From positions 62,001 through 126,000 of the forward strand of contig JACRPF010000022.1 of NCBI GenBank assembly GCA_016214035.1: 64,000 bases of DNA, given 5' to 3'. Positions within the stretch are counted from its first letter, which is position 1; each line of letters begins with the position of its first letter. Source of the stretch: Spirochaetota bacterium. Its GTDB lineage: Bacteria; Spirochaetota; Brachyspiria; Brachyspirales; JACRPF01. Under the pieces are notes generated by a model. The model saw only the letters and a program-made list of their open reading frames with translations. It had not been told where the DNA came from and made no database searches. Of the stretch, positions 1 to 64,000 are shown piece after piece. Position numbers and translations under genes: made by a program.

Positions 1-2
1 GG

Positions 3-914
3 ATGAAAGGTATTCTGTTATTCATACTCTTTTCATTCATATTTTATGGCGCCAAAAAAACAGATTGGGAGATAGATGGATTTAAGGGGCGGGTAAAAGA
101 GTGCACAAAAATTGAATACAGAATAACAAACACCGCCGCTGAGCAGAAAGATATACTATCCAAACAGATATTCAGATATGGTTCAAACGGCATGCGTATT
201 AATGCCGAACAGTATTCATCCACTGCGATGATATATCTTTTTACCTATTTATACTCTTCGAACGCTAAACGTACAAACGAACTAGTTACAACTCCCTCGG
301 GAAAAGTGGAACGATCATGTACCTACAAATACGACAAAGAAGGAAATCTCATCGATGAGATTTGGTTCAAAGGCGACGGTAAACGCTGGACACAGCACAA
401 GTATACCTACAATAAATCCGGTCTTCGCACCGAAATGGCAAGCTTCAATGCGGACGGTACTCTGTGGTCATGGCATCAGTATGAATACAACGATGATGAT
501 CGAATCGTTCTTGATATTACACTCGACGGTTCAGGTTCTCTCTGGGGAAAACATGTATATGTGTATGATACCAACGGCAAACTGGTAGAAGATGCACTTT
601 ATAAAGCGAACGGCGCACTCGGCTCACAGTATATATATCGCTATGATGAACGTGGAAATATGAGTGAGGAGACCTGGCATAAAGAAGACGGTACTGTCTG
701 GTGGCGCGAGATGCATCATTATAATACCAATGCCCAGCGCATCATGAGCGACAGATACGATGACGCGGGCGGATTATGGGGTAAACAGATATATCGATAT
801 GAATCACACGGAAACAGGACGGTATGGGAACGTTTCCGCATTGAAAAAAGTCTTGGTAAAGACGTAGTGACGATCTCGGGTGCGACTGAATTCAGATACA
901 CCTATTGGGAATAA
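3..914 (+). CDS. Secreted tandem-repeat protein of unknown function
   Basis: The protein of 303 residues opens with a hydrophobic stretch (residues 3-17) that looks like a signal sequence. From about residue 100 to 290 it contains at least six repeats of 23-24 residues with the pattern Tyr-x-Tyr-(D/N)-x-x-G, then a Trp and an Asp-Gly-(T/S)-Leu-Trp element. This resembles YD/RHS-type strand repeats, but there is no RHS core or toxin tail. The ATG lies two bases from the window edge, so its ribosome site cannot be seen and a longer protein is possible. It ends exactly where the fumarase gene on the other strand ends. Role unknown; a surface or periplasmic repeat protein is inferred. Confidence 0.75.
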   Translation: MKGILLFILFSFIFYGAKKTDWEIDGFKGRVKECTKIEYRITNTAAEQKDILSKQIFRYGSNGMRINAEQYSSTAMIYLFTYLYSSNAKRTNELVTTPSGKVERSCTYKYDKEGNLIDEIWFKGDGKRWTQHKYTYNKSGLRTEMASFNADGTLWSWHQYEYNDDDRIVLDITLDGSGSLWGKHVYVYDTNGKLVEDALYKANGALGSQYIYRYDERGNMSEETWHKEDGTVWWREMHHYNTNAQRIMSDRYDDAGGLWGKQIYRYESHGNRTVWERFRIEKSLGKDVVTISGATEFRYTYWE

Positions 915-2477
915 TCACATAATGAATGCCGGCAGATCACGTACCACTATTTTTCTCACTGCTTCCATTCCAAGTTCTTCAAAATCAATGACCACTGAGC
1001 TTTCTATATGTTCTTGCGCAACCAGCGCAGCAGCGCCGCCGATGGTGCCAAGATAAAATCCGCCATATTTTCTGCATGTTTCTGCAACAGAAGGACTTCG
1101 ATTCCCTTTTGCAATTGAAATCAATGATGCTCCGTTTTTCATGAATTCATCCAGATACACATCCATTCGCTGCGCCGTTGTGGGGCCAAAACTCCCGGTC
1201 ACTGCACCTGGAGGTGTTTTGGCCGGACCGGCATAATATATCGGGTATTTTTTGAAATACTCCGGTATTCCTTTGCCGCTCAAGAGCATTTCATATATTT
1301 TTGCATGCGCAATATCGCGAGCAACAATAAGTGTTCCGGAAAGCCGTATCATATCGCCTTTATTATAGCGTGACAGCATGCCGCATGTCTGTTCAATACC
1401 GCTCTCGGTCGATATTTCCGGCGCATTGTTTTTGAGATGCGGTATAAGCGATTTCGAAAAACGTTCAGGATTTTTATCGAGCTCCTCAAGAAAAACGCCA
1501 TCGCATGTTATCTTTGCCTTTATTGCGCGGTCCGCATTGCAGCTAACACCAATCCCTACCGGACATGATGCTGCATGACGCGGAAGACGTATCACACGTG
1601 CTTCTACCGCAAATGCCGTGCCGCCGAATTGTGCTCCGAGTCCTGACGATCGTGCCATCGCAAGGATTTTGTCTTCCCAGGCGCAATCGCGATACGCATG
1701 CCCTTCGGCGCTCCCCGTCTGCGGCAATGAATCAAGATAACACGCGCTCCCGAGTTTCACGGTTTTCAGTGTCTGTTCCGGTGTCAATCCGCCGATGACC
1801 ACGCAGATGCGGTATGGCGGACATGCGGCAACACCGATTGCCTTTATTTTTTCGGCAAGAAAAACCGCAAGTGAGGATTCATTTAAAAGTGCTTTGGTTT
1901 CTTGAAACAGTGCCGTTTTGTTTGATGAACCCCCGCCTTTGGCTATAAAAAGAAAACGGTAGTTATCGCCCTCACATGAAGCAATATCAATATATGCCGG
2001 AATATTGCAATTCGTATTTTTTTCTGTGAACATATCCAATGGCGCCATCTGTGAATAACGCAGATTTTCTTTGGTGTATGTCTCACGTACTCCGTCAGTT
2101 ATTGCACATGTGTCATCAGTACCCGTGAATACCGATTCTCCTTTGTATGCCAGTATATTTGCAGTGCCGGTATCCTGGCATAACGGGTAGATGCCTTTTG
2201 ATGCTATAATAGCATTCTTCAAAAGAGACGCCGCAACAAAACGGTCGTTTTTAGACGATGTGCCGTCTGAAAGAATATTATGTATCTTTTCCAGGTAGGC
2301 AGTACGTAAATAAAAAGATATTTCCTTAAACGCATCTCGCGTGAGATTTCGAATCGCATCCGGTGTAACGTGCAGCATTGTTCTGCCGTTATTCTGCGAT
2401 GTTGATATGCCTTCTTTTGATATGCATCGATAGTTTGTTTCGCGGTCCGGATCAATTGAAAAGAAATGATTTTGCAT
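915..2477 (-). CDS. Fumarate hydratase, class I (iron-sulfur)
   Basis: This 520-residue protein is a single-chain class I fumarase, interconverting fumarate and L-malate in the cytoplasm. The N-terminal part carries CQDTG at Cys100, KGGGSSNK and VAACPPYRI, with GVSCNADR further on; these contain the three cysteines expected to bind the catalytic [4Fe-4S] cluster. The C-terminal part (from about residue 370) is the beta-type domain with PPGAVTGSFGPTTAQRM. The enzyme family is oxygen sensitive, which fits other hints of an anaerobe. A TTTACA-16-TATACT promoter lies just upstream, and AAGAGA precedes the ATG. Related hydro-lyases such as tartrate dehydratase share the fold, so substrate is inferred from the fused, fumarase-like length. 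Confidence 0.93.
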   Translation of the reverse strand: MQNHFFSIDPDRETNYRCISKEGISTSQNNGRTMLHVTPDAIRNLTRDAFKEISFYLRTAYLEKIHNILSDGTSSKNDRFVAASLLKNAIIASKGIYPLCQDTGTANILAYKGESVFTGTDDTCAITDGVRETYTKENLRYSQMAPLDMFTEKNTNCNIPAYIDIASCEGDNYRFLFIAKGGGSSNKTALFQETKALLNESSLAVFLAEKIKAIGVAACPPYRICVVIGGLTPEQTLKTVKLGSACYLDSLPQTGSAEGHAYRDCAWEDKILAMARSSGLGAQFGGTAFAVEARVIRLPRHAASCPVGIGVSCNADRAIKAKITCDGVFLEELDKNPERFSKSLIPHLKNNAPEISTESGIEQTCGMLSRYNKGDMIRLSGTLIVARDIAHAKIYEMLLSGKGIPEYFKKYPIYYAGPAKTPPGAVTGSFGPTTAQRMDVYLDEFMKNGASLISIAKGNRSPSVAETCRKYGGFYLGTIGGAAALVAQEHIESSVVIDFEELGMEAVRKIVVRDLPAFIM

Positions 2478-2495
2478 TTTTTATCTCTTAAATCA

Positions 2496-2523
2496 AGTAT
2501 ATATTCATATTTCAGTTTGTAAA
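2496..2523 (-). promoter_or_regulatory. Predicted sigma70-type promoter of the fumarase gene
   Basis: On the minus strand, TTTACA (2518-2523) and TATACT (2496-2501) are separated by 16 bases. Transcription would start about 15 bases before the ATG at 2477. Confidence 0.5.
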
Positions 2524-2537
2524 GAAATGCAACTCAA

Positions 2538-2566
2538 ATCAACAGAATTGAAACAATACTGTTGAT
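2538..2566. repeat. 13-bp inverted repeat with 3-base loop
   Basis: ATCAACAGAATTG and CAATACTGTTGAT pair with one mismatch around the loop AAA. A third CTGTTGAT copy follows at 2570-2577. It may be a protein-binding site within the origin-like region. Confidence 0.6.
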
Positions 2567-2900
2567 TGTCTGTTGATAGAGAGGAGAAAAAAGGCAATCT
2601 GTATTTATTGACGTGCCTTTTATAAATTCAAATATTTTAAAATGTCTAACGGATGAACTGTTTACTATGTACTATAAACAAACCATCAACAACAACAAAT
2701 ATATATTTATCCCGAATTTCAATCATATTTCAATTTGTCAACAAAAATGAACTATAACAACAACAATAAATTTCTATGTAACATAATATATTATTTAAAG
2801 ATATGGATACACTGTCATATATTGAATTTGTAAAATATGCTTTGGATGTAAATTCCAACCAAATGTATTAGAATATCAAACAGTTGATAAACTGTTGATA

Positions 2901-2909
2901 TGTGGATAA
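2901..2909 (-). promoter_or_regulatory. DnaA box (exact TTATCCACA on the minus strand)
   Basis: TGTGGATAA on the plus strand is the exact reverse complement of the classical DnaA box TTATCCACA. Two 7-of-9 matches in the same orientation sit immediately before it. Confidence 0.55.
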
Positions 2910-2945
2910 ATGCAAAAGGGTTAAAATTCAATATATTTGAGTAAG

Positions 2946-2976
2946 TATAACGAATTCAATTATTGAATTCGTTATA
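2946..2976. repeat. Perfect 15-bp inverted repeat 3' of RNase J
   Basis: TATAACGAATTCAAT (2946-2960) and its exact reverse complement (2962-2976) flank a single base. It begins 6 bases past the RNase J stop codon. It is too AT-rich for a typical intrinsic terminator and is not followed by a T-run on the minus strand, so an operator or an origin-associated site is equally likely. Confidence 0.7.
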
Positions 2977-2981
2977 TAAAT

Positions 2982-4658
2982 TTACTTTTTACCGTTAATT
3001 GATACAACAACGAGCGGTTGTCGTTCGATTTCCTTGAAAAAGAACTTTTGAAGCTTGTATTTCGTCTCATATTGAAGAATTGATGACTTTGTTTTACCGT
3101 TTTTTATAAGCTTTTCAATGGTGTCGATAACAATACTTCTGCCTTTTTCAAAAAGAGCGTTTGTTTTACCGTCTGAAAAAATAAATCCTTTACTGACGAT
3201 ATCCGCATCTATTTCAACTTTATTATCGTTACTTATCGTGGCCGACACAAAAACAACACCGCCGGATGCCAGTTTCTGACGGTCTTTTAGCACTAATTCA
3301 CTGACATCACCGACACCTTTGCCGTCCACATATACATTAATAAGCTCAAGATGATCGACAATTACGGCCTTTTCTTCATCCAATTCAAGGACATCCCCAT
3401 CAAAAAGCACTACCGAGGCGTCACGTTTTCCGGTAAGCAGTTCAATGAGTTTTGCATGTTTTATGATATGACGTACTTCGCCATGTACAGGAATGAGATA
3501 TTTCGGACGTACAAGACGATATAAAAGCTTCAATTCTTCGCTGGAGGCATGACCGGATGAATGTATTTCATATTCATCTTCATCGATGACATGAGCGCCT
3601 TTTTCATAGAGCAGATTGACAAGATTGTTTACCGGTATTTCATTACCGGGAATGACACTTGCAGAAAGAATAACAACATCACCGGACGCAAGTTTGATGT
3701 GACGATGAGCGTCAGAAGCGATGAGCGCCAATGATGAAAAAGGTTCGCCCTGGCTGCCGGTGGTAACACAGACAAGTTTTTCACGGGGATGATGCGCAAT
3801 TTCTTCAATGGGTATGATGGTACCCTGAGGGTAATTAAGATAGCCAAGTTGTTTGGCGATATCAGTACAGCGCATTAAGCTTCGTCCGGAGAATGCAACC
3901 CGACGCCCGTTGTTATGCGCAGCGGTGAGCATCTGCTGAATTCTATGAAGACTTGAGGCGAATGTAGCGATGATAATCATCCCGGTAGCGCGAGAGAACA
4001 GATGATCGAGCTCCCGGTTAACAATACTTTCACTGATGGTGAAGCCTGATTTTTCAACATTCGTACTGTCACTGAGCATGGCAAGAACGCCGCGTTCCCC
4101 ATATTCAGCGAATTTATACAAATCAATTACATGGCCGTCAACGGGTTCAAGATCAATCTTGAAATCGCCGGTGTGAATGATGGTTCCCACCGGCGTTGTT
4201 ATAGCAAGGCCTATGCTGTCCACGATGCTGTGATTGGTATGAATGAATTCAATTGAAAAATGCGATAGCGTGACAACATCACGAGCGCTCACTTCCTTAC
4301 AGACGATCTTATCGAGGGGAAGATGCGCGTCCATGAATTTTTCACGAAGGAAAGCAAGTGTCAGTTTGGTTCCATATATCGGCGCATCGAGCGATTCGAT
4401 AACATGAGTGACCGCGCCAATATGGTCTTCGTGTCCGTGCGTAAGAATAAGGGCAAGAACCTTTTTATCGGCGAGATAGCTGATATCCGGAATGACATAA
4501 TCGACACCCGGCATATCGCTTTTCGGAAACATGAGACCTGCATCGATGACGATGACTTCCTGCTCGTATTCTATAACGAGCATGTTCTTACCGATTTCTT
4601 TTAATCCGCCAAGCGGGATAATACGTAATTTACTTTTTTGATCCAAGCGGTTGCTCAA
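2982..4658 (-). CDS. rnj: Ribonuclease J
   Basis: A 558-residue metallo-beta-lactamase/beta-CASP ribonuclease that matures and degrades RNA in the cytoplasm. The N-terminal LRIIPLGGLKEIGKNM and the zinc-binding HGHEDHIGA (about residues 74-82) are diagnostic, followed by the beta-CASP part (GRS, SGHAS and PVHGE motifs) and a C-terminal domain. Length fits RNase J1/J2. The only in-frame start that keeps the conserved N terminus is TTG at 4656-4658 or another TTG four codons later; no clear ribosome site precedes either. A TTGACA-16-TATACT promoter overlaps the end of the anti-sigma gene, leaving a leader of about 40 bases that can form a 6-bp hairpin (TCGGTA/TACCGA). Confidence 0.93.
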   Translation of the reverse strand: MSNRLDQKSKLRIIPLGGLKEIGKNMLVIEYEQEVIVIDAGLMFPKSDMPGVDYVIPDISYLADKKVLALILTHGHEDHIGAVTHVIESLDAPIYGTKLTLAFLREKFMDAHLPLDKIVCKEVSARDVVTLSHFSIEFIHTNHSIVDSIGLAITTPVGTIIHTGDFKIDLEPVDGHVIDLYKFAEYGERGVLAMLSDSTNVEKSGFTISESIVNRELDHLFSRATGMIIIATFASSLHRIQQMLTAAHNNGRRVAFSGRSLMRCTDIAKQLGYLNYPQGTIIPIEEIAHHPREKLVCVTTGSQGEPFSSLALIASDAHRHIKLASGDVVILSASVIPGNEIPVNNLVNLLYEKGAHVIDEDEYEIHSSGHASSEELKLLYRLVRPKYLIPVHGEVRHIIKHAKLIELLTGKRDASVVLFDGDVLELDEEKAVIVDHLELINVYVDGKGVGDVSELVLKDRQKLASGGVVFVSATISNDNKVEIDADIVSKGFIFSDGKTNALFEKGRSIVIDTIEKLIKNGKTKSSILQYETKYKLQKFFFKEIERQPLVVVSINGKK

Positions 4659-4705
4659 TAATGAAGAAAATATCGGTAAACGATACCGAATGATACACTA
4701 ACATA

Positions 4706-4733
4706 AGTATATGAAAGCAGAGCGAATTGTCAA
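4706..4733 (-). promoter_or_regulatory. Predicted promoter of RNase J
   Basis: TTGACA (4728-4733) and TATACT (4706-4711) on the minus strand are 16 bases apart; the -35 box overlaps the stop codon of the upstream anti-sigma gene. Confidence 0.6.
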
Positions 4734-5272
4734 GGGCGCGTGCGTTTTGCCTTTATACGTGCATTTGGTTTTGCCGATGTGAAGACAATAAAGGTCTTTT
4801 TTCCATCAACGGTGACCGTATAGGAACCGGCTGTCAGCTTTGAGAATATGATATCATTTTTCTTACCGGAGAGATGTTCAAGAACTGTATTATCGCGCAA
4901 CAGCACGCATTCTTTTTTCACCGAGGGGATGATGATCGTGATTGTATTGCCGTGCGGCATAACGGACAAAAAGGAGGATACGAAACAGGGGGATGCTTTT
5001 TTGCCGCGAGCAGCAATAGGATTGAGGATACTGAAGCCGCTGTTCTGTTCGGATTGAAACCGGCCGTTACGGCAAACGATGGAGAGCTGCTCATCGTGAT
5101 GAGTATGAAACAGAGTTGATGCCGCTTTGGTTTTCATGCGGCCGCTATCGGATGCAACCAGTACCGCTGCGTTCCTGCACTGCTCACAAGAAGCGAGGTG
5201 TTCCGACAACAGTTTGTTTGACTTATTTTCAACGAAGCGTATCAGGTCTTCAAGCGAACAATGTGCGGTCAT
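4730..5272 (-). CDS. Probable zinc-finger anti-sigma factor
   Basis: A 180-residue protein whose N terminus carries His25-x3-Cys29-x2-Cys32 (EHLASCEQC), the zinc-binding anti-sigma (ZAS) signature. Its ATG overlaps the TGA of the sigma-factor gene in an ATGA junction, the usual translational coupling of such pairs. No membrane segment is visible; the C-terminal 70 residues look like a small beta-rich domain, so this would be a soluble or cytoplasmic regulator. It is inferred to bind and restrain the upstream sigma factor; the inducing signal is unknown. Confidence 0.7.
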   Translation of the reverse strand: MTAHCSLEDLIRFVENKSNKLLSEHLASCEQCRNAAVLVASDSGRMKTKAASTLFHTHHDEQLSIVCRNGRFQSEQNSGFSILNPIAARGKKASPCFVSSFLSVMPHGNTITIIIPSVKKECVLLRDNTVLEHLSGKKNDIIFSKLTAGSYTVTVDGKKTFIVFTSAKPNARIKAKRTRP

Positions 5273-6111
5273 AAAAAGTCCTTACTGAAAGAACGTACCA
5301 CCGCTTTTATTTTCAGTATGATCTTGGTGACGGCGGTAACACTTGCTGCAAATGTTTTGGCGATGAATGCATACGGCACCACCGGCTGGATGCGGGATAT
5401 TTTTTGGGATAACCGGTCTGCGGTTTTCTGTAATCTTTGGGCATAGGGCAATCTTCCGGCGGCAGTATGCATACGGCGTTTTACATGCAGTTCAGTAATC
5501 CTGTCCTGAAGACGCATGAGGGAATCACATTTATCAAAATATGTCTCACGGGCTGCTTCGACGATGTTCAATGCCGAGCGCATATCGATTTTTAAAAGCT
5601 CCATCAGCGGTATGATGATGCGCTCCTTGAACACTTCAAGATAGTGCAGCTTGTACATGGTGACATCGCGTAACGGAACACGCGGACTGAGATATGCTTC
5701 AAGGTCAGAAAGCTGCTCGTGTTCATCGTCGGCGCATGTCTCGGGTATGGAAAAGAGCACCTCATGAGTTGCATTATCGTGAACATCAACGGCGACGGTT
5801 CTGACCGATGCACGCTTATGGGTGCGCGAGCGTTTCAGATAATTACAGTACAGATTCCTGAGCACAACGGAAAACCAGGTTACGAACAGATAATCTTTTT
5901 TCTCGAATGAAAGCACGATGGTTTCAAGACGCTCGAGCGCATAGAGATAAAATGCAGTGGCTTCATCATGGTCTTTGCGGAATACTTTTCGCGGGAAATG
6001 ATACATAAAAGGCGCAAGATAATCACGCAGTTTCATAAAACAGTCATGCGCCCGCTGGATCTGATAATCAGAGATAAGCGCCTTTACAGTGTCGTCTGAA
6101 ATTTCATGCAT
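5269..6111 (-). CDS. RNA polymerase sigma-70 family factor, divergent
   Basis: The protein has a region-2-like core (about residues 30-105, with FVTWFSVVLRNLYCNYLKR) and a C-terminal helix-turn-helix reminiscent of region 4 (YAFIAKTFAASVTAVTKIILK). The linker of about 120 residues is longer than in ordinary ECF sigma factors and holds coiled-coil-like helices. The ATG at 6109-6111 is preferred; a TTG 36 bases upstream (6147) is also in frame. Neither has a strong ribosome site. It is coupled by ATGA to the anti-sigma gene. The regulon is unknown; autoregulation is plausible but no repeated promoter motif was identified. Confidence 0.75.
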   Translation of the reverse strand: MHEISDDTVKALISDYQIQRAHDCFMKLRDYLAPFMYHFPRKVFRKDHDEATAFYLYALERLETIVLSFEKKDYLFVTWFSVVLRNLYCNYLKRSRTHKRASVRTVAVDVHDNATHEVLFSIPETCADDEHEQLSDLEAYLSPRVPLRDVTMYKLHYLEVFKERIIIPLMELLKIDMRSALNIVEAARETYFDKCDSLMRLQDRITELHVKRRMHTAAGRLPYAQRLQKTADRLSQKISRIQPVVPYAFIAKTFAASVTAVTKIILKIKAVVRSFSKDFL

Positions 6112-6180
6112 ATATGCGGAAGATACAGCAAGATAAAAAAAACGCAAGTATATATGCCGACATGATACACGGCATCTAAA

Positions 6181-6209
6181 TTGACAATTTCATGGTATTG
6201 AGCTAAAGT
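6181..6209 (+). promoter_or_regulatory. Predicted promoter of the secreted protein at 6243
   Basis: TTGACA (6181-6186) and TAAAGT (6204-6209) are 17 bases apart, about 33 bases before the ATG, which has a strong AGGAGG ribosome site. Confidence 0.45.
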
Positions 6210-6242
6210 TGTTATATCAATCATCAACGGCAGGAGGAACAT

Positions 6243-7157
6243 ATGCGTATTATTATCTCTTTCGTGGTATCACTGTGTATCAGTGCAGCGGTATTTGCGC
6301 AGAGCATTACCAATCAGGACGATCTTAACAAGATAGCAGGCGACATCGCGGGTGCTATTAAGGCGAACTACGGGTTTGTCACCGGTTCGGGGAATTATTA
6401 CAGCCCCGGGGTGCGCCAGTTTCCCGGACTACGTATCGGCGTCGGTGCCGGTGTTGCGGGGAACGCATCGCTTTTCACCGTGTTCAATAACGGGTTGTCA
6501 ACCACCACCAATATACTCGATGCGTTCAAGCTTCTTCCCGGTGTGTACGATATGGTGTACGGCAAAGTGGGGCTTTTCGATCTGCCGCTCATCGGGCTTA
6601 TCGATGTCGGCGGGCGACTGGGTTATTTTCCGAAAACAACATTTACACTGCCCGGCGGCTACGGGTTTACGGTTGACAATTTCGCATTCGGCCTTGAAGT
6701 CCGGCGTAAAATGCTCGACGAGTTCGGCGGGCTTCTCAAACTTGATATCCGCGCATCAATCGACGTCAATAGCGGCAGTATCGCTCTCGGCTATTCCAAT
6801 ACGGTGTCGAATGTGACATTGACGGTGACCAATACTATGGCATGGACAGGATCATCCTTTGGCGTAAAGGCCGTGGGCGGCATATCGATTCCATTTCTCG
6901 GTACTGTTTATGCTGGTATCGGTCCGAATATCAATGTCGGCAGTGTTAAAGATACGATTAACGTGAACGGCAGCGGCGAATTATTCGGTACGGTAATGAA
7001 TCTTCCGGGACTGAACGCAAGCGGTACGGCATCGTATGATGCTTTTGATATTCGCGCTCTTGCCGGTGTGCATCTGTTTGTACTTGATGTGGCTGTTGAA
7101 TACGGGCTTTTGAGCAAAGGAATATGTCTCAGCGGCGGCGTATCGTTCTTCTTTTAA
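6243..7157 (+). CDS. Secreted glycine-rich protein, probable outer-membrane barrel
   Basis: A 304-residue protein with a clear signal peptide (cleavage expected after the Ala-Phe-Ala-Gln near residue 20). The mature part is rich in Gly, Val and aromatic residues in alternating beta-strand patterns, and it ends in Phe-Phe-Phe, a common C-terminal feature of outer-membrane beta-barrels. CAGGAGGAAC sits at good spacing before the ATG. It is a single-gene unit with its own strong terminator. No family could be named; outer-membrane location is inferred from composition only. Confidence 0.75.
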   Translation: MRIIISFVVSLCISAAVFAQSITNQDDLNKIAGDIAGAIKANYGFVTGSGNYYSPGVRQFPGLRIGVGAGVAGNASLFTVFNNGLSTTTNILDAFKLLPGVYDMVYGKVGLFDLPLIGLIDVGGRLGYFPKTTFTLPGGYGFTVDNFAFGLEVRRKMLDEFGGLLKLDIRASIDVNSGSIALGYSNTVSNVTLTVTNTMAWTGSSFGVKAVGGISIPFLGTVYAGIGPNINVGSVKDTINVNGSGELFGTVMNLPGLNASGTASYDAFDIRALAGVHLFVLDVAVEYGLLSKGICLSGGVSFFF

Positions 7158-7171
7158 CACGGATAAGAATC

Positions 7172-7206
7172 AAAAAAGGCGCGGTATCATACCGCGCCTT
7201 TTTTTT
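7172..7206 (+). terminator. Intrinsic terminator after the 6243-7157 gene
   Basis: GGCGCGGTAT (7178-7187) pairs perfectly with ATACCGCGCC (7189-7198), followed by eight T residues; six A residues precede it. It is the clearest intrinsic terminator in the window. Confidence 0.92.
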
Positions 7207-7247
7207 ATCTTATGTGCATGTAACAGGTTGTACAATATGCCCTGTTC

Positions 7248-7275
7248 TTGCAAAACCCGCAGAGAATACTATACT
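7248..7275 (+). promoter_or_regulatory. Predicted leaderless promoter of the TonB-like gene
   Basis: TTGCAA (7248-7253) and TATACT (7270-7275) are 16 bases apart; only 6 bases separate the -10 box from the ATG at 7282, so transcription should begin at or next to the start codon. Confidence 0.5.
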
Positions 7276-7281
7276 ATAATC

Positions 7282-8172
7282 ATGAAAGGTAATCAGAACA
7301 GCACACTACGCCTTTCCGTGGCACTATCGCTGATACTGCATGCAATGTTATTTCTGCCGATGGCGGCACCGGATATATACCATCGTTTCACCACGAATCC
7401 AAATACCCGACAAGAAAAAAAGAACGAGACAATGCTTTTGGAGAATGATGAACAGCAGAATATACCCGATTCGAATACGATATTCCAGGGACCAAAAAAT
7501 ACACGGTCACAGGGGAAAATAACACCGAAGACCGGATATAACACCTATGGAAAAGATGCCAACAGGTTTGTGATGAGTCAGTATGAACGGGATATACGGG
7601 GTTCACGGGAGATCATCGTAACGACAATACGTGAGCCGGAAACGGCATCGGAAGAGCTTCCTAAAACGACCGAAGGTACTGCGGCAGAGGCTAAGAAAAA
7701 AAGAGATGCCATTACCATTGTCGAGCAGGGTGCAGTTGAACAGAAAGCACGACGGATGCCGTTTTCATATGACGACCAGGAGGACATGAAGATAGGGTTT
7801 TCACTTGAAGACGGCCGATTAACACTGGGTACACGCTGGGCGGCGCATGCGGAATATTTTATCGCGCTGGTAGGCAGTATACGGGAATCCTGGGACGCAT
7901 CGATACCGATTGCCCATTACTACGGCATCATCAAAGACGATGCCGTCGAGGTTATGCTCAGTATCGACGCCAGCGGGAAAATAGAATATGTAAAACTGCT
8001 GCAGCCGTCGGCACAGTTTCAGGAAAGCATGACGCACTCCTGTGTAAATGCGGTGCGCTATGCGCGACCCATACCCCCGCCGCCGGAAGACCTGATACGG
8101 GAAAACGGAATCGGGGGTAAACTGATGGTGCCCTTTCGTTTTATCTATCAGAACATCAAGAACAAGTATTAG
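7282..8172 (+). CDS. TonB-family C-terminal domain protein
   Basis: The 296-residue protein has one N-terminal membrane segment (about residues 9-28), a long charged and polar linker, and a C-terminal domain (about residues 190-290) with the TonB pattern: a variable VEVMLSIDASGKIEYVKLLQ strand, YARPIPPPPEDL and a final strand. TonB proteins span the periplasm and pass inner-membrane energy to outer-membrane receptors; no ExbB/ExbD or receptor is nearby, so it may instead belong to the TonB-C proteins with structural roles. The ATG at 7282 is chosen because the membrane segment follows it at once and the -10 box lies 6 bases upstream; there is no ribosome site. Confidence 0.75.
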   Translation: MKGNQNSTLRLSVALSLILHAMLFLPMAAPDIYHRFTTNPNTRQEKKNETMLLENDEQQNIPDSNTIFQGPKNTRSQGKITPKTGYNTYGKDANRFVMSQYERDIRGSREIIVTTIREPETASEELPKTTEGTAAEAKKKRDAITIVEQGAVEQKARRMPFSYDDQEDMKIGFSLEDGRLTLGTRWAAHAEYFIALVGSIRESWDASIPIAHYYGIIKDDAVEVMLSIDASGKIEYVKLLQPSAQFQESMTHSCVNAVRYARPIPPPPEDLIRENGIGGKLMVPFRFIYQNIKNKY

Positions 8173-8179
8173 CTGATAT

Positions 8180-8195
8180 TGTTTCACGTGAAACA
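8180..8195. other. parS: parS chromosome-partitioning site (ParB binding site)
   Basis: The 16-base palindrome TGTTTCACGTGAAACA matches the widely conserved bacterial parS consensus at every position. It lies in the short gap between two genes. parS sites cluster near replication origins and load ParB and, through it, SMC. A second copy lies at 10589. Confidence 0.85.
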
Positions 8196-8230
8196 ATCCG
8201 ACAAGAGCGGACGGTTATAAGGGCGGGAAT

Positions 8231-9085
8231 ATGGATTATACGGTTCAACATCTGATACGGACACAGCGGCCGTTCTTTTCTATCGGCGAGGGAATACACC
8301 CTGACGATTTTCACATGGATTTCCATACACATGATTTTTTCGAGATAGGCTATGTCATCGGCGGAAACGGGCACTATGAAGTGGCTGAGCAAGATCATGT
8401 CCGTCAGGTAGGTGTACAAAAGGATATGTGCCTGCTCTGGGACGGCGCAACGGCACATCGCGCGGTGGATGAACCGGGAACACCGCTGCATCAGATAATC
8501 ATGACATTCGATGACTCTTTCATTGAGGGATATTCACTGCTGGACCGTATTCGTGCGGTCACGCGGCAACGGGTGCCGCTCTGTATCAATGATATGCTGG
8601 TTACGGCGGGCATACGGCAGATACTGCGGAGGCTTATCGCCGAGCACCGGAACAACGCCGCCGGCAGCGGTGATGTATGCAGAGCGCTTCTCGTTGAACT
8701 TCTGACAATGATATACCGGCGCACGAGCGATACTCCGGGCGATGCAGTGCGCACACAGGATGGGCGCATCGACGCAGCCTGCAGCTATATTGCCGCACAT
8801 TACCATGAGCAGATGCAGGTGTCGTCGATTGCCGCATCGCTTGATGTATCGGTTCGTTATTTTTCAGAATTATTCCGTGTCGGTACCGGCAAAACATTTG
8901 TGGAATATGTGAATACATACCGGATATCCATGGCACAGCAGATGCTTACCGGCGGCAATGAGCGAATCATTACGATAGCATTTGAATCCGGCTTTGACAG
9001 CATATCGCATTTCAATGCGATGTTCAAAAAGATCACCGGGATGACGCCGGGAGAATATCGTGAACGCAACGGCGCCGGACGATAG
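8231..9085 (+). CDS. AraC-family transcriptional regulator with cupin sensor domain
   Basis: A 284-residue regulator. The N-terminal half is a cupin-type domain (HTHDFFEIGYVIGGNGHYEV at about residues 33-53) expected to bind a small ligand, often a sugar. The C-terminal 100 residues contain two helix-turn-helix motifs, ending with the family signature IAFESGFDSISHFNAMFKK and TGMTPGEYR. No sugar operon adjoins it, so the target is unknown. The start at 8231 is preceded by GGGCGGGA. Confidence 0.92.
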   Translation: MDYTVQHLIRTQRPFFSIGEGIHPDDFHMDFHTHDFFEIGYVIGGNGHYEVAEQDHVRQVGVQKDMCLLWDGATAHRAVDEPGTPLHQIIMTFDDSFIEGYSLLDRIRAVTRQRVPLCINDMLVTAGIRQILRRLIAEHRNNAAGSGDVCRALLVELLTMIYRRTSDTPGDAVRTQDGRIDAACSYIAAHYHEQMQVSSIAASLDVSVRYFSELFRVGTGKTFVEYVNTYRISMAQQMLTGGNERIITIAFESGFDSISHFNAMFKKITGMTPGEYRERNGAGR

Positions 9086-9100
9086 CCGGCAGAACTACTA

Positions 9101-9128
9101 TTGACGAAAAATAATGGCGTTATATAGT
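9101..9128 (+). promoter_or_regulatory. Predicted promoter of the CsgG-like gene
   Basis: TTGACG (9101-9106) and TATAGT (9123-9128) are 16 bases apart. Six bases after the -10 box lies an ATG opening a 10-codon reading frame (9135-9167), before the real gene start at 9193. Confidence 0.6.
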
Positions 9129-9192
9129 AAATGCATGGTTGGGCGGAATGGATATAACAATCTATAAACCGCCGGCTGCAAAGGAGAACCTC

Positions 9193-10533
9193 ATGAAAAA
9201 GATATTCGTAGTATGCATTGCTGCCGCCGCACTGCTGAGCGCACAGGTTAAACCGGCCGGCAAGGCTGAAGTGCAATCGCGCATACCGCAGATCGGCATC
9301 ATGGACATAATGTCGTCATCATTCGAACGCTCGAAAACGCGCATGCTTACCGATGTGCTTCGCACCGAATTGTTCAAGGTGCATCTGTTCAAAATCATCG
9401 AGCGCGGTGTACTTGAAAAGATTCTGCAGGAACACAGTATCAAGATGACAGGGCTTATTTCCGATGTCGACCTCCTGAAGATCGGGAAAATACTCGCGGT
9501 GGAAAAACTGTTTGTCTGCACGCTTGAAAAGTTCAGTTCAACCATCGCGGTGAATATCCGCATCATCGATGTGAACACGTCTCTTGTCGATTACACCGAG
9601 AATGTGTTCGTGAAAGATGAGGATATGATATTCGACGCGCTCAAGGACATCGTAAAAAAAATAGAACTGTATTACGCCGTGAAGGGAGATGAAGTACAGA
9701 CCGAGAACAAGTCGTCATTGATTAACAGGAAGTGGGTCATACTCGGCGCAACCGAAGAAGAGATAAAATATTTCATTCTGCAGAAGACCGATCCGGAAAG
9801 TTTTCTTGATCTCAGGCAATACGATATCACGTTCAAGCCCGCCGATTATGTTGATGCGTTGAAACGCGGCTGGGACAGCGCGGTGATAAAGAATTTTCTG
9901 CAGGCAGGCATTCCGTATAAGCAGGTACAGAAAGCGCTGTCACTCGGCATCGTATCGCTTGATAATTTCAAGAAATCATTCCGCTATCAGGGATATTCGT
10001 TTGAGGATTATCTTGACGCATATGCAAACAACATCATGACCGTGAACGATTACAAATCATTCAAGGAAGGCTACCGCAAGGACAGGTTCATCGTCGGTCT
10101 CGGCGGTGTTGCGGACAATCTCCCCATTGCAATAGCGAACTACAAATTTCTGCTTGGCATGGTCGGCTGGGAGCATTTCTGGAGCGAGTATCAGCGCGGT
10201 ATCGTCAAGTTCAGTACTGATGTGAGCCTGAACATGATGAACATCATCGTGCCCATTCCGAGCGTCTGCTTTAATGTGTACGCCGGCATGTATCCGTTCT
10301 ATGCGAAACTGTCGCTTGGCGGCCATGCGGAGATAATCCTCGGCGGACACTATGCCGCGTTGGGAAAGATAGGCGTTGAAGTGGCGGAACAGTTCGCGTT
10401 CGATGCGTTCTTTATCTTTTACGGTACACAGCCGGGAATATCGTATACGGACCTCAAAACGAAAAAAGGTGAAGCGGGATATATCCCCATAAACTACCCG
10501 TATTATGCCGCGATGTTCTCGTATAAGTTTTAA
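9193..10533 (+). CDS. Secreted CsgG-like domain protein
   Basis: The start at 9193 is supported by AAAGGAGAA at ideal spacing and by the signal peptide MKKIFVVCIAAAALLSAQ. Of 446 residues, about 32-165 resemble the CsgG/penicillin-binding-protein-activator fold: IGIMDIMSSSF, a two-helix stretch, IIERGVLEKILQEH, and a strand with RIIDVNTSLVDYTENV. The C-terminal half is aromatic and glycine rich and may form membrane strands. CsgG proteins form or accompany outer-membrane secretion channels, but no curli genes are present and the protein lacks an obvious lipobox, so the exact role is unknown. It precedes the second parS site. Confidence 0.75.
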   Translation: MKKIFVVCIAAAALLSAQVKPAGKAEVQSRIPQIGIMDIMSSSFERSKTRMLTDVLRTELFKVHLFKIIERGVLEKILQEHSIKMTGLISDVDLLKIGKILAVEKLFVCTLEKFSSTIAVNIRIIDVNTSLVDYTENVFVKDEDMIFDALKDIVKKIELYYAVKGDEVQTENKSSLINRKWVILGATEEEIKYFILQKTDPESFLDLRQYDITFKPADYVDALKRGWDSAVIKNFLQAGIPYKQVQKALSLGIVSLDNFKKSFRYQGYSFEDYLDAYANNIMTVNDYKSFKEGYRKDRFIVGLGGVADNLPIAIANYKFLLGMVGWEHFWSEYQRGIVKFSTDVSLNMMNIIVPIPSVCFNVYAGMYPFYAKLSLGGHAEIILGGHYAALGKIGVEVAEQFAFDAFFIFYGTQPGISYTDLKTKKGEAGYIPINYPYYAAMFSYKF

Positions 10534-10588
10534 AACACACAATCATCGTTCTCATGATGTCGTGAACGTTGCGTGCCCGTACTCTTTT

Positions 10589-10604
10589 TGTTTCACGTGA
10601 AACC
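10589..10604. other. parS: Second parS-type site
   Basis: TGTTTCACGTGAAACC matches 15 of 16 positions of the parS consensus, in an intergenic gap 2.4 kb from the perfect site at 8180. Confidence 0.75.
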
Positions 10605-10691
10605 GCCGAATACAGGAAGCCGCTTCCGATTTGCGGTAGACCCGTGAGCGGCGGCACAGTATATTGTCTTCATCACGCATGAGGAGCACAT

Positions 10692-11753
10692 ATGCTGACA
10701 CCGTATCTTGACGACCTTTCACGGCGCATTGACAGCGTGAAAGAACATGAACTGCAGGGACAGTGGAAACAGTTTATCGGCGGCGGGATAGACGACAGTA
10801 TTTTCGCCCCGAAACGTTCGTATACAGCAGCGCCCAAAATAGTGTGGCCGAAAATAATCTACAATGAAGCGTTGAAGGACCCCGACGGCATGCTGCTTCG
10901 GGAATTTGCGGGTGCGTCCGGTGTTCTTGCAAGCGGAACGAAAACGGGAACGTTCATGTGTGTGCGTTCCAATTACGGTCCCGGCATTCTCGCGTCGGTG
11001 TTCGGCTGTCCGATTACCGTACTTGAGGATCATTATGACAGTTCGCCGCAGGCGCGTCATTTTGAATCGTTCGATGACATCAAACGTGTGCTTGATGCCG
11101 GTGTGCCGGACCTTTCACAGGGATTCGGTCCGCAGGTGTTCGCGCTTGGTGAACGCTATCGCGAGATTCAGCAAAAGTATCCGCTCATCGCGGAACATGT
11201 GCATGTATATCATCCCGATCTGCAGGGACCTATCGACGTGCTCGAACTCCTGTGGGGCAGCAATGTGTTCTATGATATGTACGACAAACCCGATTTCATA
11301 AAGGATATGCTTTCACTCATTACGGAAACGTACATCGTGTTTCTGAAAAAATGGTTTGAACTGTTCCCGCCGCATGACGGATTTTCATTTCACTGGGGTC
11401 TCATGATGAAAGGACAGGTGATGCTCCGGAATGACAGCGCGATGAATTTTTCTCCGGAGCTTTACGAGGAATTCATACGCCCGTATGACCAGCGGATCTT
11501 TGACGCATTCGGCGGCGGTGTGATACACTTCTGCGGCAAGGGATCACACTACATTGAACCGATGTCCCGTATGGACAAACTCTATGCGATCAATATGAGC
11601 CAGCCGGAATACAATGACATGCCGACAATTTATGCGAACACGATAGACAAGGGTATTGGTATCATCGGCTTCCGATATGCTGAAGCGAAAAAAGAAATGG
11701 ATGCGGGAAGGAATTTCCGCGGGCTGCTGCACACGGAAGCACCGGCGGCATAA
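10692..11753 (+). CDS. Uroporphyrinogen decarboxylase (UroD)-family protein
   Basis: A 353-residue protein of the UroD/MtaA/CmuA superfamily, a TIM-barrel group that includes true haem-pathway UroD and corrinoid-dependent methyltransferases. Visible family features include the late HFCGKGSHYIEPM segment and the IDVLELLWGSNVFYDMYDKPDFI region. It differs from canonical HemE at the N terminus and no haem genes adjoin it, so a methyl-transfer or unknown decarboxylation role is more likely. No corrinoid protein is nearby. The ATG follows GAGGAGCACAT, a strong ribosome site. Confidence 0.8.
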   Translation: MLTPYLDDLSRRIDSVKEHELQGQWKQFIGGGIDDSIFAPKRSYTAAPKIVWPKIIYNEALKDPDGMLLREFAGASGVLASGTKTGTFMCVRSNYGPGILASVFGCPITVLEDHYDSSPQARHFESFDDIKRVLDAGVPDLSQGFGPQVFALGERYREIQQKYPLIAEHVHVYHPDLQGPIDVLELLWGSNVFYDMYDKPDFIKDMLSLITETYIVFLKKWFELFPPHDGFSFHWGLMMKGQVMLRNDSAMNFSPELYEEFIRPYDQRIFDAFGGGVIHFCGKGSHYIEPMSRMDKLYAINMSQPEYNDMPTIYANTIDKGIGIIGFRYAEAKKEMDAGRNFRGLLHTEAPAA

Positions 11754-11796
11754 TACGGCGGTCTAGTTAACATAACGCAACGGCGTGATGCGCATA

Positions 11797-12837
11797 TTAC
11801 CTCGATGTATCGTTCGACTGCTTCATAACAGTTGCAAGCGAAGTAATTATCGTTTCGGGCGATAACTCGCGCATGCACTCATGATTGTAAGGACAGGTGC
11901 GCCGATAGCAGCGTGAACAGTCGATTGCACTGTTTCTGACGACAACTGAATTGCGAGAAAGCGGCCCGATGCGTTTTTCACTGGTGGGTCCGAACAACGC
12001 TACCAGCGGTATATCAAAGGCGGTGGCGGCATGCATGGGAAAGCTGTCAACGCTCACCATTCCTTTCGCTTGCTGAATGACATATCCGAGCTCAGCAAGT
12101 GATGTAAAAACGGTCAGCGGTATTGCTCGAGGAACTGCTTCCGCCATACGGATGCATTGTTCGCGGTAATCATTTGTCGCGGATATAACAATGGGCAGTT
12201 TAAATCTGTTTGCCATCTGCTGCAGCAGCGCAATGCTCGTTTCTAATGGAATATCCTTTGTCTGCCATCGTGAGTACGGCGCGTACAGAATATACTGTTT
12301 GGGAAGCAGTATATTTTTCTTTTGCAGCGTATGTGCGACGCGCTGTGCAATATCTTCAGGAAGAAAAAAATCGAGCGCGGGACCGTCATCGGGAACGGAA
12401 ATGAATGAGAGGAATTGCAGAAGACCGTGCACCGCATGTATGTCTTTGTAATAGAGGTGCGGAATACCGAGCCAGCGTCCTTTGGCGAACTTTGATTTCG
12501 CCCGGGCCGTATACAGAAATACGGCGCTTCGTGCAAGACCCTGCAGATCGAATGCGGCATCATATGTTTCTGCGCGTACAGCTGCTATATCAGACATGAA
12601 TGAGCGGATTGTTGCGGCACAAGAAACAGGCGATGAGAATATGCTGTGCTCATACCGGTAGATATCAACAATATGAAGACGATGAATATACGGATTTGCT
12701 GAAAGAATATCGGTTGCGCGTTTATCGACGACAACGTCGATCTGCGCTTCCGGGTAATGCTTTTTTATAGCACGTATGAACGGCGTCGCATGAAGCACAT
12801 CACCGAGCGATGTCTGCTTTATGACAAGAAATTTCAT
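11797..12837 (-). CDS. Glycosyltransferase family 9 (heptosyltransferase-like)
   Basis: A 346-residue GT9 protein starting MKFLVIKQTSLGDVLHATPF, the nucleotide-sugar heptosyltransferase N terminus, with VSVDSFPMHAATAF and ALFGPTSEKRIGP in the C-terminal domain. A cysteine cluster near residues 305-325 (CSRCYRRTCPYNHEC) is common in this family. Such enzymes add ADP-heptose to the lipopolysaccharide core on the cytoplasmic face. Its start overlaps the stop of the upstream TIM-barrel gene in an ATGA junction. Confidence 0.9.
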   Translation of the reverse strand: MKFLVIKQTSLGDVLHATPFIRAIKKHYPEAQIDVVVDKRATDILSANPYIHRLHIVDIYRYEHSIFSSPVSCAATIRSFMSDIAAVRAETYDAAFDLQGLARSAVFLYTARAKSKFAKGRWLGIPHLYYKDIHAVHGLLQFLSFISVPDDGPALDFFLPEDIAQRVAHTLQKKNILLPKQYILYAPYSRWQTKDIPLETSIALLQQMANRFKLPIVISATNDYREQCIRMAEAVPRAIPLTVFTSLAELGYVIQQAKGMVSVDSFPMHAATAFDIPLVALFGPTSEKRIGPLSRNSVVVRNSAIDCSRCYRRTCPYNHECMRELSPETIITSLATVMKQSNDTSR

Positions 12838-14210
12838 CGCTTGGTTTTTTTCCTTTGTATCGGCGCCTTCGCAGCGGATGGTTTGTCCTCTTCAATGTAC
12901 TTTTTCATGAGAAAATTGAACAGCTGGAACATCGATGTTGCGTTTTCGTTGTAGTCCTTCATCTTGGTGACCACGCGGGTAACGCCGACCTCCTTCAGGG
13001 TGACCATCTGGGTGGTGAATGTTTCTATGAACATATCCTTCCACACATCGAGCGCTTTCTGGTTATGAAACAGTTTGGTGTACGATATGGCGCTTTCACC
13101 GTCAGGTCCCGGGGGATGATATAGTGTATCGACGATGCCCTCGTAAATCGGAAGCTGCGATTTACCGCGGCGCGCGAACGGTATGTCCGCCTTGCCCAGC
13201 GTGCCGAGCAGCGCATCATCGGTGAGCATCTCCCGCGTAAGATCCGGTTTATCAAGGAATACCGGACCGACGCTGCCGGCGAGATGAGCTATGTGGATAT
13301 ATTTTTTCAGCGCGATTATCTCATCGACAAAATCGAGCGGGCGTTCATAAATGATCGGTGTGCCGATCTTGACCGTGAAGCCGTACTTCACGAGCATCTT
13401 TTCCTCTTCCTTCGTGAGTTTGATATCCCACTTTTTCATGAACTCTTTGTTCTCAACGTTGTATTTGCGGGAAAGGATGGTTTGGAACAGCAGATGTTCA
13501 AGATCAAGCGCGATGTTCACATCGAACGTGTCGGCGATGAGTATCATCTCTTTCGCAGAGCGGGGGAATTCTCCTTTCTCGATTATTTTTGGTATGAGAC
13601 CGAGCTCCCCTTTCTTGCCCGCGCCCTCTTCCGCGGTATAACCGAGCTCTGAAAATTTGTCGGTGTATTTCTGCGTGATATAAATATAATCGAGAGCAAG
13701 GTTTTTTATCAGGAGCTGTATTTTATGCTGGTAGGCGAATTGCGAGATGTTGAACATATATTCGAACAGTGTATCGATGCCGTCTTTATAGAGCGAGCGG
13801 TCATACGCGGCGCAGAGAAACCGTTCCGCATCATTTTCCGGAGCAAGGCGCAGACGGATGTGTTCATCGACGGAAAGTTCCGATATTTCACGGCCGAAAC
13901 CGTAAAGCGACCCGAAGTGATATGAAAGACTTTCAACTTTGACGCCTTTCTGGATGAGCATGAAAATACGCTGCAGATTCCGGCCGATGTTGATATCGTT
14001 CGTAGCGTGAAGAAATGTCAAGTCGTGTATGCAGAGCGACACGTCATATCGTAGAAAAAAATCAGCGGCAAGCAGTATTTCGTCAAGAGCAAGATCGCGC
14101 GGCAGATGGATCAGAAATGTTTTTCTGCCGAGATTCAGATGATACATGAGTTCATCGGAGACGAAACGGTGGCGTTCGTCGAAGACCCTGCAGATATGAT
14201 ATTGTTTCAT
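12834..14210 (-). CDS. Probable xylose-isomerase-like TIM-barrel protein
   Basis: A 458-residue protein not assigned with certainty. Segments such as DVNIALDLEHLLFQ and KYIHIAHLAGSVGP are spaced like the metal-binding strands of the sugar-phosphate isomerase/AP-endonuclease-2 superfamily. The C-terminal 20 residues are Lys-rich. It is 6 bases downstream of the PspC gene and coupled by ATGA to the GT9 gene, which suggests a role linked to envelope sugars, but substrate and reaction are unknown. AGGA precedes the ATG. Confidence 0.6.
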   Translation of the reverse strand: MKQYHICRVFDERHRFVSDELMYHLNLGRKTFLIHLPRDLALDEILLAADFFLRYDVSLCIHDLTFLHATNDINIGRNLQRIFMLIQKGVKVESLSYHFGSLYGFGREISELSVDEHIRLRLAPENDAERFLCAAYDRSLYKDGIDTLFEYMFNISQFAYQHKIQLLIKNLALDYIYITQKYTDKFSELGYTAEEGAGKKGELGLIPKIIEKGEFPRSAKEMILIADTFDVNIALDLEHLLFQTILSRKYNVENKEFMKKWDIKLTKEEEKMLVKYGFTVKIGTPIIYERPLDFVDEIIALKKYIHIAHLAGSVGPVFLDKPDLTREMLTDDALLGTLGKADIPFARRGKSQLPIYEGIVDTLYHPPGPDGESAISYTKLFHNQKALDVWKDMFIETFTTQMVTLKEVGVTRVVTKMKDYNENATSMFQLFNFLMKKYIEEDKPSAAKAPIQRKKTKR

Positions 14211-14216
14211 ACCGTC

Positions 14217-14633
14217 CTAGCGGATGATGATGTTTTTCAGCAGCATGAGACCGCCGATAAAAATGAGTGCAATGCCTGCAAGGGGAAGTATAGAATGAAA
14301 AATGAGCGAAAGTATGACGAATACACCGGCGGCGATTAAAAGCACGGCGACAAACGGTCGTGAGCGGTTATTATCGGCAGACGTTTTCTGAGCAGACGGC
14401 TGTTCCCGCTCAGGCTGATCCTTACGCGTCTCTTTCTGTTCCGGCGAAGCAGCTGCGGAGACAGGCATGATAATCCACAATGCAAGATAAACGATGACTG
14501 CAAATCCGGCGGTAACGGCGAAGACGACAAAAAGAACACGCACAATGGTTACATCAATGTTCCAGGAATCAGCGATTCCCGAGCATACACCTGCTATCAT
14601 TTTGTTATCAAGCGAGCGTGTCAAAGGTTTCAT
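14217..14633 (-). CDS. PspC-domain membrane protein
   Basis: The 138-residue protein starts MKPLTRSLDNKMIAGVCSGI, the classical PspC opening, followed by a hydrophobic hairpin (about residues 30-60). A polar linker and two further membrane segments (about residues 90-135) follow. PspC proteins sense or buffer inner-membrane stress. In-frame codons reach back to 14687, but a TTGACC-17-TATAAT promoter occupies that stretch, so the ATG at 14633 is chosen. It leads a three-gene unit with the TIM-barrel and GT9 genes. Confidence 0.85.
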   Translation of the reverse strand: MKPLTRSLDNKMIAGVCSGIADSWNIDVTIVRVLFVVFAVTAGFAVIVYLALWIIMPVSAAASPEQKETRKDQPEREQPSAQKTSADNNRSRPFVAVLLIAAGVFVILSLIFHSILPLAGIALIFIGGLMLLKNIIIR

Positions 14634-14658
14634 GGATACCCCGTGATTTGATACGGTC

Positions 14659-14687
14659 ATTATAGCGATAAAACGCCAGTTGGTCAA
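14659..14687 (-). promoter_or_regulatory. Predicted promoter of the PspC operon
   Basis: TTGACC (14682-14687) and TATAAT (14659-14664) on the minus strand are 17 bases apart; the start site would be about 20 bases before the ATG. Confidence 0.65.
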
Positions 14688-14735
14688 GGAGCGTACGACG
14701 GGTGATCAAGCGTACGATGGTGCAGGAGCATCAGA

Positions 14736-14763
14736 TTGAAATATCATGTACGTGTGCTATACT
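14736..14763 (+). promoter_or_regulatory. Predicted leaderless promoter of murB
   Basis: TTGAAA (14736-14741) and TATACT (14758-14763) are 16 bases apart, and the ATG at 14770 follows the -10 box after 6 bases. Confidence 0.55.
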
Positions 14764-14769
14764 TCATAC

Positions 14770-15732
14770 ATGAACGCAGGCGCAAAAGAACACAAGCAAT
14801 CCTCAAACGCGGTATATACGCGTCTAAAAAAAATATGTACACATGTGCAGCGCAATATCCCGCTGAAAAAAAGAAATTCATTCAGGATACAATCACGAGC
14901 GGAATTCTTTGCCGCACCATCGGAACCGGAGACAATTGCTGCATTGGTAAGTTTCTGCAGAAGTGAAAATATTGCGTGCAATATTCTCGGCGGCGGTACG
15001 AATGTGCTTCTATCGGATGAACATGTAAGCGGTCTGGTGATTCATACCGGAAAATTAGATCGTATCACGGTTGACGGCAACCGCATATTCTGCGGAGCCG
15101 GTGTTCCGATGGGGCGGCTGGTGAAAACGGCATATCGGCATAAATTGTCGGGACTTGCCTTCGCTTCAGGTCTTCCGGGATCTGTCGGCGGCGCGATGTA
15201 TATGAATGCCCGGTGTTATGGAAGCGAAATGGCCGATGTGGTGACGGCGGTGAAATGTCTTACGCCCGAGCTTACGCTCACCGTTCTTCCGCGTGACCGC
15301 ATGGATCTTGCGTATAAACAGACAACGTTTCAGCGGGGATATATAATCCTTGCGGTGACATTCACGCTTGCCGCGGGCGATCGCAATACGATACACCGTG
15401 AGATGAAAAAGAATATGCGCGACAGGATACGGCGACAGCAGTTCAGGTATCCGTCTGCCGGTTCCATTTTTCTCAACGATTACTCACTCGGAGAGCCGTC
15501 GGGGAAGATCATCGATGATCTCGGTCTCTGCGGTACACGGTGCGGTAAAGCGATGGTAGCGCCGTATCACGGCAATTTCATTATCAACACGGGCAATGCG
15601 CGCGCACGCGACGTTGATGAACTTATCGGTATGGTGCAGCGGGTGGTGAAAGAAAAAAGAAATATCGAACTTCACCCCGAGGTACAATATATGGGGGACT
15701 GGAGCATATCGACGGCACGAGATATGAAATGA
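14770..15732 (+). CDS. murB: UDP-N-acetylenolpyruvoylglucosamine reductase
   Basis: MurB reduces UDP-GlcNAc-enolpyruvate to UDP-MurNAc with NADPH and FAD, the second committed step of peptidoglycan synthesis. The 320-residue protein shows the FAD-binding GGGTNVLL, GLPGSVGGAMYMNARCYG, the active-site serine region YPSAGSIF, and HGNFIINTGNARARDV. An earlier ATG at 14746 lies inside the promoter spacer, so 14770 is chosen. murB leads an operon with pncC, coaE and the SPOR gene, all overlapping or nearly so. Confidence 0.92.
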   Translation: MNAGAKEHKQSSNAVYTRLKKICTHVQRNIPLKKRNSFRIQSRAEFFAAPSEPETIAALVSFCRSENIACNILGGGTNVLLSDEHVSGLVIHTGKLDRITVDGNRIFCGAGVPMGRLVKTAYRHKLSGLAFASGLPGSVGGAMYMNARCYGSEMADVVTAVKCLTPELTLTVLPRDRMDLAYKQTTFQRGYIILAVTFTLAAGDRNTIHREMKKNMRDRIRRQQFRYPSAGSIFLNDYSLGEPSGKIIDDLGLCGTRCGKAMVAPYHGNFIINTGNARARDVDELIGMVQRVVKEKRNIELHPEVQYMGDWSISTARDMK

Positions 15733-16190
15733 CAGCGGCCATTCTGATAAAAAAATTAAAAGCGCATTCATTAACTATCGCAACAGCTGAATCATGCACG
15801 GGAGGTCTCATCGCAGCGGCGATAACCTCGGTGAGCGGCGCATCCGATGTGTTTCACGAGGGTTATATAACGTATGCGAATGATGTGAAGATTAGGCTCC
15901 TGGGCGTGCCTGCGGATATCATCAGGAGTTATGGCGCGGTAAGTGAGCAGTGCGCACGCGCTATGGCTGAAGGTGCGCGCAAACGGTCGGGTGCAGACAT
16001 TGCAATAGCGGTAACCGGTATTGCCGGACCGGCCGGCGGAACGAAAATGAAACCGGTCGGTACGGTATTCATCGGTATTGCCGGAAAACACACACGGGAG
16101 TATCGTCATCATTTCCGCGGAACACGGAGCGAGATACGAACTAAAACAGTTCAGTATGCGCTTCGGTATGCAGCGGCGGCGGTTGTATAA
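15729..16190 (+). CDS. pncC: Nicotinamide-nucleotide amidohydrolase (CinA C-terminal family)
   Basis: A 153-residue stand-alone CinA C-terminal domain. It would deamidate nicotinamide mononucleotide in the NAD salvage cycle. The signatures TAESCTGGLIAAAIT, the YANDVKIRLLGV segment, GAVSEQCA and VTGIAGPAGGT are present, and the length matches the single-domain family. Its ATG overlaps the murB stop (ATGA). Confidence 0.9.
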   Translation: MTAAILIKKLKAHSLTIATAESCTGGLIAAAITSVSGASDVFHEGYITYANDVKIRLLGVPADIIRSYGAVSEQCARAMAEGARKRSGADIAIAVTGIAGPAGGTKMKPVGTVFIGIAGKHTREYRHHFRGTRSEIRTKTVQYALRYAAAAVV

Positions 16191-16191
16191 C

Positions 16192-16818
16192 ATGATAATC
16201 GGTGTGACCGGTGTTATCGGCAGCGGGAAGAGTACGTTCGCATGGATGCTGTCGCGCGAAATAGCAGCACCGGTTATAGATGTGGATGTTCTCGGACACC
16301 GTGCGCTCACCTTGTGCCGTACTGACATCATACAGGAGTTCGGGAAAAAAATCTGCAGCGGCAGAAACATCAATCGGAAAAAACTCGGCGTTGCCGTATT
16401 TTCAGATCCATCGAAACTGAAGCGACTTGAGCGTATCGTTCACCCGGTAATGTATTCACTTGTGGATACGCGGATTAAGAATAAAAAAAATGCTATTATT
16501 GATGCAGCGGTTCTGTTCAGAATGAAGCTGCATACGCTGTGTGATTTCGTCATCTACGTGGATTCACCAAAAAAATCACTTCTCGCACGGCTGAAACGGC
16601 GTTCCCGCATGGATCGCAGGGCTGTGGAAGCGGTTTTAGCGCGGCAAAAAGATATCAAGCTCGGTAAAACAGCATCCGATATTATAGTAAAGAACACGCA
16701 GGGGACCGGTTTATTGTCCCGGCGTGCACGCCTACTGGCCAGGATGTTATTATGCCTGAAACCGAACACAACGGACCGCAGAGCGAATCGGATGCGGGAT
16801 TTGAAAAACATATCGTAG
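16192..16818 (+). CDS. coaE: Dephospho-CoA kinase
   Basis: CoaE phosphorylates dephospho-CoA, the last step of coenzyme A synthesis. The 208-residue protein begins at 16192, one base after the pncC stop, with the P-loop GVTGVIGSGKST. It keeps DVDVLGH and the HPVM segment; the usual DxPLL is replaced by DAAVLFRM, a divergence in a normally conserved element. Its 3' end overlaps the SPOR gene by 67 bases in another frame, an unusually long overlap, so the last 20 residues may be a lineage-specific tail. Confidence 0.85.
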   Translation: MIIGVTGVIGSGKSTFAWMLSREIAAPVIDVDVLGHRALTLCRTDIIQEFGKKICSGRNINRKKLGVAVFSDPSKLKRLERIVHPVMYSLVDTRIKNKKNAIIDAAVLFRMKLHTLCDFVIYVDSPKKSLLARLKRRSRMDRRAVEAVLARQKDIKLGKTASDIIVKNTQGTGLLSRRARLLARMLLCLKPNTTDRRANRMRDLKNIS

Positions 16819-17579
16819 AACACGATATCTATGTCGTCAATCTCAGTAAAGGACGCATTGCGCTATTTTCGGTAATTATTATAGCCGCACTGGGTGTATC
16901 ATTTATCGGCGGATATTTTATCGGTACCAAAAAAGGACGTGTTGTCTATACCATGGTGCCCGGAGCAACGGCATCGGTTGCCGCTGAAGCAGATCAGGAG
17001 CGGACAACGTCGACAAAACCCGTCGGTGAATCACATGCGGCGGAAGGCAAAAGCAGGGAAACGAAACACGGCGGCATATTATCCGAGATTGAATCTATCG
17101 ATGCAATCAGCAGAAAAAAACTTGATGATGAATTGTCAAAAGCAGACAAAAAAACAACAGTGAAAACAGCTCCGGAATCGGCGGAGACGGTAGTTTCACA
17201 TGAGGTCTCAGTAAAAAAAACAACGGTTAAAAACGAAACAACAGCGGAAAAAGTAACTACGGAAAAGAAGGCCATCGATTCCGAGGCGCCGGCAAATGCG
17301 GCGGCGGTAAAAAAAGCAGCAGATGCTGGTCCGGGTAAAGGGTATTTCATTCAGATTGCCGTGAGTTCGGAACGTTCCCGGGCTGAGCAGGAAGCGAAAC
17401 GTCTGAAATCATCGTTTCCCAATACGTTTGTCCGCGAGGAAATACAGCGCAGCGGCGTTCATGTATACAAAATAAAGATGGGAAGATTTTCAACGCGCGA
17501 TGCGGCAAACGAAGCGCTTGGAAAACTCAAGAAGTCGTCGCGATATAAAGACAGTTATATATATTTCAGCGAATTCTGA
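16752..17579 (+). CDS. SPOR-domain membrane protein
   Basis: A 275-residue bitopic protein: cytoplasmic N terminus, a membrane segment near residues 36-58, a long Lys/Ala/Thr-rich linker and a C-terminal SPOR domain (about residues 195-274) with GYFIQIAVSSERSRAEQEAKRL and a matching second repeat. SPOR domains bind denuded glycan strands at division sites, so a role in septal peptidoglycan is inferred, in line with murB in the same operon. AGGA precedes the ATG. The 3' end overlaps the convergent histidine-kinase gene by 25 bases. Confidence 0.88.
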   Translation: MPETEHNGPQSESDAGFEKHIVEHDIYVVNLSKGRIALFSVIIIAALGVSFIGGYFIGTKKGRVVYTMVPGATASVAAEADQERTTSTKPVGESHAAEGKSRETKHGGILSEIESIDAISRKKLDDELSKADKKTTVKTAPESAETVVSHEVSVKKTTVKNETTAEKVTTEKKAIDSEAPANAAAVKKAADAGPGKGYFIQIAVSSERSRAEQEAKRLKSSFPNTFVREEIQRSGVHVYKIKMGRFSTRDAANEALGKLKKSSRYKDSYIYFSEF

Positions 17580-19279
17580 GCTGCATTGTCCGTACGAGGT
17601 GCAGAATCTCCGGCAGGCAATGAAAAGTATATGGTAGTACCTTTGCCCGGTGCAGAGTCAGCAGTGATGTGACCGCCATACAGGGAAACAATCTTCCTGC
17701 ACACGGCAAGACCGAGTCCGGTCCCCGAATATGATTTCTTGTCATGCAGTCTTTTGAAAAGTTCGAAAATTGTTTCAGAATATTGCTGTTCAAAACCGAT
17801 TCCATTATCTTTCATTGAAAACCGGTAATGATCATCGACGCATTCCGCATGCAGATGTATTATCGGCTGTGCGGTGCTTCTGAATTTCAGGGCATTCGAG
17901 AGAAGATTCTGCAACAGCTGGCTCATGAGTGTTCTGCTTACATGCAGTGTCGGTAGTTCACTCCGGGTTATCACGGCATTTGTTTCACGGGCAGCGACAC
18001 CGCAGAGCATCACCGACTCATCGAATATTTCGTTCATGGAGATATCGGTATCCTGTGAAGGATCATGTCCGGTGCGCGAATATTTCAGCAGATCGTGGAT
18101 GAGCGCATGCAGTCTGACCGATGCACGCGCGGCTCCGTCGATAAAAGACCGTTCATCGGCGGAAAGTCTGTCGTTGGCACGATGTTTCAGGAGATCAAGA
18201 TAATTCGATATCACGCGCAGCGGTTCGCGAACGTCGTGAGAGATAACCGATGCGAAGAGTGACAGTTCCTCATTTGATTTTTTCAAGGCGGCTTCCATGT
18301 GTGAACGATCACTGATATCGGTGAGTATGATGAGCGAGCCGATAGTCTGTCCGCTCTGTTTCAGGCTGCTTTTAGTCACCATGCAATTTTTTCCGCAGAC
18401 ATTCAATTCGGTGTTTTCAGCGATATGCACCAGTGCGCCGTCAGCGAACGCCGCAAGCGGTTTCGGCAGATGATTCTCTGAAAGATTGAGTAATTGCTCG
18501 GCGCTCGTATTCATTGCCGCAACAGTGCCGTCACGGTCGCAGAGGATGACACCGTCGCTGATCTGCAGAAATAATTCACGCGCCGCCGCCGGGAGCATAT
18601 TAGAAAAAAAGCGATAGCGAACGACCGCGATGAATATAAATCCGGTGATGATGAGCGCAGGAAGAGAGACGAAATGCATCTGCGTATTCATCGAGAAAAG
18701 ATACGGCAGGGCGATATTGAAGATGACGGTGAACAGCACCGCCGGTATAAAACCTATCATGATGAGACGCACCTGTCTGCGCACGATACGGTCGGCGCTT
18801 ACCGCACCGCGTATCAGGCAGTAGATGGTGATAATTGTTATCGGCGTGAACGTGAACGCGGCAACAGTCCACGAAAGAAAACCGCTCAGCGGTGTTATAC
18901 TGATGCTGCCGGCTTCGATACCGCGTACCGCATACGGTGTGGCGGTGCTTATGATGATACCGTACAGCGTTGTGGCAAGGAAGACCCATGAAAATATACG
19001 TCGATGACGCATGCCGATCAGGAGCGAGGTGAAACGGAAAAACGTATACGTTGCCGCCAGTGCGAGTCCCCCGGAGAAACGCATCAGGTGAAGCAATGTA
19101 CCTGTGTTGCCGGTAGAGGACATGTAGAACTCGATAATGCTCCACACGATAGTTACACCGAGAAAACCGAGATATTCCCGTGCGTGAGGACTGCTGCGGT
19201 TATTAAAAAATATGTACAGCCAGAATGCGGTACTGATGATAAATACCGTATACGGTACGAGTCCCGATAGTCTCATCAT
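17555..19279 (-). CDS. Membrane sensor histidine kinase
   Basis: A 574-residue kinase. The first 220 residues hold about seven hydrophobic helices (7TM-type sensor), followed by a PAS domain (about residues 235-330, DGVILCDRDGTVAAMN). The phosphoacceptor motif SHDVREPL places the histidine near residue 348. The ATPase domain has NLLSNALKF, KDNGIGF and GTGLGLAVCRKI. No response regulator adjoins it, so it is an orphan kinase; its signal is unknown. GGAG precedes the ATG. Although next to the isp operon it has its own ribosome site and a 71-base gap. Confidence 0.93.
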   Translation of the reverse strand: MMRLSGLVPYTVFIISTAFWLYIFFNNRSSPHAREYLGFLGVTIVWSIIEFYMSSTGNTGTLLHLMRFSGGLALAATYTFFRFTSLLIGMRHRRIFSWVFLATTLYGIIISTATPYAVRGIEAGSISITPLSGFLSWTVAAFTFTPITIITIYCLIRGAVSADRIVRRQVRLIMIGFIPAVLFTVIFNIALPYLFSMNTQMHFVSLPALIITGFIFIAVVRYRFFSNMLPAAARELFLQISDGVILCDRDGTVAAMNTSAEQLLNLSENHLPKPLAAFADGALVHIAENTELNVCGKNCMVTKSSLKQSGQTIGSLIILTDISDRSHMEAALKKSNEELSLFASVISHDVREPLRVISNYLDLLKHRANDRLSADERSFIDGAARASVRLHALIHDLLKYSRTGHDPSQDTDISMNEIFDESVMLCGVAARETNAVITRSELPTLHVSRTLMSQLLQNLLSNALKFRSTAQPIIHLHAECVDDHYRFSMKDNGIGFEQQYSETIFELFKRLHDKKSYSGTGLGLAVCRKIVSLYGGHITADSAPGKGTTIYFSLPAGDSAPRTDNAAQNSLKYI

Positions 19280-19350
19280 ATCACTGCTCCGTTAACATCC
19301 GGCTGCAATGTATCCGGCAATCACAGCGGGTTTTGTTATCTGTATACCGT

Positions 19351-19830
19351 CTATTTCCTGATGCTCACCATGGCTATGACGGCTACACCGGCACCGGCGC
19401 CCACATCATCCATACCTTCATTGGATTTTGCTTTCACCGTGACCTGCGCGCTGTCCACACCGAATGCCGCGGCGATATTCGTGCGCATGGCGGCTATGTG
19501 CTCCCGCAGTTTCGGTCGTTCGCAGATGATCGTCGCATCGGCATTGTTGAGCTCATAGCCTTTTGTTCTCATTATGGTAACCGCGTGCGCAAGCAATTTC
19601 AGCGATGCTATATTTTTGTATCCCGGATCAGTATCGGGAAAATGCGTGCCGATGTCGCTTTCACCGAGAGCACCGAACAGCGCGTCGATAAGCGCATGAA
19701 TCAGCGCGTCGGCATCGGAATGTCCTTGAAGTCCGCGGTCGTTGGGGATCGTCACACCGCCGAGTATGAACGGTCTACCCGCCGCAAAACGATGCGAATC
19801 ATATCCCGTGCCTACCCTGAATGCGTTCAC
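19351..19830 (-). CDS. ispF: 2-C-methyl-D-erythritol 2,4-cyclodiphosphate synthase
   Basis: IspF cyclises CDP-methylerythritol phosphate in the MEP isoprenoid pathway. The 159-residue protein has the metal site GYDSHRF and the signatures GLQGHSDADALIHALIDALFGA, DIGTHFPDTDPGYKN and KAKSNEGMDDVG. The start is GTG, one base after the terC stop. It closes the ispD-terC-ispF operon. Confidence 0.96.
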   Translation of the reverse strand: MNAFRVGTGYDSHRFAAGRPFILGGVTIPNDRGLQGHSDADALIHALIDALFGALGESDIGTHFPDTDPGYKNIASLKLLAHAVTIMRTKGYELNNADATIICERPKLREHIAAMRTNIAAAFGVDSAQVTVKAKSNEGMDDVGAGAGVAVIAMVSIRK

Positions 19831-19831
19831 A

Positions 19832-20806
19832 TCAGTCCCGCTTCATCGCATTTTCATCTTTGGTCTCGTCTTTTTCCTTAAAGATCACAGAACATATGAT
19901 GGAAACAGCAAGCGTGGCGCCGATGACTGCGAGTGATACCCATGAGTTATCCTTGAACCACACCTCGATGGGATGATAGATGCCCGCAAGCATTTTCACA
20001 CCGATGAAAAAGAGAATGAAACTTACACCGTGTTTCAGATAGCGGAAAAAAACCATAATGCCCTTGATGGCAAAAAAGAGCGACACGAGTCCGAGCAGCG
20101 AAAACACATTTGATGTGATGACGATGAACGGGTCACGGGTGATGCCCATGATTGCCGGTATTGAATCTATTGCGAACATGACGTCAGTGCTGCCGATGAG
20201 AATGATTACCAGGAACAGCGAGGTTACATGCAGTATGCCGTTCTTTTTCGTGAAAAGTTTTGATGTTTCCTTGTCATGGTCGACGGGAAATATTTTTGAC
20301 GCCATACGGAAAAGAACATTTTTTTCAGGATGTACTTCTTCATCATGGTCGGTAAATGCCATTTTATACGCGGTCCACAGCAGGAGCACGCCGAATACAT
20401 ACAGTATCCAATGGAAGCGCTCGATCAGTGCTATGCCAAAGAGTATGAACACGAGTCTGAACAGAATAGACAGCAGAATACCTATTTTCATTATTTTCGG
20501 TTGATGCTTGGGATTAACTCCCATGATAGTGAAGATCATGATGAAGACGAACAGATTATCAACCGACAGGGATTTTTCAGTAAGAAACCCGGCGATATAT
20601 AAAGGCGCTTTGGCGTGGCCGTCGGGATACCAGAGATAAATTGCCAGCCCGTAGACAAGCGCCGTGGCAATCCATATTCCCGTCCACAGGAGTGATGTTT
20701 TTACATCAATGGTGTGCGCATTGCGCGCGTTTACCATGATGTCTATGAAAAAAACTATGATAAATACGACGATAAACGAGATCCAGAACAAGAGTTCGAT
20801 GTTCAT
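19832..20806 (-). CDS. TerC-family membrane protein
   Basis: A 324-residue inner-membrane protein with about nine hydrophobic helices and the TerC/Alx signatures FLTEKSLSVDNLFVF and GSTDVMFAIDSIPAI, which contain the acidic metal-coordinating residues. Family members export manganese or protect against metal and tellurite stress. It sits between ispD and ispF, overlapping ispD by ATGA, an unusual insertion into an isoprenoid operon; whether it has any functional link is unknown. Confidence 0.9.
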   Translation of the reverse strand: MNIELLFWISFIVVFIIVFFIDIMVNARNAHTIDVKTSLLWTGIWIATALVYGLAIYLWYPDGHAKAPLYIAGFLTEKSLSVDNLFVFIMIFTIMGVNPKHQPKIMKIGILLSILFRLVFILFGIALIERFHWILYVFGVLLLWTAYKMAFTDHDEEVHPEKNVLFRMASKIFPVDHDKETSKLFTKKNGILHVTSLFLVIILIGSTDVMFAIDSIPAIMGITRDPFIVITSNVFSLLGLVSLFFAIKGIMVFFRYLKHGVSFILFFIGVKMLAGIYHPIEVWFKDNSWVSLAVIGATLAVSIICSVIFKEKDETKDENAMKRD

Positions 20807-21501
20807 AGTGATGTTTCCTTATGCATGTGCAGCAGTGTTGCGTAAATATCGATATCCTCTTCACGAGTGATTTTTATGTTATACGGATTTCCTTCAACGA
20901 TATGCACCGTGCCTTCATAGCGGCTGTAGATGGCGGCATCATCGGTGGCAAAAGAACGAGCATCGTCGGCGAAATAACGCATGAGTGCCCGGCGGTATTT
21001 CTGATATGAAAAGGCCTGCGGCGTGAGCGCGCGGTATATGCAGGTACGGTCCGGTGAATCTATAATTTTATTGTCGGTGACTACCTTTATCGTATCGGTC
21101 ACCGGTGACGCCAGTATAGCCGCATCGTGCGTTATAACAGTATCGGCAAGATTCTCAAGATCGGCCGTGGCGATAAGCGGGCGCACGCCGTCATGAATGA
21201 ACACATAGTCGGGTTTATATGCAGCAAGAGCCTCCATGCCGTTGAGAACTGAATCGCATCGCGCTGCACCGCCGGCGACAACAGGCGCATCATGTCCGTT
21301 GATAGCGAGCATTTCCCTGACCGCATCAATCTCCCCTTCCGGCGCGACAACAATAATAGCAGCGAACGGGAATTTGCTTACGGCACGAAATGTGTGAATG
21401 AATAACGGAACATCATCGATGGTGAAATATTGCTTTTTGACAGGCAAATGTGCCCGTGTCGACCGTCCGCCGATAAGCAGTATCATTCCATGTGTCGGCA
21501 T
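20803..21501 (-). CDS. ispD: 2-C-methyl-D-erythritol 4-phosphate cytidylyltransferase
   Basis: IspD transfers CMP to methylerythritol phosphate. The 232-residue protein keeps ARCDSVLNGM, VFIHDGVRPLI, ASPVTDTIKVV, YRALTPQAF and NIKITREEDI. The nucleotide-binding loop is atypical, reading IGGRSTRAHLPVKKQ instead of the usual AAGxGxRMxxxxPKQ; the key Arg and the last Lys remain. The start at 21501 is chosen because GAGGAA precedes it and a TTGACA-16-TACAAT promoter covers the earlier ATG at 21531. Confidence 0.9.
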   Translation of the reverse strand: MPTHGMILLIGGRSTRAHLPVKKQYFTIDDVPLFIHTFRAVSKFPFAAIIVVAPEGEIDAVREMLAINGHDAPVVAGGAARCDSVLNGMEALAAYKPDYVFIHDGVRPLIATADLENLADTVITHDAAILASPVTDTIKVVTDNKIIDSPDRTCIYRALTPQAFSYQKYRRALMRYFADDARSFATDDAAIYSRYEGTVHIVEGNPYNIKITREEDIDIYATLLHMHKETSL

Positions 21502-21522
21502 TGCTGTTTCCTCAGACACCGG

Positions 21523-21550
21523 ATTGTACATAATGAATTGGAATTGTCAA
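21523..21550 (-). promoter_or_regulatory. Predicted promoter of the ispD operon
   Basis: TTGACA (21545-21550) and TACAAT (21523-21528) on the minus strand, 16 bases apart. Confidence 0.7.
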
Positions 21551-21559
21551 TCAAAAACC

Positions 21560-21587
21560 TTGCATTTTACGTGCCGTAGAGTATTAT
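21560..21587 (+). promoter_or_regulatory. Predicted promoter of the metG operon
   Basis: TTGCAT (21560-21565) and TATTAT (21582-21587), 16 bases apart, divergent from and adjacent to the ispD promoter. Confidence 0.5.
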
Positions 21588-21626
21588 TGTTTCAGCTTTT
21601 GGCCGAACATCAAAGGAAATTCCCGC

Positions 21627-23576
21627 ATGAAGAAAACGTTTTATATCACAACACCGATCTATTACCCGTCGAATTATCTGCACGTTGGTCATTGCTACAC
21701 CACCGTGGCCGCGGATGTGATGGCACGCTACAAACGGCTCCAGGGGTATGACGTTTTTTTTCTCACCGGCACCGACGAACACGGCGAGAAGATAGCGCGC
21801 AAGGCCGCCGAAAACGGGATTACGCCGAAAGAACATGTTGATAAAATTATCGCCTGGATCAAGGAACTGTGGAAGCGGCTGAATATTTCATATGATAAAT
21901 TCATACGGACGACCGATGAATATCATGAACAGGCGGTGTCAAAAATATTTCAAAAGCTATATGATCAGGGGGATATTTATAAGGGATCATACGAAGGTCT
22001 CTATTGCGTTTCCGATGAGGCATATTTCACCGAGTCGCAGGCGGTGAAGCGCGACGGTAAATTCTACTGCCCCACCGACGATTGCGGCCGCGAGCTTGAG
22101 AAGCGCACCGAAGAGGCATATTTTCTCCGTCTTTCAAAATATGCCGACTGGCTGATGAAATATTTTGAAGAACATCCGGATTTTCTTGAACCGCGTGAAC
22201 GTGTGAACGAGATGGTCAACAATTTTCTGAAACCCGGCCTGGAGGATCTGGCGGTATCGCGTACCAATCTGTCCTGGGGTATTCCGGTGCCGTTTGACAG
22301 CAAGCACACCATTTATGTGTGGATAGATGCGCTGTCGAATTATATAACCGCGCTCGGCTATAATTCATCGGACGATACGCTGTACAAAAAATTCTGGCCC
22401 GCGGATGCGCATCTGATGGCCAAAGAGATTGTTCGTTTTCATTCAATAATCTGGCCCATCACGCTTCATATGCTGGGCGTACCGCTTCCGAAAAAGATCT
22501 ACGGCCACGGCTGGATACTTTTTGAAGGCGGCAAGATGGCGAAAAGCAAAGGCAATGTGGTGGACCCCAACACGCTTGCTGACCGGTACGGTGTTGATGC
22601 CATACGCTATTATCTCATGCGCGAAATGACGTTCGGTTACGATGGGCACTACACGCAGGAAGCATTTTTAAAACGCCTGAACGCCGACCTTGCGAACGAT
22701 TTGGGAAATCTCTGGCACCGTACGATGACGGTACTGAACACTTTCGGCTGCGCGCTGCCGGGATATAATGCCGCAGCGTGCGGTGAAAAAGAAAATGATT
22801 TGAAGCACAAAGCGCTTTCATTGTCAGGGAAAGTTGAAACTGCGCTTGATGCATACCGCTATACCGATGCGCTTATCGCCGTATGGGATTTAATCGGTGA
22901 TGCCAACAGGTACATCGACGCGCGTGCGCCGTGGAAACTCGCGAAAGATGAAACGAAACGGGATGAACTTGCCGCGGTACTTGTGACCGCATGCGAGACA
23001 CTGCGTATTGTGGCTACCGTTCTTTCACCGTTTCTTATCGATACCGCCAAGGCGATGTGTTCACGTATGCATTATACGCCTGCCTGGGATGACACGAAGC
23101 GCTGGGATGTTCTTCCCGCGGGGACGGTGGTCGATCGCGGTGAACCGTTGTTTCAGCGTGTTGACATTGCCAAGGAACTGGCTATCGACGGTAAAACTCC
23201 CGAAGAACCGAAGAAAAAGGAGAAAGCGCCGCAGAACAACACGGCCGTTACCGAAGGCGCGATCACCTATGACGATTTCAAAAAGCTCGAGATAATCATC
23301 GCGAAAGTGGTGGCGGCTGAACGCGTTGAGGGTTCAGAAAAGCTCATCAAGATGACACTCAATATCGGTAAAGAAGAGCGAACGGTTGTGGGCGGCCTCT
23401 TTCCGCACTATACACCGGAAACACTTATCGGTAAAAAGATAACCTATCTTGCCAATCTTGCGCCGAGAAAACTGATGGGTGTCACTTCTCAGGGTATGGT
23501 GCTTGCCGCATCGGGTGAAATTCTATCGGTACTAACACCGGAAAAAGACATGCCTGAGGGCACGCGGGTCAGCTGA
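21627..23576 (+). CDS. metG: Methionyl-tRNA synthetase with C-terminal tRNA-binding domain
   Basis: The 649-residue enzyme charges tRNA-Met. The class I HIGH motif appears as HVGH near residue 17 and KMSKS as KMAKS near residue 305. A zinc-knuckle-like insertion contains YCPTDDCGRELE. The last 105 residues are a Trbp111/EMAP-like tRNA-binding domain (FKKLEIIIAKVVAAE, LANLAPRKLMGVTSQGMVLAA), joined by a Lys/Pro-rich linker. AAAGGAAA precedes the ATG. Its stop overlaps the next start (TGATG). Confidence 0.97.
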   Translation: MKKTFYITTPIYYPSNYLHVGHCYTTVAADVMARYKRLQGYDVFFLTGTDEHGEKIARKAAENGITPKEHVDKIIAWIKELWKRLNISYDKFIRTTDEYHEQAVSKIFQKLYDQGDIYKGSYEGLYCVSDEAYFTESQAVKRDGKFYCPTDDCGRELEKRTEEAYFLRLSKYADWLMKYFEEHPDFLEPRERVNEMVNNFLKPGLEDLAVSRTNLSWGIPVPFDSKHTIYVWIDALSNYITALGYNSSDDTLYKKFWPADAHLMAKEIVRFHSIIWPITLHMLGVPLPKKIYGHGWILFEGGKMAKSKGNVVDPNTLADRYGVDAIRYYLMREMTFGYDGHYTQEAFLKRLNADLANDLGNLWHRTMTVLNTFGCALPGYNAAACGEKENDLKHKALSLSGKVETALDAYRYTDALIAVWDLIGDANRYIDARAPWKLAKDETKRDELAAVLVTACETLRIVATVLSPFLIDTAKAMCSRMHYTPAWDDTKRWDVLPAGTVVDRGEPLFQRVDIAKELAIDGKTPEEPKKKEKAPQNNTAVTEGAITYDDFKKLEIIIAKVVAAERVEGSEKLIKMTLNIGKEERTVVGGLFPHYTPETLIGKKITYLANLAPRKLMGVTSQGMVLAASGEILSVLTPEKDMPEGTRVS

Positions 23577-24349
23577 TGAAAATTGTATTGCTGATGCTGG
23601 CGTTGTTCGGCACGCTTGCCGCATATACTCCCCCGCCCCGGGCGCTGGTAACGGTCACCGGTCTCATTGAGAAGAACGGGGAACCGTTTGACAATATACT
23701 GATAACATTCGGCGATGCGTATTATCAGCGCATGGACTGGCGCTCACCGAAACTGCTCCTTGAGAATATTCCCGCGGGAATATATTCATATACGGTATAT
23801 ATCGCCGATTCAGTGCGCGGCAATTATATGTTCAGCGGAAGGCAGATCGATCTGCGTACCTCGGCGCTGCTGCCGGCGCTCGACTTCAGCGATAAACGTG
23901 CGGTGCGCGAAAATAATCCCATACCGTGCGACCAGGGTAAGCCGTACAGCATTGAACTGATACGGTTCAATCTCGATGACGATAATCTGCGCAACATCAA
24001 GTTGGAAAAATCATTTTTGATGTTCGGCGGCAGCGACTGGCAGAAGGACATCGACGAGAACATGCAGTGGATAGTGGAACGATACGGGAAATACCCCAAA
24101 TACAGTAATTATGTTCTGGTCGAGGGATATGCTACTACCAACGAATGCGGCGGTGATGCAAAGAAGCAGTTGGCACTTTCGGTGTCCCGCGCGAAGCATG
24201 TGGTGAATTATATCACCGAGAATTATCAGATCGATCACAGCCGTTTTCTGGTATTCGGACGCGGGGGCGGTTTCGTTAAGAACATCATGAACCCCGTTGA
24301 CGGCGAGAACCGTCGTGTTGTCATTACCTATGATATCATGTATCGATAG
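23576..24349 (+). CDS. OmpA-like C-terminal domain protein
   Basis: A 257-residue exported protein with an N-terminal signal sequence (about residues 1-16). Residues 30-115 form a beta-rich domain of unknown type. The C-terminal 110 residues resemble the OmpA peptidoglycan-binding fold: VEGYATTNECGG, LSVSRAKHVVNYI, and GENRRVVI near the end. It would anchor to peptidoglycan in the periplasm. It overlaps metG by one base and lies 15 bases before tsaD, suggesting co-transcription. Confidence 0.8.
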   Translation: MKIVLLMLALFGTLAAYTPPPRALVTVTGLIEKNGEPFDNILITFGDAYYQRMDWRSPKLLLENIPAGIYSYTVYIADSVRGNYMFSGRQIDLRTSALLPALDFSDKRAVRENNPIPCDQGKPYSIELIRFNLDDDNLRNIKLEKSFLMFGGSDWQKDIDENMQWIVERYGKYPKYSNYVLVEGYATTNECGGDAKKQLALSVSRAKHVVNYITENYQIDHSRFLVFGRGGGFVKNIMNPVDGENRRVVITYDIMYR

Positions 24350-24364
24350 CGCGGGTCTGTCCAT

Positions 24365-25357
24365 ATGAAAATACTCGGCATTGATACTTCATGCGATGAC
24401 ACGTCGGTAGCCGTTGTTGAAAACGGCAATCGCGTGCTTTCGTCGCTTTTGAGCTCGCAGGTGGATGTGCACCGGATATTCAGCGGTGTGGTGCCGGAGA
24501 TAGCCGCGCGTAAGCATCTTGAAGCCATCATAGCACTTGTCGACGAAGCGCTCCGGGAATCACAAACGGCGCTTTCTGATATCGACGCTATCGCCGTTAC
24601 GAACCGTCCCGGGCTTGTGGGTTCGCTTCTCGTCGGCGTAGGCGCCGCCAAAGGCCTCTCGGTCGCCGCGGATAAACCGGTAATCGCCGTCGATCACATC
24701 GCAGCGCACATCTATTCGGTGCATCTGACCAACGAGATACCGTTTCCGTACATAGGACTTATCGTATCCGGCGGGCACACGCTTATCGTCCGCGTGAACG
24801 CGCATAATGATTATACGGTCATCGGCACAACGCTTGACGACGCCGTGGGCGAGGCGTACGACAAGATAGCGAAACACCTCGGTCTCGGCTATCCCGGGGG
24901 ACCCATTATCGACAAACTTGCAGCCTCCGGTGATGCGAATGCGATAAAATATCCCCGTGCGATGCTCTCCGGCGACGACCGTTATAACTTTTCATTCAGC
25001 GGATTGAAAACCGCGGTGGTGTATCAGACACCGCAGTGTATTCGTAAAGGCGAGAACGCGAGCATGGAGAATATCGCCGCGGCATTTCAGGAAAGCGCCG
25101 TGAGCGTGCTCTATGACAAGACACTCCGGTATTCGCGCGACAGCGGCATCAGCAATGTCACGGTGTCGGGCGGTGTGGCATGCAACAGTTATCTCAGGAA
25201 AAAGTTTTCCGAAAGCCGCGACTTTAAAGCGTATATTCCCGAACGGAAATACACCACCGATAATGCGGCCATGGTGGGCGGCCTTGGATTTCATGTGAAA
25301 GAAAAGAATGACGACAGGAATATCAGCTGTTTCTCGCGGGTAATATCCCGCAGATAG
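24365..25357 (+). CDS. tsaD: tRNA N6-threonylcarbamoyladenosine transferase
   Basis: TsaD (Kae1/Gcp family) transfers the threonylcarbamoyl group to A37 of ANN-reading tRNAs. The 330-residue protein has ILGIDTSCDDTSVAVV, the metal-binding VDHIAAH (near residue 111), IVSGGHT, DDAVGEAYDK and GGVACNSYLR. Length fits. No clear ribosome site precedes the ATG; it probably depends on the upstream metG transcript. Confidence 0.95.
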   Translation: MKILGIDTSCDDTSVAVVENGNRVLSSLLSSQVDVHRIFSGVVPEIAARKHLEAIIALVDEALRESQTALSDIDAIAVTNRPGLVGSLLVGVGAAKGLSVAADKPVIAVDHIAAHIYSVHLTNEIPFPYIGLIVSGGHTLIVRVNAHNDYTVIGTTLDDAVGEAYDKIAKHLGLGYPGGPIIDKLAASGDANAIKYPRAMLSGDDRYNFSFSGLKTAVVYQTPQCIRKGENASMENIAAAFQESAVSVLYDKTLRYSRDSGISNVTVSGGVACNSYLRKKFSESRDFKAYIPERKYTTDNAAMVGGLGFHVKEKNDDRNISCFSRVISRR

Positions 25358-25711
25358 GATTAGTATTTCATTTTTTCTTAAAATCCAGCTCATTGAGAAC
25401 AATAATCTCACGCGAATAGGGATATTTCTGTTATTATTATAATTTTTTAGTAATAATTTTTTAAAATAGTGTATTTTATTGCTAATAATTATGAAAAATA
25501 AGTGAATAAATGACTTGCAGTGATGTTGCAGAAGCAATATAATTCAATTTCTGATAATAAAAATGATATTCGGTGTAATTATGGTTAAATTATGATAATA
25601 AATTATAATTAATGTCGTCTTAGTACAAATTTTGAATGATTTTCGTTACATAATCGGATAAAGATCAGGAATTATACCGATTTTCCGATAAAAAAGTCTT
25701 TTGGAGTACAT
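25358..25711. other. AT-rich non-coding gap
   Basis: No gene is supported in these 354 bases, which are strongly A/T rich with TAATAATT-type runs. A TTGCAG-17-TATAAT promoter can be seen at 25515-25543. No hairpin with a T-run, DnaA box or tRNA was recognised. Confidence 0.6.
25515..25543 (+). promoter_or_regulatory. Possible promoter of the methyltransferase operon
   Basis: TTGCAG (25515-25520) and TATAAT (25538-25543), 17 bases apart; it would leave a leader of about 160 bases before 25712. Confidence 0.35.
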
Positions 25712-26311
25712 ATGTTCAATGAAATATCATCTGAAATGAAAGCAAGAATGCATTTTCTTGAGCAGATAGATGCATCTGACAGAAAAGACGGCACTGATCG
25801 GATGAACCGGCTGAGACAGATACCGCCAGAGACTGGAAAGTTCATCGCATTGATGGCATCACAGTGTCCGCGTGGTGATATTGTCGAAATTGGCACCAGT
25901 GCGGGTTATTCAACAATGTGGTTGTCGCTTGCGGCGAAAGAATTACAGACGAAAGTTCGCACATTTGAACTCCTGCCTGAAAAAGCTGCATTGGCACGTG
26001 AAACATTCATTCTTTCGGGTATTGAATCGCTGGTGGTACTTACCGAAGGGGACGCGCTCATGCATCTTTCAGCGCTTGATGATATTGCATTCTGTTTTAT
26101 TGACTGCGAAAAGGCAATGTACGAAGCATGCTGGAATATTGTGGCGGATAAAATACTGCCGCGGGGAGTGCTTATCGCCGATAATGCGATAAATCATTAT
26201 GATGCACTGCAGTCGATGATAGAAAAAGTTATGGCGGATGATAGGTTTGACAGCATAATAGTGCCCATCGGCAAGGGCGAACTCGTATGCAGGAGAAAAA
26301 TGAGCGTATGA
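25712..26311 (+). CDS. SAM-dependent O-methyltransferase family protein
   Basis: A 199-residue class I methyltransferase of the catechol/caffeoyl-CoA O-methyltransferase-like group. Motif I is IVEIGTSAGYSTMWL (residues 56-70), followed by an acidic FELLPEKAALA and a metal-site-like FIDCEKAMY and IADNAINH. Substrate unknown. TTGGAG precedes the ATG. It overlaps the HIT gene by ATGA. Confidence 0.85.
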   Translation: MFNEISSEMKARMHFLEQIDASDRKDGTDRMNRLRQIPPETGKFIALMASQCPRGDIVEIGTSAGYSTMWLSLAAKELQTKVRTFELLPEKAALARETFILSGIESLVVLTEGDALMHLSALDDIAFCFIDCEKAMYEACWNIVADKILPRGVLIADNAINHYDALQSMIEKVMADDRFDSIIVPIGKGELVCRRKMSV

Positions 26312-26784
26312 TATCACATCAACCTGCGAATTATCAATGTCCTTTCTGCTATATACTAACGCAAACTGCTTCAGATTCTGAAGCCGCTGTCAAACATTGT
26401 ATCGTCTATCGTTCAGAAACGGTGACGGGTCTGGTGCCGCTTCACTATTTTTCTGATATTCAGGGAAATGTAATTCTCATTACCAACAGACATTATGAAA
26501 ATATATACGATATCGATCATACAATCGGAAACGATATGCTGTTCGCGACAAAAGTTATTGCAGGTGCGATGAAAAAAGCGTTCCGGTGTGAAGGAATTTC
26601 AACACGGCAGCATAATGAACCGGCGGGAAATCAGGATGTATGGCATTATCATCTCCATATTTTTCCGCGCTTTATCAACGATGGTCTGTATCGCGGAGAA
26701 AAAAAGCTTTACGTACAGGATGATCGTCGTCGCTATTCCGAAATACTGCGCGATATAATCGGTTCGTGCGGCAAGGATGCGTAA
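26308..26784 (+). CDS. HIT-family hydrolase
   Basis: A 158-residue histidine-triad protein with the catalytic WHYHLHIFPRF (His-x-His-x-His) near residue 117. The N-terminal CPFC pair (residues 12-15) may bind zinc as in many HIT proteins. These enzymes hydrolyse nucleoside phosphoramidates or diadenosine polyphosphates. The start at 26308 is preferred because it forms an ATGA overlap with the methyltransferase stop; an ATG at 26287 is also in frame. Confidence 0.88.
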   Translation: MISHQPANYQCPFCYILTQTASDSEAAVKHCIVYRSETVTGLVPLHYFSDIQGNVILITNRHYENIYDIDHTIGNDMLFATKVIAGAMKKAFRCEGISTRQHNEPAGNQDVWHYHLHIFPRFINDGLYRGEKKLYVQDDRRRYSEILRDIIGSCGKDA

Positions 26785-27319
26785 TTATTTTATGAGCGTG
26801 ATGAAACGAATAATGATAATAGGCTGCGGCGGCGCCGGCAAGTCGACATTTGCGAAACGGCTGCATGATATTCTCGGTTATGAATTGATACATCTCGACC
26901 TGCTGTACTGGAAAGCAAATTGGACACCGACACCGAAGGAAGCATGGGTACGGACGGTAGCATCGATAATACAGAAAGACAGCTGGATTATGGACGGTAA
27001 TTATAACAGCACGATACCGGAACGCCTTGCACGCGCCGATACGGTGATCTATTTTGATTTCCCGGCGATAGTCTGCGTATACAACGCGGTTGTGCGGGTT
27101 ATCAGATCACGATTGTCCGGCATGAAGCGGAGCGATATTCCCGAAAACTGCCCGGAGAGAATCAATTTTGAGTTTATCAAATGGATCATCGGCTACAACA
27201 GGACGAACAGACCTGCGTATCTCGGCATGTTATCTGAAATGCACGATAAAAATATCTATTACATCAAGAATTATTCGGATGCTGATAAACTGCTGAATAT
27301 ATTGGCGGACAAGTTTTAA
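26777..27319 (+). CDS. P-loop kinase-like protein (topology-modulation/FlaR type)
   Basis: A 180-residue P-loop NTPase with MIIGCGGAGKSTFAKRL and the HLDLLYWKANW segment, followed by DSWIMDGNYNSTIPERLARADTVIYFD. This is the pattern of the adenylate-kinase-like proteins often labelled DNA topology modulation protein, whose substrate is not established. In-frame ATGs at 26777, 26792 and 26801 are all possible; 26801 would give the most typical N terminus. It overlaps the HIT gene end. Confidence 0.8.
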   Translation: MRNYFMSVMKRIMIIGCGGAGKSTFAKRLHDILGYELIHLDLLYWKANWTPTPKEAWVRTVASIIQKDSWIMDGNYNSTIPERLARADTVIYFDFPAIVCVYNAVVRVIRSRLSGMKRSDIPENCPERINFEFIKWIIGYNRTNRPAYLGMLSEMHDKNIYYIKNYSDADKLLNILADKF

Positions 27320-27343
27320 TCACTGTGCAGGCGGTGAATGACC

Positions 27344-30331
27344 TCATATTCTCGTGCCGAGGACGACATAATACCGCGGACTGTGCGCGTTGAGCGAACG
27401 CCAGGTGATGTCGCGAAGAGCTCCCAGCGGGTAGCTTACTTTCAGCATGAGATTATACGGCAGTGAGTACTGCAGAAATCCGTTAACGTGAAGCATGATG
27501 CTGGTGTCCGCAAAAATATCTTTGACGCGGTCTGCGGCGATGGTACACGTGAGCGGAACATGCAGTGAGCGGAATGAATACAGACCGCACAATTCAACTT
27601 CAGCCGAGAACCACAGCGAATGAAACTGATAGAACGCAAGCGATAATGGATATTCGAAAAGCTCGGCGGTAAAACGCATGCGTGCATCGGCTATATATTC
27701 TCCGCTGGCGAACAGCGGATCATAACCGCTCAGTATCTGATACTGCGCGAACGAAGCGTCTGCCGCATAAAGCTTCCCTCCGACGGCAAACTCCTCGGTT
27801 GAAGGAACGTCGGCGCTCAGACCAGCGAGCAGAAGGGACAGTGCGAGTCCGGCATGTTCGCCGAAGCGCAGATACAATCCGCCCGAGATGTTCGCGGCGT
27901 GATAGTTGACCGTCTCCCATGAATCGGCGAGATACGCAGAGGACGATGTCTCAACGGCGCGGAAATAGGAATCGATGCGCGCGTGTGTGAATGAGTATTC
28001 GCAGGAGAAAAACGAAGCCTGCGGCAGCATTTCGCTTTTCGCGCGATTCCGGATATCGGATGCGAAAAACGATGCTCCAATGCGGTGGCGCGATATGAGC
28101 ATATCGCCCATTTTTCCGCTGTCGCGATAATAACCGAACATGCCCGGCACAAGGAATGTTATTCCGTAATCATAGGTAACTGAAATATTGCCGGCGGGTG
28201 TGTCCTGAGAAAGGTATCCGCCGCCGCCGGCCGCGGTATATACGTCGTTGTACGAAAGTATCAGCAGTGAACTTTCATCAGCGTAGACGATTGACTGCGG
28301 CGCTGCGGTACTGCGGTAAAATCCTGATAGCCCCATGATGAACGGCAGCATCGCATTGTCATAGCTGAGCGATACGCCCGTGGTCTGTCCGGTGAACAGT
28401 GACATTTGCAGATGCTGCTGAGCAAGGTAATCACCGATATCGAGATAGATACCCGCATTGAGGATCTTGTCAAAAATAGAAAAGTACGGATACAGCCGCG
28501 GGAATTGCAGAGAACATGAAGCGGTATCATTAACGGTGGATGCGTGCAGTGACGGCGCGCTTTCAAGGTAGTCGACATTGATATCACCGAATCTCAGGTG
28601 ACGTTCCGGCATTGCCGGTGTACCGTCGGAGCGTTCGACAATAAAGCCATCCGGCGTATGTCGTGTAAACAGCAGCCCGTTTGTCTGCTGCTCCGGCATA
28701 AATGCGGATGTCCCGCCGGTGAGCACGGAGAACGACTTTGATGCAGCGTTGAAGCGGACTATGATGAAACGCACACCGTCATCGTACGAGAAAAGATAAT
28801 TGCCGCCGGAGTACGAAAGGTCGCGCATTTCATTTGTTGTAACCAGGAGTGATTCCGGTTCCCGATTCGACTCAACATGCATTAATTCGTAGTGCGGATA
28901 CTGATAGCGTATCCATGAGTAACCGGTTTCAGTGAATACCGGAGACAGCGCGAGAACACCGAAGGCATTCGTCTGCAGGATGCGGGGTGGTTTGCCGTCA
29001 GCGAGCAGTGCAATCTGCGAGTGGGTATTTGAATATTGGGTGATAAGGATATCTTTTTTCACCGGATGCACGGCAACGGCGTCGACACGTGCGTTCGTGG
29101 TGAGCTGTATCTGCGAACCCGATGCGACATCGAATCGATACAGGTCCTTATATGCATAACCGAGCAGATCACGTTTGCGGTCGCTGATAAAATATACGGC
29201 GCCGTCAGCCGCGGGCGTAAAGGCGTACACATCGCGTATGGATGCGATAATATCTCCGCCGAGATTATTTTTGTATATCATGAGTGTGTCGGCGCGATAA
29301 TCATTATCGTGCGAAACAAGCGCACAGGCGATGTGCGTCGCCGTTTTCGGCATAAGGGCAAAACGCCCGTACGCAAGCACCGGTGTACTGTTCCGGGTTG
29401 CATTTTCCGAAAGCGTATTCCGTGCGGATAAAAGCGAACGGTGAAAATCATGATACACGAGCGTTACATTCGTTCCGAGCGCTTTTGTCATGCTGTAATT
29501 CATATCTGCAGAGAGGTTCTTTTTATATGCGGTGAGGATGCGGCTCATCGCGTTCGATCCGAAACGGTCGTCGAGATATCTCAGGAAGGCGTAACCCCGA
29601 TTATACACCGCTTCGCTGTCAAAGATATCCTTATATCCGAATGTCCCGATACGGTCGAGTGACGGGATGTCATCCCGGATGAGCAGAAGCGATCTGCGAT
29701 AGGTGTCGAACGTATCACCGCCGAGTTTTTCAGAATAATATTGTGCCAGACCCTCGATCAGCCATTGCGGTGCAAGCATGCCGACGACGGTGAGATCGGC
29801 GCCAATGGATAATTTTGAGCGGTTGAATACGGCGCCGATCGCAAGTGAAAATGAGGGAATTATATCCGTGCCGGTATTCAGGTAGCGCATGGTTACGATA
29901 TGTGATAGTTCATGTGTGAGAACGGTTTGAAGCCACGGGCGGCGGCCGCGCAGCAGGAAATGAGCGTCATACAGTTCGCGGACATCGATACTGATAGCGC
30001 TGTTGATGTAGTCGGCGCTGCCGTTGGGCTGTTCATTCATGTCACGGATGATGATATGCACCGGGGCGCGTTCAGCGGGAACGGCGCGCAGCAGTTGTTC
30101 ATACGAAGTTACTGCCAGCGGAAGCGCGCGGTATGCCGTTTCCGCGACGGCATCATAAAAATGGATGATGATGTCGTTGCTTGCGATTGAACGCCAGCGG
30201 ATATCGCTGTAGTTATACGCGGCGAGCGGAACAGCGAGCAGGCATAGCGCGATTACCGATGCGAGGCAGGCGCGTAACGTACGATACGGCATGCGCCCCT
30301 TCTGCATTACAGTTCCGATACTCATGATCAC
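27344..30331 (-). CDS. Secreted metalloprotease-like / beta-propeller / outer-membrane barrel fusion
   Basis: A 995-residue exported protein. After a signal sequence (about residues 15-38), residues 45-300 form a gluzincin-type peptidase domain with HELSH near residue 140 and the third zinc ligand in LIEGLAQYY about 50 residues later. Residues 320-600 contain TolB/WD40-like propeller blades (AYFISDRKRDLLG-type strands). The last 380 residues are rich in alternating aromatic and glycine beta strands ending in a hydrophobic Ile, consistent with an outer-membrane beta-barrel. All catalytic residues are kept, so activity is plausible; the substrate is unknown. Its ATG overlaps the AraC gene stop (ATGA). 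Confidence 0.78.
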   Translation of the reverse strand: MIMSIGTVMQKGRMPYRTLRACLASVIALCLLAVPLAAYNYSDIRWRSIASNDIIIHFYDAVAETAYRALPLAVTSYEQLLRAVPAERAPVHIIIRDMNEQPNGSADYINSAISIDVRELYDAHFLLRGRRPWLQTVLTHELSHIVTMRYLNTGTDIIPSFSLAIGAVFNRSKLSIGADLTVVGMLAPQWLIEGLAQYYSEKLGGDTFDTYRRSLLLIRDDIPSLDRIGTFGYKDIFDSEAVYNRGYAFLRYLDDRFGSNAMSRILTAYKKNLSADMNYSMTKALGTNVTLVYHDFHRSLLSARNTLSENATRNSTPVLAYGRFALMPKTATHIACALVSHDNDYRADTLMIYKNNLGGDIIASIRDVYAFTPAADGAVYFISDRKRDLLGYAYKDLYRFDVASGSQIQLTTNARVDAVAVHPVKKDILITQYSNTHSQIALLADGKPPRILQTNAFGVLALSPVFTETGYSWIRYQYPHYELMHVESNREPESLLVTTNEMRDLSYSGGNYLFSYDDGVRFIIVRFNAASKSFSVLTGGTSAFMPEQQTNGLLFTRHTPDGFIVERSDGTPAMPERHLRFGDINVDYLESAPSLHASTVNDTASCSLQFPRLYPYFSIFDKILNAGIYLDIGDYLAQQHLQMSLFTGQTTGVSLSYDNAMLPFIMGLSGFYRSTAAPQSIVYADESSLLILSYNDVYTAAGGGGYLSQDTPAGNISVTYDYGITFLVPGMFGYYRDSGKMGDMLISRHRIGASFFASDIRNRAKSEMLPQASFFSCEYSFTHARIDSYFRAVETSSSAYLADSWETVNYHAANISGGLYLRFGEHAGLALSLLLAGLSADVPSTEEFAVGGKLYAADASFAQYQILSGYDPLFASGEYIADARMRFTAELFEYPLSLAFYQFHSLWFSAEVELCGLYSFRSLHVPLTCTIAADRVKDIFADTSIMLHVNGFLQYSLPYNLMLKVSYPLGALRDITWRSLNAHSPRYYVVLGTRI

Positions 30332-31185
30332 TCTTTCTGATTTTTTGAGTGCCTTAGATCGGTCGGCGGCATATGGTAATATTCTTTAAAGCGCTTTGAA
30401 AAATGATGGATATTCTCGTAACCGAGCCGTTCGGCTATTTCTGTGATCGATAACGGCGTGTTTGATATATATTCGAGCGCTTTCTGCATGCGAAGCGCGC
30501 TGTGATAATGCTTGATACTTGTCCGGGTGATGCGCCTGAAAATATCGGCGACATAATGCGGCGAGAGATAGAATGTTTCGGCGATTTCATCGAGCGAGAC
30601 ATTGCGCGCCATGTTTGCTTCAAGATATTCCTTCACTTTACCAACAAGTACTTCATGACGAAGTGCGCTTCCGGCTGGTTTCGAATGATCGGGTGCGGTG
30701 ATGAGCGGTACCGTTCTGGCTATGATTTCCATGATGGCGCTGCGGCGTGTGGTGAACGCGCGCGCATCTGTTTCCTCCGCCATCGATGCAAGCTCGGCGC
30801 ACTCGCGTATAATCGGAGCGCTGCCGATATCCGTGCTGATGACGAATGGAAGCGGTTTTTTCAATGCGCGTTCCGGTGTTGATGAAAACGTAAACCCGAT
30901 ATACAGCATGGCGGTATCGGAGGTTTCAGCGCTTTCAAAGCGGTGCTTTATTCCGGGCGCGGCGACCGCAAATGTTTCCGGCTGAACATGAATTGTTTTT
31001 TTATCGTAGGAAAACGTACCGCTGCCTTCGGCGATATAGAGCAGTTCCCAGAACGTGTGTGCATGATGCGGACCCTGCCAGCCCGGCGGACAGGTGAGAT
31101 AGCCGGCTAGTTCAATTGCAATGCCGTCATTCATGACCAATTGAATGCGCTTGCCGTCATTCTCAGGATATCGTTGTACTGCCAT
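30328..31185 (-). CDS. AraC-family transcriptional regulator
   Basis: A 285-residue regulator with an N-terminal cupin (HHAHTFWELLYIAEGSGTF, about residues 40-58) and a C-terminal double helix-turn-helix (SLDEIAETFYLSPHYVADIFRR and IAERLGYENIHHFSKRFKEYY). It is co-transcribed with the protease-barrel gene through an ATGA overlap, suggesting it controls that gene. No good ribosome site is seen at the ATG; an alternative ATG 17 codons in would still retain the cupin. Confidence 0.9.
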   Translation of the reverse strand: MAVQRYPENDGKRIQLVMNDGIAIELAGYLTCPPGWQGPHHAHTFWELLYIAEGSGTFSYDKKTIHVQPETFAVAAPGIKHRFESAETSDTAMLYIGFTFSSTPERALKKPLPFVISTDIGSAPIIRECAELASMAEETDARAFTTRRSAIMEIIARTVPLITAPDHSKPAGSALRHEVLVGKVKEYLEANMARNVSLDEIAETFYLSPHYVADIFRRITRTSIKHYHSALRMQKALEYISNTPLSITEIAERLGYENIHHFSKRFKEYYHMPPTDLRHSKNQKE

Positions 31186-31267
31186 GAATGGTGAACTACT
31201 TGTCGCTCAGCATGTACGCCATAGTCCGGCGGATATAACAGTATGCATCAATGCTCCTTGCCGCTCA

Positions 31268-32212
31268 TTATGAATGGAGTATATCCCGAAGTGCATTTTC
31301 AAGCAATGGATATAGGAAACGGTATCCATGCGATGTAATTCGTTCCGGTAGAACGCGTGTACCGTGTGTCATAAGACGCGACGCTTCGCCCATCAACAGG
31401 CGCATCAGCCACGCGGGTTTGATAATCCATGATGGACGGCGCAGCAGCCGGCACAGCGTATGCTGGAATTCGCGTTCGGTCACCGGTGACGGCGAGACAG
31501 CGTTCACCGGTCCTGAAATATTCCTGTCGCCGAGAACATGCTTGATGATGCCGGTGACATCGTCGATGTGTATCCAGGATTGCCATTGATTTCCGGGAAG
31601 TATGATGCCTCCCCCGAAGAGGCGCGCAGCGAACGCAAGCAGACGAAGTCCGCCGTTTTCGTCAAGCACAAAACCGGTGCGCATCATAACCGTACGGACA
31701 CTGCATGCTGCCGCTTCATGTTCCCAGGCAGTACACAACGTTCCGAAAAAATCATTTCCCGGCGGTGAGGATTCAGTATGCGTCTCGTCGGATATGCGGT
31801 CGTAACCGTAATATCCCGCAGCGGACGCATTGATAAATACTTCTGGTTTTTTCGTCGCGCGATGTATCGCGGCAACGATGGCGCGGGTGCTGTCTATTCT
31901 GCTTGATATGCAGCGTGCTTTGTATGCGGCAGTAAGGCGATGGGAAACAAGCGAAGCTCCCGCGAGATTAATTACCGCCTGCGCGCCATTAATGCTGGTT
32001 TCCCATTGGCCGGAGTTTTTTGCATCCCATGAAATGCAGTGTACATTCGAAATGGCGTTCAGACCGGCAGCATGCGTATGACGAGTAAGGACGATTATGG
32101 AATATCCGCTGGCGCTCAGTGTATGTATAAGCGCCCTGCCGATGGTACCGGTCGCCCCGGCGATGACAACCGTATTCTCATGCGCGGCAGAAGTACGGCT
32201 GTTTTTTGTCAT
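31268..32212 (-). CDS. NAD(P)-dependent epimerase, TIGR01777/YfcH family
   Basis: A 314-residue extended short-chain dehydrogenase with VVIAGATGTIGRALI (dinucleotide site), VINLAGASL, SAAGYYG and WIHIDDV, then the family C-terminal domain. Proteins of this group (YfcH, SDR39U1) have no firmly established reaction. It overlaps trxB by ATGA at the end of a long operon. Confidence 0.9.
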   Translation of the reverse strand: MTKNSRTSAAHENTVVIAGATGTIGRALIHTLSASGYSIIVLTRHTHAAGLNAISNVHCISWDAKNSGQWETSINGAQAVINLAGASLVSHRLTAAYKARCISSRIDSTRAIVAAIHRATKKPEVFINASAAGYYGYDRISDETHTESSPPGNDFFGTLCTAWEHEAAACSVRTVMMRTGFVLDENGGLRLLAFAARLFGGGIILPGNQWQSWIHIDDVTGIIKHVLGDRNISGPVNAVSPSPVTEREFQHTLCRLLRRPSWIIKPAWLMRLLMGEASRLMTHGTRVLPERITSHGYRFLYPLLENALRDILHS

Positions 32213-33138
32213 TTCATAGCATCAAGATATTTTATTACCTGACACGCCGCTATCGTGGCATCACCAACCGCGGTGGCAATCTGGCGCTCCGATTTTTCCG
32301 TCACATCACCGGCGGCATAAATACCCTTGATGTTCGTTTCCATGTTCGGATTGACCATGATATATCCCGCGCTGCTCATCGCGATGCCGGAATTTTTAAG
32401 GAACGCGGTTGTCGGATCGAGACCGACGAATACGAACACGCCGTCGAGTGCTATCGTTTTTTTCTCATTGGTAATCACATTGCGGACATTGACGCCCTCG
32501 ACGCTTTTCGTTCCGATGATCTCGTCGATGACGGTGTCGAGAACGAACTCGACTTTATCGATCTTCTTTACCCGGTCGACAGCAATGGGCGCTGCACGGA
32601 ACCCCTGACGACGGTGGATGAGATATATTTTTTTTGCAAAACGGGAAAGAAACACGGTTTCATCGAAACAGGTATCCCCGCCGCCGAGGGTAGCGATGAC
32701 TTTGTCCTTGAAAAAAGCGCCGTCACAGGTTCCGCAGTACGATACGCCGCGTGCCTTGAATTCCTCTTCGCCGTGAACATTCGCCTTGCGTGCTTTTGCC
32801 CCCGACGCGATGATGATGGCCTTTGCGCCGAACGTTTCGCCGGTGCTGCAGACAACGGTTTTCAACGGTTTATCGATGTCAATAATTTCCTGAACCTCGA
32901 GCGTTTCGATGCGCCCGCAGAATTCGCGCGCCTGCGCCTCCATGCGTTCAACAAGTTCAAATGCCGCGATACCGCCGGGAAAACCCGCATAATTCTCTAT
33001 TGTATCGGTGAGTATCACCTGCCCGCCGACGCCGAAGCCTTCGAGCAGAAGCGAATTGGTAAGTCCACGTCCGAGATAGAGCAGCGCGGTGAGTCCGGCG
33101 GGACCTCCGCCGATAACGATTGTGTCAAATACTTCCAT
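32209..33138 (-). CDS. trxB: Thioredoxin reductase
   Basis: A 309-residue flavoprotein reducing thioredoxin with NADPH. It has the FAD site GGGPAGLTALLYLGR, the redox pair in SYCGTCDGAFF (Cys-Gly-Thr-Cys; most homologues have Cys-Ala-Thr-Cys), the NADPH site LGGGDTCFDE and the terminal GIYAAGDV. GGAG precedes the ATG. It lies 15 bases after the HD-GYP gene. Confidence 0.94.
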   Translation of the reverse strand: MEVFDTIVIGGGPAGLTALLYLGRGLTNSLLLEGFGVGGQVILTDTIENYAGFPGGIAAFELVERMEAQAREFCGRIETLEVQEIIDIDKPLKTVVCSTGETFGAKAIIIASGAKARKANVHGEEEFKARGVSYCGTCDGAFFKDKVIATLGGGDTCFDETVFLSRFAKKIYLIHRRQGFRAAPIAVDRVKKIDKVEFVLDTVIDEIIGTKSVEGVNVRNVITNEKKTIALDGVFVFVGLDPTTAFLKNSGIAMSSAGYIMVNPNMETNIKGIYAAGDVTEKSERQIATAVGDATIAACQVIKYLDAMK

Positions 33139-33153
33139 GTGGTGACGACTCCA

Positions 33154-34500
33154 TCAAAATTTTATTTCAAAACTGTATATTGCACTCAGTTTTTTTGCAA
33201 ACACTTCCACCAGGTCGCCGTCAAGCTGCGTACCGCGGAGCGTGAGGAGCATGTTCGCGCCTTTTTCGAACGACATGCCCTTGCGGTATACCCGGTCCGA
33301 GGTGAGCGCGTCGAACGTGTCCGCAACCGCCACGATGCGCGGCAGGAGCGGTATGTTCTCCCCGTGAAGCTTTTCCGGATAGCCCTTGCCGTCGATGCGT
33401 TCATGGTGATGATAGATGATGTCGAGGAACGGAGCGAAGTCCTCAAGATACACGAGCATATCTTTGCCGATGACAACATGCCGCTTGATGGCCTGGTACT
33501 CTGCGTAATCGAGCATTGACGGTTTGTTGAGCACATGTTCCGACACGCCGATCTTGCCGATGTCGTGCAGAAGACATCCGGTGTTGATGATGTTTTTCTG
33601 TTCGTTGTCGAGATTAATGGCGCGCGCGATGAGGAACGCAAAATCGCGGACGCGTTCTGAATGTCCCGCGGTATATTTATCGCGCATTTCAAGCGTGGTC
33701 GCGAGCGTCTCGATCATTTCGCGGTTCTTGTTCTTCGTCTTTTCAAGGAAATAGGTAATTGACATGCGTGAGCGGAACAGGTCGTCATACATCTGCATGA
33801 CCTTGAACACAAGCCAGTAGCCGATAAAGCCCACCGGAACAACAAGACCGTAGCCGGCGATGAGTATATGCACGTCGTAATGGCGGAGCATTTCAATAAC
33901 CATGAATCCGGTGACCAGAACGAGCGGGCTTGCCATAACGATGAACAGACGGTCGAACCGGCGTTCTTTGTCGAGACGATGCATGTAGTAATTGACAATA
34001 AGTGCCGCATAGAGCGCGGCAAAAACGGTGAATATGAATATGTGCAACGGGATGTACAGCGGTCCGGCGAACCGCGACAGCACGAAACGGTCGGCATGCA
34101 CAATGCCGGATTTGATGAATGCTCCGGTGAAGAACAGCGGAACGGTCAGCACGATGACGGCGGTGAATGCCCAGGAAGCGATGTTCCATACCCGTTCGCC
34201 GATGGAGCCGTAGGTGAGCAGTCTCCGCAGAAAACGGAACCATACATACGATGCCGCCGTCAGCGCCGCGAGTGCAAGCGTGTGGAATGCCTCGATGGTA
34301 CGCGCGTGGCCGCTCTGCATGATGACGATGTTCGATGCGATATAGACCGATGTTGCGAAAGCGAATACGGCGAACCACAGATGATATCTGAGCCGGGGAT
34401 GAAAAAAGAACAGCACCGCAAAAAGAACGGCGAAGATGAACGCGATGGCCGCGATGACCACGAATGTATCAAGCGGAAAACGGACCGGAAACGACATCAT
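33154..34500 (-). CDS. Membrane HD-GYP domain phosphodiesterase
   Basis: The 448-residue protein has about seven N-terminal membrane helices (residues 10-230) and a C-terminal HD-GYP domain: HSERVRDFA, LLHDIGKIG (near residue 313) and HHERIDGKGYP (near residue 366). HD-GYP enzymes degrade cyclic-di-GMP. It resides in an operon with a cyclic-nucleotide-binding-domain protein and overlaps prmA by ATGA. The sensory membrane part resembles 7TM receptor modules; its ligand is unknown. Confidence 0.92.
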   Translation of the reverse strand: MMSFPVRFPLDTFVVIAAIAFIFAVLFAVLFFFHPRLRYHLWFAVFAFATSVYIASNIVIMQSGHARTIEAFHTLALAALTAASYVWFRFLRRLLTYGSIGERVWNIASWAFTAVIVLTVPLFFTGAFIKSGIVHADRFVLSRFAGPLYIPLHIFIFTVFAALYAALIVNYYMHRLDKERRFDRLFIVMASPLVLVTGFMVIEMLRHYDVHILIAGYGLVVPVGFIGYWLVFKVMQMYDDLFRSRMSITYFLEKTKNKNREMIETLATTLEMRDKYTAGHSERVRDFAFLIARAINLDNEQKNIINTGCLLHDIGKIGVSEHVLNKPSMLDYAEYQAIKRHVVIGKDMLVYLEDFAPFLDIIYHHHERIDGKGYPEKLHGENIPLLPRIVAVADTFDALTSDRVYRKGMSFEKGANMLLTLRGTQLDGDLVEVFAKKLSAIYSFEIKF

Positions 34501-35378
34501 GCCGGCCTCCTCTTCAGATGCATCGCATGCCAGTCACCGCGGGAACGTTCACGTACGATGGAAAATGGAAGCTGTTTAAGCGCATCGCGAACTTCGCGTT
34601 TACGTTCGCGGAGAATGCCGCTGAGAATAAGCACGCCGCCCGGAGCGACAAGCGCGGCTGTTCGTTCAATGAGGCTCAGAATGATCTCGGTTTCGATGTT
34701 CATAAGCACCAGTGAAAACTGTTCTCCGGCAACCGTTTCAACACTGCCGCGCATTATACGCGGTATGATGACATTGTTCGCCCGCGCATTATCCGCGGTG
34801 CAGCCGATCGCAGCCTCTTCCACATCGATGGCGGTGATATCACTGTATCCGAACAGCGCCGCGGTAACGGCCAATATCCCGCTGCCGCAGCCGATATCGA
34901 GCATGCGGCCCGGAGTGTGTTTTCGTTTTACGAATTTCACCAGCAGTGAGAGCGCCAGATGCGTGGTGGCGTGGGTGCCCGTACCGAATGCATATTGATG
35001 ATCGATGAACACCGCGCGACGTCCGGCATGGTGGTCAAACTGGTCGCGTGCGAACGGGACTATCCATATCAATCGTTCAAGCAGATACGGCTTCAGAAAC
35101 GAGCGGTATGCGGAAAGATAGTGATCTTCGTCAAGCAATTTTTGTTCTATGGCACAGGGAAGGTTCAGTGAACGGAATAGTTCCTCAATGCGGTCGATGT
35201 GCCTGACGGCGTCATCGCGGTCGGTGAAATATAATCTGAGACGGCTGACATCCGGCGTCTTTCGTTCGGTGTCGATGCTGTAACCCATCGTGGAAATGCC
35301 GCTCTCGTTTTCAAGGCGCTCCCCGACAATCTCGCCTGCGTGTGCGGGAAAAGGAATGGTAAGCTCGCACAGTTTCAT
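34497..35378 (-). CDS. prmA: Ribosomal protein L11 methyltransferase
   Basis: PrmA trimethylates ribosomal protein L11. The 293-residue protein contains FGTGTHATTHLAL and the SAM site MLDIGCGSGILAVTAALFG, followed by AIDVEEAAIGCTADNA. The usual catalytic-loop NI(L/A)A reads NIETE here, a divergence that leaves some doubt about the exact substrate. A GAAAACGTTTTC palindrome sits just before the ATG, which lacks a ribosome site. Confidence 0.88.
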   Translation of the reverse strand: MKLCELTIPFPAHAGEIVGERLENESGISTMGYSIDTERKTPDVSRLRLYFTDRDDAVRHIDRIEELFRSLNLPCAIEQKLLDEDHYLSAYRSFLKPYLLERLIWIVPFARDQFDHHAGRRAVFIDHQYAFGTGTHATTHLALSLLVKFVKRKHTPGRMLDIGCGSGILAVTAALFGYSDITAIDVEEAAIGCTADNARANNVIIPRIMRGSVETVAGEQFSLVLMNIETEIILSLIERTAALVAPGGVLILSGILRERKREVRDALKQLPFSIVRERSRGDWHAMHLKRRPA

Positions 35379-35402
35379 TGATATACCGAAAACGTTTTCA
35401 TA

Positions 35403-35486
35403 TCAGAAGCGCAGCCTGAGGAAGATCGATCCGCCGAACAGCGCCGTAGTTACAAGCAACGCAAGCAGTATTCGCATATCCGCCAT
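35403..35486 (-). CDS. Possible 27-residue single-span membrane peptide
   Basis: A short frame starts with ATG 4 bases after the stop of the cyclic-nucleotide-binding gene and ends 24 bases before prmA. It encodes MADMRILLALLVTTALFGGS and then IFLRLRF, a hydrophobic core with a basic end typical of tiny membrane peptides. AAGGA lies about 12 bases upstream. Position and composition support it; conservation is untested. Confidence 0.35.
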   Translation of the reverse strand: MADMRILLALLVTTALFGGSIFLRLRF

Positions 35487-35490
35487 CGGC

Positions 35491-37983
35491 TCACATATCC
35501 TTGTAAAACTTGAGATTGTCAGCCATCTCCAGCGGCAAAGCGCCGCCGGCTTTGGTGTACTTGAAATAATGATTTTCGATTTCGGTCACTTTTTTGCGGC
35601 GCATATTCGCGAAACGCGTACCAATCTCTACGAACATCGGGAGTTTCGTGACCTGTTCGCGGACGGGGCGTGCGAACGGGCAGTGGCGGTAGAGAATGGC
35701 GCGCGCCACTTTGTTGAGCCTGAGAATCCCCTTTGCCTCGTAATTGACCCACGTCATGTAATCCTGCGTGAACACTTCACGGATATTGCTGCGGTTCTTT
35801 TCAATCTGAGCTTCAAGGCTCTGTTTTGCCTCGTCGGAAAGTTCCCGGTTTTTCTTGTAGAATTGGATGTAGTCGGTGTAATCAGCGGTGAGCGAACTCT
35901 GCGTGATGTCGTTCCATGCGGGACCGAGCATGGTCTTGCAGAGCTCCCACCGGAAGTTGCCGATAGTGCGGAGCAGCATGTTGAAAAAATTCTCCGAGGT
36001 AAACACGGGGAGTATGATGCGCCCGTGGCTTGAGCGGTTGCGCCCGGAAAGTTCCTGCCACATGAACGGGCGGCTTCCATAGGTGGGCACCAGGATGAAA
36101 TCAGGAATCACGCGCTTCATCACGAATTCCTTGTCGATATTCTTCTCCGGATCGCGATAGAGCACTTCACGGTGAAACGCCGAAAAGTCGATGGCGAGTA
36201 TTTCGCTGACGGTGTCCTCAACGAGTTTACGCGTGATGACCGCCTGTGAAAGTTCACGGATTATCATGTCTTTGTGAAGTATCGGGAAATAGGTGCTGAT
36301 CTGTCCGTAGCACAGGCGATGCGTCGAGCGGAACATGTTCTCGACCTCATGTTTGAGACGACGTTCGGCGTTCTCGCGGTAACTCGCCTCTTCCGTCTCA
36401 TTGATGACGCCGCGTTTTTTCAATTCGCGTATCGCTTCGTTGTAATCCTGGCCGAGTTCGTTCACCGACGGCTCGTTCTCTTTTGTCTGGATGGTGATGA
36501 GCCAGTCGCGCATATTGCGCACCGAGATGTCGGATCCGGCGGGGCTGCGGTCGATGAGCTTGTAAAGTGTGAGTGTCTGTTCCGGGTTGAGGAGCGTCTC
36601 ATCCATATAGCCGTACGTGAGGAACATGTGATAGAGCCGCGTCTTTTCGCCGCTCTTGATGACGTTCTTGAAGACATTCTCATAGATCTCAAAGAACGAC
36701 AGCGTAACACCTTTTCGTATCTTGCGCGCGTCGCTTTCAGCGTCGAATTTATCGGGAAGTTTTTTAAATGCGGCCAGATTCTCAAGGAACGCATCCGCGC
36801 GCTCTTTGGTCACATCGGCGTATTTTAATATTTTCTTGACGCTGTCCTTGAGCTCGGACGGAAGGTTCTCGAATCCGCCGGTGACTTCGACCGCATCTGC
36901 CGCAGCGGCAGCATCCTCTTTCCCCGCGGCGACAATGCCTTTCGCATTGTTGTACATGTTGGTGAAATACTCGTTGTCAAACGGAGGCTGATAACGGTAT
37001 TCGTTCTGATAGAGCGTAACGGTCTCTTTCGTTTTTGCGACGATAAGTTCAAGTACCGATGAGGTAACGGAGACGTCTTTTTTTGTTTTTCGAAGTTCGA
37101 TAAGCGCCTTGGCGTATTCACCAAACAGCGATTCGCCGTGTTCGCAGTAGATTTCGTCGAACGTTTTTCCCAGCGTGATGAACGCGGTCTTCAATTCGCT
37201 TGCGAGCGTGAACAGCATCGACGCGGCATTCCTGCAGAAATAACCGGTAAGCGTTGTATCGGCGGCGAAGAACTGGCGCTTGAACTCGGTCTGCATTTTC
37301 GACAATCGGCGGAAAAAATCGATGTCTTCCGGCCGCAGTTCGGTGTCCTGGACGTACGTGGTGCTGAGCAGTTTTGAAAAATCGCTTTCGAAAAAAGCGG
37401 CGTCGAATCCTTTGGGCGGCGGGGCGCCGTTTCTCGTGAGCGCTTCAAGATGTCCGGTGGCATCATCCATGAACTGCGAGCGCGGCGCCACACTGAAGCC
37501 AAGCGCCTGCTTAAGCTGCCAGAAATAGAGCGCCGCATTGTCCACGAAACGTGTGAGCGACTGAATGGAACGGTTCACCTTGGTAAGCGCAAGATACGCG
37601 TTTTCGATGGCGTACGCGAGTGAATCAAAGATGAACGGCGCATATTCTTTCTTGCCGGCCATGAACGCTTTGACCTGATCGGACGAGTTTGCCATCATCG
37701 CATAGACGACGGTGGGAGCGGATGCGCGGTAGGTGAATTTATACGGGGTTGCCAGAAAAAGACTGTCAATACCGATGAATGTGCTTTTCGGGAATGTGAA
37801 GATGCGATAGCTCTGACGCAGCACGTCCTTTTCATTTGCTCCCGCCGACGTGAGCGTTGAGATATAGACGTCAGCGGCCCCCTGCGTGAGCATATTGATC
37901 GATTGCGCCGCCTGCCCCTCGAAGAAAATGACCTCGTTTTCACGAACCTGATAGTTTCCGTTTTGATAGGGGATTACGCTCAT
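35491..37983 (-). CDS. Large cyclic-nucleotide-binding-domain protein
   Basis: An 830-residue cytoplasmic protein. Residues 10-130 form a CRP-type cNMP-binding beta-roll (VIFFEGQAAQSINMLTQGAADVYIST and STFIGIDSLFL). The rest is mainly alpha-helical and shows no DNA-binding or catalytic motif that I recognise. Proteins of this size with an N-terminal cNMP domain are familiar from spirochaetes, but this is recollection, not a search. The ATG at 37983 has AAGG at proper spacing. It leads an operon with the tiny peptide, prmA, HD-GYP, trxB and an epimerase. Confidence 0.75.
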   Translation of the reverse strand: MSVIPYQNGNYQVRENEVIFFEGQAAQSINMLTQGAADVYISTLTSAGANEKDVLRQSYRIFTFPKSTFIGIDSLFLATPYKFTYRASAPTVVYAMMANSSDQVKAFMAGKKEYAPFIFDSLAYAIENAYLALTKVNRSIQSLTRFVDNAALYFWQLKQALGFSVAPRSQFMDDATGHLEALTRNGAPPPKGFDAAFFESDFSKLLSTTYVQDTELRPEDIDFFRRLSKMQTEFKRQFFAADTTLTGYFCRNAASMLFTLASELKTAFITLGKTFDEIYCEHGESLFGEYAKALIELRKTKKDVSVTSSVLELIVAKTKETVTLYQNEYRYQPPFDNEYFTNMYNNAKGIVAAGKEDAAAAADAVEVTGGFENLPSELKDSVKKILKYADVTKERADAFLENLAAFKKLPDKFDAESDARKIRKGVTLSFFEIYENVFKNVIKSGEKTRLYHMFLTYGYMDETLLNPEQTLTLYKLIDRSPAGSDISVRNMRDWLITIQTKENEPSVNELGQDYNEAIRELKKRGVINETEEASYRENAERRLKHEVENMFRSTHRLCYGQISTYFPILHKDMIIRELSQAVITRKLVEDTVSEILAIDFSAFHREVLYRDPEKNIDKEFVMKRVIPDFILVPTYGSRPFMWQELSGRNRSSHGRIILPVFTSENFFNMLLRTIGNFRWELCKTMLGPAWNDITQSSLTADYTDYIQFYKKNRELSDEAKQSLEAQIEKNRSNIREVFTQDYMTWVNYEAKGILRLNKVARAILYRHCPFARPVREQVTKLPMFVEIGTRFANMRRKKVTEIENHYFKYTKAGGALPLEMADNLKFYKDM

Positions 37984-38113
37984 GATGACGCCTTCTTCGG
38001 GTATTGGGCCTCGAACATCGTTGTTTACGACAGCCCTCAAACGGTAAAACGACGATAAACGAAGTATACCACGATTGACGGAAAATGCAATGAAATCGGC
38101 ATGAAAACGCTTC

Positions 38114-38142
38114 TTGACGCAATGACGGCAACGCGGTATAGT
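38114..38142 (+). promoter_or_regulatory. Predicted leaderless promoter of mtgA
   Basis: TTGACG (38114-38119) and TATAGT (38137-38142), 17 bases apart; the ATG at 38150 follows after 7 bases. Confidence 0.6.
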
Positions 38143-38149
38143 TGTATCT

Positions 38150-38971
38150 ATGACAGCGTTCAAAGATCAATCTGCATTCTCTCCCCTGCGGATAGTCATA
38201 TATGCCTGCATCGCCGTATTTCTTTATACACTGATATCCATCACCGCCGACATGTCGCGGCTCCATGAGATACCGGCGCTGGCGCTGCGGCACCCCGCTA
38301 CCACGGCACTCATCGAACAGCGGAAGGATGAGGCGCGGGCTAGAAAACGAACGCTGAAAATTCAGCGCAGCATCGTATCCTACGGATCGATATCGCCGTA
38401 TCTGGTGAACGCAATACTTGTTGCCGAAGACGCAGGATTCTGGCAGCATCACGGGATTGATTATGACGGCATTGCGCATGCGATACGTGAGAATTGGAAG
38501 CACCGGCGGTATTTGTACGGCGGATCGACGATAACCCAGCAGCTGGCCAAGAACCTGTTTCTCGGAACGCGCAAAACGATGACGCGCAAGATCGCGGAAT
38601 TTTTATATGCGAAAGCGCTTGAGGAAAAGCTGAAAAAGCGCCGTATCCTTGAGCTCTATCTGAACAGCATAGAATGGGGACCGGGGATATACGGGTGTGA
38701 AGCAGCCGCACGGACCTATTTTGCAACGAGTGCGGCGGAACTTTCCGCGGAACAGGCGATACGCCTTGCCGCGATAATCATCAATCCCCGGCGGTATGCG
38801 CCGGACACTGAAACCCCGGTCATCATATATCGCAGGCGGTTTATCGCGCAGACGATGCTTGAGGCCGGACATTTGGATACGAATGCGTTTTCGATACTGC
38901 CATTTTTTATGACGAATAATACAACAAATACGTTCACGAATACTGCCGAAGAGAAAAGCAGCAACGAATAA
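38150..38971 (+). CDS. mtgA: Monofunctional biosynthetic peptidoglycan transglycosylase
   Basis: A 273-residue GT51 enzyme that polymerises lipid II into glycan strands on the periplasmic side. One membrane anchor (about residues 13-31) is followed by the motifs VAEDAGFWQHHGID (catalytic Glu), YGGSTITQQLAKNL, RKIAEFLYA and LELYLNSIEWGPGIYG. No transpeptidase domain is present. The start is fixed by the anchor directly after it and by the -10 box 7 bases upstream. Confidence 0.93.
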   Translation: MTAFKDQSAFSPLRIVIYACIAVFLYTLISITADMSRLHEIPALALRHPATTALIEQRKDEARARKRTLKIQRSIVSYGSISPYLVNAILVAEDAGFWQHHGIDYDGIAHAIRENWKHRRYLYGGSTITQQLAKNLFLGTRKTMTRKIAEFLYAKALEEKLKKRRILELYLNSIEWGPGIYGCEAAARTYFATSAAELSAEQAIRLAAIIINPRRYAPDTETPVIIYRRRFIAQTMLEAGHLDTNAFSILPFFMTNNTTNTFTNTAEEKSSNE

Positions 38972-38984
38972 CTGCGATGGTACG

Positions 38985-39365
38985 CTACTTGAGTTGAATG
39001 CGCGGAGCCTGCTGTGCGCCGCCGGCACCCGGGACGACGATGCGGGACGCCTGTTCACGGCGCATTTCACGTATCTCGTTCATCATATCGTCAAAAGCTT
39101 TGCGCATGGCTGCGGGATATTTGTTGCATGCCTCATCAAGTGTCTTGGCGTCTATCTCGAACGACAGCGGTACGGACCCCATTTCCGTCATGATGCTGGT
39201 CTGGCCCGAAAAGATCGTCGGTCGGGCGCTGTCGGGCGTGCCGTCTGCTTTCACCGGTGATAGTTTCCGTATGGTTGCAACGGCGAGATCGGTAAATGTC
39301 TCCTCGCGGTACAGGCTGTCGGTATTAACGCTGACATCATTGATTGAGCGGGTGCGGTCAGACAT
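38985..39365 (-). CDS. Conserved-looking hypothetical cytoplasmic protein
   Basis: A 126-residue protein that I do not recognise. It is hydrophilic with helices in the C-terminal half (LDEACNKYPAAMRKAFDDMM) and a short Gly/Ala/Gln-rich tail. AAGGAG stands 8 bases before the ATG, which supports it as a real gene. It is convergent with mtgA and lies alone. Confidence 0.65.
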   Translation of the reverse strand: MSDRTRSINDVSVNTDSLYREETFTDLAVATIRKLSPVKADGTPDSARPTIFSGQTSIMTEMGSVPLSFEIDAKTLDEACNKYPAAMRKAFDDMMNEIREMRREQASRIVVPGAGGAQQAPRIQLK

Positions 39366-39446
39366 GATACATGCTCCTTAAAAACGATCTTGCATAAATT
39401 ATATACCGCTTCGTTGATTTTTGCCAGCCGGAAAGTGCAGAAAAAG

Positions 39447-39474
39447 TTGACATTATCACCCTGCTTGCTACAAT
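39447..39474 (+). promoter_or_regulatory. Predicted promoter of the DEAD-box helicase
   Basis: TTGACA (39447-39452) and TACAAT (39469-39474), 16 bases apart, about 36 bases before the GTG start. Confidence 0.65.
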
Positions 39475-39510
39475 GGGATCAGAGCATCAGACTAAGGAAT
39501 AATAATCAAC

Positions 39511-40941
39511 GTGGAAACTGAAAAGAAAGAATTACCCGAGCTTCAAATTGAAACCATGCCGGCGGAACAGCGTGAAGCTGCCGAACGCGCCGGATGGAAA
39601 ACACTCATGCCCGTGCAGGCGCGCGCAATACCGTATCTGCTCGCGGGCCGCGACATGATAATACAGGCACGAACCGGCAGCGGAAAAACGGGCGCGTTTC
39701 TGCTGCCGATGCTTACGAGCATCGACCGCACCAAACGCATGCAGGCGCTTATACTCGTACCGACGCGTGAGCTTGCGGTGCAGGTGTGCCGTGAGGCGCA
39801 GACGCTCTGCGGTTCCGCGGGGCTGAAACCCGTTGCGCTCTACGGCGGTGTCGGTTACGGGCCGCAGGTAGAAGCGTTGAAAGACGGTGCGCACATCATC
39901 GTGGGAACGCCGGGGCGCATTCTCGACCACATGCTCAGACGCACGCTCGTGCTCGACGATCTTGCAATGCTCATTTTCGACGAGGCTGACCGCATGCTGT
40001 CGATGGGCTTTTATCCCGATATGCTCGCGATACAGCGGTATATGCCGCGGCGGCATGTGCATTCATGCATGTTCTCAGCCACATTTCCCGACGAGGTCAA
40101 GCGCGCCGCGCGTGCATTTATCAAGGAACCCGAGTTCATATCGCTTTCCAATGATCATGTGCACGTCACCGATACGGCGCATGTATTCTACAAAGTTCCC
40201 GGTACCGATAAGGACAGGGCGCTGGTGCGTATCATTGAAATCGAGAATCCGACGTCGGCCATCATATTCTGCAATACACGCGCGAACGTTCACTACGTCG
40301 CCGTGGTGCTGAGCCGTTTCGGGTACGACGCGGATGAACTTTCCGCCGACCGTTCACAGCAGGAGCGGGAACAGGTGCTGGACCGTGTGCGAAAAGGAAC
40401 GCTCCGTTTTCTCGTCGCCACCGATGTCGCCGCGCGCGGTATTGACATTCCGGCGCTGTCGCATGTGTTTATGTATGAAACGCCGGAGGACAGCGAAAGC
40501 TACATCCACCGGGCCGGACGAACCGGCAGAGCGGGCGCAACGGGTGTGGCGATAACCCTGGTGAATCCGAACGAAGAGACCCTTGAAATACAGCGCATCG
40601 CCCGCACATTTTCCATTCCCATCGAGGAACGGGTTCTGCCGACAGACGCCGATGTCTCCGCGGTCGTTACCGAACGCATCACCGCATTACTTGAGGCGCG
40701 GCTGCGAGAGCGCGACAATCTTGCCGCCGAGCGGAGCCGCCGGTTTATACCGCTGGCGCGCAGCCTTGCGGAGAGCGAGGATGAATCGGCGATAATAGCG
40801 ATGCTCCTGGATGATTATTATCAGAAAACACTGCACGTGCCGCCGGGAGCAACAGAGATGCCGAAAGCGCAGCCCCAACCTCCGCGCCGGGAGCGCAGCA
40901 ACGACAGACCGCCGCACCGGGGCGGGGGACGACGGAGATAA
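39511..40941 (+). CDS. DEAD-box RNA helicase
   Basis: A 476-residue ATP-dependent RNA helicase with Q-motif region, ARTGSGKT (motif I), PTRELA (Ia), GTPGR (Ib), IFDEADRML (II), SATF (III), ATDVAARGIDI (V) and HRAGRTGRAG (VI). The C-terminal 100 residues include a short basic RGG-like tail that may bind RNA. Likely roles are ribosome assembly or cold adaptation. The start is a GTG with TAAGGA 12 bases upstream. Confidence 0.94.
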   Translation: METEKKELPELQIETMPAEQREAAERAGWKTLMPVQARAIPYLLAGRDMIIQARTGSGKTGAFLLPMLTSIDRTKRMQALILVPTRELAVQVCREAQTLCGSAGLKPVALYGGVGYGPQVEALKDGAHIIVGTPGRILDHMLRRTLVLDDLAMLIFDEADRMLSMGFYPDMLAIQRYMPRRHVHSCMFSATFPDEVKRAARAFIKEPEFISLSNDHVHVTDTAHVFYKVPGTDKDRALVRIIEIENPTSAIIFCNTRANVHYVAVVLSRFGYDADELSADRSQQEREQVLDRVRKGTLRFLVATDVAARGIDIPALSHVFMYETPEDSESYIHRAGRTGRAGATGVAITLVNPNEETLEIQRIARTFSIPIEERVLPTDADVSAVVTERITALLEARLRERDNLAAERSRRFIPLARSLAESEDESAIIAMLLDDYYQKTLHVPPGATEMPKAQPQPPRRERSNDRPPHRGGGRRR

Positions 40942-40953
40942 CGGGCGAAAAAA

Positions 40954-42567
40954 TTACTGATTGGTGAACATCAGGTCCGGATTGATGTTCTGTTTGATGA
41001 TATCTTCGGCATAACGCTGTAAATACAGGTTTTGATTTCTGTTGTAGATAACATCCGTATCATCAATGATCATGTCATAATTGACTTTGTTCTTTGCCGC
41101 AAAAGAGAATGCATAGGTAGTTGCCTGATTCGTGTATTTCATGAGCGGCATGGATGCGAGCAGTACCGGATCGAAATATGTGACGGCGAATTGCGTCTGA
41201 CCGTTATCGGAATACGCCTTGATGCCGACCATATAACGGTGTCTGGTGCGCTGATCGTCGATCGATCCGAAACGCCAGCCTTCGAGATTCTTATTGACCG
41301 GACGTATGACCTGATCGATGACATATGATGTGAGTGACGTATACACTTTCGCATCACCCGATTGAATGCGCATATTGTAATTTGTGGAACGCATCATGCG
41401 GATGGCGTCCTGCGATACGGTACCGGTGAGGAACTGCATGCGAGAACGGGCGAAGTACTGCGAGAATGCGATTGCCTCGCGCAGGCTCAGCTCCGACAGT
41501 TTTGTCTGCATATCGCTCGAGTCTTCCGCGCTCAGCAGCTCGCCTATTTTTTCATTGATGAGCTGCTTCATGAGAATCTTATTGCGGCTTTTCAGTTCAT
41601 CAAAGATAACGTCGGTGCTGATCATCGGCTGTGCGTCAAGCCATTCGACCAGTATGGGATCGAGATTGTCCTGTGCGCCGACCGGAAGCCGCTCGATATC
41701 CCGCAGCGACATGAGCCCCCGAAGCATTCCAACCCGGAAATCCATGATTTTTTTCGATATCTGATACTGCGCCTCAAATGATGCCAGCAATCTGTCCTTG
41801 AATGTCGGCGCCAGATTGTTCATCTTCAGTATAGCATCCTTGATGGAGCTGTAATTTGCAGTGAAATAGTAGTGCGAAAACTGGTAGGTGGAGGCAGCAC
41901 CGCCGCCCTTGGCCTTGTCTTTTCTGCAGACGCCGTAATCGGTGAGATAATCGAAAAGGCGTTTGACGCCGTTCTGTTTGTCATAGGACGAGATTGACGG
42001 GTCGATGGTAAGCCACATATCCGTCCAATCGACGAGCGATCGCCGGTCGCTCATGCCGCCGCTGTTCGTTCCGGCGCTGCCATTATTGCTGAACTTTCCT
42101 ACGCCGAAGTCAATCGCTTCCGCAGAAGACTCGGGCAACGGCGTGTACGCGTACTGCATGACCGGTTTTTCAACAATGCGGATAAGCACCGGATTCAGCA
42201 GGTCCGACGTCAGCATGCCCTTCACTTCGTCAAGTGAATATTCCTCGCGTTCAATGCTGTAATATTTTGAATCCGGAAAGCGCCAATTGTATTTCACGAA
42301 TTGCGCGACGTCATAGAGACCGGCATCTTTATTGGTGACAGGCAGTGCCGGAATTTTTTTTATCGGTTCACCTGTGGCTGCAGCTGTTTTTTTCGCAGTG
42401 TTCGTTGCGGCAGTGGTTGAGGTTGCGGCTGCAGCATCGGCTTCCGCCGCCTTCGCGCGTTTGATTTTGCGTTCAGTTTTTGCCGGGGTGTCATTCGTCT
42501 CGTTTGCAGCGGTCAATACCGGAAGCGATATGATAAAAACCAGCAGTAGCCGAAATATCAGTTGCAT
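40954..42567 (-). CDS. Secreted protein of unknown function
   Basis: A 537-residue exported protein. The ATG at 42567 has GGGAGG 9 bases upstream and begins a signal peptide (MQLIFRLLLVFIISLPVLTA). An Ala/Lys/Thr-rich low-complexity stretch (about residues 30-70) precedes a helical body with no recognised family. It follows the lipoprotein gene at 42614 in the same direction and may be co-transcribed with it. Confidence 0.75.
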   Translation of the reverse strand: MQLIFRLLLVFIISLPVLTAANETNDTPAKTERKIKRAKAAEADAAAATSTTAATNTAKKTAAATGEPIKKIPALPVTNKDAGLYDVAQFVKYNWRFPDSKYYSIEREEYSLDEVKGMLTSDLLNPVLIRIVEKPVMQYAYTPLPESSAEAIDFGVGKFSNNGSAGTNSGGMSDRRSLVDWTDMWLTIDPSISSYDKQNGVKRLFDYLTDYGVCRKDKAKGGGAASTYQFSHYYFTANYSSIKDAILKMNNLAPTFKDRLLASFEAQYQISKKIMDFRVGMLRGLMSLRDIERLPVGAQDNLDPILVEWLDAQPMISTDVIFDELKSRNKILMKQLINEKIGELLSAEDSSDMQTKLSELSLREAIAFSQYFARSRMQFLTGTVSQDAIRMMRSTNYNMRIQSGDAKVYTSLTSYVIDQVIRPVNKNLEGWRFGSIDDQRTRHRYMVGIKAYSDNGQTQFAVTYFDPVLLASMPLMKYTNQATTYAFSFAAKNKVNYDMIIDDTDVIYNRNQNLYLQRYAEDIIKQNINPDLMFTNQ

Positions 42568-42613
42568 TGTGCGATGCCTCCCTCTGACACAGTCAGACGA
42601 TGCGTTCGTGCGG

Positions 42614-43096
42614 TTAGTTCCCTTTTGCCCAATAGTCGGTGAATTGCCCGGCTTTTGTATCGTAGATGAGATACACATATGTCTTTCCTTCTCCGCCGCT
42701 GACGCCGAGTCCGACGAATTCATCGAGCCGTTTCCAGTTGCTGAAATCACCGGTCTCATCGTTGAACAGATGGCAGTATATCATTTTCACGCCGTTACGC
42801 ACAAAACCGCAATACTGAATCTTGTATCGTTCGTACCGGGCGAGAATATCCCGGGTATTCATGTCTTTATTTTTCTGGAATTGAACCTTGAGATACTCAC
42901 ATATCGCCTTGTCAAGATCGGCAACATCGCCCGTAGAAACGAGCCACGTTTTTCCCCATGGTTCGCAGGTCTGTTCTCCGCGTATGATCTTATATTCCAT
43001 ACGTATGAGAGGATTAACATAGACAGTCTGGATATCTGTGACACAGGATGTCAATACCAGCACGGCAAGCACAGAGAACAGCATATGTTTCTTCAT
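42614..43096 (-). CDS. Small lipoprotein of unknown function
   Basis: A 160-residue protein with a lipobox, LTSC, ending the signal sequence at about residue 18, so it should be lipid-anchored. The mature part has no recognised domain. GGAG stands 8 bases before the ATG, and a TTGCAT-17-TATACT promoter lies upstream. It probably forms a unit with the secreted protein at 40954-42567. Confidence 0.75.
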   Translation of the reverse strand: MKKHMLFSVLAVLVLTSCVTDIQTVYVNPLIRMEYKIIRGEQTCEPWGKTWLVSTGDVADLDKAICEYLKVQFQKNKDMNTRDILARYERYKIQYCGFVRNGVKMIYCHLFNDETGDFSNWKRLDEFVGLGVSGGEGKTYVYLIYDTKAGQFTDYWAKGN

Positions 43097-43130
43097 AAAT
43101 ACGACTCCGCACACGAATACATTACGTTAT

Positions 43131-43159
43131 AGTATAAGCCAAATGGCGATAAAATGCAA
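43131..43159 (-). promoter_or_regulatory. Predicted promoter of the lipoprotein gene
   Basis: TTGCAT (43154-43159) and TATACT (43131-43136) on the minus strand, 17 bases apart. Confidence 0.6.
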
Positions 43160-43192
43160 CAAAAATGGCTTACCGCAGTAAAACGACAGTAT

Positions 43193-44404
43193 TCAATGAT
43201 ACCGTGCGTAGAGATCAGGATAGTTTTTTACAATATATGAAAAATATGCACGTGCATTTTTTTCATCTTCATGCCACCAGGGCGTCGCTGTTCCGTTCTG
43301 CGCAAGCGATAGGAATGCATTGCGTTCAGCGTCTGACATGAACGATGGAAACCGGAATTCATAATCGCTTCCAGCCAACGGGAAAAAATGATGCAGATGG
43401 AATCGTGCGTTGTAACGTTTTGTGACATCCCGGATAAATAGAATGTTTTCACTGCGTTCATCGGGTGTTTCATCGGGATATGCCACGATAATGTCGAATA
43501 AAGCCCGAAAACCGCATTCATTGGCTGTCGCCGCGGCGCGTATGACGTCATCAGCCGTGTGTCCGCGGGCAATTGCCGAGAGACGTTTATTACTTGCGCT
43601 CTGACAGCCGATAACCAGTCTGCGATTGGTTGCGTATCTTTTGATCATTGACAATGATTCATGGGTGACGCTTTCGGGTCTAAGTTCCGAAGGGAAAACG
43701 CCGAATTCGACAAAACGGAACCTGCTGCGCGCATGTGAAAGTACGCGGGCAAGCGCATCAGGGTCATTTTCATGGATACCGTAATCGAGCGCGGACGGTG
43801 CGATGAAGCCCACGCGATGCGGAACAATCTCGCGCAGTTTTTCAAGATACCGTTCGACCGATGCAAAGCTGCGGTATCGGGGATGTCTGCCGGTTGCGCA
43901 ATAGCGGCAATGCCACCGGCAGCCGCGGATTATTTCAAGCGGCGGAAAAAAGCGGATGTGCCGGGTAAGCGGAATGGCGTCGTCAAACGGGTCATTATCG
44001 CTGCCGTCATAACGGTCGCGATATGTGTTTTGTTCAGTGATATCGCGCGCGAATTCGGCGAACGAGCGTTCAGCCGGGCCGGTGAAGACGATATCGAAAC
44101 CGAGTGATCGAGTATGATCGGGCCACGCACTAGTGTGTATCCCGCCGGCGGCCGTTATCACCCGCCCGCGAACGGCGGCAATATCCCCGGCGACATGCGC
44201 GAGATGCGGCGTCATGAACGAGAACAGCATGATATCATCGCGGCGCGCATCGGCGAGATGATCGTCGATTATCATGGCAACCGGTCCGTCCACGAAACGG
44301 ATATCGAACGCATCGTCAAGTCCGTTTATTTCCAGGATGTTTAAAAGCAGCGGCCAGGTGAAACGGTTGTATGGCGCTACGCGCAGCAGGAGACGTCGTT
44401 TCAT
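43193..44404 (-). CDS. Radical SAM protein, cobalamin-binding-type N terminus
   Basis: A 403-residue protein. Residues 1-130 resemble a B12-binding Rossmann region without a clear DxHxxG motif. The radical SAM cluster is CRWHCRYC (Cys-x3-Cys-x2-Cys) near residue 165. The organisation recalls the B12/radical-SAM proteins of the MJ_1487 type, whose reactions are unknown. Its ATG overlaps the flippase stop by one base (TAATG), tying it to surface-glycan synthesis. Confidence 0.85.
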   Translation of the reverse strand: MKRRLLLRVAPYNRFTWPLLLNILEINGLDDAFDIRFVDGPVAMIIDDHLADARRDDIMLFSFMTPHLAHVAGDIAAVRGRVITAAGGIHTSAWPDHTRSLGFDIVFTGPAERSFAEFARDITEQNTYRDRYDGSDNDPFDDAIPLTRHIRFFPPLEIIRGCRWHCRYCATGRHPRYRSFASVERYLEKLREIVPHRVGFIAPSALDYGIHENDPDALARVLSHARSRFRFVEFGVFPSELRPESVTHESLSMIKRYATNRRLVIGCQSASNKRLSAIARGHTADDVIRAAATANECGFRALFDIIVAYPDETPDERSENILFIRDVTKRYNARFHLHHFFPLAGSDYEFRFPSFMSDAERNAFLSLAQNGTATPWWHEDEKNARAYFSYIVKNYPDLYARYH

Positions 44405-45678
44405 TATGCGTGCGCTGTATGTTTTTGCCGAAGCAGCAGCACCGCAGCGGCAGCACTATATGCGGCAAGCGCTGCATGGAAAATAAGCATGATGATGACA
44501 ATCTCTGCTAGCGAGCTGTGACGGGCGCGGAGAACGAAATAAAGCACAACGATAAATGGTGCGTACGAATACACAATCCAATATCGTTTATGGGCGATGA
44601 AAAATATATACATGAGATAGGTTATGCTCAGGAAAAGCACCGAAAGCGCGTACCATCCGACCAATGGAATAATAGATGCGTATTTTGCGGTGAATTGAAG
44701 AACGATCAGCGGCTGTGCGAACACGACGATGAATGTTAGACCAGCAGAGACAAGCGCGAGCGTGATCAGCACAACGGTAAACAGCACAGTACGGCCGCCG
44801 TCGCGCGGAATATCTTTCAGAAGCCGCGCATAAAACACCGGCATGATGGCTCCCGGAACGAAATACAGCATTTTACCGAGTACGGTGATCGTCGCATATG
44901 CCCCTGCATCATCGGGAGACAGAAAGCGTTTGACAAGAAGCATGTCGATATTCATGGAGAGGCCATAGAGTGAAGTGGCAATCACAAGTGGCAATGCGGC
45001 CCAGATAACATCTTTCCAGAACAGCTTGAAATGAGCAACGGATAGCACGCTGAATATATGGGGACGGACCCGCGTGAAAACAAAAATAACACCGAGTGTC
45101 ATAAATATTAGGTATGTCAGTGTGTTCGACAGCAAGGCAAAAAAAAGATTGAAGCCCAGGAGCACAAAAAGACCGGTGAACAGAAGCCGAAGCGGGATAT
45201 TGCTGTAGGTTATCAGATTATACAGCGGCATCCGGTCGAAGCCGATGAGCAGATAACTGACAACATAGGTGACGATCATAAAAATGACGGTTAGTTCGAC
45301 GAACACCATGCTGAACTGCGCACTGATTTTCAGGTTGCTGGCGATGAAACCGGACAGCAGCACGACAACTGCAACGACGAGGCCTGCCAATCCGGTGAAA
45401 TGTATCAGAAAAGAAGCCGCGGTACGGCGGCGCTCATGCTCTGTTTTGCTATGATGCATTTTGTCGGTGATGAAATAGAAAAAAGGAGTGAACGGCATGG
45501 TGATCATTGCGATGATGCTCACGAGTGCGTTATACTCTCCGAATCCAGCCGGAGAAAGATTGCGGCTCGTATAAACGGTGATGACATAGCTGGCGATACC
45601 GGTGATGAATGAAAGCGATATGGCTATTATAGTATCACGGGAAAAACGGTTCGTTATATTTAAAAAAGACATCTTCAT
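44404..45678 (-). CDS. Wzx-type polysaccharide flippase
   Basis: A 424-residue membrane protein with about 12 helices and the MATE/PST pattern (ASYVITVYTSRNLSPAGFGEY near the N terminus). It would translocate lipid-linked glycan units across the inner membrane. It is divergent from the CDP-sugar genes and its partners (Wzy, Wzz) are not in the window. A TTGCAG-16-TACAAT promoter lies only 12 bases before the ATG, giving a very short leader. Confidence 0.88.
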   Translation of the reverse strand: MKMSFLNITNRFSRDTIIAISLSFITGIASYVITVYTSRNLSPAGFGEYNALVSIIAMITMPFTPFFYFITDKMHHSKTEHERRRTAASFLIHFTGLAGLVVAVVVLLSGFIASNLKISAQFSMVFVELTVIFMIVTYVVSYLLIGFDRMPLYNLITYSNIPLRLLFTGLFVLLGFNLFFALLSNTLTYLIFMTLGVIFVFTRVRPHIFSVLSVAHFKLFWKDVIWAALPLVIATSLYGLSMNIDMLLVKRFLSPDDAGAYATITVLGKMLYFVPGAIMPVFYARLLKDIPRDGGRTVLFTVVLITLALVSAGLTFIVVFAQPLIVLQFTAKYASIIPLVGWYALSVLFLSITYLMYIFFIAHKRYWIVYSYAPFIVVLYFVLRARHSSLAEIVIIMLIFHAALAAYSAAAAVLLLRQKHTAHA

Positions 45679-45690
45679 TACAATATATTT

Positions 45691-45718
45691 ATTGTACTAC
45701 GCGGATAAAAAACTGCAA
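45691..45718 (-). promoter_or_regulatory. Predicted promoter of the flippase operon
   Basis: TTGCAG (45713-45718) and TACAAT (45691-45696) on the minus strand, 16 bases apart. The -10 box is half of a 7-bp palindrome TACAATA/TATTGTA (45680-45696). Confidence 0.45.
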
Positions 45719-45751
45719 TGCCGGCGTGGATGTACGTTAATTCGTGGTGCA

Positions 45752-45780
45752 TTTACAAATTGGCGAGAATACATTATAAT
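45752..45780 (+). promoter_or_regulatory. Predicted leaderless promoter of the CDP-sugar operon
   Basis: TTTACA (45752-45757) and TATAAT (45775-45780), 17 bases apart; the rfbF ATG at 45787 follows after 6 bases. Confidence 0.7.
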
Positions 45781-45786
45781 CTTAGG

Positions 45787-46557
45787 ATGAAAGTAGTATT
45801 ACTTGCAGGCGGCATGGGGACGCGCATCAGCGAAGAAACCAGCATTCGCCCAAAACCCATGGTGGAAGTCGGCGGAAAACCGATCCTGTGGCACATCATG
45901 AAGATATATTCTTCGTATGGATACAATGAATTCGTTGTCTGTCTCGGCTATAAAGGTTATTTTATCAAGGAGTATTTCAGCAATTATTTTCTTCATCAGG
46001 CCGACGTAACCGTAGATCTGGCAAAGAATATTACAGAATATCACACATCAAAAGCCGAACCGTGGAGAGTAACACTGATCGACACCGGGGCTGAGACTAT
46101 GACCGGCGGAAGGATAAAACGCATACAGCAGTATATCGGGGATGAGGCGTTCATGATGACCTACGGCGACGGAGTGGCCGATATCAATATACGTGAGCTG
46201 GTGGCGTCACATCAAAAAAGCGGATGTACGGCGACCATTACCGCCGTTCAGCCATCAGGGCGGTTTGGCGTATTGAATATCGGGCAGGACAATAAAGTTA
46301 ATTCATTTCAGGAAAAACCGCGCGGCGATGGTTCATGGATCAATGGCGGTTTTTTCGTGCTTGAACCGTCAATATTTAAATTGCTTCATGATGACGCGAT
46401 AGCATGGGAACGTGAACCGCTTGAAAGCATAGCGAAACAAGGTCAGCTCAATGCGTACCATCACCACGGTTTCTGGAAACCTATGGACACGCTTCGGGAT
46501 AAGAATGAGCTTGATGAACTATGGAGAACGAACAGCGCTCCGTGGAAGATATGGTAA
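45787..46557 (+). CDS. rfbF: Glucose-1-phosphate cytidylyltransferase
   Basis: RfbF (DdhA) makes CDP-glucose from glucose-1-phosphate and CTP. The 256-residue protein opens with MKVVLLAGGMGTRI and has RPKPMVEVGGKPILWHIMK, then TYGDGVAD, NGGFFVLEP and the FWKPMDTLRDKNELDELW tail. The N-terminal strand is part of the active site, so the ATG at 45787 is firm; the promoter -10 box is only 6 bases before it. First gene of the 3,6-dideoxyhexose cassette. Confidence 0.96.
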   Translation: MKVVLLAGGMGTRISEETSIRPKPMVEVGGKPILWHIMKIYSSYGYNEFVVCLGYKGYFIKEYFSNYFLHQADVTVDLAKNITEYHTSKAEPWRVTLIDTGAETMTGGRIKRIQQYIGDEAFMMTYGDGVADINIRELVASHQKSGCTATITAVQPSGRFGVLNIGQDNKVNSFQEKPRGDGSWINGGFFVLEPSIFKLLHDDAIAWEREPLESIAKQGQLNAYHHHGFWKPMDTLRDKNELDELWRTNSAPWKIW

Positions 46558-46563
46558 CGTTGC

Positions 46564-47679
46564 ATGATGAAATTTTTTCAGAGCGCATTTAACAACAAGA
46601 CCGTACTAATCACCGGACATACCGGTTTCAAAGGCTCCTGGCTTTCGCTCTGGCTTAAACGTATGGGCGCGAATGTCATTGGTTATGCGTTGGCACCGGC
46701 TACCGAGCCAGCGCTGTTTTCCGCTCTCGGGATCGCCGATAAGGTTACCAGTGTCATCGGAGATGTGTGCGACGAGGATGCGCTGCAGGAGACGGTAAAA
46801 AAATACCGGCCTGATGTGGTGTTCCATGCCGCCGCGCAGGCTTTGGTTCGTACGTCATATCAGGAACCGAAACACACCTATGAAGTGAATGTCATCGGCA
46901 CAATGAATGTATATGAAGCGGTGCGTCGTTCAAAGCAGCCCTGTACGATTGTTACCGTAACCAGCGATAAATGCTATGAGAATAAAGAATGGGTGCACGG
47001 GTACCGTGAGAACGATCCGTTCGGCGGATATGATCCGTACAGTTCGAGTAAAGGGTGTGCGGAAATTCTTACCGCATCGTATCGGCGCTCGTATTTCGAT
47101 CCGTCGGCATACGGTTCGGCGCACCGTGTTGCACTGGCATCCGTCCGTGCGGGAAATGTCATCGGCGGCGGTGACTGGGCGCTGGACCGGCTTATTCCTG
47201 ATTGCGTCCGTTCGCTACAGGCAGGTGCCGCCATCGAGCTCCGTAATCCGAGCGCGACTCGCCCGTGGCAGCATGTTCTTGAACCATTATCCGGTTATCT
47301 TCACGTGGCGGCACTGTTGATGCAGGACCCGGAGAAGTATTGCGAGGGTTGGAATTTTGGCCCGAATGACGATTCCGTCGTTTCGGTGGAAAACGTCGTC
47401 AAAAAAATGATCGCGGCATGGGGTTCCGGTTCGTATCGTGTCACCGGAGCGTCACATATGCATGAAGCGAAACTTTTGAAACTCGATATCAGCAAAGCGC
47501 GCTTTCTGCTCGGATGGGAACCGGTGTACTCCCTTGACGAGGCGATTTCAGCTTCAGCAGAATGGTATCGCGCATATTATGGAAATAACGCCGACATGGC
47601 GTCATTCACTGCAACACAGATCGAATCGTATGTGAACCGTGCCCGCGAGCTGGGCATTGCGTGGGCACAGGAGCGCTGA
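46564..47679 (+). CDS. rfbG: CDP-glucose 4,6-dehydratase
   Basis: RfbG (DdhB) converts CDP-glucose into CDP-4-keto-6-deoxyglucose. The 371-residue SDR enzyme has the NAD site ITGHTGFKGSWLSLWL, TSDKCYENKEW, the catalytic YSSSKG (Tyr-x3-Lys) and RPWQHVLEPLSGYL, all characteristic of this enzyme. It starts 6 bases after rfbF; a second ATG directly follows the first. Confidence 0.96.
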   Translation: MMKFFQSAFNNKTVLITGHTGFKGSWLSLWLKRMGANVIGYALAPATEPALFSALGIADKVTSVIGDVCDEDALQETVKKYRPDVVFHAAAQALVRTSYQEPKHTYEVNVIGTMNVYEAVRRSKQPCTIVTVTSDKCYENKEWVHGYRENDPFGGYDPYSSSKGCAEILTASYRRSYFDPSAYGSAHRVALASVRAGNVIGGGDWALDRLIPDCVRSLQAGAAIELRNPSATRPWQHVLEPLSGYLHVAALLMQDPEKYCEGWNFGPNDDSVVSVENVVKKMIAAWGSGSYRVTGASHMHEAKLLKLDISKARFLLGWEPVYSLDEAISASAEWYRAYYGNNADMASFTATQIESYVNRARELGIAWAQER

Positions 47680-47680
47680 A

Positions 47681-49027
47681 ATGGCTATTATGGAAAAAAT
47701 ATTACGATCGTTAGTACATGCGTCTGCGGGATGGTATTCACTGGCGGTACGGAAACGGCATTCAGCATATTTGCCCCCATCCGGCAAAGTTATCGGATGG
47801 AACGAATTACGCGGCATGATCGACGCTTCACTTGACGGCTGGCTAACCACCGGCAGGTTTAATGAAGAATTTGAAAAACGCCTTGCCTCATACATCGGTG
47901 TCCGTTATACGCTTTCGGTGAACTCCGGTTCATCGGCGAATCTGCTGGCGGTATCAGCATTGACATCGCATAAGCTGAAGGACCGCCGTCTTTGTGAAGG
48001 CGATGAGGTGATCACCGTTGCCGCCGGTTTCCCTACGACAGTTGCGCCGATAATACAGAACCGAATGATTCCGGTATTTGTCGATGTCAGCGTCGGTACG
48101 TATAACGCGGTCGTCGAGCATATTGAAGAGGCCGTGTCGAAAAAGACCAAGGCGATATTCCTTGCGCACACACTCGGTAATCCGTTCGATATCGACGGCA
48201 TCCGTTCGATCGCTAAAAAGCATAAACTGTGGCTCATCGAGGATAATTGCGATGCGCTGGGTTCCGAGTATAAGGGACGGAAAACCGGCACCTTCGGGCA
48301 CATCGCTACATGCAGCTTTTATCCTGCGCATCATATCACCATGGGCGAAGGCGGCGCGGTGCTTACCGATGATCCGGAACTCTATCGTATCATCATGTCG
48401 ATGCGCGACTGGGGCAGGGACTGCTGGTGCCCGCCCGGAAAAGATAACACCTGCAGCAGAAGATTTGAGCAGAAACTCGGAAATCTTCCGACGGGATATG
48501 ATCACAAATATACCTATTCGCATCTGGGTTACAATCTGAAAATAACCGACTGGCAGGCGGCGATTGGCTGTGCGCAGCTGGACCGGCTGCCAGAGTTCAT
48601 CCGGAAACGCCGCGAGCATTTTACGATGCTGTCTGACGGGTTGAAAAAACATGATGATGTATTCGTATTACCGACCGCGACGGATGGAAGTTCACCGTCG
48701 TGGTTCGGATTTCTCCTCACGCTAAAAGATACTGCCGGGTTTTCGAAGTTCGATCTGGTGCAGCATCTTGAAGCAAAGGGTGTCGGCACACGGCAGTTGT
48801 TCGCCGGCAATATGCTCAGACAACCGGCGTTTGTCTACAACGAGATACCGATGCGTATCCGATCATCAAAATTGATAGCGTCCCATCGTCTTTCCGATAA
48901 ACATTACACCTTGTTGCCGGGAACGGAGACGATAATGAACAACACGTTCTGGATTGGTTTGTGGCCGGGGCTGAATGCGCAAACGATCCGTTCAGCGATC
49001 GATGCACTCGCGGGTTTCATTACCTGA
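47681..49027 (+). CDS. rfbH: CDP-4-keto-6-deoxyglucose 3-dehydrase (E1)
   Basis: RfbH (DdhC/E1) removes the C3 hydroxyl using PMP and a [2Fe-2S] cluster. The 448-residue protein has SFYPAHHITMGEGG, where histidine replaces the lysine of aminotransferases, and cysteines near residues 190, 248, 250 and 258 that fit the E1 spacing C-x57-C-x-C-x7-C exactly. The ATG at 47681 has CAGGAG 7 bases upstream. It needs an electron-donating reductase (DdhD/E3 in known systems), which is not present in the window. Confidence 0.96.
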   Translation: MAIMEKILRSLVHASAGWYSLAVRKRHSAYLPPSGKVIGWNELRGMIDASLDGWLTTGRFNEEFEKRLASYIGVRYTLSVNSGSSANLLAVSALTSHKLKDRRLCEGDEVITVAAGFPTTVAPIIQNRMIPVFVDVSVGTYNAVVEHIEEAVSKKTKAIFLAHTLGNPFDIDGIRSIAKKHKLWLIEDNCDALGSEYKGRKTGTFGHIATCSFYPAHHITMGEGGAVLTDDPELYRIIMSMRDWGRDCWCPPGKDNTCSRRFEQKLGNLPTGYDHKYTYSHLGYNLKITDWQAAIGCAQLDRLPEFIRKRREHFTMLSDGLKKHDDVFVLPTATDGSSPSWFGFLLTLKDTAGFSKFDLVQHLEAKGVGTRQLFAGNMLRQPAFVYNEIPMRIRSSKLIASHRLSDKHYTLLPGTETIMNNTFWIGLWPGLNAQTIRSAIDALAGFIT

Positions 49028-49043
49028 GCAACCGATAAAACTC

Positions 49044-50810
49044 ATGAAGCTTTCAGACTACATCGTCCGATTCCTTGAAGAGAACGGCATCGACATCGTA
49101 TTCGGTTATATCGGCGGCGCCATCACGCATCTTGTCCAGTCGGTACATGATAATGCTGGTGTACGCTTTGTCCAGGTGTATCATGAGCAGACTGCTGCAT
49201 TTGCCGCGGAGGGCTATGCGCGGCGTTCGGGTAAATTCGGCGTCGCTATGGCAACAAGCGGACCCGGCGCCACAAATCTCATCACGGGTATCGGCGACGC
49301 TTTTTTTGACTCCATTCCCGTACTGTATATTACCGGTCAGGTAAATACGTACGAATATAAGTATGATAAAAAAATACGTCAGCAGGGTTTTCAGGAAACC
49401 GACATTGTGTCAATCGTCAGACCGATTACCAAATATGCGGCGTTAATTTCAAACCCGACATGTATACGTACCGAGCTGGAAAAAGCGCTTTTTCATGCAC
49501 GGTCCGGGCGTCCAGGGCCGGTTGTGCTGGATATTCCGATGGATGTACAGCGTGCGGAGATTGATCCTGAAACATTGCCGCGATTTATCGTACCGGTAAT
49601 ACCCGATACAGATGGTGTAGGCGCAGCACTTGAACAGATTGTTCTCGCTGTGCAGCGAGCACAAAGACCCTTGCTGCTTGCCGGCGGCGGAGTAATATCC
49701 TCTGGCGCGAAGGATGAGCTGCTGCGGTTTGCGCAAACGAACGGGATACCCGTGGTGACATCGCTTATGGGCAAAGGAGTATTTCCCGAAGAGGACAGAC
49801 TATTCGTCGGTATGATCGGCAGTTACGGTAACCGCTGTGCGAATATTGCGCTTGCAAATACGGATCTGCTCATCGTAGTCGGTTCGCGTCTGGATACGCG
49901 TCAGACTGGTACCCTGCTCACATCGTTCGTGCGGCAGGGCGACATCGTGCATGTGGATATCGATCCTGCCGAGCTCAGCGAACACCGGATCGACCGGAAA
50001 TATAAAGTATGCATGGATGTGAAACATTTCCTTCTTACGATCACCGGGGCGATGAAAACAAAACCGGAATGCGGTGCATGGCTTTCACACATAGCGTCCC
50101 TTAAGAAAGCATATTCGCAGCAGAGCGAGGTATCCCGCTTTGTAACGAACAGCATGCCGTATCGTATCATCGATATGCTGAACCGGTACTCGCAGGATGA
50201 TCAGCAGTATTTTGTAGACATCGGACAGAATCAGATGTGGTCGGCGCAGGGGCTTCGCATACGAGACAAGCAGCGGTTTTATACAAGCGGCGGCATGGCA
50301 CCTATGGGGTATGCAATACCGGCGGCCATTGGTGCGAGTTTTGCTGGAAATTTCAAAGAGCATATTTTTGCTGTTGTCGGCGATGGCGGTCTGCACATAT
50401 CCTCTCAGGCGCTGTTGTTGCTGTCGCAATACCAACTACCCATCAAAGTCATTGTAATGAATAATCAGAGTCTCGGCATGATCACGCAGTTCCAGGATCT
50501 CTATTTCAATAAAAACCGGGTCGGGACGACTAAAGACAGCGGCTATCTTATTCCCGATCTTGCGGCGCTGGCCACAGCGTACTTTCTGCCGCACTTCATC
50601 ATTGATAAGAACAACATCAACGATGCGTCATATCTTGAAAAAATACTCACTGACCGGACAGCGGCCGTTATCGAATGCCGCATCGGCGAGGATACGACGG
50701 TGAGTCCCAAAATATCGGTCAATACGCCGATCGAGGATGTCAGTCCGAAACTCGACCGTGACGAGATGAAAAAGGCGATGGTCATAGATCTTTACGACGG
50801 TGAAAAATAG
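49044..50810 (+). CDS. yerE: ThDP-dependent acetyl-transferring enzyme, YerE-like
   Basis: A 588-residue protein of the acetolactate-synthase superfamily. The catalytic Glu48 lies in VYHEQTAAFAAEGYAR, SGPGATNLITGI follows, and the ThDP site runs from GDGG near residue 446 to NN near 472. Position directly after rfbFGH argues against branched-chain amino acid synthesis and for YerE, which in yersiniose synthesis adds the two-carbon unit from pyruvate to C4 of the CDP-3,6-dideoxy-4-keto sugar. This assignment rests on context and family, not on a proven reaction. Confidence 0.8.
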   Translation: MKLSDYIVRFLEENGIDIVFGYIGGAITHLVQSVHDNAGVRFVQVYHEQTAAFAAEGYARRSGKFGVAMATSGPGATNLITGIGDAFFDSIPVLYITGQVNTYEYKYDKKIRQQGFQETDIVSIVRPITKYAALISNPTCIRTELEKALFHARSGRPGPVVLDIPMDVQRAEIDPETLPRFIVPVIPDTDGVGAALEQIVLAVQRAQRPLLLAGGGVISSGAKDELLRFAQTNGIPVVTSLMGKGVFPEEDRLFVGMIGSYGNRCANIALANTDLLIVVGSRLDTRQTGTLLTSFVRQGDIVHVDIDPAELSEHRIDRKYKVCMDVKHFLLTITGAMKTKPECGAWLSHIASLKKAYSQQSEVSRFVTNSMPYRIIDMLNRYSQDDQQYFVDIGQNQMWSAQGLRIRDKQRFYTSGGMAPMGYAIPAAIGASFAGNFKEHIFAVVGDGGLHISSQALLLLSQYQLPIKVIVMNNQSLGMITQFQDLYFNKNRVGTTKDSGYLIPDLAALATAYFLPHFIIDKNNINDASYLEKILTDRTAAVIECRIGEDTTVSPKISVNTPIEDVSPKLDRDEMKKAMVIDLYDGEK

Positions 50811-50814
50811 CCGT

Positions 50815-51765
50815 ATGCCGCATGAAACAGTACAACGGACGGTTGCGATATTAGGCGCGAGCAGTCATATCGCCAAAGGGTTGATATATCATTTTTCGAT
50901 GACCGACACAAAATTGGTGTTATTCGCACGGGCACCCCACAAGGTGAACGATTTTCTTATATGCTCAGGTATAGAAAACAAGGATATCTGCATTGATTCG
51001 TTTGATAACATTTTGCATCATTCACTGGATGTGATCATCAACTGTGTGGGACTTGTCGATCCGGTAAAGATCAGAGACGCCGGATCGGAGCTGTTGAACA
51101 TAACCGAACATTTTGATGAATGCGCGCTGTCGTATCTCTCGGGGAAAAGCGATACGCTGTACATCAATATGTCAAGCGGTGCGGTGTTCGGAAGGGTGTT
51201 TGATAAGCCGGTAGATGAGCATACCTGCGGCATTATCGATATTAACCATATCGGGCCGAATGATTTTTATTCGCTGGCCAAGATACATGCCGAAGCGAAA
51301 CACCGGGCGTTGCCGCCAATGCATATCGTCGATATCCGGGTGTTCTCATACTTCAGCCGCTTTGCAGACCTAAACGCGCATTTTTTTCTTAATGATATTT
51401 TAAAATGCATTAAAAGCAAAAGTGATTTTTTTACCACGAGCCGCGACATGACCCGTGATTATGTGCACCCGGACGATCTTTTTGCGCTGGTGCAGTGCTG
51501 CATTGAAAAAAATCGGATCAACGATGTATTCGATGTATACAGCAGGGAATGTATAACCAAAAAAAATATTCTTGCTTATTTCAGCAGGCAATACGGACTC
51601 CGTGTTGTTACAAGAGATGATGCCGCAACGATCGATGCCGCCGGGAAGAAAGATTTTTATTATTCTATGAACCGGAAAGCAGCGGATATTGGCTATGCCC
51701 CGGCGTACAATTCGCTGGATACGATTAAGATGGAAGCCGCCGCTTTGTTGGGAACCAGCTCGTAA
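50815..51765 (+). CDS. NAD(P)-dependent sugar reductase, YerF-like
   Basis: A 316-residue extended SDR protein with an N-terminal VAILGASSHIAKGL nucleotide site, VIINCVGLVDP, and NDFYSLAKIHAEA (Tyr-x3-Lys). In known yersiniose synthesis YerF reduces the ketone of the two-carbon branch to the hydroxyethyl group; this gene occupies the equivalent position. Start at 50815 is preferred; GTG at 50800 would overlap yerE. Its end overlaps the convergent GT2 gene by 41 bases. Confidence 0.72.
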   Translation: MPHETVQRTVAILGASSHIAKGLIYHFSMTDTKLVLFARAPHKVNDFLICSGIENKDICIDSFDNILHHSLDVIINCVGLVDPVKIRDAGSELLNITEHFDECALSYLSGKSDTLYINMSSGAVFGRVFDKPVDEHTCGIIDINHIGPNDFYSLAKIHAEAKHRALPPMHIVDIRVFSYFSRFADLNAHFFLNDILKCIKSKSDFFTTSRDMTRDYVHPDDLFALVQCCIEKNRINDVFDVYSRECITKKNILAYFSRQYGLRVVTRDDAATIDAAGKKDFYYSMNRKAADIGYAPAYNSLDTIKMEAAALLGTSS

Positions 51766-52741
51766 GTCCTTTTACCACCTCGAAGAATGCAATGAACGGT
51801 AGCTTCAGTTTGTTCAGCAGCGATCGGTCGTGTTTGCCGATTATCTTCAATGCATTGATCATGGTTGCGGCATTCGCCGTGCGTATACCGGAAAGCACGG
51901 TCAGGAGACTTCGTTTTGAGGCGAAAAGAAAACTCGCTTTTTGTATCGCCCGCCACTCTTTGTCGGCGAACATAGCCTGCGTCTTTTCATTGTTCAGATA
52001 TTTTTCCGTGATCACATAGAAGGCGTCGTTGTCAAGTCCTTTGTTATGGAGCTGCACGGTATCGGATGTCGGATTGAATCGCCATTGTGAAAGCGTTTCA
52101 TGTATGTAGTAAAAATCGTATGCAAGTGCAAAGCGCATACAAATCTCAACATCGATGGCGAATTTTGCTTTTAAATCGATTCCACCGAAACGTTTGAATC
52201 CGCTGGCGCGGAACATGACGCCTGTGGGAACGCAGCACGGATATATACTCGTCAGAAAATCTTTCATGATGATGCGTTTTTCTATAAGCCCGCTTTCGTC
52301 GCGGTAATTATAGAGCACGCGCATTTTTTTCACCAGATAGAATACCGGTTGAACGGGCCTGTCGGCATCATCGATGATACCGAGCGGCGCCATTACAACA
52401 CCGACATTCGGGTATTGTTCCATGACGGCGACCATTTTTTCGAGACAATCGGCGCGGAGCAGATCATCATCCATGAGATACTTGATGTAGGTGCCCCGGG
52501 CGAGTCTACGTGCCCGTTCGATGTTTTTGAGACCACCGATGTTCTGCGAATTCCGATAATATTTAATTTTTCGGTGGCTGAGCGAGCGAACGAGTTTTTG
52601 TGACCGGTCATCGGGACTATTATCGGTGATGATGATCTCAAAATCCTGCAGCGTCTGCGCAAAACAGGAGCGCAGCGCCTTCAGCAGATATTCGGGACGA
52701 TTGTAGGTTGGGATGCAGATGGAGACGAGCGGCGTTTTCAT
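51725..52741 (-). CDS. Glycosyltransferase family 2
   Basis: A 338-residue GT-A enzyme opening VSICIPTYNRPEYLLKALRS, with TDNSPDD and the metal-binding YLMDDDLL. It would transfer a sugar during surface-glycan assembly on the cytoplasmic face. Last gene of the GT4-GT10-GT2 unit; its start overlaps the GT10 stop (ATGA). Donor and acceptor unknown. Confidence 0.92.
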   Translation of the reverse strand: MKTPLVSICIPTYNRPEYLLKALRSCFAQTLQDFEIIITDNSPDDRSQKLVRSLSHRKIKYYRNSQNIGGLKNIERARRLARGTYIKYLMDDDLLRADCLEKMVAVMEQYPNVGVVMAPLGIIDDADRPVQPVFYLVKKMRVLYNYRDESGLIEKRIIMKDFLTSIYPCCVPTGVMFRASGFKRFGGIDLKAKFAIDVEICMRFALAYDFYYIHETLSQWRFNPTSDTVQLHNKGLDNDAFYVITEKYLNNEKTQAMFADKEWRAIQKASFLFASKRSLLTVLSGIRTANAATMINALKIIGKHDRSLLNKLKLPFIAFFEVVKGLTSWFPTKRRLPS

Positions 52742-53769
52742 GAGAAGAGCTCCCGGGTAAGCAGCTCAGTGAATCCCTCGGCGCTGTACGGATAGACTGC
52801 CGTGCTCTTGAGGACATTCCGCATGGCATCGAGATATCGCTGATGCTCCCCTGCGCTCATACCGGCAAGATATCGATACAGTTCATCATAATCGGCGAAT
52901 CGACGTTTATCGATGAAACTTGCGGCGGGAAATATCGAAGCGATATCAGGCGCACCGAGATATACCGGTATGCTTCCCGCCATCATGCAGTCGACGATTT
53001 TCTCGGTGATATATCCGGGTTCTATTGCATTTTCGTAGCAGATAGAGAATTTATACCGTGCAAGCGTGTCGCGTTTGACACGAAGCGGACCACGATACGA
53101 CGGGAAACGATTTACGCGCGGCAGAAACGGCGCCTGCCGGTACAGAATGTTCAGTCCCATATTGAGCGGATAGAGATGCCCCGCAAAATAAAAGCGGTCC
53201 CAGCCGATACCATACAGGTCGAATTGCTCGGGATGATGACATTCGAACCATCTGAGCGCACGTATGCGTTCGGAATACAGCTCGTTCGGATGTCCGTGGT
53301 ATTTATTGCTGGCAATAAGCGTGCAGAATCTGTCTTTGCATGACGGATCAAAGCGCGATGGGTCACATATTATCCTGCTGGAGAAGTTCATGGGAAAATA
53401 TTTTTTTCGGTCGATGATGTCAGTACGCCAGGTGAATACTTTCTTAAAATACCGGTGATTGTTTCTGTTGTAATTGTCGGAACGGAGCATCTCGCATTCG
53501 AATGCGGCGAGATACATCTCGGGATGTTTCATGGCGATCAATTTTCTGAACAGGGGGTTCAGCTTTGTGGGATAATCAAAAAACACGATGCGGTCGAATT
53601 TCTCAAGCGTATCGGTGTCGATGGTTGCAACACGATGACCGTTTTCTGTCAGGGTGCGGCCAAGATGTACCACAGGATACAAGATGTCGTCTCCGAGCGC
53701 CGCTGATGCGCTGGTGAACATGCGATTGTTGTTGTACACATTGTAGAAGTTGTAAAACCCGATGTACAT
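52738..53769 (-). CDS. Glycosyltransferase family 10 (fucosyltransferase-like)
   Basis: A 343-residue protein with the GT10 signature YKFSICYENAIEPGYITEKI followed by VDCMMAGSIPVYLGAPDI (about residues 235-275). GT10 enzymes are alpha-1,3/1,4-fucosyltransferases using GDP-fucose. No GDP-fucose genes lie in the window, so the donor could be another 6-deoxy sugar. It starts one base after the GT4 stop. Confidence 0.9.
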   Translation of the reverse strand: MYIGFYNFYNVYNNNRMFTSASAALGDDILYPVVHLGRTLTENGHRVATIDTDTLEKFDRIVFFDYPTKLNPLFRKLIAMKHPEMYLAAFECEMLRSDNYNRNNHRYFKKVFTWRTDIIDRKKYFPMNFSSRIICDPSRFDPSCKDRFCTLIASNKYHGHPNELYSERIRALRWFECHHPEQFDLYGIGWDRFYFAGHLYPLNMGLNILYRQAPFLPRVNRFPSYRGPLRVKRDTLARYKFSICYENAIEPGYITEKIVDCMMAGSIPVYLGAPDIASIFPAASFIDKRRFADYDELYRYLAGMSAGEHQRYLDAMRNVLKSTAVYPYSAEGFTELLTRELFS

Positions 53770-53770
53770 A

Positions 53771-54937
53771 TTATCTTTGTTCCTGCTGCATCGTCACGGA
53801 AAGCGCTTCCGTGAAAATATGGTTCCAGTCATACGATCTTGCCATCTGGAATGCGTTTGTTCGGTACAGCTGAATTCTGTCGGGTTGGCTCAGATATGTC
53901 CGTATATTCTTTACCACAATGTCGAGATCGAACGGAACGATGAAGCCGGCCTGCTGTGCGCTGATCTTCTGTGCGATCGGCGCACAATCGGTCATGATGA
54001 CCGGTACGCCGCAGCCGAGATACGTTTTTACTTTACCGGGGTCGGTGTTCCCGATAAATGGATGTGCCGGATCGTACAGCGCCATTCCCAGTACGGCGTG
54101 TGCAACGATCTGTTCCATCGCATGTGTGTCTGCGATGAATCCGGCGAATTCAATATGCGCTGACAGTTCATGAAGACGAACATATTCACGTATGGACGCT
54201 TCGTCAGCATCGCCCTTTCCGATTATCAGCAGTTTGATGTTCTTGAACTCAGATCGCAATGCCTCAACAGCAGTGATTGCAAGCATAATGCCTTGGAATT
54301 TATGTATGAAACCCATGTACACGAGTTCACAGTCGTGCACACTGCTGCGGGGAAGAAAATTTTCCTGCCTGACAAAAATGCCGTGCGGTGTGACCATCTG
54401 ATGCGGAAACGACCTCTGCCACATGCGTTCCCGCTCACGGATCATCGCGGGCGCATAGTTCCAGGTGCACGAGGCATATTGTGCGCACCATTTTTCGATC
54501 GTGTGATACAGTTTATTCAGCAACGGGTTTCTAAATCGCTTCGGGATGAAGTCGATGACGTAGTATATCACCGTGTCAACTTTGCCTATCCTTTTAAGTA
54601 TCAGGCCGATGAATGCGTTGAGATTGCCCGTGCCGACGAACAGATCGATTTTACCCCGTATCTTTGCCAGTGACCATACGAAGGTTAGTAGCGAGTCCTT
54701 GATATACGACAGTACTTCGGGGAGTTTTCCGGTGGATGCTTCAAATGATCTTGATTCCGTTCCTTGTCTGTAGATCCGAGCATATGAATTCTTTATCGCA
54801 TTGGCGGCGACAGACATGTTGGGATGGCCGATGAAAAGAATCTCTTCTGTTTTTTCACCGCGCAGATAATCGCGAAGTGCGTGCGGCGGTCCTGCTACGA
54901 TATCATGGCATACGATGATTGCTTTTTTTATGGTCAT
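53771..54937 (-). CDS. Glycosyltransferase family 4
   Basis: A 388-residue GT-B protein. The C-terminal half has MGFIHKFQGIMLAI, LLIIGKGDADEASI, HIEFAGFI and PGKVKTYLGCGVPVI, typical of GT4 donor-binding domains. It is the first intact gene after the diverged promoter copy at 55116-55143, which may drive it. Sugar specificity unknown. Confidence 0.9.
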   Translation of the reverse strand: MTIKKAIIVCHDIVAGPPHALRDYLRGEKTEEILFIGHPNMSVAANAIKNSYARIYRQGTESRSFEASTGKLPEVLSYIKDSLLTFVWSLAKIRGKIDLFVGTGNLNAFIGLILKRIGKVDTVIYYVIDFIPKRFRNPLLNKLYHTIEKWCAQYASCTWNYAPAMIRERERMWQRSFPHQMVTPHGIFVRQENFLPRSSVHDCELVYMGFIHKFQGIMLAITAVEALRSEFKNIKLLIIGKGDADEASIREYVRLHELSAHIEFAGFIADTHAMEQIVAHAVLGMALYDPAHPFIGNTDPGKVKTYLGCGVPVIMTDCAPIAQKISAQQAGFIVPFDLDIVVKNIRTYLSQPDRIQLYRTNAFQMARSYDWNHIFTEALSVTMQQEQR

Positions 54938-54948
54938 TCGGATTTTCT

Positions 54949-55109
54949 CTACGACACCGGGGCAATATCTTTCACAAACAGCTCTTTATGTTCCAAAAGG
55001 TCAATGACACTACTGCAATCCGGCCGGTATTCTGCGTTGTTTCAAATACAGTATCTGTGACAACCATGCCGGGCTTCGGTTTATCGACGGATGTTACGAT
55101 TTCTGCCAT
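54949..55109 (-). pseudogene. Truncated, diverged copy of the 5' end of the gene at 63755
   Basis: From ATG at 55109 a 45-codon frame (to 54972) begins MAEIVTSVDKPKPGMVVTDT, matching 15 of 22 residues of MAEVSTPVDKLKTGMVVSDT at 63755. The match extends upstream through the promoter. After about 26 codons similarity ends; a second open stretch in another frame (AEYRPDCSSVIDLLEHKELF and on to a stop at 54949) looks codon-like but is unrelated to the paralogue. It is read as a broken remnant, though a short leader peptide cannot be excluded. Confidence 0.6.
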
Positions 55110-55115
55110 TTATTG

Positions 55116-55143
55116 ATTATACAGGAAGAGTAATGATTTTCAA
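55116..55143 (-). promoter_or_regulatory. Promoter copy upstream of the glycosyltransferase genes
   Basis: TTGAAA (55138-55143) and TATAAT (55116-55121) on the minus strand, 16 bases apart, then 6 bases to the ATG at 55109. The box-to-box sequence is shared with the promoter at 63721-63748. Confidence 0.65.
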
Positions 55144-55182
55144 TAGCAGATTTCTTACGCTCGTTACGCTACTAAAATCATT
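55132..55182. repeat. 9-bp inverted repeat upstream of the remnant
   Basis: AATGATTTT (55132-55140) and AAAATCATT (55174-55182) are perfect reverse complements around 33 bases that include a direct repeat TTACGCT. Confidence 0.5.
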
Positions 55183-55215
55183 GGTTACACAGTGGATATT
55201 ATAATATCACGGGGC

Positions 55216-55243
55216 TTGCAAAATTAATACTTTAAAATACAGT
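55216..55243 (+). promoter_or_regulatory. Possible promoter of the secreted protein at 55272
   Basis: TTGCAA (55216-55221) and TACAGT (55238-55243), 16 bases apart; GAGGTG then precedes the ATG. Confidence 0.45.
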
Positions 55244-55271
55244 ATGCTATCTGAGCTTCTTGAGGTGCACT

Positions 55272-55643
55272 ATGAAAAAGCTGATAACCCTTTCGACATT
55301 CCTGATCGTATCCGCCGCCGCGTTTGCTGCAATCCCGACCAACGGATCCTTCTATTTCACGGTAAGCAACCGGATTTTCTTTTCAAACGCCAAAGCGCAG
55401 TTGATTCAGACCACCAACAATGATTCGTTCTGGGTTGAAACCGCTGTGTATCATCAGATGCGTCCGCTGCGCCGCTATCGTCTGAACATATTCAAATATA
55501 TCGTTTCCAACAACGGAACGCAGTATCCGCTGCTGCTCACTGAGATGGACGATGTGATGGAGATTACGAACGGCTCGATGACCAATTCACATATCCGCCG
55601 CGCTATGCCCCTGACAACGCCGCGAAACACCCCGAGAAAATAA
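55272..55643 (+). CDS. Small secreted protein of unknown function
   Basis: A 123-residue protein with a clear signal peptide (MKKLITLSTFLIVSAAAFAA) and a mature part with aromatic-rich strands and a basic, Thr/Pro-rich tail. No family recognised. GAGGTG stands 4 bases before the ATG at 55272. It is followed by the FecR-like gene, which has its own promoter. Confidence 0.7.
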   Translation: MKKLITLSTFLIVSAAAFAAIPTNGSFYFTVSNRIFFSNAKAQLIQTTNNDSFWVETAVYHQMRPLRRYRLNIFKYIVSNNGTQYPLLLTEMDDVMEITNGSMTNSHIRRAMPLTTPRNTPRK

Positions 55644-55664
55644 CATTCCGATCCGTTATTTGAG

Positions 55665-55693
55665 TTGCGCGATATCCCGCGCTATGGTATCAT
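55665..55693 (+). promoter_or_regulatory. Possible promoter of the FecR-like gene
   Basis: TTGCGC (55665-55670) and TATCAT (55688-55693), 17 bases apart. The -10 box lies within CGCTATG-GTAT-CATAGCG, a 7-bp palindrome that could be an operator. Confidence 0.4.
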
Positions 55694-55727
55694 AGCGTCT
55701 ATCCGTTCCGTACAGCGGGAGTAATCC

Positions 55728-57398
55728 ATGCGTCTTGTAACAATCGTTTTTACGACATTCTGTATCGTGTGCACATGTGCTATGCCGTACGCGGTCACCG
55801 TGTTTCCCGCCAACGGGACGGTGATGGTGCTCCGCGGCGGTGCGGCAGGCCGGTGGACGCCGGTATTGTTTTCCACCGTGATCGACGCGTCAGACGCGGT
55901 ACGCACCGCGCCGGACGGCGGAGCATGGCTGGTAACGCCCGGCAACGATTATATACTCCTCGGCAACAACGCCACTGCGCAGCTGAGTTCGGTGAGCGAT
56001 ACAGCAAAACCGATGATGTCATCATTGCTGCTCCGTCGCGGCAAAGCGTATGCTGCGGTTAAGAACAGCGGCCGTTTTGTATGGGAACTGGTCACCCCCA
56101 CGCTGCGTGTCCGTGTCAACAATGGACGCGCGCTTGTTCAGGCGGATGACGAATCACGCATGCTTGCGGAAAGCAACACGATTGCGGAGATTATTGTTTC
56201 CGCGCCGGGAAAGGATAATGAATCAATGCGCCTGTCGTCGGGCAAGATGATATTCGGCAAGCAGGATGGAAGCCTGAGCGCCGAAATCGCCGCCCGCGGA
56301 GCGGATGCGCTTTTTGCCGAAGTGCGCGCCGCCGAGCAGTGGATGTTCCGCCCCGTTCCATCGCTAGCCGTGACCGTACCGCAGCTTACAACACGCGTGC
56401 CGCGCTCCTCCGGCAGATTTGAGCTTCGCGGTCTTTCCGATCCGTTCGCGGTCATCACCGTCAATAATGATGCAATTGAGATCGGGCGTGTCAGCGCAAA
56501 TTCGAACGGAGAGTTTTCACTTCACATACCGATACAGCCGAAACAACAGTGTGATCTTCAGGTCACCGCATACACGATACGCGGGGTCGCAACGCTCCGG
56601 CATCAGGTGCGCTGCATGCCGGAGGCGGGACTTGATATCATCGCGCCGCGCGAAGGCGATGTTTTTGCGTCCAAAGGCATTACCTTCAGCGGAATAACGC
56701 TGCCGGGGTCGGCCGTTTCTGTTCAGGGGTATGATATTCGTGTCGCTTCGAACGGTATGTTCGGTCCGGCAGAGATACAGTTCAGAAATGATGGCGTCAT
56801 CCGAGCAAACGTACACTGCACCGGTTCAAACGGTGTCGTCACCAACCGCATCCGTACGTTCACCATCGACACCTCGCTGCCCGCGCTCGAATGGTTTACA
56901 GTGGAAGGACTTCGTAACGGTACCGCGCTTTCACCCGATGTAACGGTGCGTCTGGGTACGAAGAATTCGGTTTACGCATCGATTAACGGTTTTCCGCTCA
57001 CACGCACCGGGAAAAATACATTTGAAGGTGTCGCGTGTGTATTTGCCGACGGCGCGCAGACGTTTGTCATCGAGCTCATGACCGCCGCGGGGAAAAAATT
57101 CCGGGACGCACGGACAATCATATTCGACACCGAGTCGCCGTATCTGACGGTGAAAGAACCTATTGAACTCCCGTCGCTCAGCGGCGTGACGAAACGCGGG
57201 GCTTTCGTGACCGTACGGGTGAACGACGCTATCGTCATCGACCGTTCAGAATCCGCGGGTTTTTTCTCCTTCGACCTTTCAAAAAAACTAGCGCCGTATA
57301 AAGGGCACAATGTGAAGATAACCGTTTCGTGCGAAGACAGATACGGACGCAAGGGAATTCCGTTCACCGTGACGCGCTATTTCGATCTGTCGCATTAG
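55728..57398 (+). CDS. Secreted FecR-like protein with Ig-like repeats
   Basis: A 556-residue exported protein with an N-terminal signal sequence (about residues 1-22). Residues 25-150 resemble the periplasmic FecR domain (a GDGVRTAPDGGAWL-like region and LRRGKAYAAV). From about residue 220 there are several Ig-like/Big beta domains with repeated FTIDTSLP and IIFDTESPYL elements. It may be a cell-surface or periplasmic scaffold. No FecI sigma partner is nearby. GGGAG precedes the ATG. Confidence 0.75.
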   Translation: MRLVTIVFTTFCIVCTCAMPYAVTVFPANGTVMVLRGGAAGRWTPVLFSTVIDASDAVRTAPDGGAWLVTPGNDYILLGNNATAQLSSVSDTAKPMMSSLLLRRGKAYAAVKNSGRFVWELVTPTLRVRVNNGRALVQADDESRMLAESNTIAEIIVSAPGKDNESMRLSSGKMIFGKQDGSLSAEIAARGADALFAEVRAAEQWMFRPVPSLAVTVPQLTTRVPRSSGRFELRGLSDPFAVITVNNDAIEIGRVSANSNGEFSLHIPIQPKQQCDLQVTAYTIRGVATLRHQVRCMPEAGLDIIAPREGDVFASKGITFSGITLPGSAVSVQGYDIRVASNGMFGPAEIQFRNDGVIRANVHCTGSNGVVTNRIRTFTIDTSLPALEWFTVEGLRNGTALSPDVTVRLGTKNSVYASINGFPLTRTGKNTFEGVACVFADGAQTFVIELMTAAGKKFRDARTIIFDTESPYLTVKEPIELPSLSGVTKRGAFVTVRVNDAIVIDRSESAGFFSFDLSKKLAPYKGHNVKITVSCEDRYGRKGIPFTVTRYFDLSH

Positions 57399-57426
57399 CA
57401 GACACGTCATCTCAGGGATTACTTTC

Positions 57427-58035
57427 ATGATCGGCATCATTAATTATAAAGCAGGCAATGCGCCGAGCGTGCAGAATGCATTGCAGCATCTCGGCGTTCC
57501 ATGCTGTTTCGTATCGTCACCGGATGATTTGCGAACAGCCGATGGTATTATATTGCCGGGTGTCGGTTCCGCGGAGGCCACCATGCGGTCGCTCCGTGAG
57601 CTGTCGCTCATCGATGCGCTGAACGAGCAGGTTCGCGTCCGTCATGTGCCGTTTCTCGGTATTTGCGTAGGTCTTCAGATTCTTTTCGAGCACAGCGAGG
57701 AGGGTGATACCGATTGTCTCGGCTGGCTCAAAGGCGGGGTTTTAAAATTCTCGGATCCATCGCTCCGTGTTCCGCATATCGGCTGGAACGAGGTGACATT
57801 CTCGACGGCATCGCCATTGACAGCCTCGTTTCCGGGACATCCGTATTTTTATTTTGTGAATTCGTATTACGCCGTACCGGAAGATAACGCGGTGCTGCTC
57901 GGGCGGGCGGATTACGGTGCGCCGTTCTGCGCCGCCGTTCAAGAAGATAATATCTACGCGACCCAATTTCATGCGGAAAAAAGCGGGCAGGTAGGGCTTA
58001 TGTTGTTGAGCAATTTCGCCGCTCTATGCGGATGA
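57427..58035 (+). CDS. hisH: HisH-type glutamine amidotransferase
   Basis: A 202-residue class I glutaminase of the HisH family: MIGIINYKAGNAPSVQNAL, the catalytic Cys in GICVGLQILF (near residue 80) and QFHAEKSG with the His and Glu (near residue 181). HisH releases ammonia that is tunnelled into HisF. No other histidine genes are in the window; in several bacteria extra HisH/HisF pairs serve modification of surface sugars. It lies 15 bases before the HisF-like gene. Confidence 0.88.
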   Translation: MIGIINYKAGNAPSVQNALQHLGVPCCFVSSPDDLRTADGIILPGVGSAEATMRSLRELSLIDALNEQVRVRHVPFLGICVGLQILFEHSEEGDTDCLGWLKGGVLKFSDPSLRVPHIGWNEVTFSTASPLTASFPGHPYFYFVNSYYAVPEDNAVLLGRADYGAPFCAAVQEDNIYATQFHAEKSGQVGLMLLSNFAALCG

Positions 58036-58050
58036 TGGGGATGTGACAAC

Positions 58051-58857
58051 GTGCTCAGCAAACGATTGATCGCCTGTTTCGATATCGCCAAAGGCATGGT
58101 GACCAAGGCCCGTCAATTTCAGGATAATATCGCCATCGAACCGGCCGCATCAATGGCAATACGCATGTATGACGCGGGTATCGACGAGATAGTTTTCTAC
58201 GATATCACTGCAAGTTCGGATAAGCGGAAGATCGATATCGATGCGGTTAGGGCGGTCGCAGCCGTCGTATTTGTGCCGTTCACCGTTGGCGGCGGCATCA
58301 GACATCTTGACGACATGTATGACGTTCTCAAAGCCGGTGCGGAGAAGATCAGCATCGATTCGATGGCGGTGCGTAATCCCTCGATAATACGTGACGGCGC
58401 CGCGGCATTCGGGAATCAATGCATCGTGGTGAGCACACAGGTGAAAAAGACCGGTGTACGAAAAGAGATCCCGAGCGGGTATGAGGTAGCCATCGACGGC
58501 GCGCGGGTGATGACCGGTCTCGATGCCGTACAGTGGGCGGTTAAGGCTGCGGATCTCGGCGCCGGTGAGATTGTGGTGAACAGCATCGATAATGACGGCA
58601 TGCATAGCGGATACGACATTGATATCACACGGCGCATCGCCGATAGCGTTCATGTGCCGGTCATCGCTTCCGGGGGTGCCGGAAATCCGGAACATGTCGC
58701 CGATGTTTTTACCAAAACCGGAGCGTCAGCGGCTATCATTAGCTCACTGCTGTATTCCCCGCGTCTTCAGAAAAATTTTTCGGTTCATGAAGTAAAAACA
58801 TATCTGCAAAGCCGGTCGATACACGTGCGTCCGCCGGCAGAATCATTCAATCTGTAA
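58051..58857 (+). CDS. HisF-family protein with altered catalytic site
   Basis: A 268-residue TIM-barrel protein aligning end to end with HisF. Asp11 in LIACFDIAKG, FYDITAS, FTVGGGI, NSIDNDGMHSGYD and IASGGAG are kept. The second catalytic Asp (Asp130 of the Thermotoga maritima enzyme) is Gln130 here (VVSTQVKK), and Asn103 is Asp. Imidazole glycerol phosphate synthesis is therefore doubtful; ammonia delivery to another substrate is possible. The start is GTG with GGGG upstream. Confidence 0.82.
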   Translation: MLSKRLIACFDIAKGMVTKARQFQDNIAIEPAASMAIRMYDAGIDEIVFYDITASSDKRKIDIDAVRAVAAVVFVPFTVGGGIRHLDDMYDVLKAGAEKISIDSMAVRNPSIIRDGAAAFGNQCIVVSTQVKKTGVRKEIPSGYEVAIDGARVMTGLDAVQWAVKAADLGAGEIVVNSIDNDGMHSGYDIDITRRIADSVHVPVIASGGAGNPEHVADVFTKTGASAAIISSLLYSPRLQKNFSVHEVKTYLQSRSIHVRPPAESFNL

Positions 58858-58869
58858 TCAGATCGCTGT

Positions 58870-60060
58870 TCAGTAACCCTTTCGCCGTCGACCGCAAAGC
58901 ATGAGCTGATAGCAGCGCTTGCACGCGGGGAATATGCCGTCGGGCGCGTTCGCAAGTTCCTGACGGAAACGCCGCGCCTTGGCGCCGTTATAGATATCCG
59001 TCATCGTTTCATTTTTGATATTGCCGATGACGTAGTCGGGATAATCCGCGCAGAAATGAGCATCGCCGTTGTAGTTGATATCAACCGAAAACCACGGCGC
59101 GAGGCACTGGTCCCGCACAGTGGTTTCAAGTTCACTGTAATATGTTCCGATGCACTTCGGGTCGATAACCGGAACGGTGATAAGCGGATGATCGGTCTGT
59201 ATTCTGTGCGCGCGGTCGAGTATCTCGGAGAATCGGTCGCCGTCGATGCCTTCATTGAACCCGCTCGTGAATCCTTTCCAGAAACGGGGATCATAATCGA
59301 GATGCTCTTTCATGTACTGTACGTGGTCCTGTCCTATCTTTTCGTTCAGATAGGTCCCGAGATTGATGATATGCCAAGACAGTCCGATGTCGCGCGTGGC
59401 CTCGACGAGTTTATCGAGATACAGATAGTTTTTGTTGCACACGGTGGTGACGATGCCTACATGCGGAAGCACGGATTTCCGTTTTTTCTTTTCGGCATTG
59501 ATGGCGGTGATGCTGTCGATGACTTTCTGGTATGATCCTTCGCCGCGTATCGCATCGTTCGTCTCGCGGAAACCGTCGAGTGAGATGAAAAATCCCGTCC
59601 ACTGGTCATGCACGATGCGTTCGGCGTGCGGCGCGAGCAGGGTCCCGTTGGTGTTGATGGTGAATATCGGGATGTTCTTCGCCATGTACTCGGCGAGGTC
59701 GAGGAAATTCGGGTACAGCATCGGCTCGCCGCCCCAGATATAGAACACTTTCGTCTTGTCCTTTACCTCGTCGGTGAGGCGCTTGTATTGTTCGATGGAA
59801 ACAAGGGTCTGCTCTTCGCGAACGGCCATCTCATCCTTGAGCGTGCCGTGAATACCGCGCTGTCCGCACATCACACAGCGCAGATTGCATTTCGGCGTTA
59901 TCTTGAACGTGATGAGCGCGAGCTCATTGCTCACGCCTTCCGGATCGTGATAATCGATCTCTTTTGCCCGCATCTGCGCAAGAAATCCGTCGGCAAGATA
60001 CAGCGCCTTGTCGGGATTGCTCATGAACATCTTCGGTATGATGGAAGCATTCTGGTTCAT
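58870..60060 (-). CDS. Radical SAM/SPASM-type protein
   Basis: A 396-residue protein with the radical SAM cluster CNLRCVMC (Cys58, Cys62, Cys65), the WGGEPMLYPNF motif and FFISLDGF. The C-terminal 90 residues carry a cysteine-rich SPASM-like region (CLAPWFSVDINYNGDAHFC and CKRCYQLMLC). Such proteins modify peptides or small molecules. AAGGAG precedes the ATG. It runs convergently with the HisF gene and 77 bases from the maturase-like gene upstream. Confidence 0.88.
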   Translation of the reverse strand: MNQNASIIPKMFMSNPDKALYLADGFLAQMRAKEIDYHDPEGVSNELALITFKITPKCNLRCVMCGQRGIHGTLKDEMAVREEQTLVSIEQYKRLTDEVKDKTKVFYIWGGEPMLYPNFLDLAEYMAKNIPIFTINTNGTLLAPHAERIVHDQWTGFFISLDGFRETNDAIRGEGSYQKVIDSITAINAEKKKRKSVLPHVGIVTTVCNKNYLYLDKLVEATRDIGLSWHIINLGTYLNEKIGQDHVQYMKEHLDYDPRFWKGFTSGFNEGIDGDRFSEILDRAHRIQTDHPLITVPVIDPKCIGTYYSELETTVRDQCLAPWFSVDINYNGDAHFCADYPDYVIGNIKNETMTDIYNGAKARRFRQELANAPDGIFPACKRCYQLMLCGRRRKGY

Positions 60061-60093
60061 AACTGGCTCCTTGCAAAGCGCGTCTTGTTATCC

Positions 60094-60121
60094 ATAATAT
60101 CGACACCCGGATAAATATCAA
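60094..60121 (-). promoter_or_regulatory. Predicted promoter of the SPASM-type radical SAM gene
   Basis: TTGATA (60116-60121) and TATTAT (60094-60099) on the minus strand, 16 bases apart. Confidence 0.5.
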
Positions 60122-60137
60122 TACGGATACGTCTGCG

Positions 60138-61205
60138 CTATGCCATTCCTTTCGTAAATTCCGGCACGAACTTTTTATTCACCGCACAATATTCATACGC
60201 GCCGGTGCGGGAATAGTGCGGACAACCGCCGTGACAGAAGGATTCTACCGTGCATCCCGCGCAATGTTTCTCCCGATACCGTTCCTTGAGCGCATTGAAC
60301 TTGCCGCTTTTGGCTGATTTCGCAACGCTGTCGAAACTGTCCGTATTCACATTGCCGAGATACCACCGCTTTTCGGCGTAAAAATCGCACGGATAGATAT
60401 TGCCGTTCGCCTCGATGAGATAATACCCGCCGCAGCGCGTGTTAAGCTGGCAGCTTGACGGCGTCTGCCCGAGCAGCGATTCATACATGTTGTCGAACAG
60501 CCGCACCGACGGCCGCGGGTCTGACATCTTCCAGACACGGAAAATCTCGCTGATGAAATGATAATACCGTTCGCCCGTCACGGAATACGCGGCAGGTTTG
60601 CCGTTCGGATCGATATCGAGAATGGGGATAAACTGCAGGTAATCGGCTTTGACCTCTTCACGGAGAAATCGGTACATACGCTCCGGATGTTCCGCGGTGA
60701 GCACGTTCACCGTTGACAGCACGTTCACCGGTACGCCGCCGTCGGCAAGCATACGGAAGCCCTTCACCGCCCGTTCGAATGACCCTGTACCGGCTCCATC
60801 GATGCGGTTCGCATCGTGCAGTTCCCTGTCGCCGTCTATTGAAACACCGACAAGCGCATTCATGCGTTTGAAGAGGGCTACCCACGCGTCGTCCACGAGC
60901 GTACCGTTCGTCTGTATGGCGACGCTCACCGATGTCCGCGGCGGGAGAATGCGGTTGAGCGTGTCGATGAAACGTTCATAGAACGGAATACCGGCAAGGA
61001 GCGGTTCGCCGCCCTGAAACGCGAAGATATACGGCGGCTCTGCCGCGAGCGTATACTGCTCGATAAGTGCGGCCATGGTCTCATCCGACATGACCTCCGC
61101 GGGACCGAGCTCCGCTTTGTTGTCGAAGCAGTAAAAACAGTACCGGCAGCGGAGATTACACCGGTACGACACCGGTTTGATGAGCAGGGAAAAACTTCTT
61201 CTCAT
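60138..61205 (-). CDS. Anaerobic sulfatase-maturating enzyme-like radical SAM/SPASM protein
   Basis: A 355-residue protein with CNLRCRYCFY (Cys16, Cys20, Cys23), FAFQGGEPLLAG and GVSIDG, the pattern of anaerobic sulfatase maturases, and SPASM cysteines in CQLNTRCGGYY, YPCDFYAE and HCAGCTVESFCHGGCPHY. These enzymes turn an active-site Cys or Ser of sulfatases into formylglycine without oxygen. No sulfatase gene is in the window, so the substrate may be elsewhere. An extended -10 box lies 7 bases before the ATG. Confidence 0.88.
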   Translation of the reverse strand: MRRSFSLLIKPVSYRCNLRCRYCFYCFDNKAELGPAEVMSDETMAALIEQYTLAAEPPYIFAFQGGEPLLAGIPFYERFIDTLNRILPPRTSVSVAIQTNGTLVDDAWVALFKRMNALVGVSIDGDRELHDANRIDGAGTGSFERAVKGFRMLADGGVPVNVLSTVNVLTAEHPERMYRFLREEVKADYLQFIPILDIDPNGKPAAYSVTGERYYHFISEIFRVWKMSDPRPSVRLFDNMYESLLGQTPSSCQLNTRCGGYYLIEANGNIYPCDFYAEKRWYLGNVNTDSFDSVAKSAKSGKFNALKERYREKHCAGCTVESFCHGGCPHYSRTGAYEYCAVNKKFVPEFTKGMA

Positions 61206-61212
61206 ATAGATG

Positions 61213-61221
61213 ATTGTAACA
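61213..61221 (-). promoter_or_regulatory. Extended -10 element, leaderless type, of the maturase-like gene
   Basis: TGTTACAAT on the minus strand is an extended -10 (TGn plus TACAAT) 7 bases before the ATG at 61205; the -35 region is weak. Confidence 0.5.
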
Positions 61222-61242
61222 AAAATTCATAAAAAGGGAACA

Positions 61243-61270
61243 TTGAATTTTTACCGGTTTATCTTACAAT
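61243..61270 (+). promoter_or_regulatory. Predicted promoter of cdsA
   Basis: TTGAAT (61243-61248) and TACAAT (61265-61270), 16 bases apart. Confidence 0.55.
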
Positions 61271-61303
61271 AGCAGCACCAGCCCCAAAGGATAACCTAAC
61301 CGT

Positions 61304-62230
61304 ATGAAACGCCTTATTGCTGCCGCTATTTTCCTGCCGTTGCTCTCGTTAGGCATTTTTTTTGAACCGCTCGCACCGGTATTCTTTCTTGCGATGATTG
61401 TGGCATCGCTCCTCGCGGCAAATGAGCTTTTCATCATGGCGAAGCTTACCGTCACCGAACGCCCGACATATATTGTCGTCATGACCGTCATTGCGGCTGC
61501 GGCGGTGCTTTTCATTGCCGGATGGTATGCGTTCTATCCGGAAGCGAACTCGCAAATACGATATGTGCTCATGTCCATCATGGCGAATCCAATCGCCGGC
61601 ATGCTGCTGCGTGAGCCTGTTTTTTTCACCGGCGCAACGCTTATCGTGGCGCTTTTTGCGGTCAATATTTTCCGTCCGTCGTATGACAACGCCGCCATTA
61701 TGGCCATCATGCTCGGCGTGTTCGCGTTCTTTTATGCGGGTATTTTTATCTGGCACATCGCCGGTGTACGCATGCTGCCGCACGGACGGTACTATCTCGG
61801 CATGATGTTCATCGCCATCTGGAGCGCCGACGGCGGTGCGTATTATCTCGGCAAGCGGTTCGGACAGCACAAGATGTCCGGTTCCGCATCGCCCAATAAG
61901 AGCATCGAGGGGACGATTGCATCGTTCATCGTCGGCACTGCAGTCGTAATCGGCATAAATCAGCTGGTGCGGCTCGGTGTGTTCGATTTTGCCATCGGTG
62001 AATGCGGCAGGGTTGTGGCGATGTCCATTCCGAAAACTGTCATATTCTCATTGATTTTCATCGCGGCGGGTTTTATCGGTGATATGGGCGAGAGCGTCAT
62101 CAAGCGCGCGTTCGCCGCGAAGGATTCCGGCAACTTCATCCTCGGCCACGGCGGGGTTCTCGATCGTTTTGACGGACCCATTATCGCCGCGCCGATTTTG
62201 TACTATATGGTCTTCTGGCACATCCTGTAA
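61304..62230 (+). CDS. cdsA: Phosphatidate cytidylyltransferase
   Basis: CdsA makes CDP-diacylglycerol from phosphatidate and CTP in the inner membrane. The 308-residue protein has about eight helices and the signature near its end: GDMGESVIKRAFAAKDSGNF followed by GHGGVLDRFDG; SPNKSIEGT is the upstream conserved loop. AAAGGATAA precedes the ATG. It is followed after 8 bases by the B12-type radical SAM gene. Confidence 0.95.
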   Translation: MKRLIAAAIFLPLLSLGIFFEPLAPVFFLAMIVASLLAANELFIMAKLTVTERPTYIVVMTVIAAAAVLFIAGWYAFYPEANSQIRYVLMSIMANPIAGMLLREPVFFTGATLIVALFAVNIFRPSYDNAAIMAIMLGVFAFFYAGIFIWHIAGVRMLPHGRYYLGMMFIAIWSADGGAYYLGKRFGQHKMSGSASPNKSIEGTIASFIVGTAVVIGINQLVRLGVFDFAIGECGRVVAMSIPKTVIFSLIFIAAGFIGDMGESVIKRAFAAKDSGNFILGHGGVLDRFDGPIIAAPILYYMVFWHIL

Positions 62231-62238
62231 CGGAACGT

Positions 62239-63699
62239 ATGCCGAAACGCATTAAAAAAATCATGGTGGGCTTCCCGCCGATCGAGAGCAACAAAGGAAC
62301 ACCGCTCATCGCGCACAACCGTCTGTTCCAGTGGAGTCGTATCCCCGCGTTCACGTACCCCGTCGTACCGGCGCTGGCGGCATCCATGCTCGCACAGAAA
62401 GGATATGCGGTCGTGTTCAAGGATGCCATTGCGGAGCGAAGCACCGTCATGCAGTGGCTCGATTACGTCGAGGCGGAAAAGCCCGATCTTATCCTGTTCG
62501 AGGTAAAAACACCGGTTGTCAAGTATTACTGGGACATCGTCGATTCACTGAAAAGCAGATTCAAATCGGTACACGTCGCGCTGGCGGGCGATCATGTCAC
62601 GGCGCTTCCCGAAGAAGCCTTCGCGCGCTCGATGGTAGATTTTGTGCTTACCGGCGGTGATTTCGATTTTCTTCTGTGCAATCTTGTGGAACATCTCAAC
62701 AGCGGTACTGCGCTCGAACCGGGAATCTATCACCGCAGCGGCGGCGAGATCGGGAACACCGGACGCTATCAGCCGACCCATGATATAAACGCACAGTCGT
62801 TCATTGATCGCGATCTTACCAATTGGAAACGGTATGCCGCCGATAACGGGTCATATCGTCGTCTGCCGGGTACGTCCATCATGGCGGCGCGCGACTGCAG
62901 TTTTCACGCATGCACGTTCTGCTCATGGACGACGCTCTATGATAATTTCCGGGCGAGAAGTCCCGAACATGTTGTCGATGAGATCGAGATGCTCGCACAA
63001 AAGTACCATATACGCGCTATCGTCGATGAAAGCGGCTGTTTTCCTACGGGGGAGTGGCTTACCGCCTTCTGCAGACTGATGATGCAACGGAAGCTGAACC
63101 GGCGCGTGGCGCTGAGCGCTACCGTTTTTCCCGGCGCCTGTTCGTTTGATGACTTCAGGCTTATGAGGAAGGCGGGGTTTCATTCGGTACGCCTCTGCAT
63201 ATTTTCGGCAAACCAGTCTACACTTGACCGGATCGCGAAAGGAGTCAACGCAGGCGTCATTGAACAGTCATGCCGCAACGCCCGCCGCGCCGGCCTGCTG
63301 CCGGAGATTTCCGTTCTGTTCGGTTTTCCATGGGAAACCGAGGATGAGGCGATGAGCACATTGATGCTGGCGCGTAAACTCATGCTGCACGGATATGTCC
63401 ACAACGCCGCCGGCGGAATTGTCATTCCGTATCCGGGCACTGCGCTGTACGCCGAGTGCGAGGCCAATGGAACACTCGCCGTCCGGGAGTGGGAACGATA
63501 TGACATGCGCGATGCAGTCATGAAAAGTCCGATTACCGGCGCCGAGCTCAGACATATGGTGAAAGAACTGTACGCGCTTCATTTTCATCCGCTGTCACTC
63601 CTCCACAAACTCATCACCGTGCGTGATGCCGATGATATCATGTATCATTACCGGACATTCCATGCCATTTTTTTCGGACACCTGAAAGGATTCGTGTAG
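62239..63699 (+). CDS. B12-binding-type radical SAM protein with CX4CX2C cluster
   Basis: A 486-residue protein. Residues 1-140 look like a cobalamin-binding Rossmann domain (ALAASMLAQKGYAVVFKDAI, VHVALAGDHVTALPEEA). The cluster motif DCSFHACTFC has cysteines at 220, 225 and 228, spaced Cys-x4-Cys-x2-Cys rather than the usual x3, and the codons confirm this. The barrel continues with VDESGCFPTGEWL and FGFPWETEDEA, typical of this B12-radical SAM class. Substrate unknown. It starts 8 bases after cdsA, so a lipid or envelope role is possible. Confidence 0.85.
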   Translation: MPKRIKKIMVGFPPIESNKGTPLIAHNRLFQWSRIPAFTYPVVPALAASMLAQKGYAVVFKDAIAERSTVMQWLDYVEAEKPDLILFEVKTPVVKYYWDIVDSLKSRFKSVHVALAGDHVTALPEEAFARSMVDFVLTGGDFDFLLCNLVEHLNSGTALEPGIYHRSGGEIGNTGRYQPTHDINAQSFIDRDLTNWKRYAADNGSYRRLPGTSIMAARDCSFHACTFCSWTTLYDNFRARSPEHVVDEIEMLAQKYHIRAIVDESGCFPTGEWLTAFCRLMMQRKLNRRVALSATVFPGACSFDDFRLMRKAGFHSVRLCIFSANQSTLDRIAKGVNAGVIEQSCRNARRAGLLPEISVLFGFPWETEDEAMSTLMLARKLMLHGYVHNAAGGIVIPYPGTALYAECEANGTLAVREWERYDMRDAVMKSPITGAELRHMVKELYALHFHPLSLLHKLITVRDADDIMYHYRTFHAIFFGHLKGFV

Positions 63700-63720
63700 C
63701 GCACCGCTCATACATCGCTA

Positions 63721-63748
63721 TTGAAAATCAGCCCTCTTCCTGTATACT
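63721..63748 (+). promoter_or_regulatory. Predicted leaderless promoter of the gene at 63755
   Basis: TTGAAA (63721-63726) and TATACT (63743-63748), 16 bases apart, then 6 bases to the ATG. The sequence is shared with 55116-55143. Confidence 0.6.
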
Positions 63749-63754
63749 CACCGC

Positions 63755-64000
63755 ATGGCTGAAGTATCAACACCCGTCGACAAGCTGAAGACCGGCATGG
63801 TGGTTTCCGACACCGTCTACGGACCATCGGGCCGAAAACTTATCGAAAGCGGCATAGCGGTAACCGACGAGATGATAGCCATGCTCAAAAATTACGAAGT
63901 CACGCAGGTGATGATATTTGTCGCTGAGCAGTATAAAAAAATAGAACTGCCGAAAGCATTTCCGCAGGTCTCCTCGACGAATGCAGCGGAACGATTCGTT
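63755..64000 (+). CDS. N terminus of a probable HD-GYP-type regulatory protein (cut by window end)
   Basis: The 82 visible residues begin MAEVSTPVDKLKTGMVVSDT and continue SGRKLIESGIAVTDEMIAML. This is the N-terminal module commonly found before HD-GYP domains (a GMVV core followed by GIAVTDEMI). The rest lies beyond the window, so the HD-GYP assignment is inference. A shortened relative of its first 22 codons and promoter lies at 54972-55143. Confidence 0.6.
   Translation, partial: MAEVSTPVDKLKTGMVVSDTVYGPSGRKLIESGIAVTDEMIAMLKNYEVTQVMIFVAEQYKKIELPKAFPQVSSTNAAERFV

Follow-up and report, generated by a model that had tools for sequence, protein, structure and literature searches.

Probable parS sites of a chromosomal ParABS system next to a predicted replication origin in a genome of the Brachyspirales

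Two 16-bp palindromes spaced 2.4 kb apart in a stretch of 64,000 nucleotides (the window; contig C19:62001-126000) of a Brachyspirales genome raise the question whether they act as centromere sites in chromosome segregation and where the replication origin belonging to them is situated. On sequence evidence we consider it highly probable (about 0.93) that they are genuine parS sites, located next to the replication origin and belonging to a ParABS system of the chromosome. The most likely origin is predicted to be the AT-rich gap 2478-2981; the perfect DnaA box in this gap is 5.3 kb left of the first site. Proximity of parS to the origin is nothing unusual in bacteria; a review (PMC7022226) notes that the origin domain houses par operons as well as most parS sites. 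The evidence drawn from the sequence comprises the sites and their uniqueness, their positional conservation in one family relative, the genes encoding ParA, ParB, Smc and ScpA, the contact residues of ParB, a switch in strand composition and a cluster of boxes. Binding, spreading, segregation, Smc loading and origin activity are taken over from established knowledge of ParABS systems.

As reference for membership we used the 16-bp palindrome TGTTNCACGTGAAACA, the parS consensus as printed in PMC7022226. Site 1 matches it exactly and site 2 with one mismatch at the last base (Table 1), in agreement with the first-pass annotation, which had called the sequence at 8180 a perfect parS and that at 10589 a copy deviating by one base. 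No further match was found in the window at up to three mismatches. Both sites had been described as intergenic, and both indeed fall between plausible genes: site 1 in a 58-bp gap (8173-8230) between the plus-strand open reading frames (ORFs) 7228-8172 and 8231-9085, and site 2 in a 158-bp gap (10534-10691) between the plus-strand ORFs 9139-10533 and 10692-11753. In the mechanical ORF list, the gap of site 1 is overlapped by small antisense ORFs alone. Throughout the genome (5,214,743 bases in 22 contigs) these two sites are the only matches at up to one mismatch; the only such pair is thus confined to 2.4 kb and not scattered. A reversed, non-complemented control pattern gave no match in the whole genome. 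In a first-order Markov model 0.0012 sites per window and 0.079 per genome are expected at up to one mismatch, which bears out the earlier statement that two copies are improbable by chance. The whole-genome scan also returned two matches with two mismatches, on contigs C14 and C17; these were set aside as parS, since their half-sites are altered and 1.7 such matches are expected by chance.

Table 1. Features around the parS sites and the putative origin, in window coordinates.
Feature	Position	Strand	Remarks
Fumarate-hydratase-like gene (named by eye)	915-2477	-	Left of putative origin; plus-strand third-position GC skew -0.038
Putative oriC	2478-2981		504 bp between genes, GC content 24%; no other 500 bp of contig C19 (295 kb) is as AT-rich
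Three ATCAACA/TGTTGAT units	2538-2577		At 2538, 2560 and 2571; possible DnaA-type boxes
ATCAACA unit	2685-2691		In putative-origin gap
Run of related units GTTGATAA...TGTTGAT...TGTGGATAA	2880-2909	+	TGTTGAT at 2893; perfect box at end
Perfect DnaA box TTATCCACA	2901-2909	-	One of three in contig C19 (C19:64901)
RNase J-like gene (named by eye)	2982-4658	-	Right of putative origin; plus-strand third-position GC skew +0.290
Conserved protein	7228-8172	+	Beside parS also in Brachyspira and in the family relative
parS site 1	8180-8195		TGTTTCACGTGAAACA; perfect 16-bp palindrome, 0 mismatches; 5' of araC-like gene
AraC-family regulator	8231-9085	+	Between the two parS sites; PF12833, PF02311
CsgG-domain protein	9139-10533	+	Between the two parS sites; missing from that interval in the family relative
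parS site 2	10589-10604		TGTTTCACGTGAAACC; 1 mismatch (last base); 5' of uroD-like gene
URO-D-family protein	10692-11753	+	3' of parS site 2; in the family relative between parS and parB

The organism had been expected to possess a ParABS system, and a chromosomal rsmG-parA-parB cluster is present at C1:16.3-18.6 kb, that is, on a contig other than the parS-bearing C19. ParA (PF13614) is encoded directly upstream of parB. In a profile search of the genome the chromosomal ParB gave the strongest ParB_N match (111.4 bits), the other four matches reaching at most 46.3 bits. The protein of 287 amino acids contains ParB_N, HTH_ParB and ParB_C domains (PF02195, PF17762 and PF23552, all above cut-off), carries a GERRFRA motif and has Spo0J, ParB and Noc among its relatives in the PDB. 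Its N-terminal ALGRGI resembles LG(R/K)GL, described in a passage of PMC9712426 as the ParA-stimulating motif. Counted by hand from the conserved GKSR (G170-K171-S172; GKSR...GHAR stretch), its contact residues are R at 173 and G at 201 in Caulobacter numbering, parS-type and unlike Noc-type; work on ParB and Noc has linked this pattern to parS (PMC7383237, in part). Moreover, genes for Smc and ScpA are present in the genome.

Other ParB-like genes were also seen. A second ParA-ParB pair adjoins a recombinase-like gene at C21:271481-274786 and is probably an integrated mobile element. At C22:225976-229242 three adjacent ORFs match ParB_N, and by eye the C-terminal part of the last one looks like a methyltransferase; these are possibly phage or element genes.

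Positional conservation was assessed in G001, the sole other family member among 60 relatives. Its conserved block reads rsmG-parA-parB, uroD, parS, araC, parS, a 766-amino-acid protein, the counterpart of 7228-8172, three further genes and an RNase J-like gene. Two perfect parS sites occupy the same two boundaries, C7:61826 (5' of araC) and C7:60937 (5' of uroD), 1-2 kb from parAB. Outside the 16-mers, the gaps of the two genomes look unalike by eye. The RNase J-like gene of the window, at the same end of the block, shares 72% identity with its counterpart, and the skew minimum of the relative's contig (68,642) falls within that counterpart, which adjoins the corresponding gap. Between parB and uroD, this block is broken in the window's genome, with the parAB side on C1 and the parS-origin side on C19. 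No Pfam match was found for the 7228-8172 protein; the description 'TonB-like' was by eye only. Farther along the window, at 43193-61205, a gene run resembles surface-polysaccharide synthesis by eye, with a flippase, sugar-nucleotide enzymes, glycosyltransferases, a hisH/hisF-like pair and radical SAM proteins.

Concerning the origin, the cumulative GC skew of C19 declines as far as 65,414 (window 3414), its minimum, and climbs thereafter. Left of this region (C19:20-64.5 kb) the mean third-codon-position skew is -0.140 for plus-strand and +0.006 for minus-strand genes; on the right (C19:65-110 kb) the means are +0.033 and -0.162, respectively. The two genes bordering the gap 2478-2981 are both on the minus strand, and their plus-strand skews (Table 1) place the switch in strand composition across it. 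Gene by gene, third-position skew is noisy to the right of the gap, where the plus-strand gene 6243-7157 stands at -0.162. With one perfect DnaA box and five TGTTGAT/ATCAACA units, the gap holds the densest such cluster of C19; by likeness to clusters in Brachyspira, the units are possible candidate DnaA boxes. The two parS sites lie about 5 and 8 kb from the putative origin. The gene dnaA itself is found at C19:132931, 7 kb past the window end, 63 kb from parS site 1 and 68 kb from the putative origin, so that the gap is not adjacent to dnaA. The first-pass annotation had considered the window probably origin-proximal and proposed comparing the distribution of parS with cumulative GC skew. 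In our skew analysis, which covered C19 and C1 up to 100 kb, the sites lie near the minimum, 5-8 kb from it and from the flip in strand composition. The claim is supported, with two refinements: parAB is encoded on a different contig and not beside the sites, and it is the gap 2478-2981, rather than dnaA, that is likely to be the origin. Skew is positive through the first 100 kb of C1 and gives the parAB contig no placement.

Comparison with other spirochaetes extends these observations. Sites with at most one mismatch occur in 48 of 61 genomes (77 sites by hand sum vs 1 for the reversed control), and all 27 genomes with at least two sites have them within 2.6 kb. Distances between parS, parB and dnaA were compared in 46 of the 48 parS-bearing genomes (G036 and G042 left out), using one parS site per genome and the best ParB and DnaA matches on the same contig, with circular correction in 8 genomes only. 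In the other spirochaete families parS lies at most 5 kb from parB in 11 of 13 same-contig cases and at most 40 kb from dnaA in 9 of 13. The corresponding counts in Brachyspiraceae are 0 of 8 and 0 of 8; here parB is 0.19-2.4 Mb and dnaA 0.67-1.6 Mb from parS, the parB distance of 2402 kb in G014 shrinking to about 0.9 Mb when measured around the circle, provided that the contig is a closed chromosome. In two genomes, on contig C1 of both G033 and G054, parS lies within the parB gene, with dnaA 1.36 and 0.87 Mb off; separation from dnaA may thus not be limited to Brachyspirales.

Boxes of the type TTATC(A/C)ACA accompany parS at most of the Brachyspiraceae loci compared. At least three within 400 bp were found near parS in 14 of 18 loci, at 3.0-4.0 kb in 13 and at 6.1 kb in one (G006). 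The loci without a cluster of three had two boxes at 3.4 kb (G023), one box (G004), none (G011) or two that were not clustered, with at most one per 400 bp (G024). At dnaA no such cluster was detected: none of six stretches, two of them covering the right side only, had more than one box. For G018 and G022, each a genome in one contig, sampled stretches put the minimum of cumulative skew on the parS side, far from dnaA; the skew sign change brackets parS in G018, and the lowest sample in G022 is about 0.2-0.3 Mb from parS. Since the skew minima of individual 20-kb stretches were mostly found away from the boxes, it is the boxes, not local skew, that carry the association of parS with the origin. 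The genomes belong largely to one genus (G002-G030 represent three genera), and the cases are not independent. In two Brachyspiraceae genomes, groups of TTATCAACA boxes in either orientation lie beside parS (L077 16477-16704, five boxes; L078 13230-13452, four boxes), which suggests that this sequence is the local DnaA box. Most parS sites in the Brachyspiraceae loci L012-L033 are asymmetric, TGTTTCACATGAAACA. Where a locus has two asymmetric sites, they are convergent in 12 of 14 cases and direct in two (L024, L026).

With its 16-bp parS, the domain order of its ParB, the GERRxRA motif, the helix-turn-helix with R173/G201, a parA-parB pair, sites near the origin and the presence of Smc, the system resembles Spo0J-parS of Bacillus subtilis and ParB-parS of Caulobacter. 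Unlike these, the genome has only two sites, and parAB and parS are on separate contigs. It shares with the par locus of the spirochaete Borrelia burgdorferi a parS near the origin. In that organism Smc is recruited by ParB and, unlike here, parA and parB lie head to head and ParA is controlled by ParZ, according to parts of PMC9712426; retention of ALGRGI and a parB beside parA correspond to what the same source describes for spirochaetes outside Borreliaceae. In Brachyspira the origin had earlier been placed at dnaA (PMC2897892, PMC2650404, both in part). Passages of later papers report a skew-based origin of Brachyspira intermedia unlinked to dnaA, with other Brachyspira origins re-set likewise (PMC3163572), and an origin of B. 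pilosicoli that is likewise not at dnaA (PMC3532143). The skew switch described here is also away from dnaA. Brachyspira differs in its mostly asymmetric sites TGTTTCACATGAAACA and TTATCAACA boxes from this genome with its symmetric parS and TTATCCACA box. A text search found neither parS nor parB in PMC3163572 and no parB in PMC3532143. A search of open-licence literature on the distribution of parS in Spirochaetes gave no match. Among the open-licence literature matches listed, no paper on parS in Brachyspira was found; of those for Brachyspira together with parS, only PMC9712426 concerns a partition site.

Several findings count against the main reading. The separation of parAB (C1) from parS (C19) departs from the adjacency in the other families noted above; site 2 has a mismatch, dnaA is 68 kb off, and the gap contains a single perfect DnaA box. 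The palindromes might instead be operators of a transcription factor, such as the neighbouring AraC-like regulator, and merely resemble parS: they lie 35 bp before the araC-like and 87 bp before the uroD-like start and share a CACGTG core. However, the same motif is clustered in 48 of 61 genomes, only L035, the locus of G001, matches this AraC or UroD protein among loci L010-L038, and a regulator acting across the genome should have more than two sites, so that we regard operators as very improbable. Slightly more remote still is the idea that a ParB-type protein other than the chromosomal one uses the sites, be it a Noc-like factor or the ParB encoded by the C21 element. The pair beside the recombinase-like gene would provide such a protein, but it is distant from the chromosomal ParB (46 bits vs 605 for the self-match), and the contact residues of the latter follow the RxxG pattern of parS-type proteins. 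As to coincidence, two matches did arise in 4 of 100 window shuffles, though only at the looser limit of three mismatches; given the expectation of 0.0012 at up to one mismatch and the site-by-site retention in G001, chance is refuted for practical purposes.

A further alternative accepts the sites as parS and places the origin at dnaA (C19:132.9 kb). An origin next to dnaA is a common arrangement, not a universal one, and a dnaA at 63 kb from site 1 would still be origin-proximal in a genome of 5.2 Mb. Against this stand the GC-skew switch and the AT-rich, box-bearing gap at C19:64.5-65.4 kb, positive skew on either side of dnaA, and the origin reported as unlinked to dnaA in Brachyspira (PMC3163572 and PMC3532143, each in part). 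We therefore judge an origin at dnaA unlikely.

For genuine parS sites next to an origin in the gap, the following mechanism is proposed. ParB, encoded with ParA on another contig, would load at the parS palindromes and spread over adjacent DNA as a CTP-dependent clamp, which would let ParA carry the newly copied origin region into the daughter half-cells. Smc-ScpAB would probably be loaded by ParB at parS.

The separation of the origin from dnaA in Brachyspira is already published and is not new. Our sequence comparison adds a specific candidate origin in the window and an apparent separation of parAB from parS, and it suggests an order-wide pattern in which parS and the origin stay together, with dnaA and parAB apart. 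With some reserve, we favour the view that in Brachyspirales origin and parS were kept as a unit, 3-6 kb apart, as dnaA and parAB moved away, that across the order parS is a better marker of the origin than dnaA, and that the sites of Brachyspira became asymmetric, with pairs usually facing each other. The present genome would be intermediate, with its origin 5 kb from parS, dnaA 68 kb off and parAB elsewhere. The locus would offer a testable origin and centromere for a little-studied lineage related to Brachyspira, and parS may serve as an independent marker for the published view, based on skew, that the origins in Brachyspira lie away from dnaA. It further suggests that parS remains linked to the origin in cases where parAB and dnaA do not.

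Follow-up and report, generated by a model that had tools for sequence, protein, structure and literature searches.

A probable HD-GYP pseudogene and its surviving promoter upstream of a glycosyltransferase cassette in a spirochaete

Introduction

Two stretches of spirochaete DNA that lie in inverted orientation carry closely similar promoters and gene starts. One of them leads into an intact gene for a predicted HD-GYP protein, and the other stands in front of a GT4-GT10-GT2 glycosyltransferase cassette. The question raised by this locus is how the second promoter came to be there. A sequence-only reading had proposed that a regulatory gene's control region was captured to drive glycan genes. 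Here, we follow up that proposal in the window, a stretch of 64,000 nucleotides (positions 62001-126000 of the 295-kb contig C19, genome G000), and in related genomes. The features under discussion are collected in Table 1.

Table 1. Features of the locus, with window coordinates
Feature	Position	Strand	Basis or remarks
Promoter of minus-strand copy, TTGAAA-16-TATAAT; predicted start ~55109 (A of ATG, leaderless type)	55116..55143	-	11/12 consensus
5' remnant of HD-GYP gene, 45-codon open frame (MAEIVTSVDKPKPGMVVTDTVF...SCL, then stop)	54972..55109	-	Likeness to intact gene
3' remnant in another frame (VIDLLEHKELFVKDIAPVS, then stop TAG 54951-54949)	54949..55008	-	DNA match, C-terminal profile
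GT4 glycosyltransferase	53771..54937	-	Pfam Glyco_trans_1_4; 59% to G064 homologue
GT10 (fucosyltransferase-family)	52738..53769	-	Pfam PF00852; 58% to G064
GT2 glycosyltransferase	51725..52741	-	Pfam PF00535; 58% to G064
Promoter of intact gene, TTGAAA-16-TATACT, 6 bases before ATG	63721..63748	+	Same layout in G001
Intact HD-GYP gene, 379 aa	63755-64894, past window end (64000)	+	Pfam HD_5, HD, DUF3391; HHE..NGKGYP

Results

The minus strand read from 55143 and the plus strand read from 63721 agree at 73 of 100 bases without a gap, and 26 of the first 30 bases are the same. Within the window, the runner-up 100-mer reaches 47 matches (mean 25, sd 4.5) and the runner-up 30-mer 19, and the two stretches are therefore homologous. 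The starts of the two proteins share 15 of 22 residues. These counts, as well as the inverted arrangement, had been put forward in the sequence-only reading, and all of them were returned unchanged when recomputed. A blastn search of the genome (5.21 Mb, 22 contigs) gave two matches, the intact gene (E 6e-101) and the copy (E 4.5e-14, 78% over 88 bp), and no third copy across the 5.21 Mb, the following match having an E value of 1.7. Likewise, the 30-base promoter motif had no further occurrence in the other loci examined, and the genome-wide search for additional copies that the sequence-only reading had proposed yielded just these two.

The plus-strand gene is predicted from its domains to be an HD-GYP gene, of the type known as c-di-GMP phosphodiesterases. 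Its product matches HD_5 (E 2.2e-29) and HD (E 8e-20), with a weak DUF3391-like domain at the N terminus, and the HHE..NGKGYP motif is present in the translation. It thus carries the HD and GYP motifs of the HD-GYP phosphodiesterases (HD_5, PF13487) together with a DUF3391-like N-domain. A single-protein scan of contigs gave no relatives, and an alignment-based scan gave relatives in Brachyspira. Orthologs are present in G001, the sole same-family genome compared (61%), and in Brachyspira species (36-39%), a kinship that suggests a Brachyspirales-type host outside Brachyspira. Our literature search found no paper joining HD-GYP with Brachyspira. In G001, the promoter TTGTAA-16-TATACT is followed after 7 bases by ATGGCTGAA, and the C-terminus of the ortholog is VMDLAERKDIFIKEIVPTRPA, that of the intact gene being IINLSEQKELFIKDVV. 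Comparing the synteny of the block in relatives had been suggested as a further check; G001, again the sole same-family genome compared, shares none, either at the HD-GYP gene or at the FecR-like neighbour.

According to the sequence-only reading, the minus-strand copy breaks down after about 26 codons. Similarity of the 5' remnant to the intact gene does stop near codon 26-30, but what comes next is that gene's 3' end, and the coordinate 54949 at which the earlier reading ended is the end of the TAG that closes it. This 3' remnant partly overlaps the 45-codon frame. It matches the intact 3' end at 25 of 31 bases, its protein raw score of 52 lies above the maximum of 2000 shuffles (45), and its end, IDLLEHKELFVKDIAPVS, is also similar to the G001 end, MDLAERKDIFIKEIVPTRPA. 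A one-jump alignment leaves about 986 bases absent between the 5' and 3' parts. In addition, a C-terminal profile built from the last 75 residues of homologues, with the local gene excluded, was run against the whole 295-kb contig in six-frame translation (10,949 segments). The intact gene ranked first (E 4e-26) and the minus-strand segment 55041-54952 second (E 0.025), followed by a third segment at E 1.4. Because the second-ranked segment directly adjoins the 5' remnant, a chance match is very unlikely; we estimate the probability of its falling by accident within the roughly 100 bases beside that remnant to be of the order of 1e-5.

The two ends of the gene lie in order, and the whole gene was therefore once present, its middle having since been lost. 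On this evidence the minus-strand copy is best described as an HD-GYP pseudogene, that is, the two ends of a duplicate that has lost its middle and whose frame is shifted. The ordered ends, absent middle, and broken frame are those of a duplicated pseudogene with an internal deletion. Since the HD_5/HD/GYP region falls within the absent ~1 kb, the remnant keeps the two ends of an HD-GYP phosphodiesterase gene (HD_5, PF13487) without the whole catalytic domain and is not itself counted as a member of the family. Differences between the 5' remnant and the intact gene number 6, 4, and 11 at the first, second, and third codon positions, the third being the most changed.

The promoter of the dead copy is the sole one with an 11/12 match to consensus on the minus strand within 54600-55800, and it is situated 180 bases upstream of the cassette. 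A weaker site (9/12) occurs at 54676-54648, inside GT4. Between 55116 and 54937, we found neither a terminator nor a second promoter of such quality, and an Rfam search of the window from 40 to 64 kb gave no match to a riboswitch-type RNA element in the leader. The impression that the promoter is better kept than the coding part was not borne out, as 26/30 against 51/72 is not a significant difference (Fisher p 0.13), and counting the promoter up to the ATG gives 26/34 against 51/72 (p 0.64). Against its ortholog in G001, the intact gene agrees at 18 of 30 promoter bases and 51 of 72 coding bases; for the intact gene and the pseudogene the values are 26/30 and, at the same coding distance, 51/72. 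Because the promoters are more alike (26/30 versus 18/30) at equal coding distance, the duplication may be later than the genus split, although the numbers are small.

Promoter statistics were drawn from 492 long ORFs in stretches of 695 kb (contig C19 and the first 400 kb of contig C1; L058-L072 and L140-L159). TATAAT-like boxes located 12-14 bases before the ATG number 26, compared with 6-9 in adjacent bins, and those that also have a -35 box number 15, compared with 2-3. The usual -35 box is TTGACN, 16-17 bases upstream of the TATAAT-like (TATAMT) box. Of the 16 genes in which a boxed site lies 11-14 bases ahead of the ATG, none has a Shine-Dalgarno match, in comparison with 160 of the 476 others. 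The peak of boxes 12-14 bases before the ATG and the lack of Shine-Dalgarno matches show that leaderless-type sigma-70 promoters form a regular class here, and suggest that many genes of this genome are leaderless. The promoter of the dead copy is, by its layout, assigned to this general class. In Leptospira interrogans, likewise a spirochaete, leaderless transcripts are common, and many transcripts begin no more than 10 bases from the start codon (PMC5243855); there they were mapped by RNA sequencing, whereas here leaderless starts are deduced from promoter position.

The GT4, GT10, and GT2 genes that the sequence-only reading had placed after the copy are indeed found there, the ATG of GT4 lying 11 bases past the stop of the remnant. 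The three genes overlap or abut, forming one unit. A spirochaete of another family (G064) carries all three genes in this order at 58-59% identity (window 51725-54937; L077:7222-10474), with a B12-type radical SAM gene and no HD-GYP gene upstream. The cassette is absent from the same-family genome G001, where the best GT4 is 34% identical, and of 393 spirochaete genomes only 5 contain a GT10 match at E<=1e-50. Moreover, no HD-GYP gene lies near GT10 in G064 or in the four other GT10 neighbourhoods viewed. The patchy distribution, the absence from G001, and the lack of an HD-GYP gene beside GT10 elsewhere indicate that the cassette probably arrived by lateral transfer, separately from the HD-GYP gene. 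It thus resembles a horizontally acquired glycosyltransferase cassette in being patchy and in having its closest relative outside the family, one same-family genome having been compared. The horizontally acquired glycosyltransferase operons of Salmonella, as outlined in PMC3688519, are likewise small sporadic units that change surface glycans, so far as the gene types here suggest such a role; the present families, GT4-GT10-GT2, differ from the Salmonella ones.

Elsewhere, GT10 adjoins CDP-sugar genes (L137, L138), whose homologues are present in the window at 45.7-47.7 kb. At 57427-58857, a HisH and HisF-like pair lies next to FecR-like and radical SAM genes and may serve glycan amidation instead of histidine synthesis.

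Discussion

We hold with high confidence that an HD-GYP duplicate with an internal deletion stands at this site, and that its promoter was left by gene death and passively inherited in front of an acquired cassette. A full-length HD-GYP duplicate once began at 55109 on the minus strand, under its own sigma-70 promoter of the leaderless type. As the sequence shows, this duplicate lost about 1 kb of its middle and gained a frameshift; what survives is the promoter, together with about 26-30 codons from the start of the gene and about 17-19 from its end. A GT4-GT10-GT2 cassette, patchy in its observed distribution, lies directly downstream; its lateral arrival, the direction of transfer, and the order of events are inferred. 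The surviving promoter, with no terminator found between it and GT4, most likely now transcribes the cassette, a step that we rate by itself as somewhat more likely than not, and the transcript would be headed by the 45-codon remnant frame or by plain leader RNA. Against the model, the 3' match is short, no genome was found with an intact HD-GYP gene at the 55109 site, G001 shares no synteny at the HD-GYP gene or the FecR-like neighbour, and the weaker site inside GT4 offers a second possible start for the cassette.

The idea that duplication was confined to the promoter and gene start, with unrelated bases following, draws on the 5' part being by far the stronger match. It does not account for the gene's own C-terminus coming next in order, with its stop 11 bases before GT4, at a contig-wide profile E value of 0.025 and in a place that chance would very rarely choose, and we judge this reading very unlikely. 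Another possibility, which the sequence-only reading had itself raised, is that the likeness arose by chance from a promoter consensus general to the species. The boxes are indeed of a general type, TTGACN-16/17-TATAMT about 12 bases before the ATG being a genuine class in this genome. Taken over all 30 bases, however, the two promoters are true homologous copies; the likeness extends to the spacer and the coding bases, well beyond the runner-up, the genome holds no further copy, and the coding match refutes convergence, to which we assign a negligible probability. Two other candidates were rejected: insertion of the cassette within the HD-GYP gene, as both gene ends are on one side of the cassette, and block duplication of an HD-GYP gene with its downstream glycosyltransferase gene, as the gene next to the intact HD-GYP gene is an unrelated 278-aa GT2 rather than GT4.

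The 45-codon frame might instead encode a short protein or leader peptide that has a function and is kept by selection, for example one coupling translation to GT4. The frame is still open, its start and promoter are intact, and the codon-position differences look like those of past or present constraint. The third-position bias, though, fits the earlier, complete state of the gene, the 45-codon frame enters the 3' remnant out of frame, and no relative with a 45-codon frame was found, which makes a leader peptide highly improbable. Gene conversion or recombination between the inverted copies, which would supplement the pseudogene reading and not replace it, could keep the promoters alike and would suit the excess of promoter over coding similarity between the copies relative to the intact-G001 pair. 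The identity has no sharp boundary, the numbers are too small, and the likeness is explained equally well if the duplication followed the genus split; we consider conversion improbable.

The pseudogene reading corrects the idea of a copied control region. The promoter seems to have been inherited passively through gene death, possibly by a natural promoter-capture deletion, rather than by duplication of a control region. To say that a regulatory gene's control region was captured is at most right in effect, not in origin: homology and the regulatory-type (HD-GYP) template hold, but the control region was not copied alone, as both gene ends are present. Likewise, this is the sole good promoter found before the glycosyltransferase genes, in keeping with its driving them, but capture was passive at best, through a cassette lying beside a dying gene or a deletion bringing the promoter closer.

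In a promoter-capture deletion, loss of upstream DNA moves a gene closer to a promoter that belongs to another gene, and its expression can rise as a result (eLife 2017;6:e25100, PMC5526668). The distance from promoter to gene is shortened here as well, with about 986 bases fewer before GT4 than in the intact gene. Those deletions were lab-selected and directly seen, whereas here any selection, and transcription from the promoter, are putative; moreover, read-through from the promoter could here have predated the deletion. The data fit a passive leftover just as well, and any benefit from the deletion is hypothetical. It is possible, though doubtful, that the locus is a fossil promoter-capture deletion, in which loss of the HD-GYP body put a lateral surface-glycan cassette under the promoter of a c-di-GMP gene, paralleling the intact copy 8.6 kb away. 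If so, the cassette would now be under control formerly used for a c-di-GMP enzyme. The locus, in a poorly studied Brachyspirales-type spirochaete, illustrates a concrete route by which horizontally acquired genes lying behind a duplicate can gain a native promoter, the body of the duplicate being lost while its promoter stays. Apart from this, it represents mostly ordinary gene decay beside an acquired operon.

Both genera retain a further full-length paralog of the HD-GYP gene (44%;G000:C15:41954-43099, L056; G001:C143, L057), and a leaderless-type promoter is not obvious in the start region of the former. In one Brachyspira-group genome (G022:C1:1925781-1926897), the HD-GYP gene is in two pieces with an internal TAA, and the gene therefore seems to have been lost elsewhere too. 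The 278-aa GT2 gene begins 26 bases after the intact HD-GYP gene (L021:13756-15758, window 63755 to 65757), such that both HD-GYP copies precede glycosyltransferase genes, but of different families.
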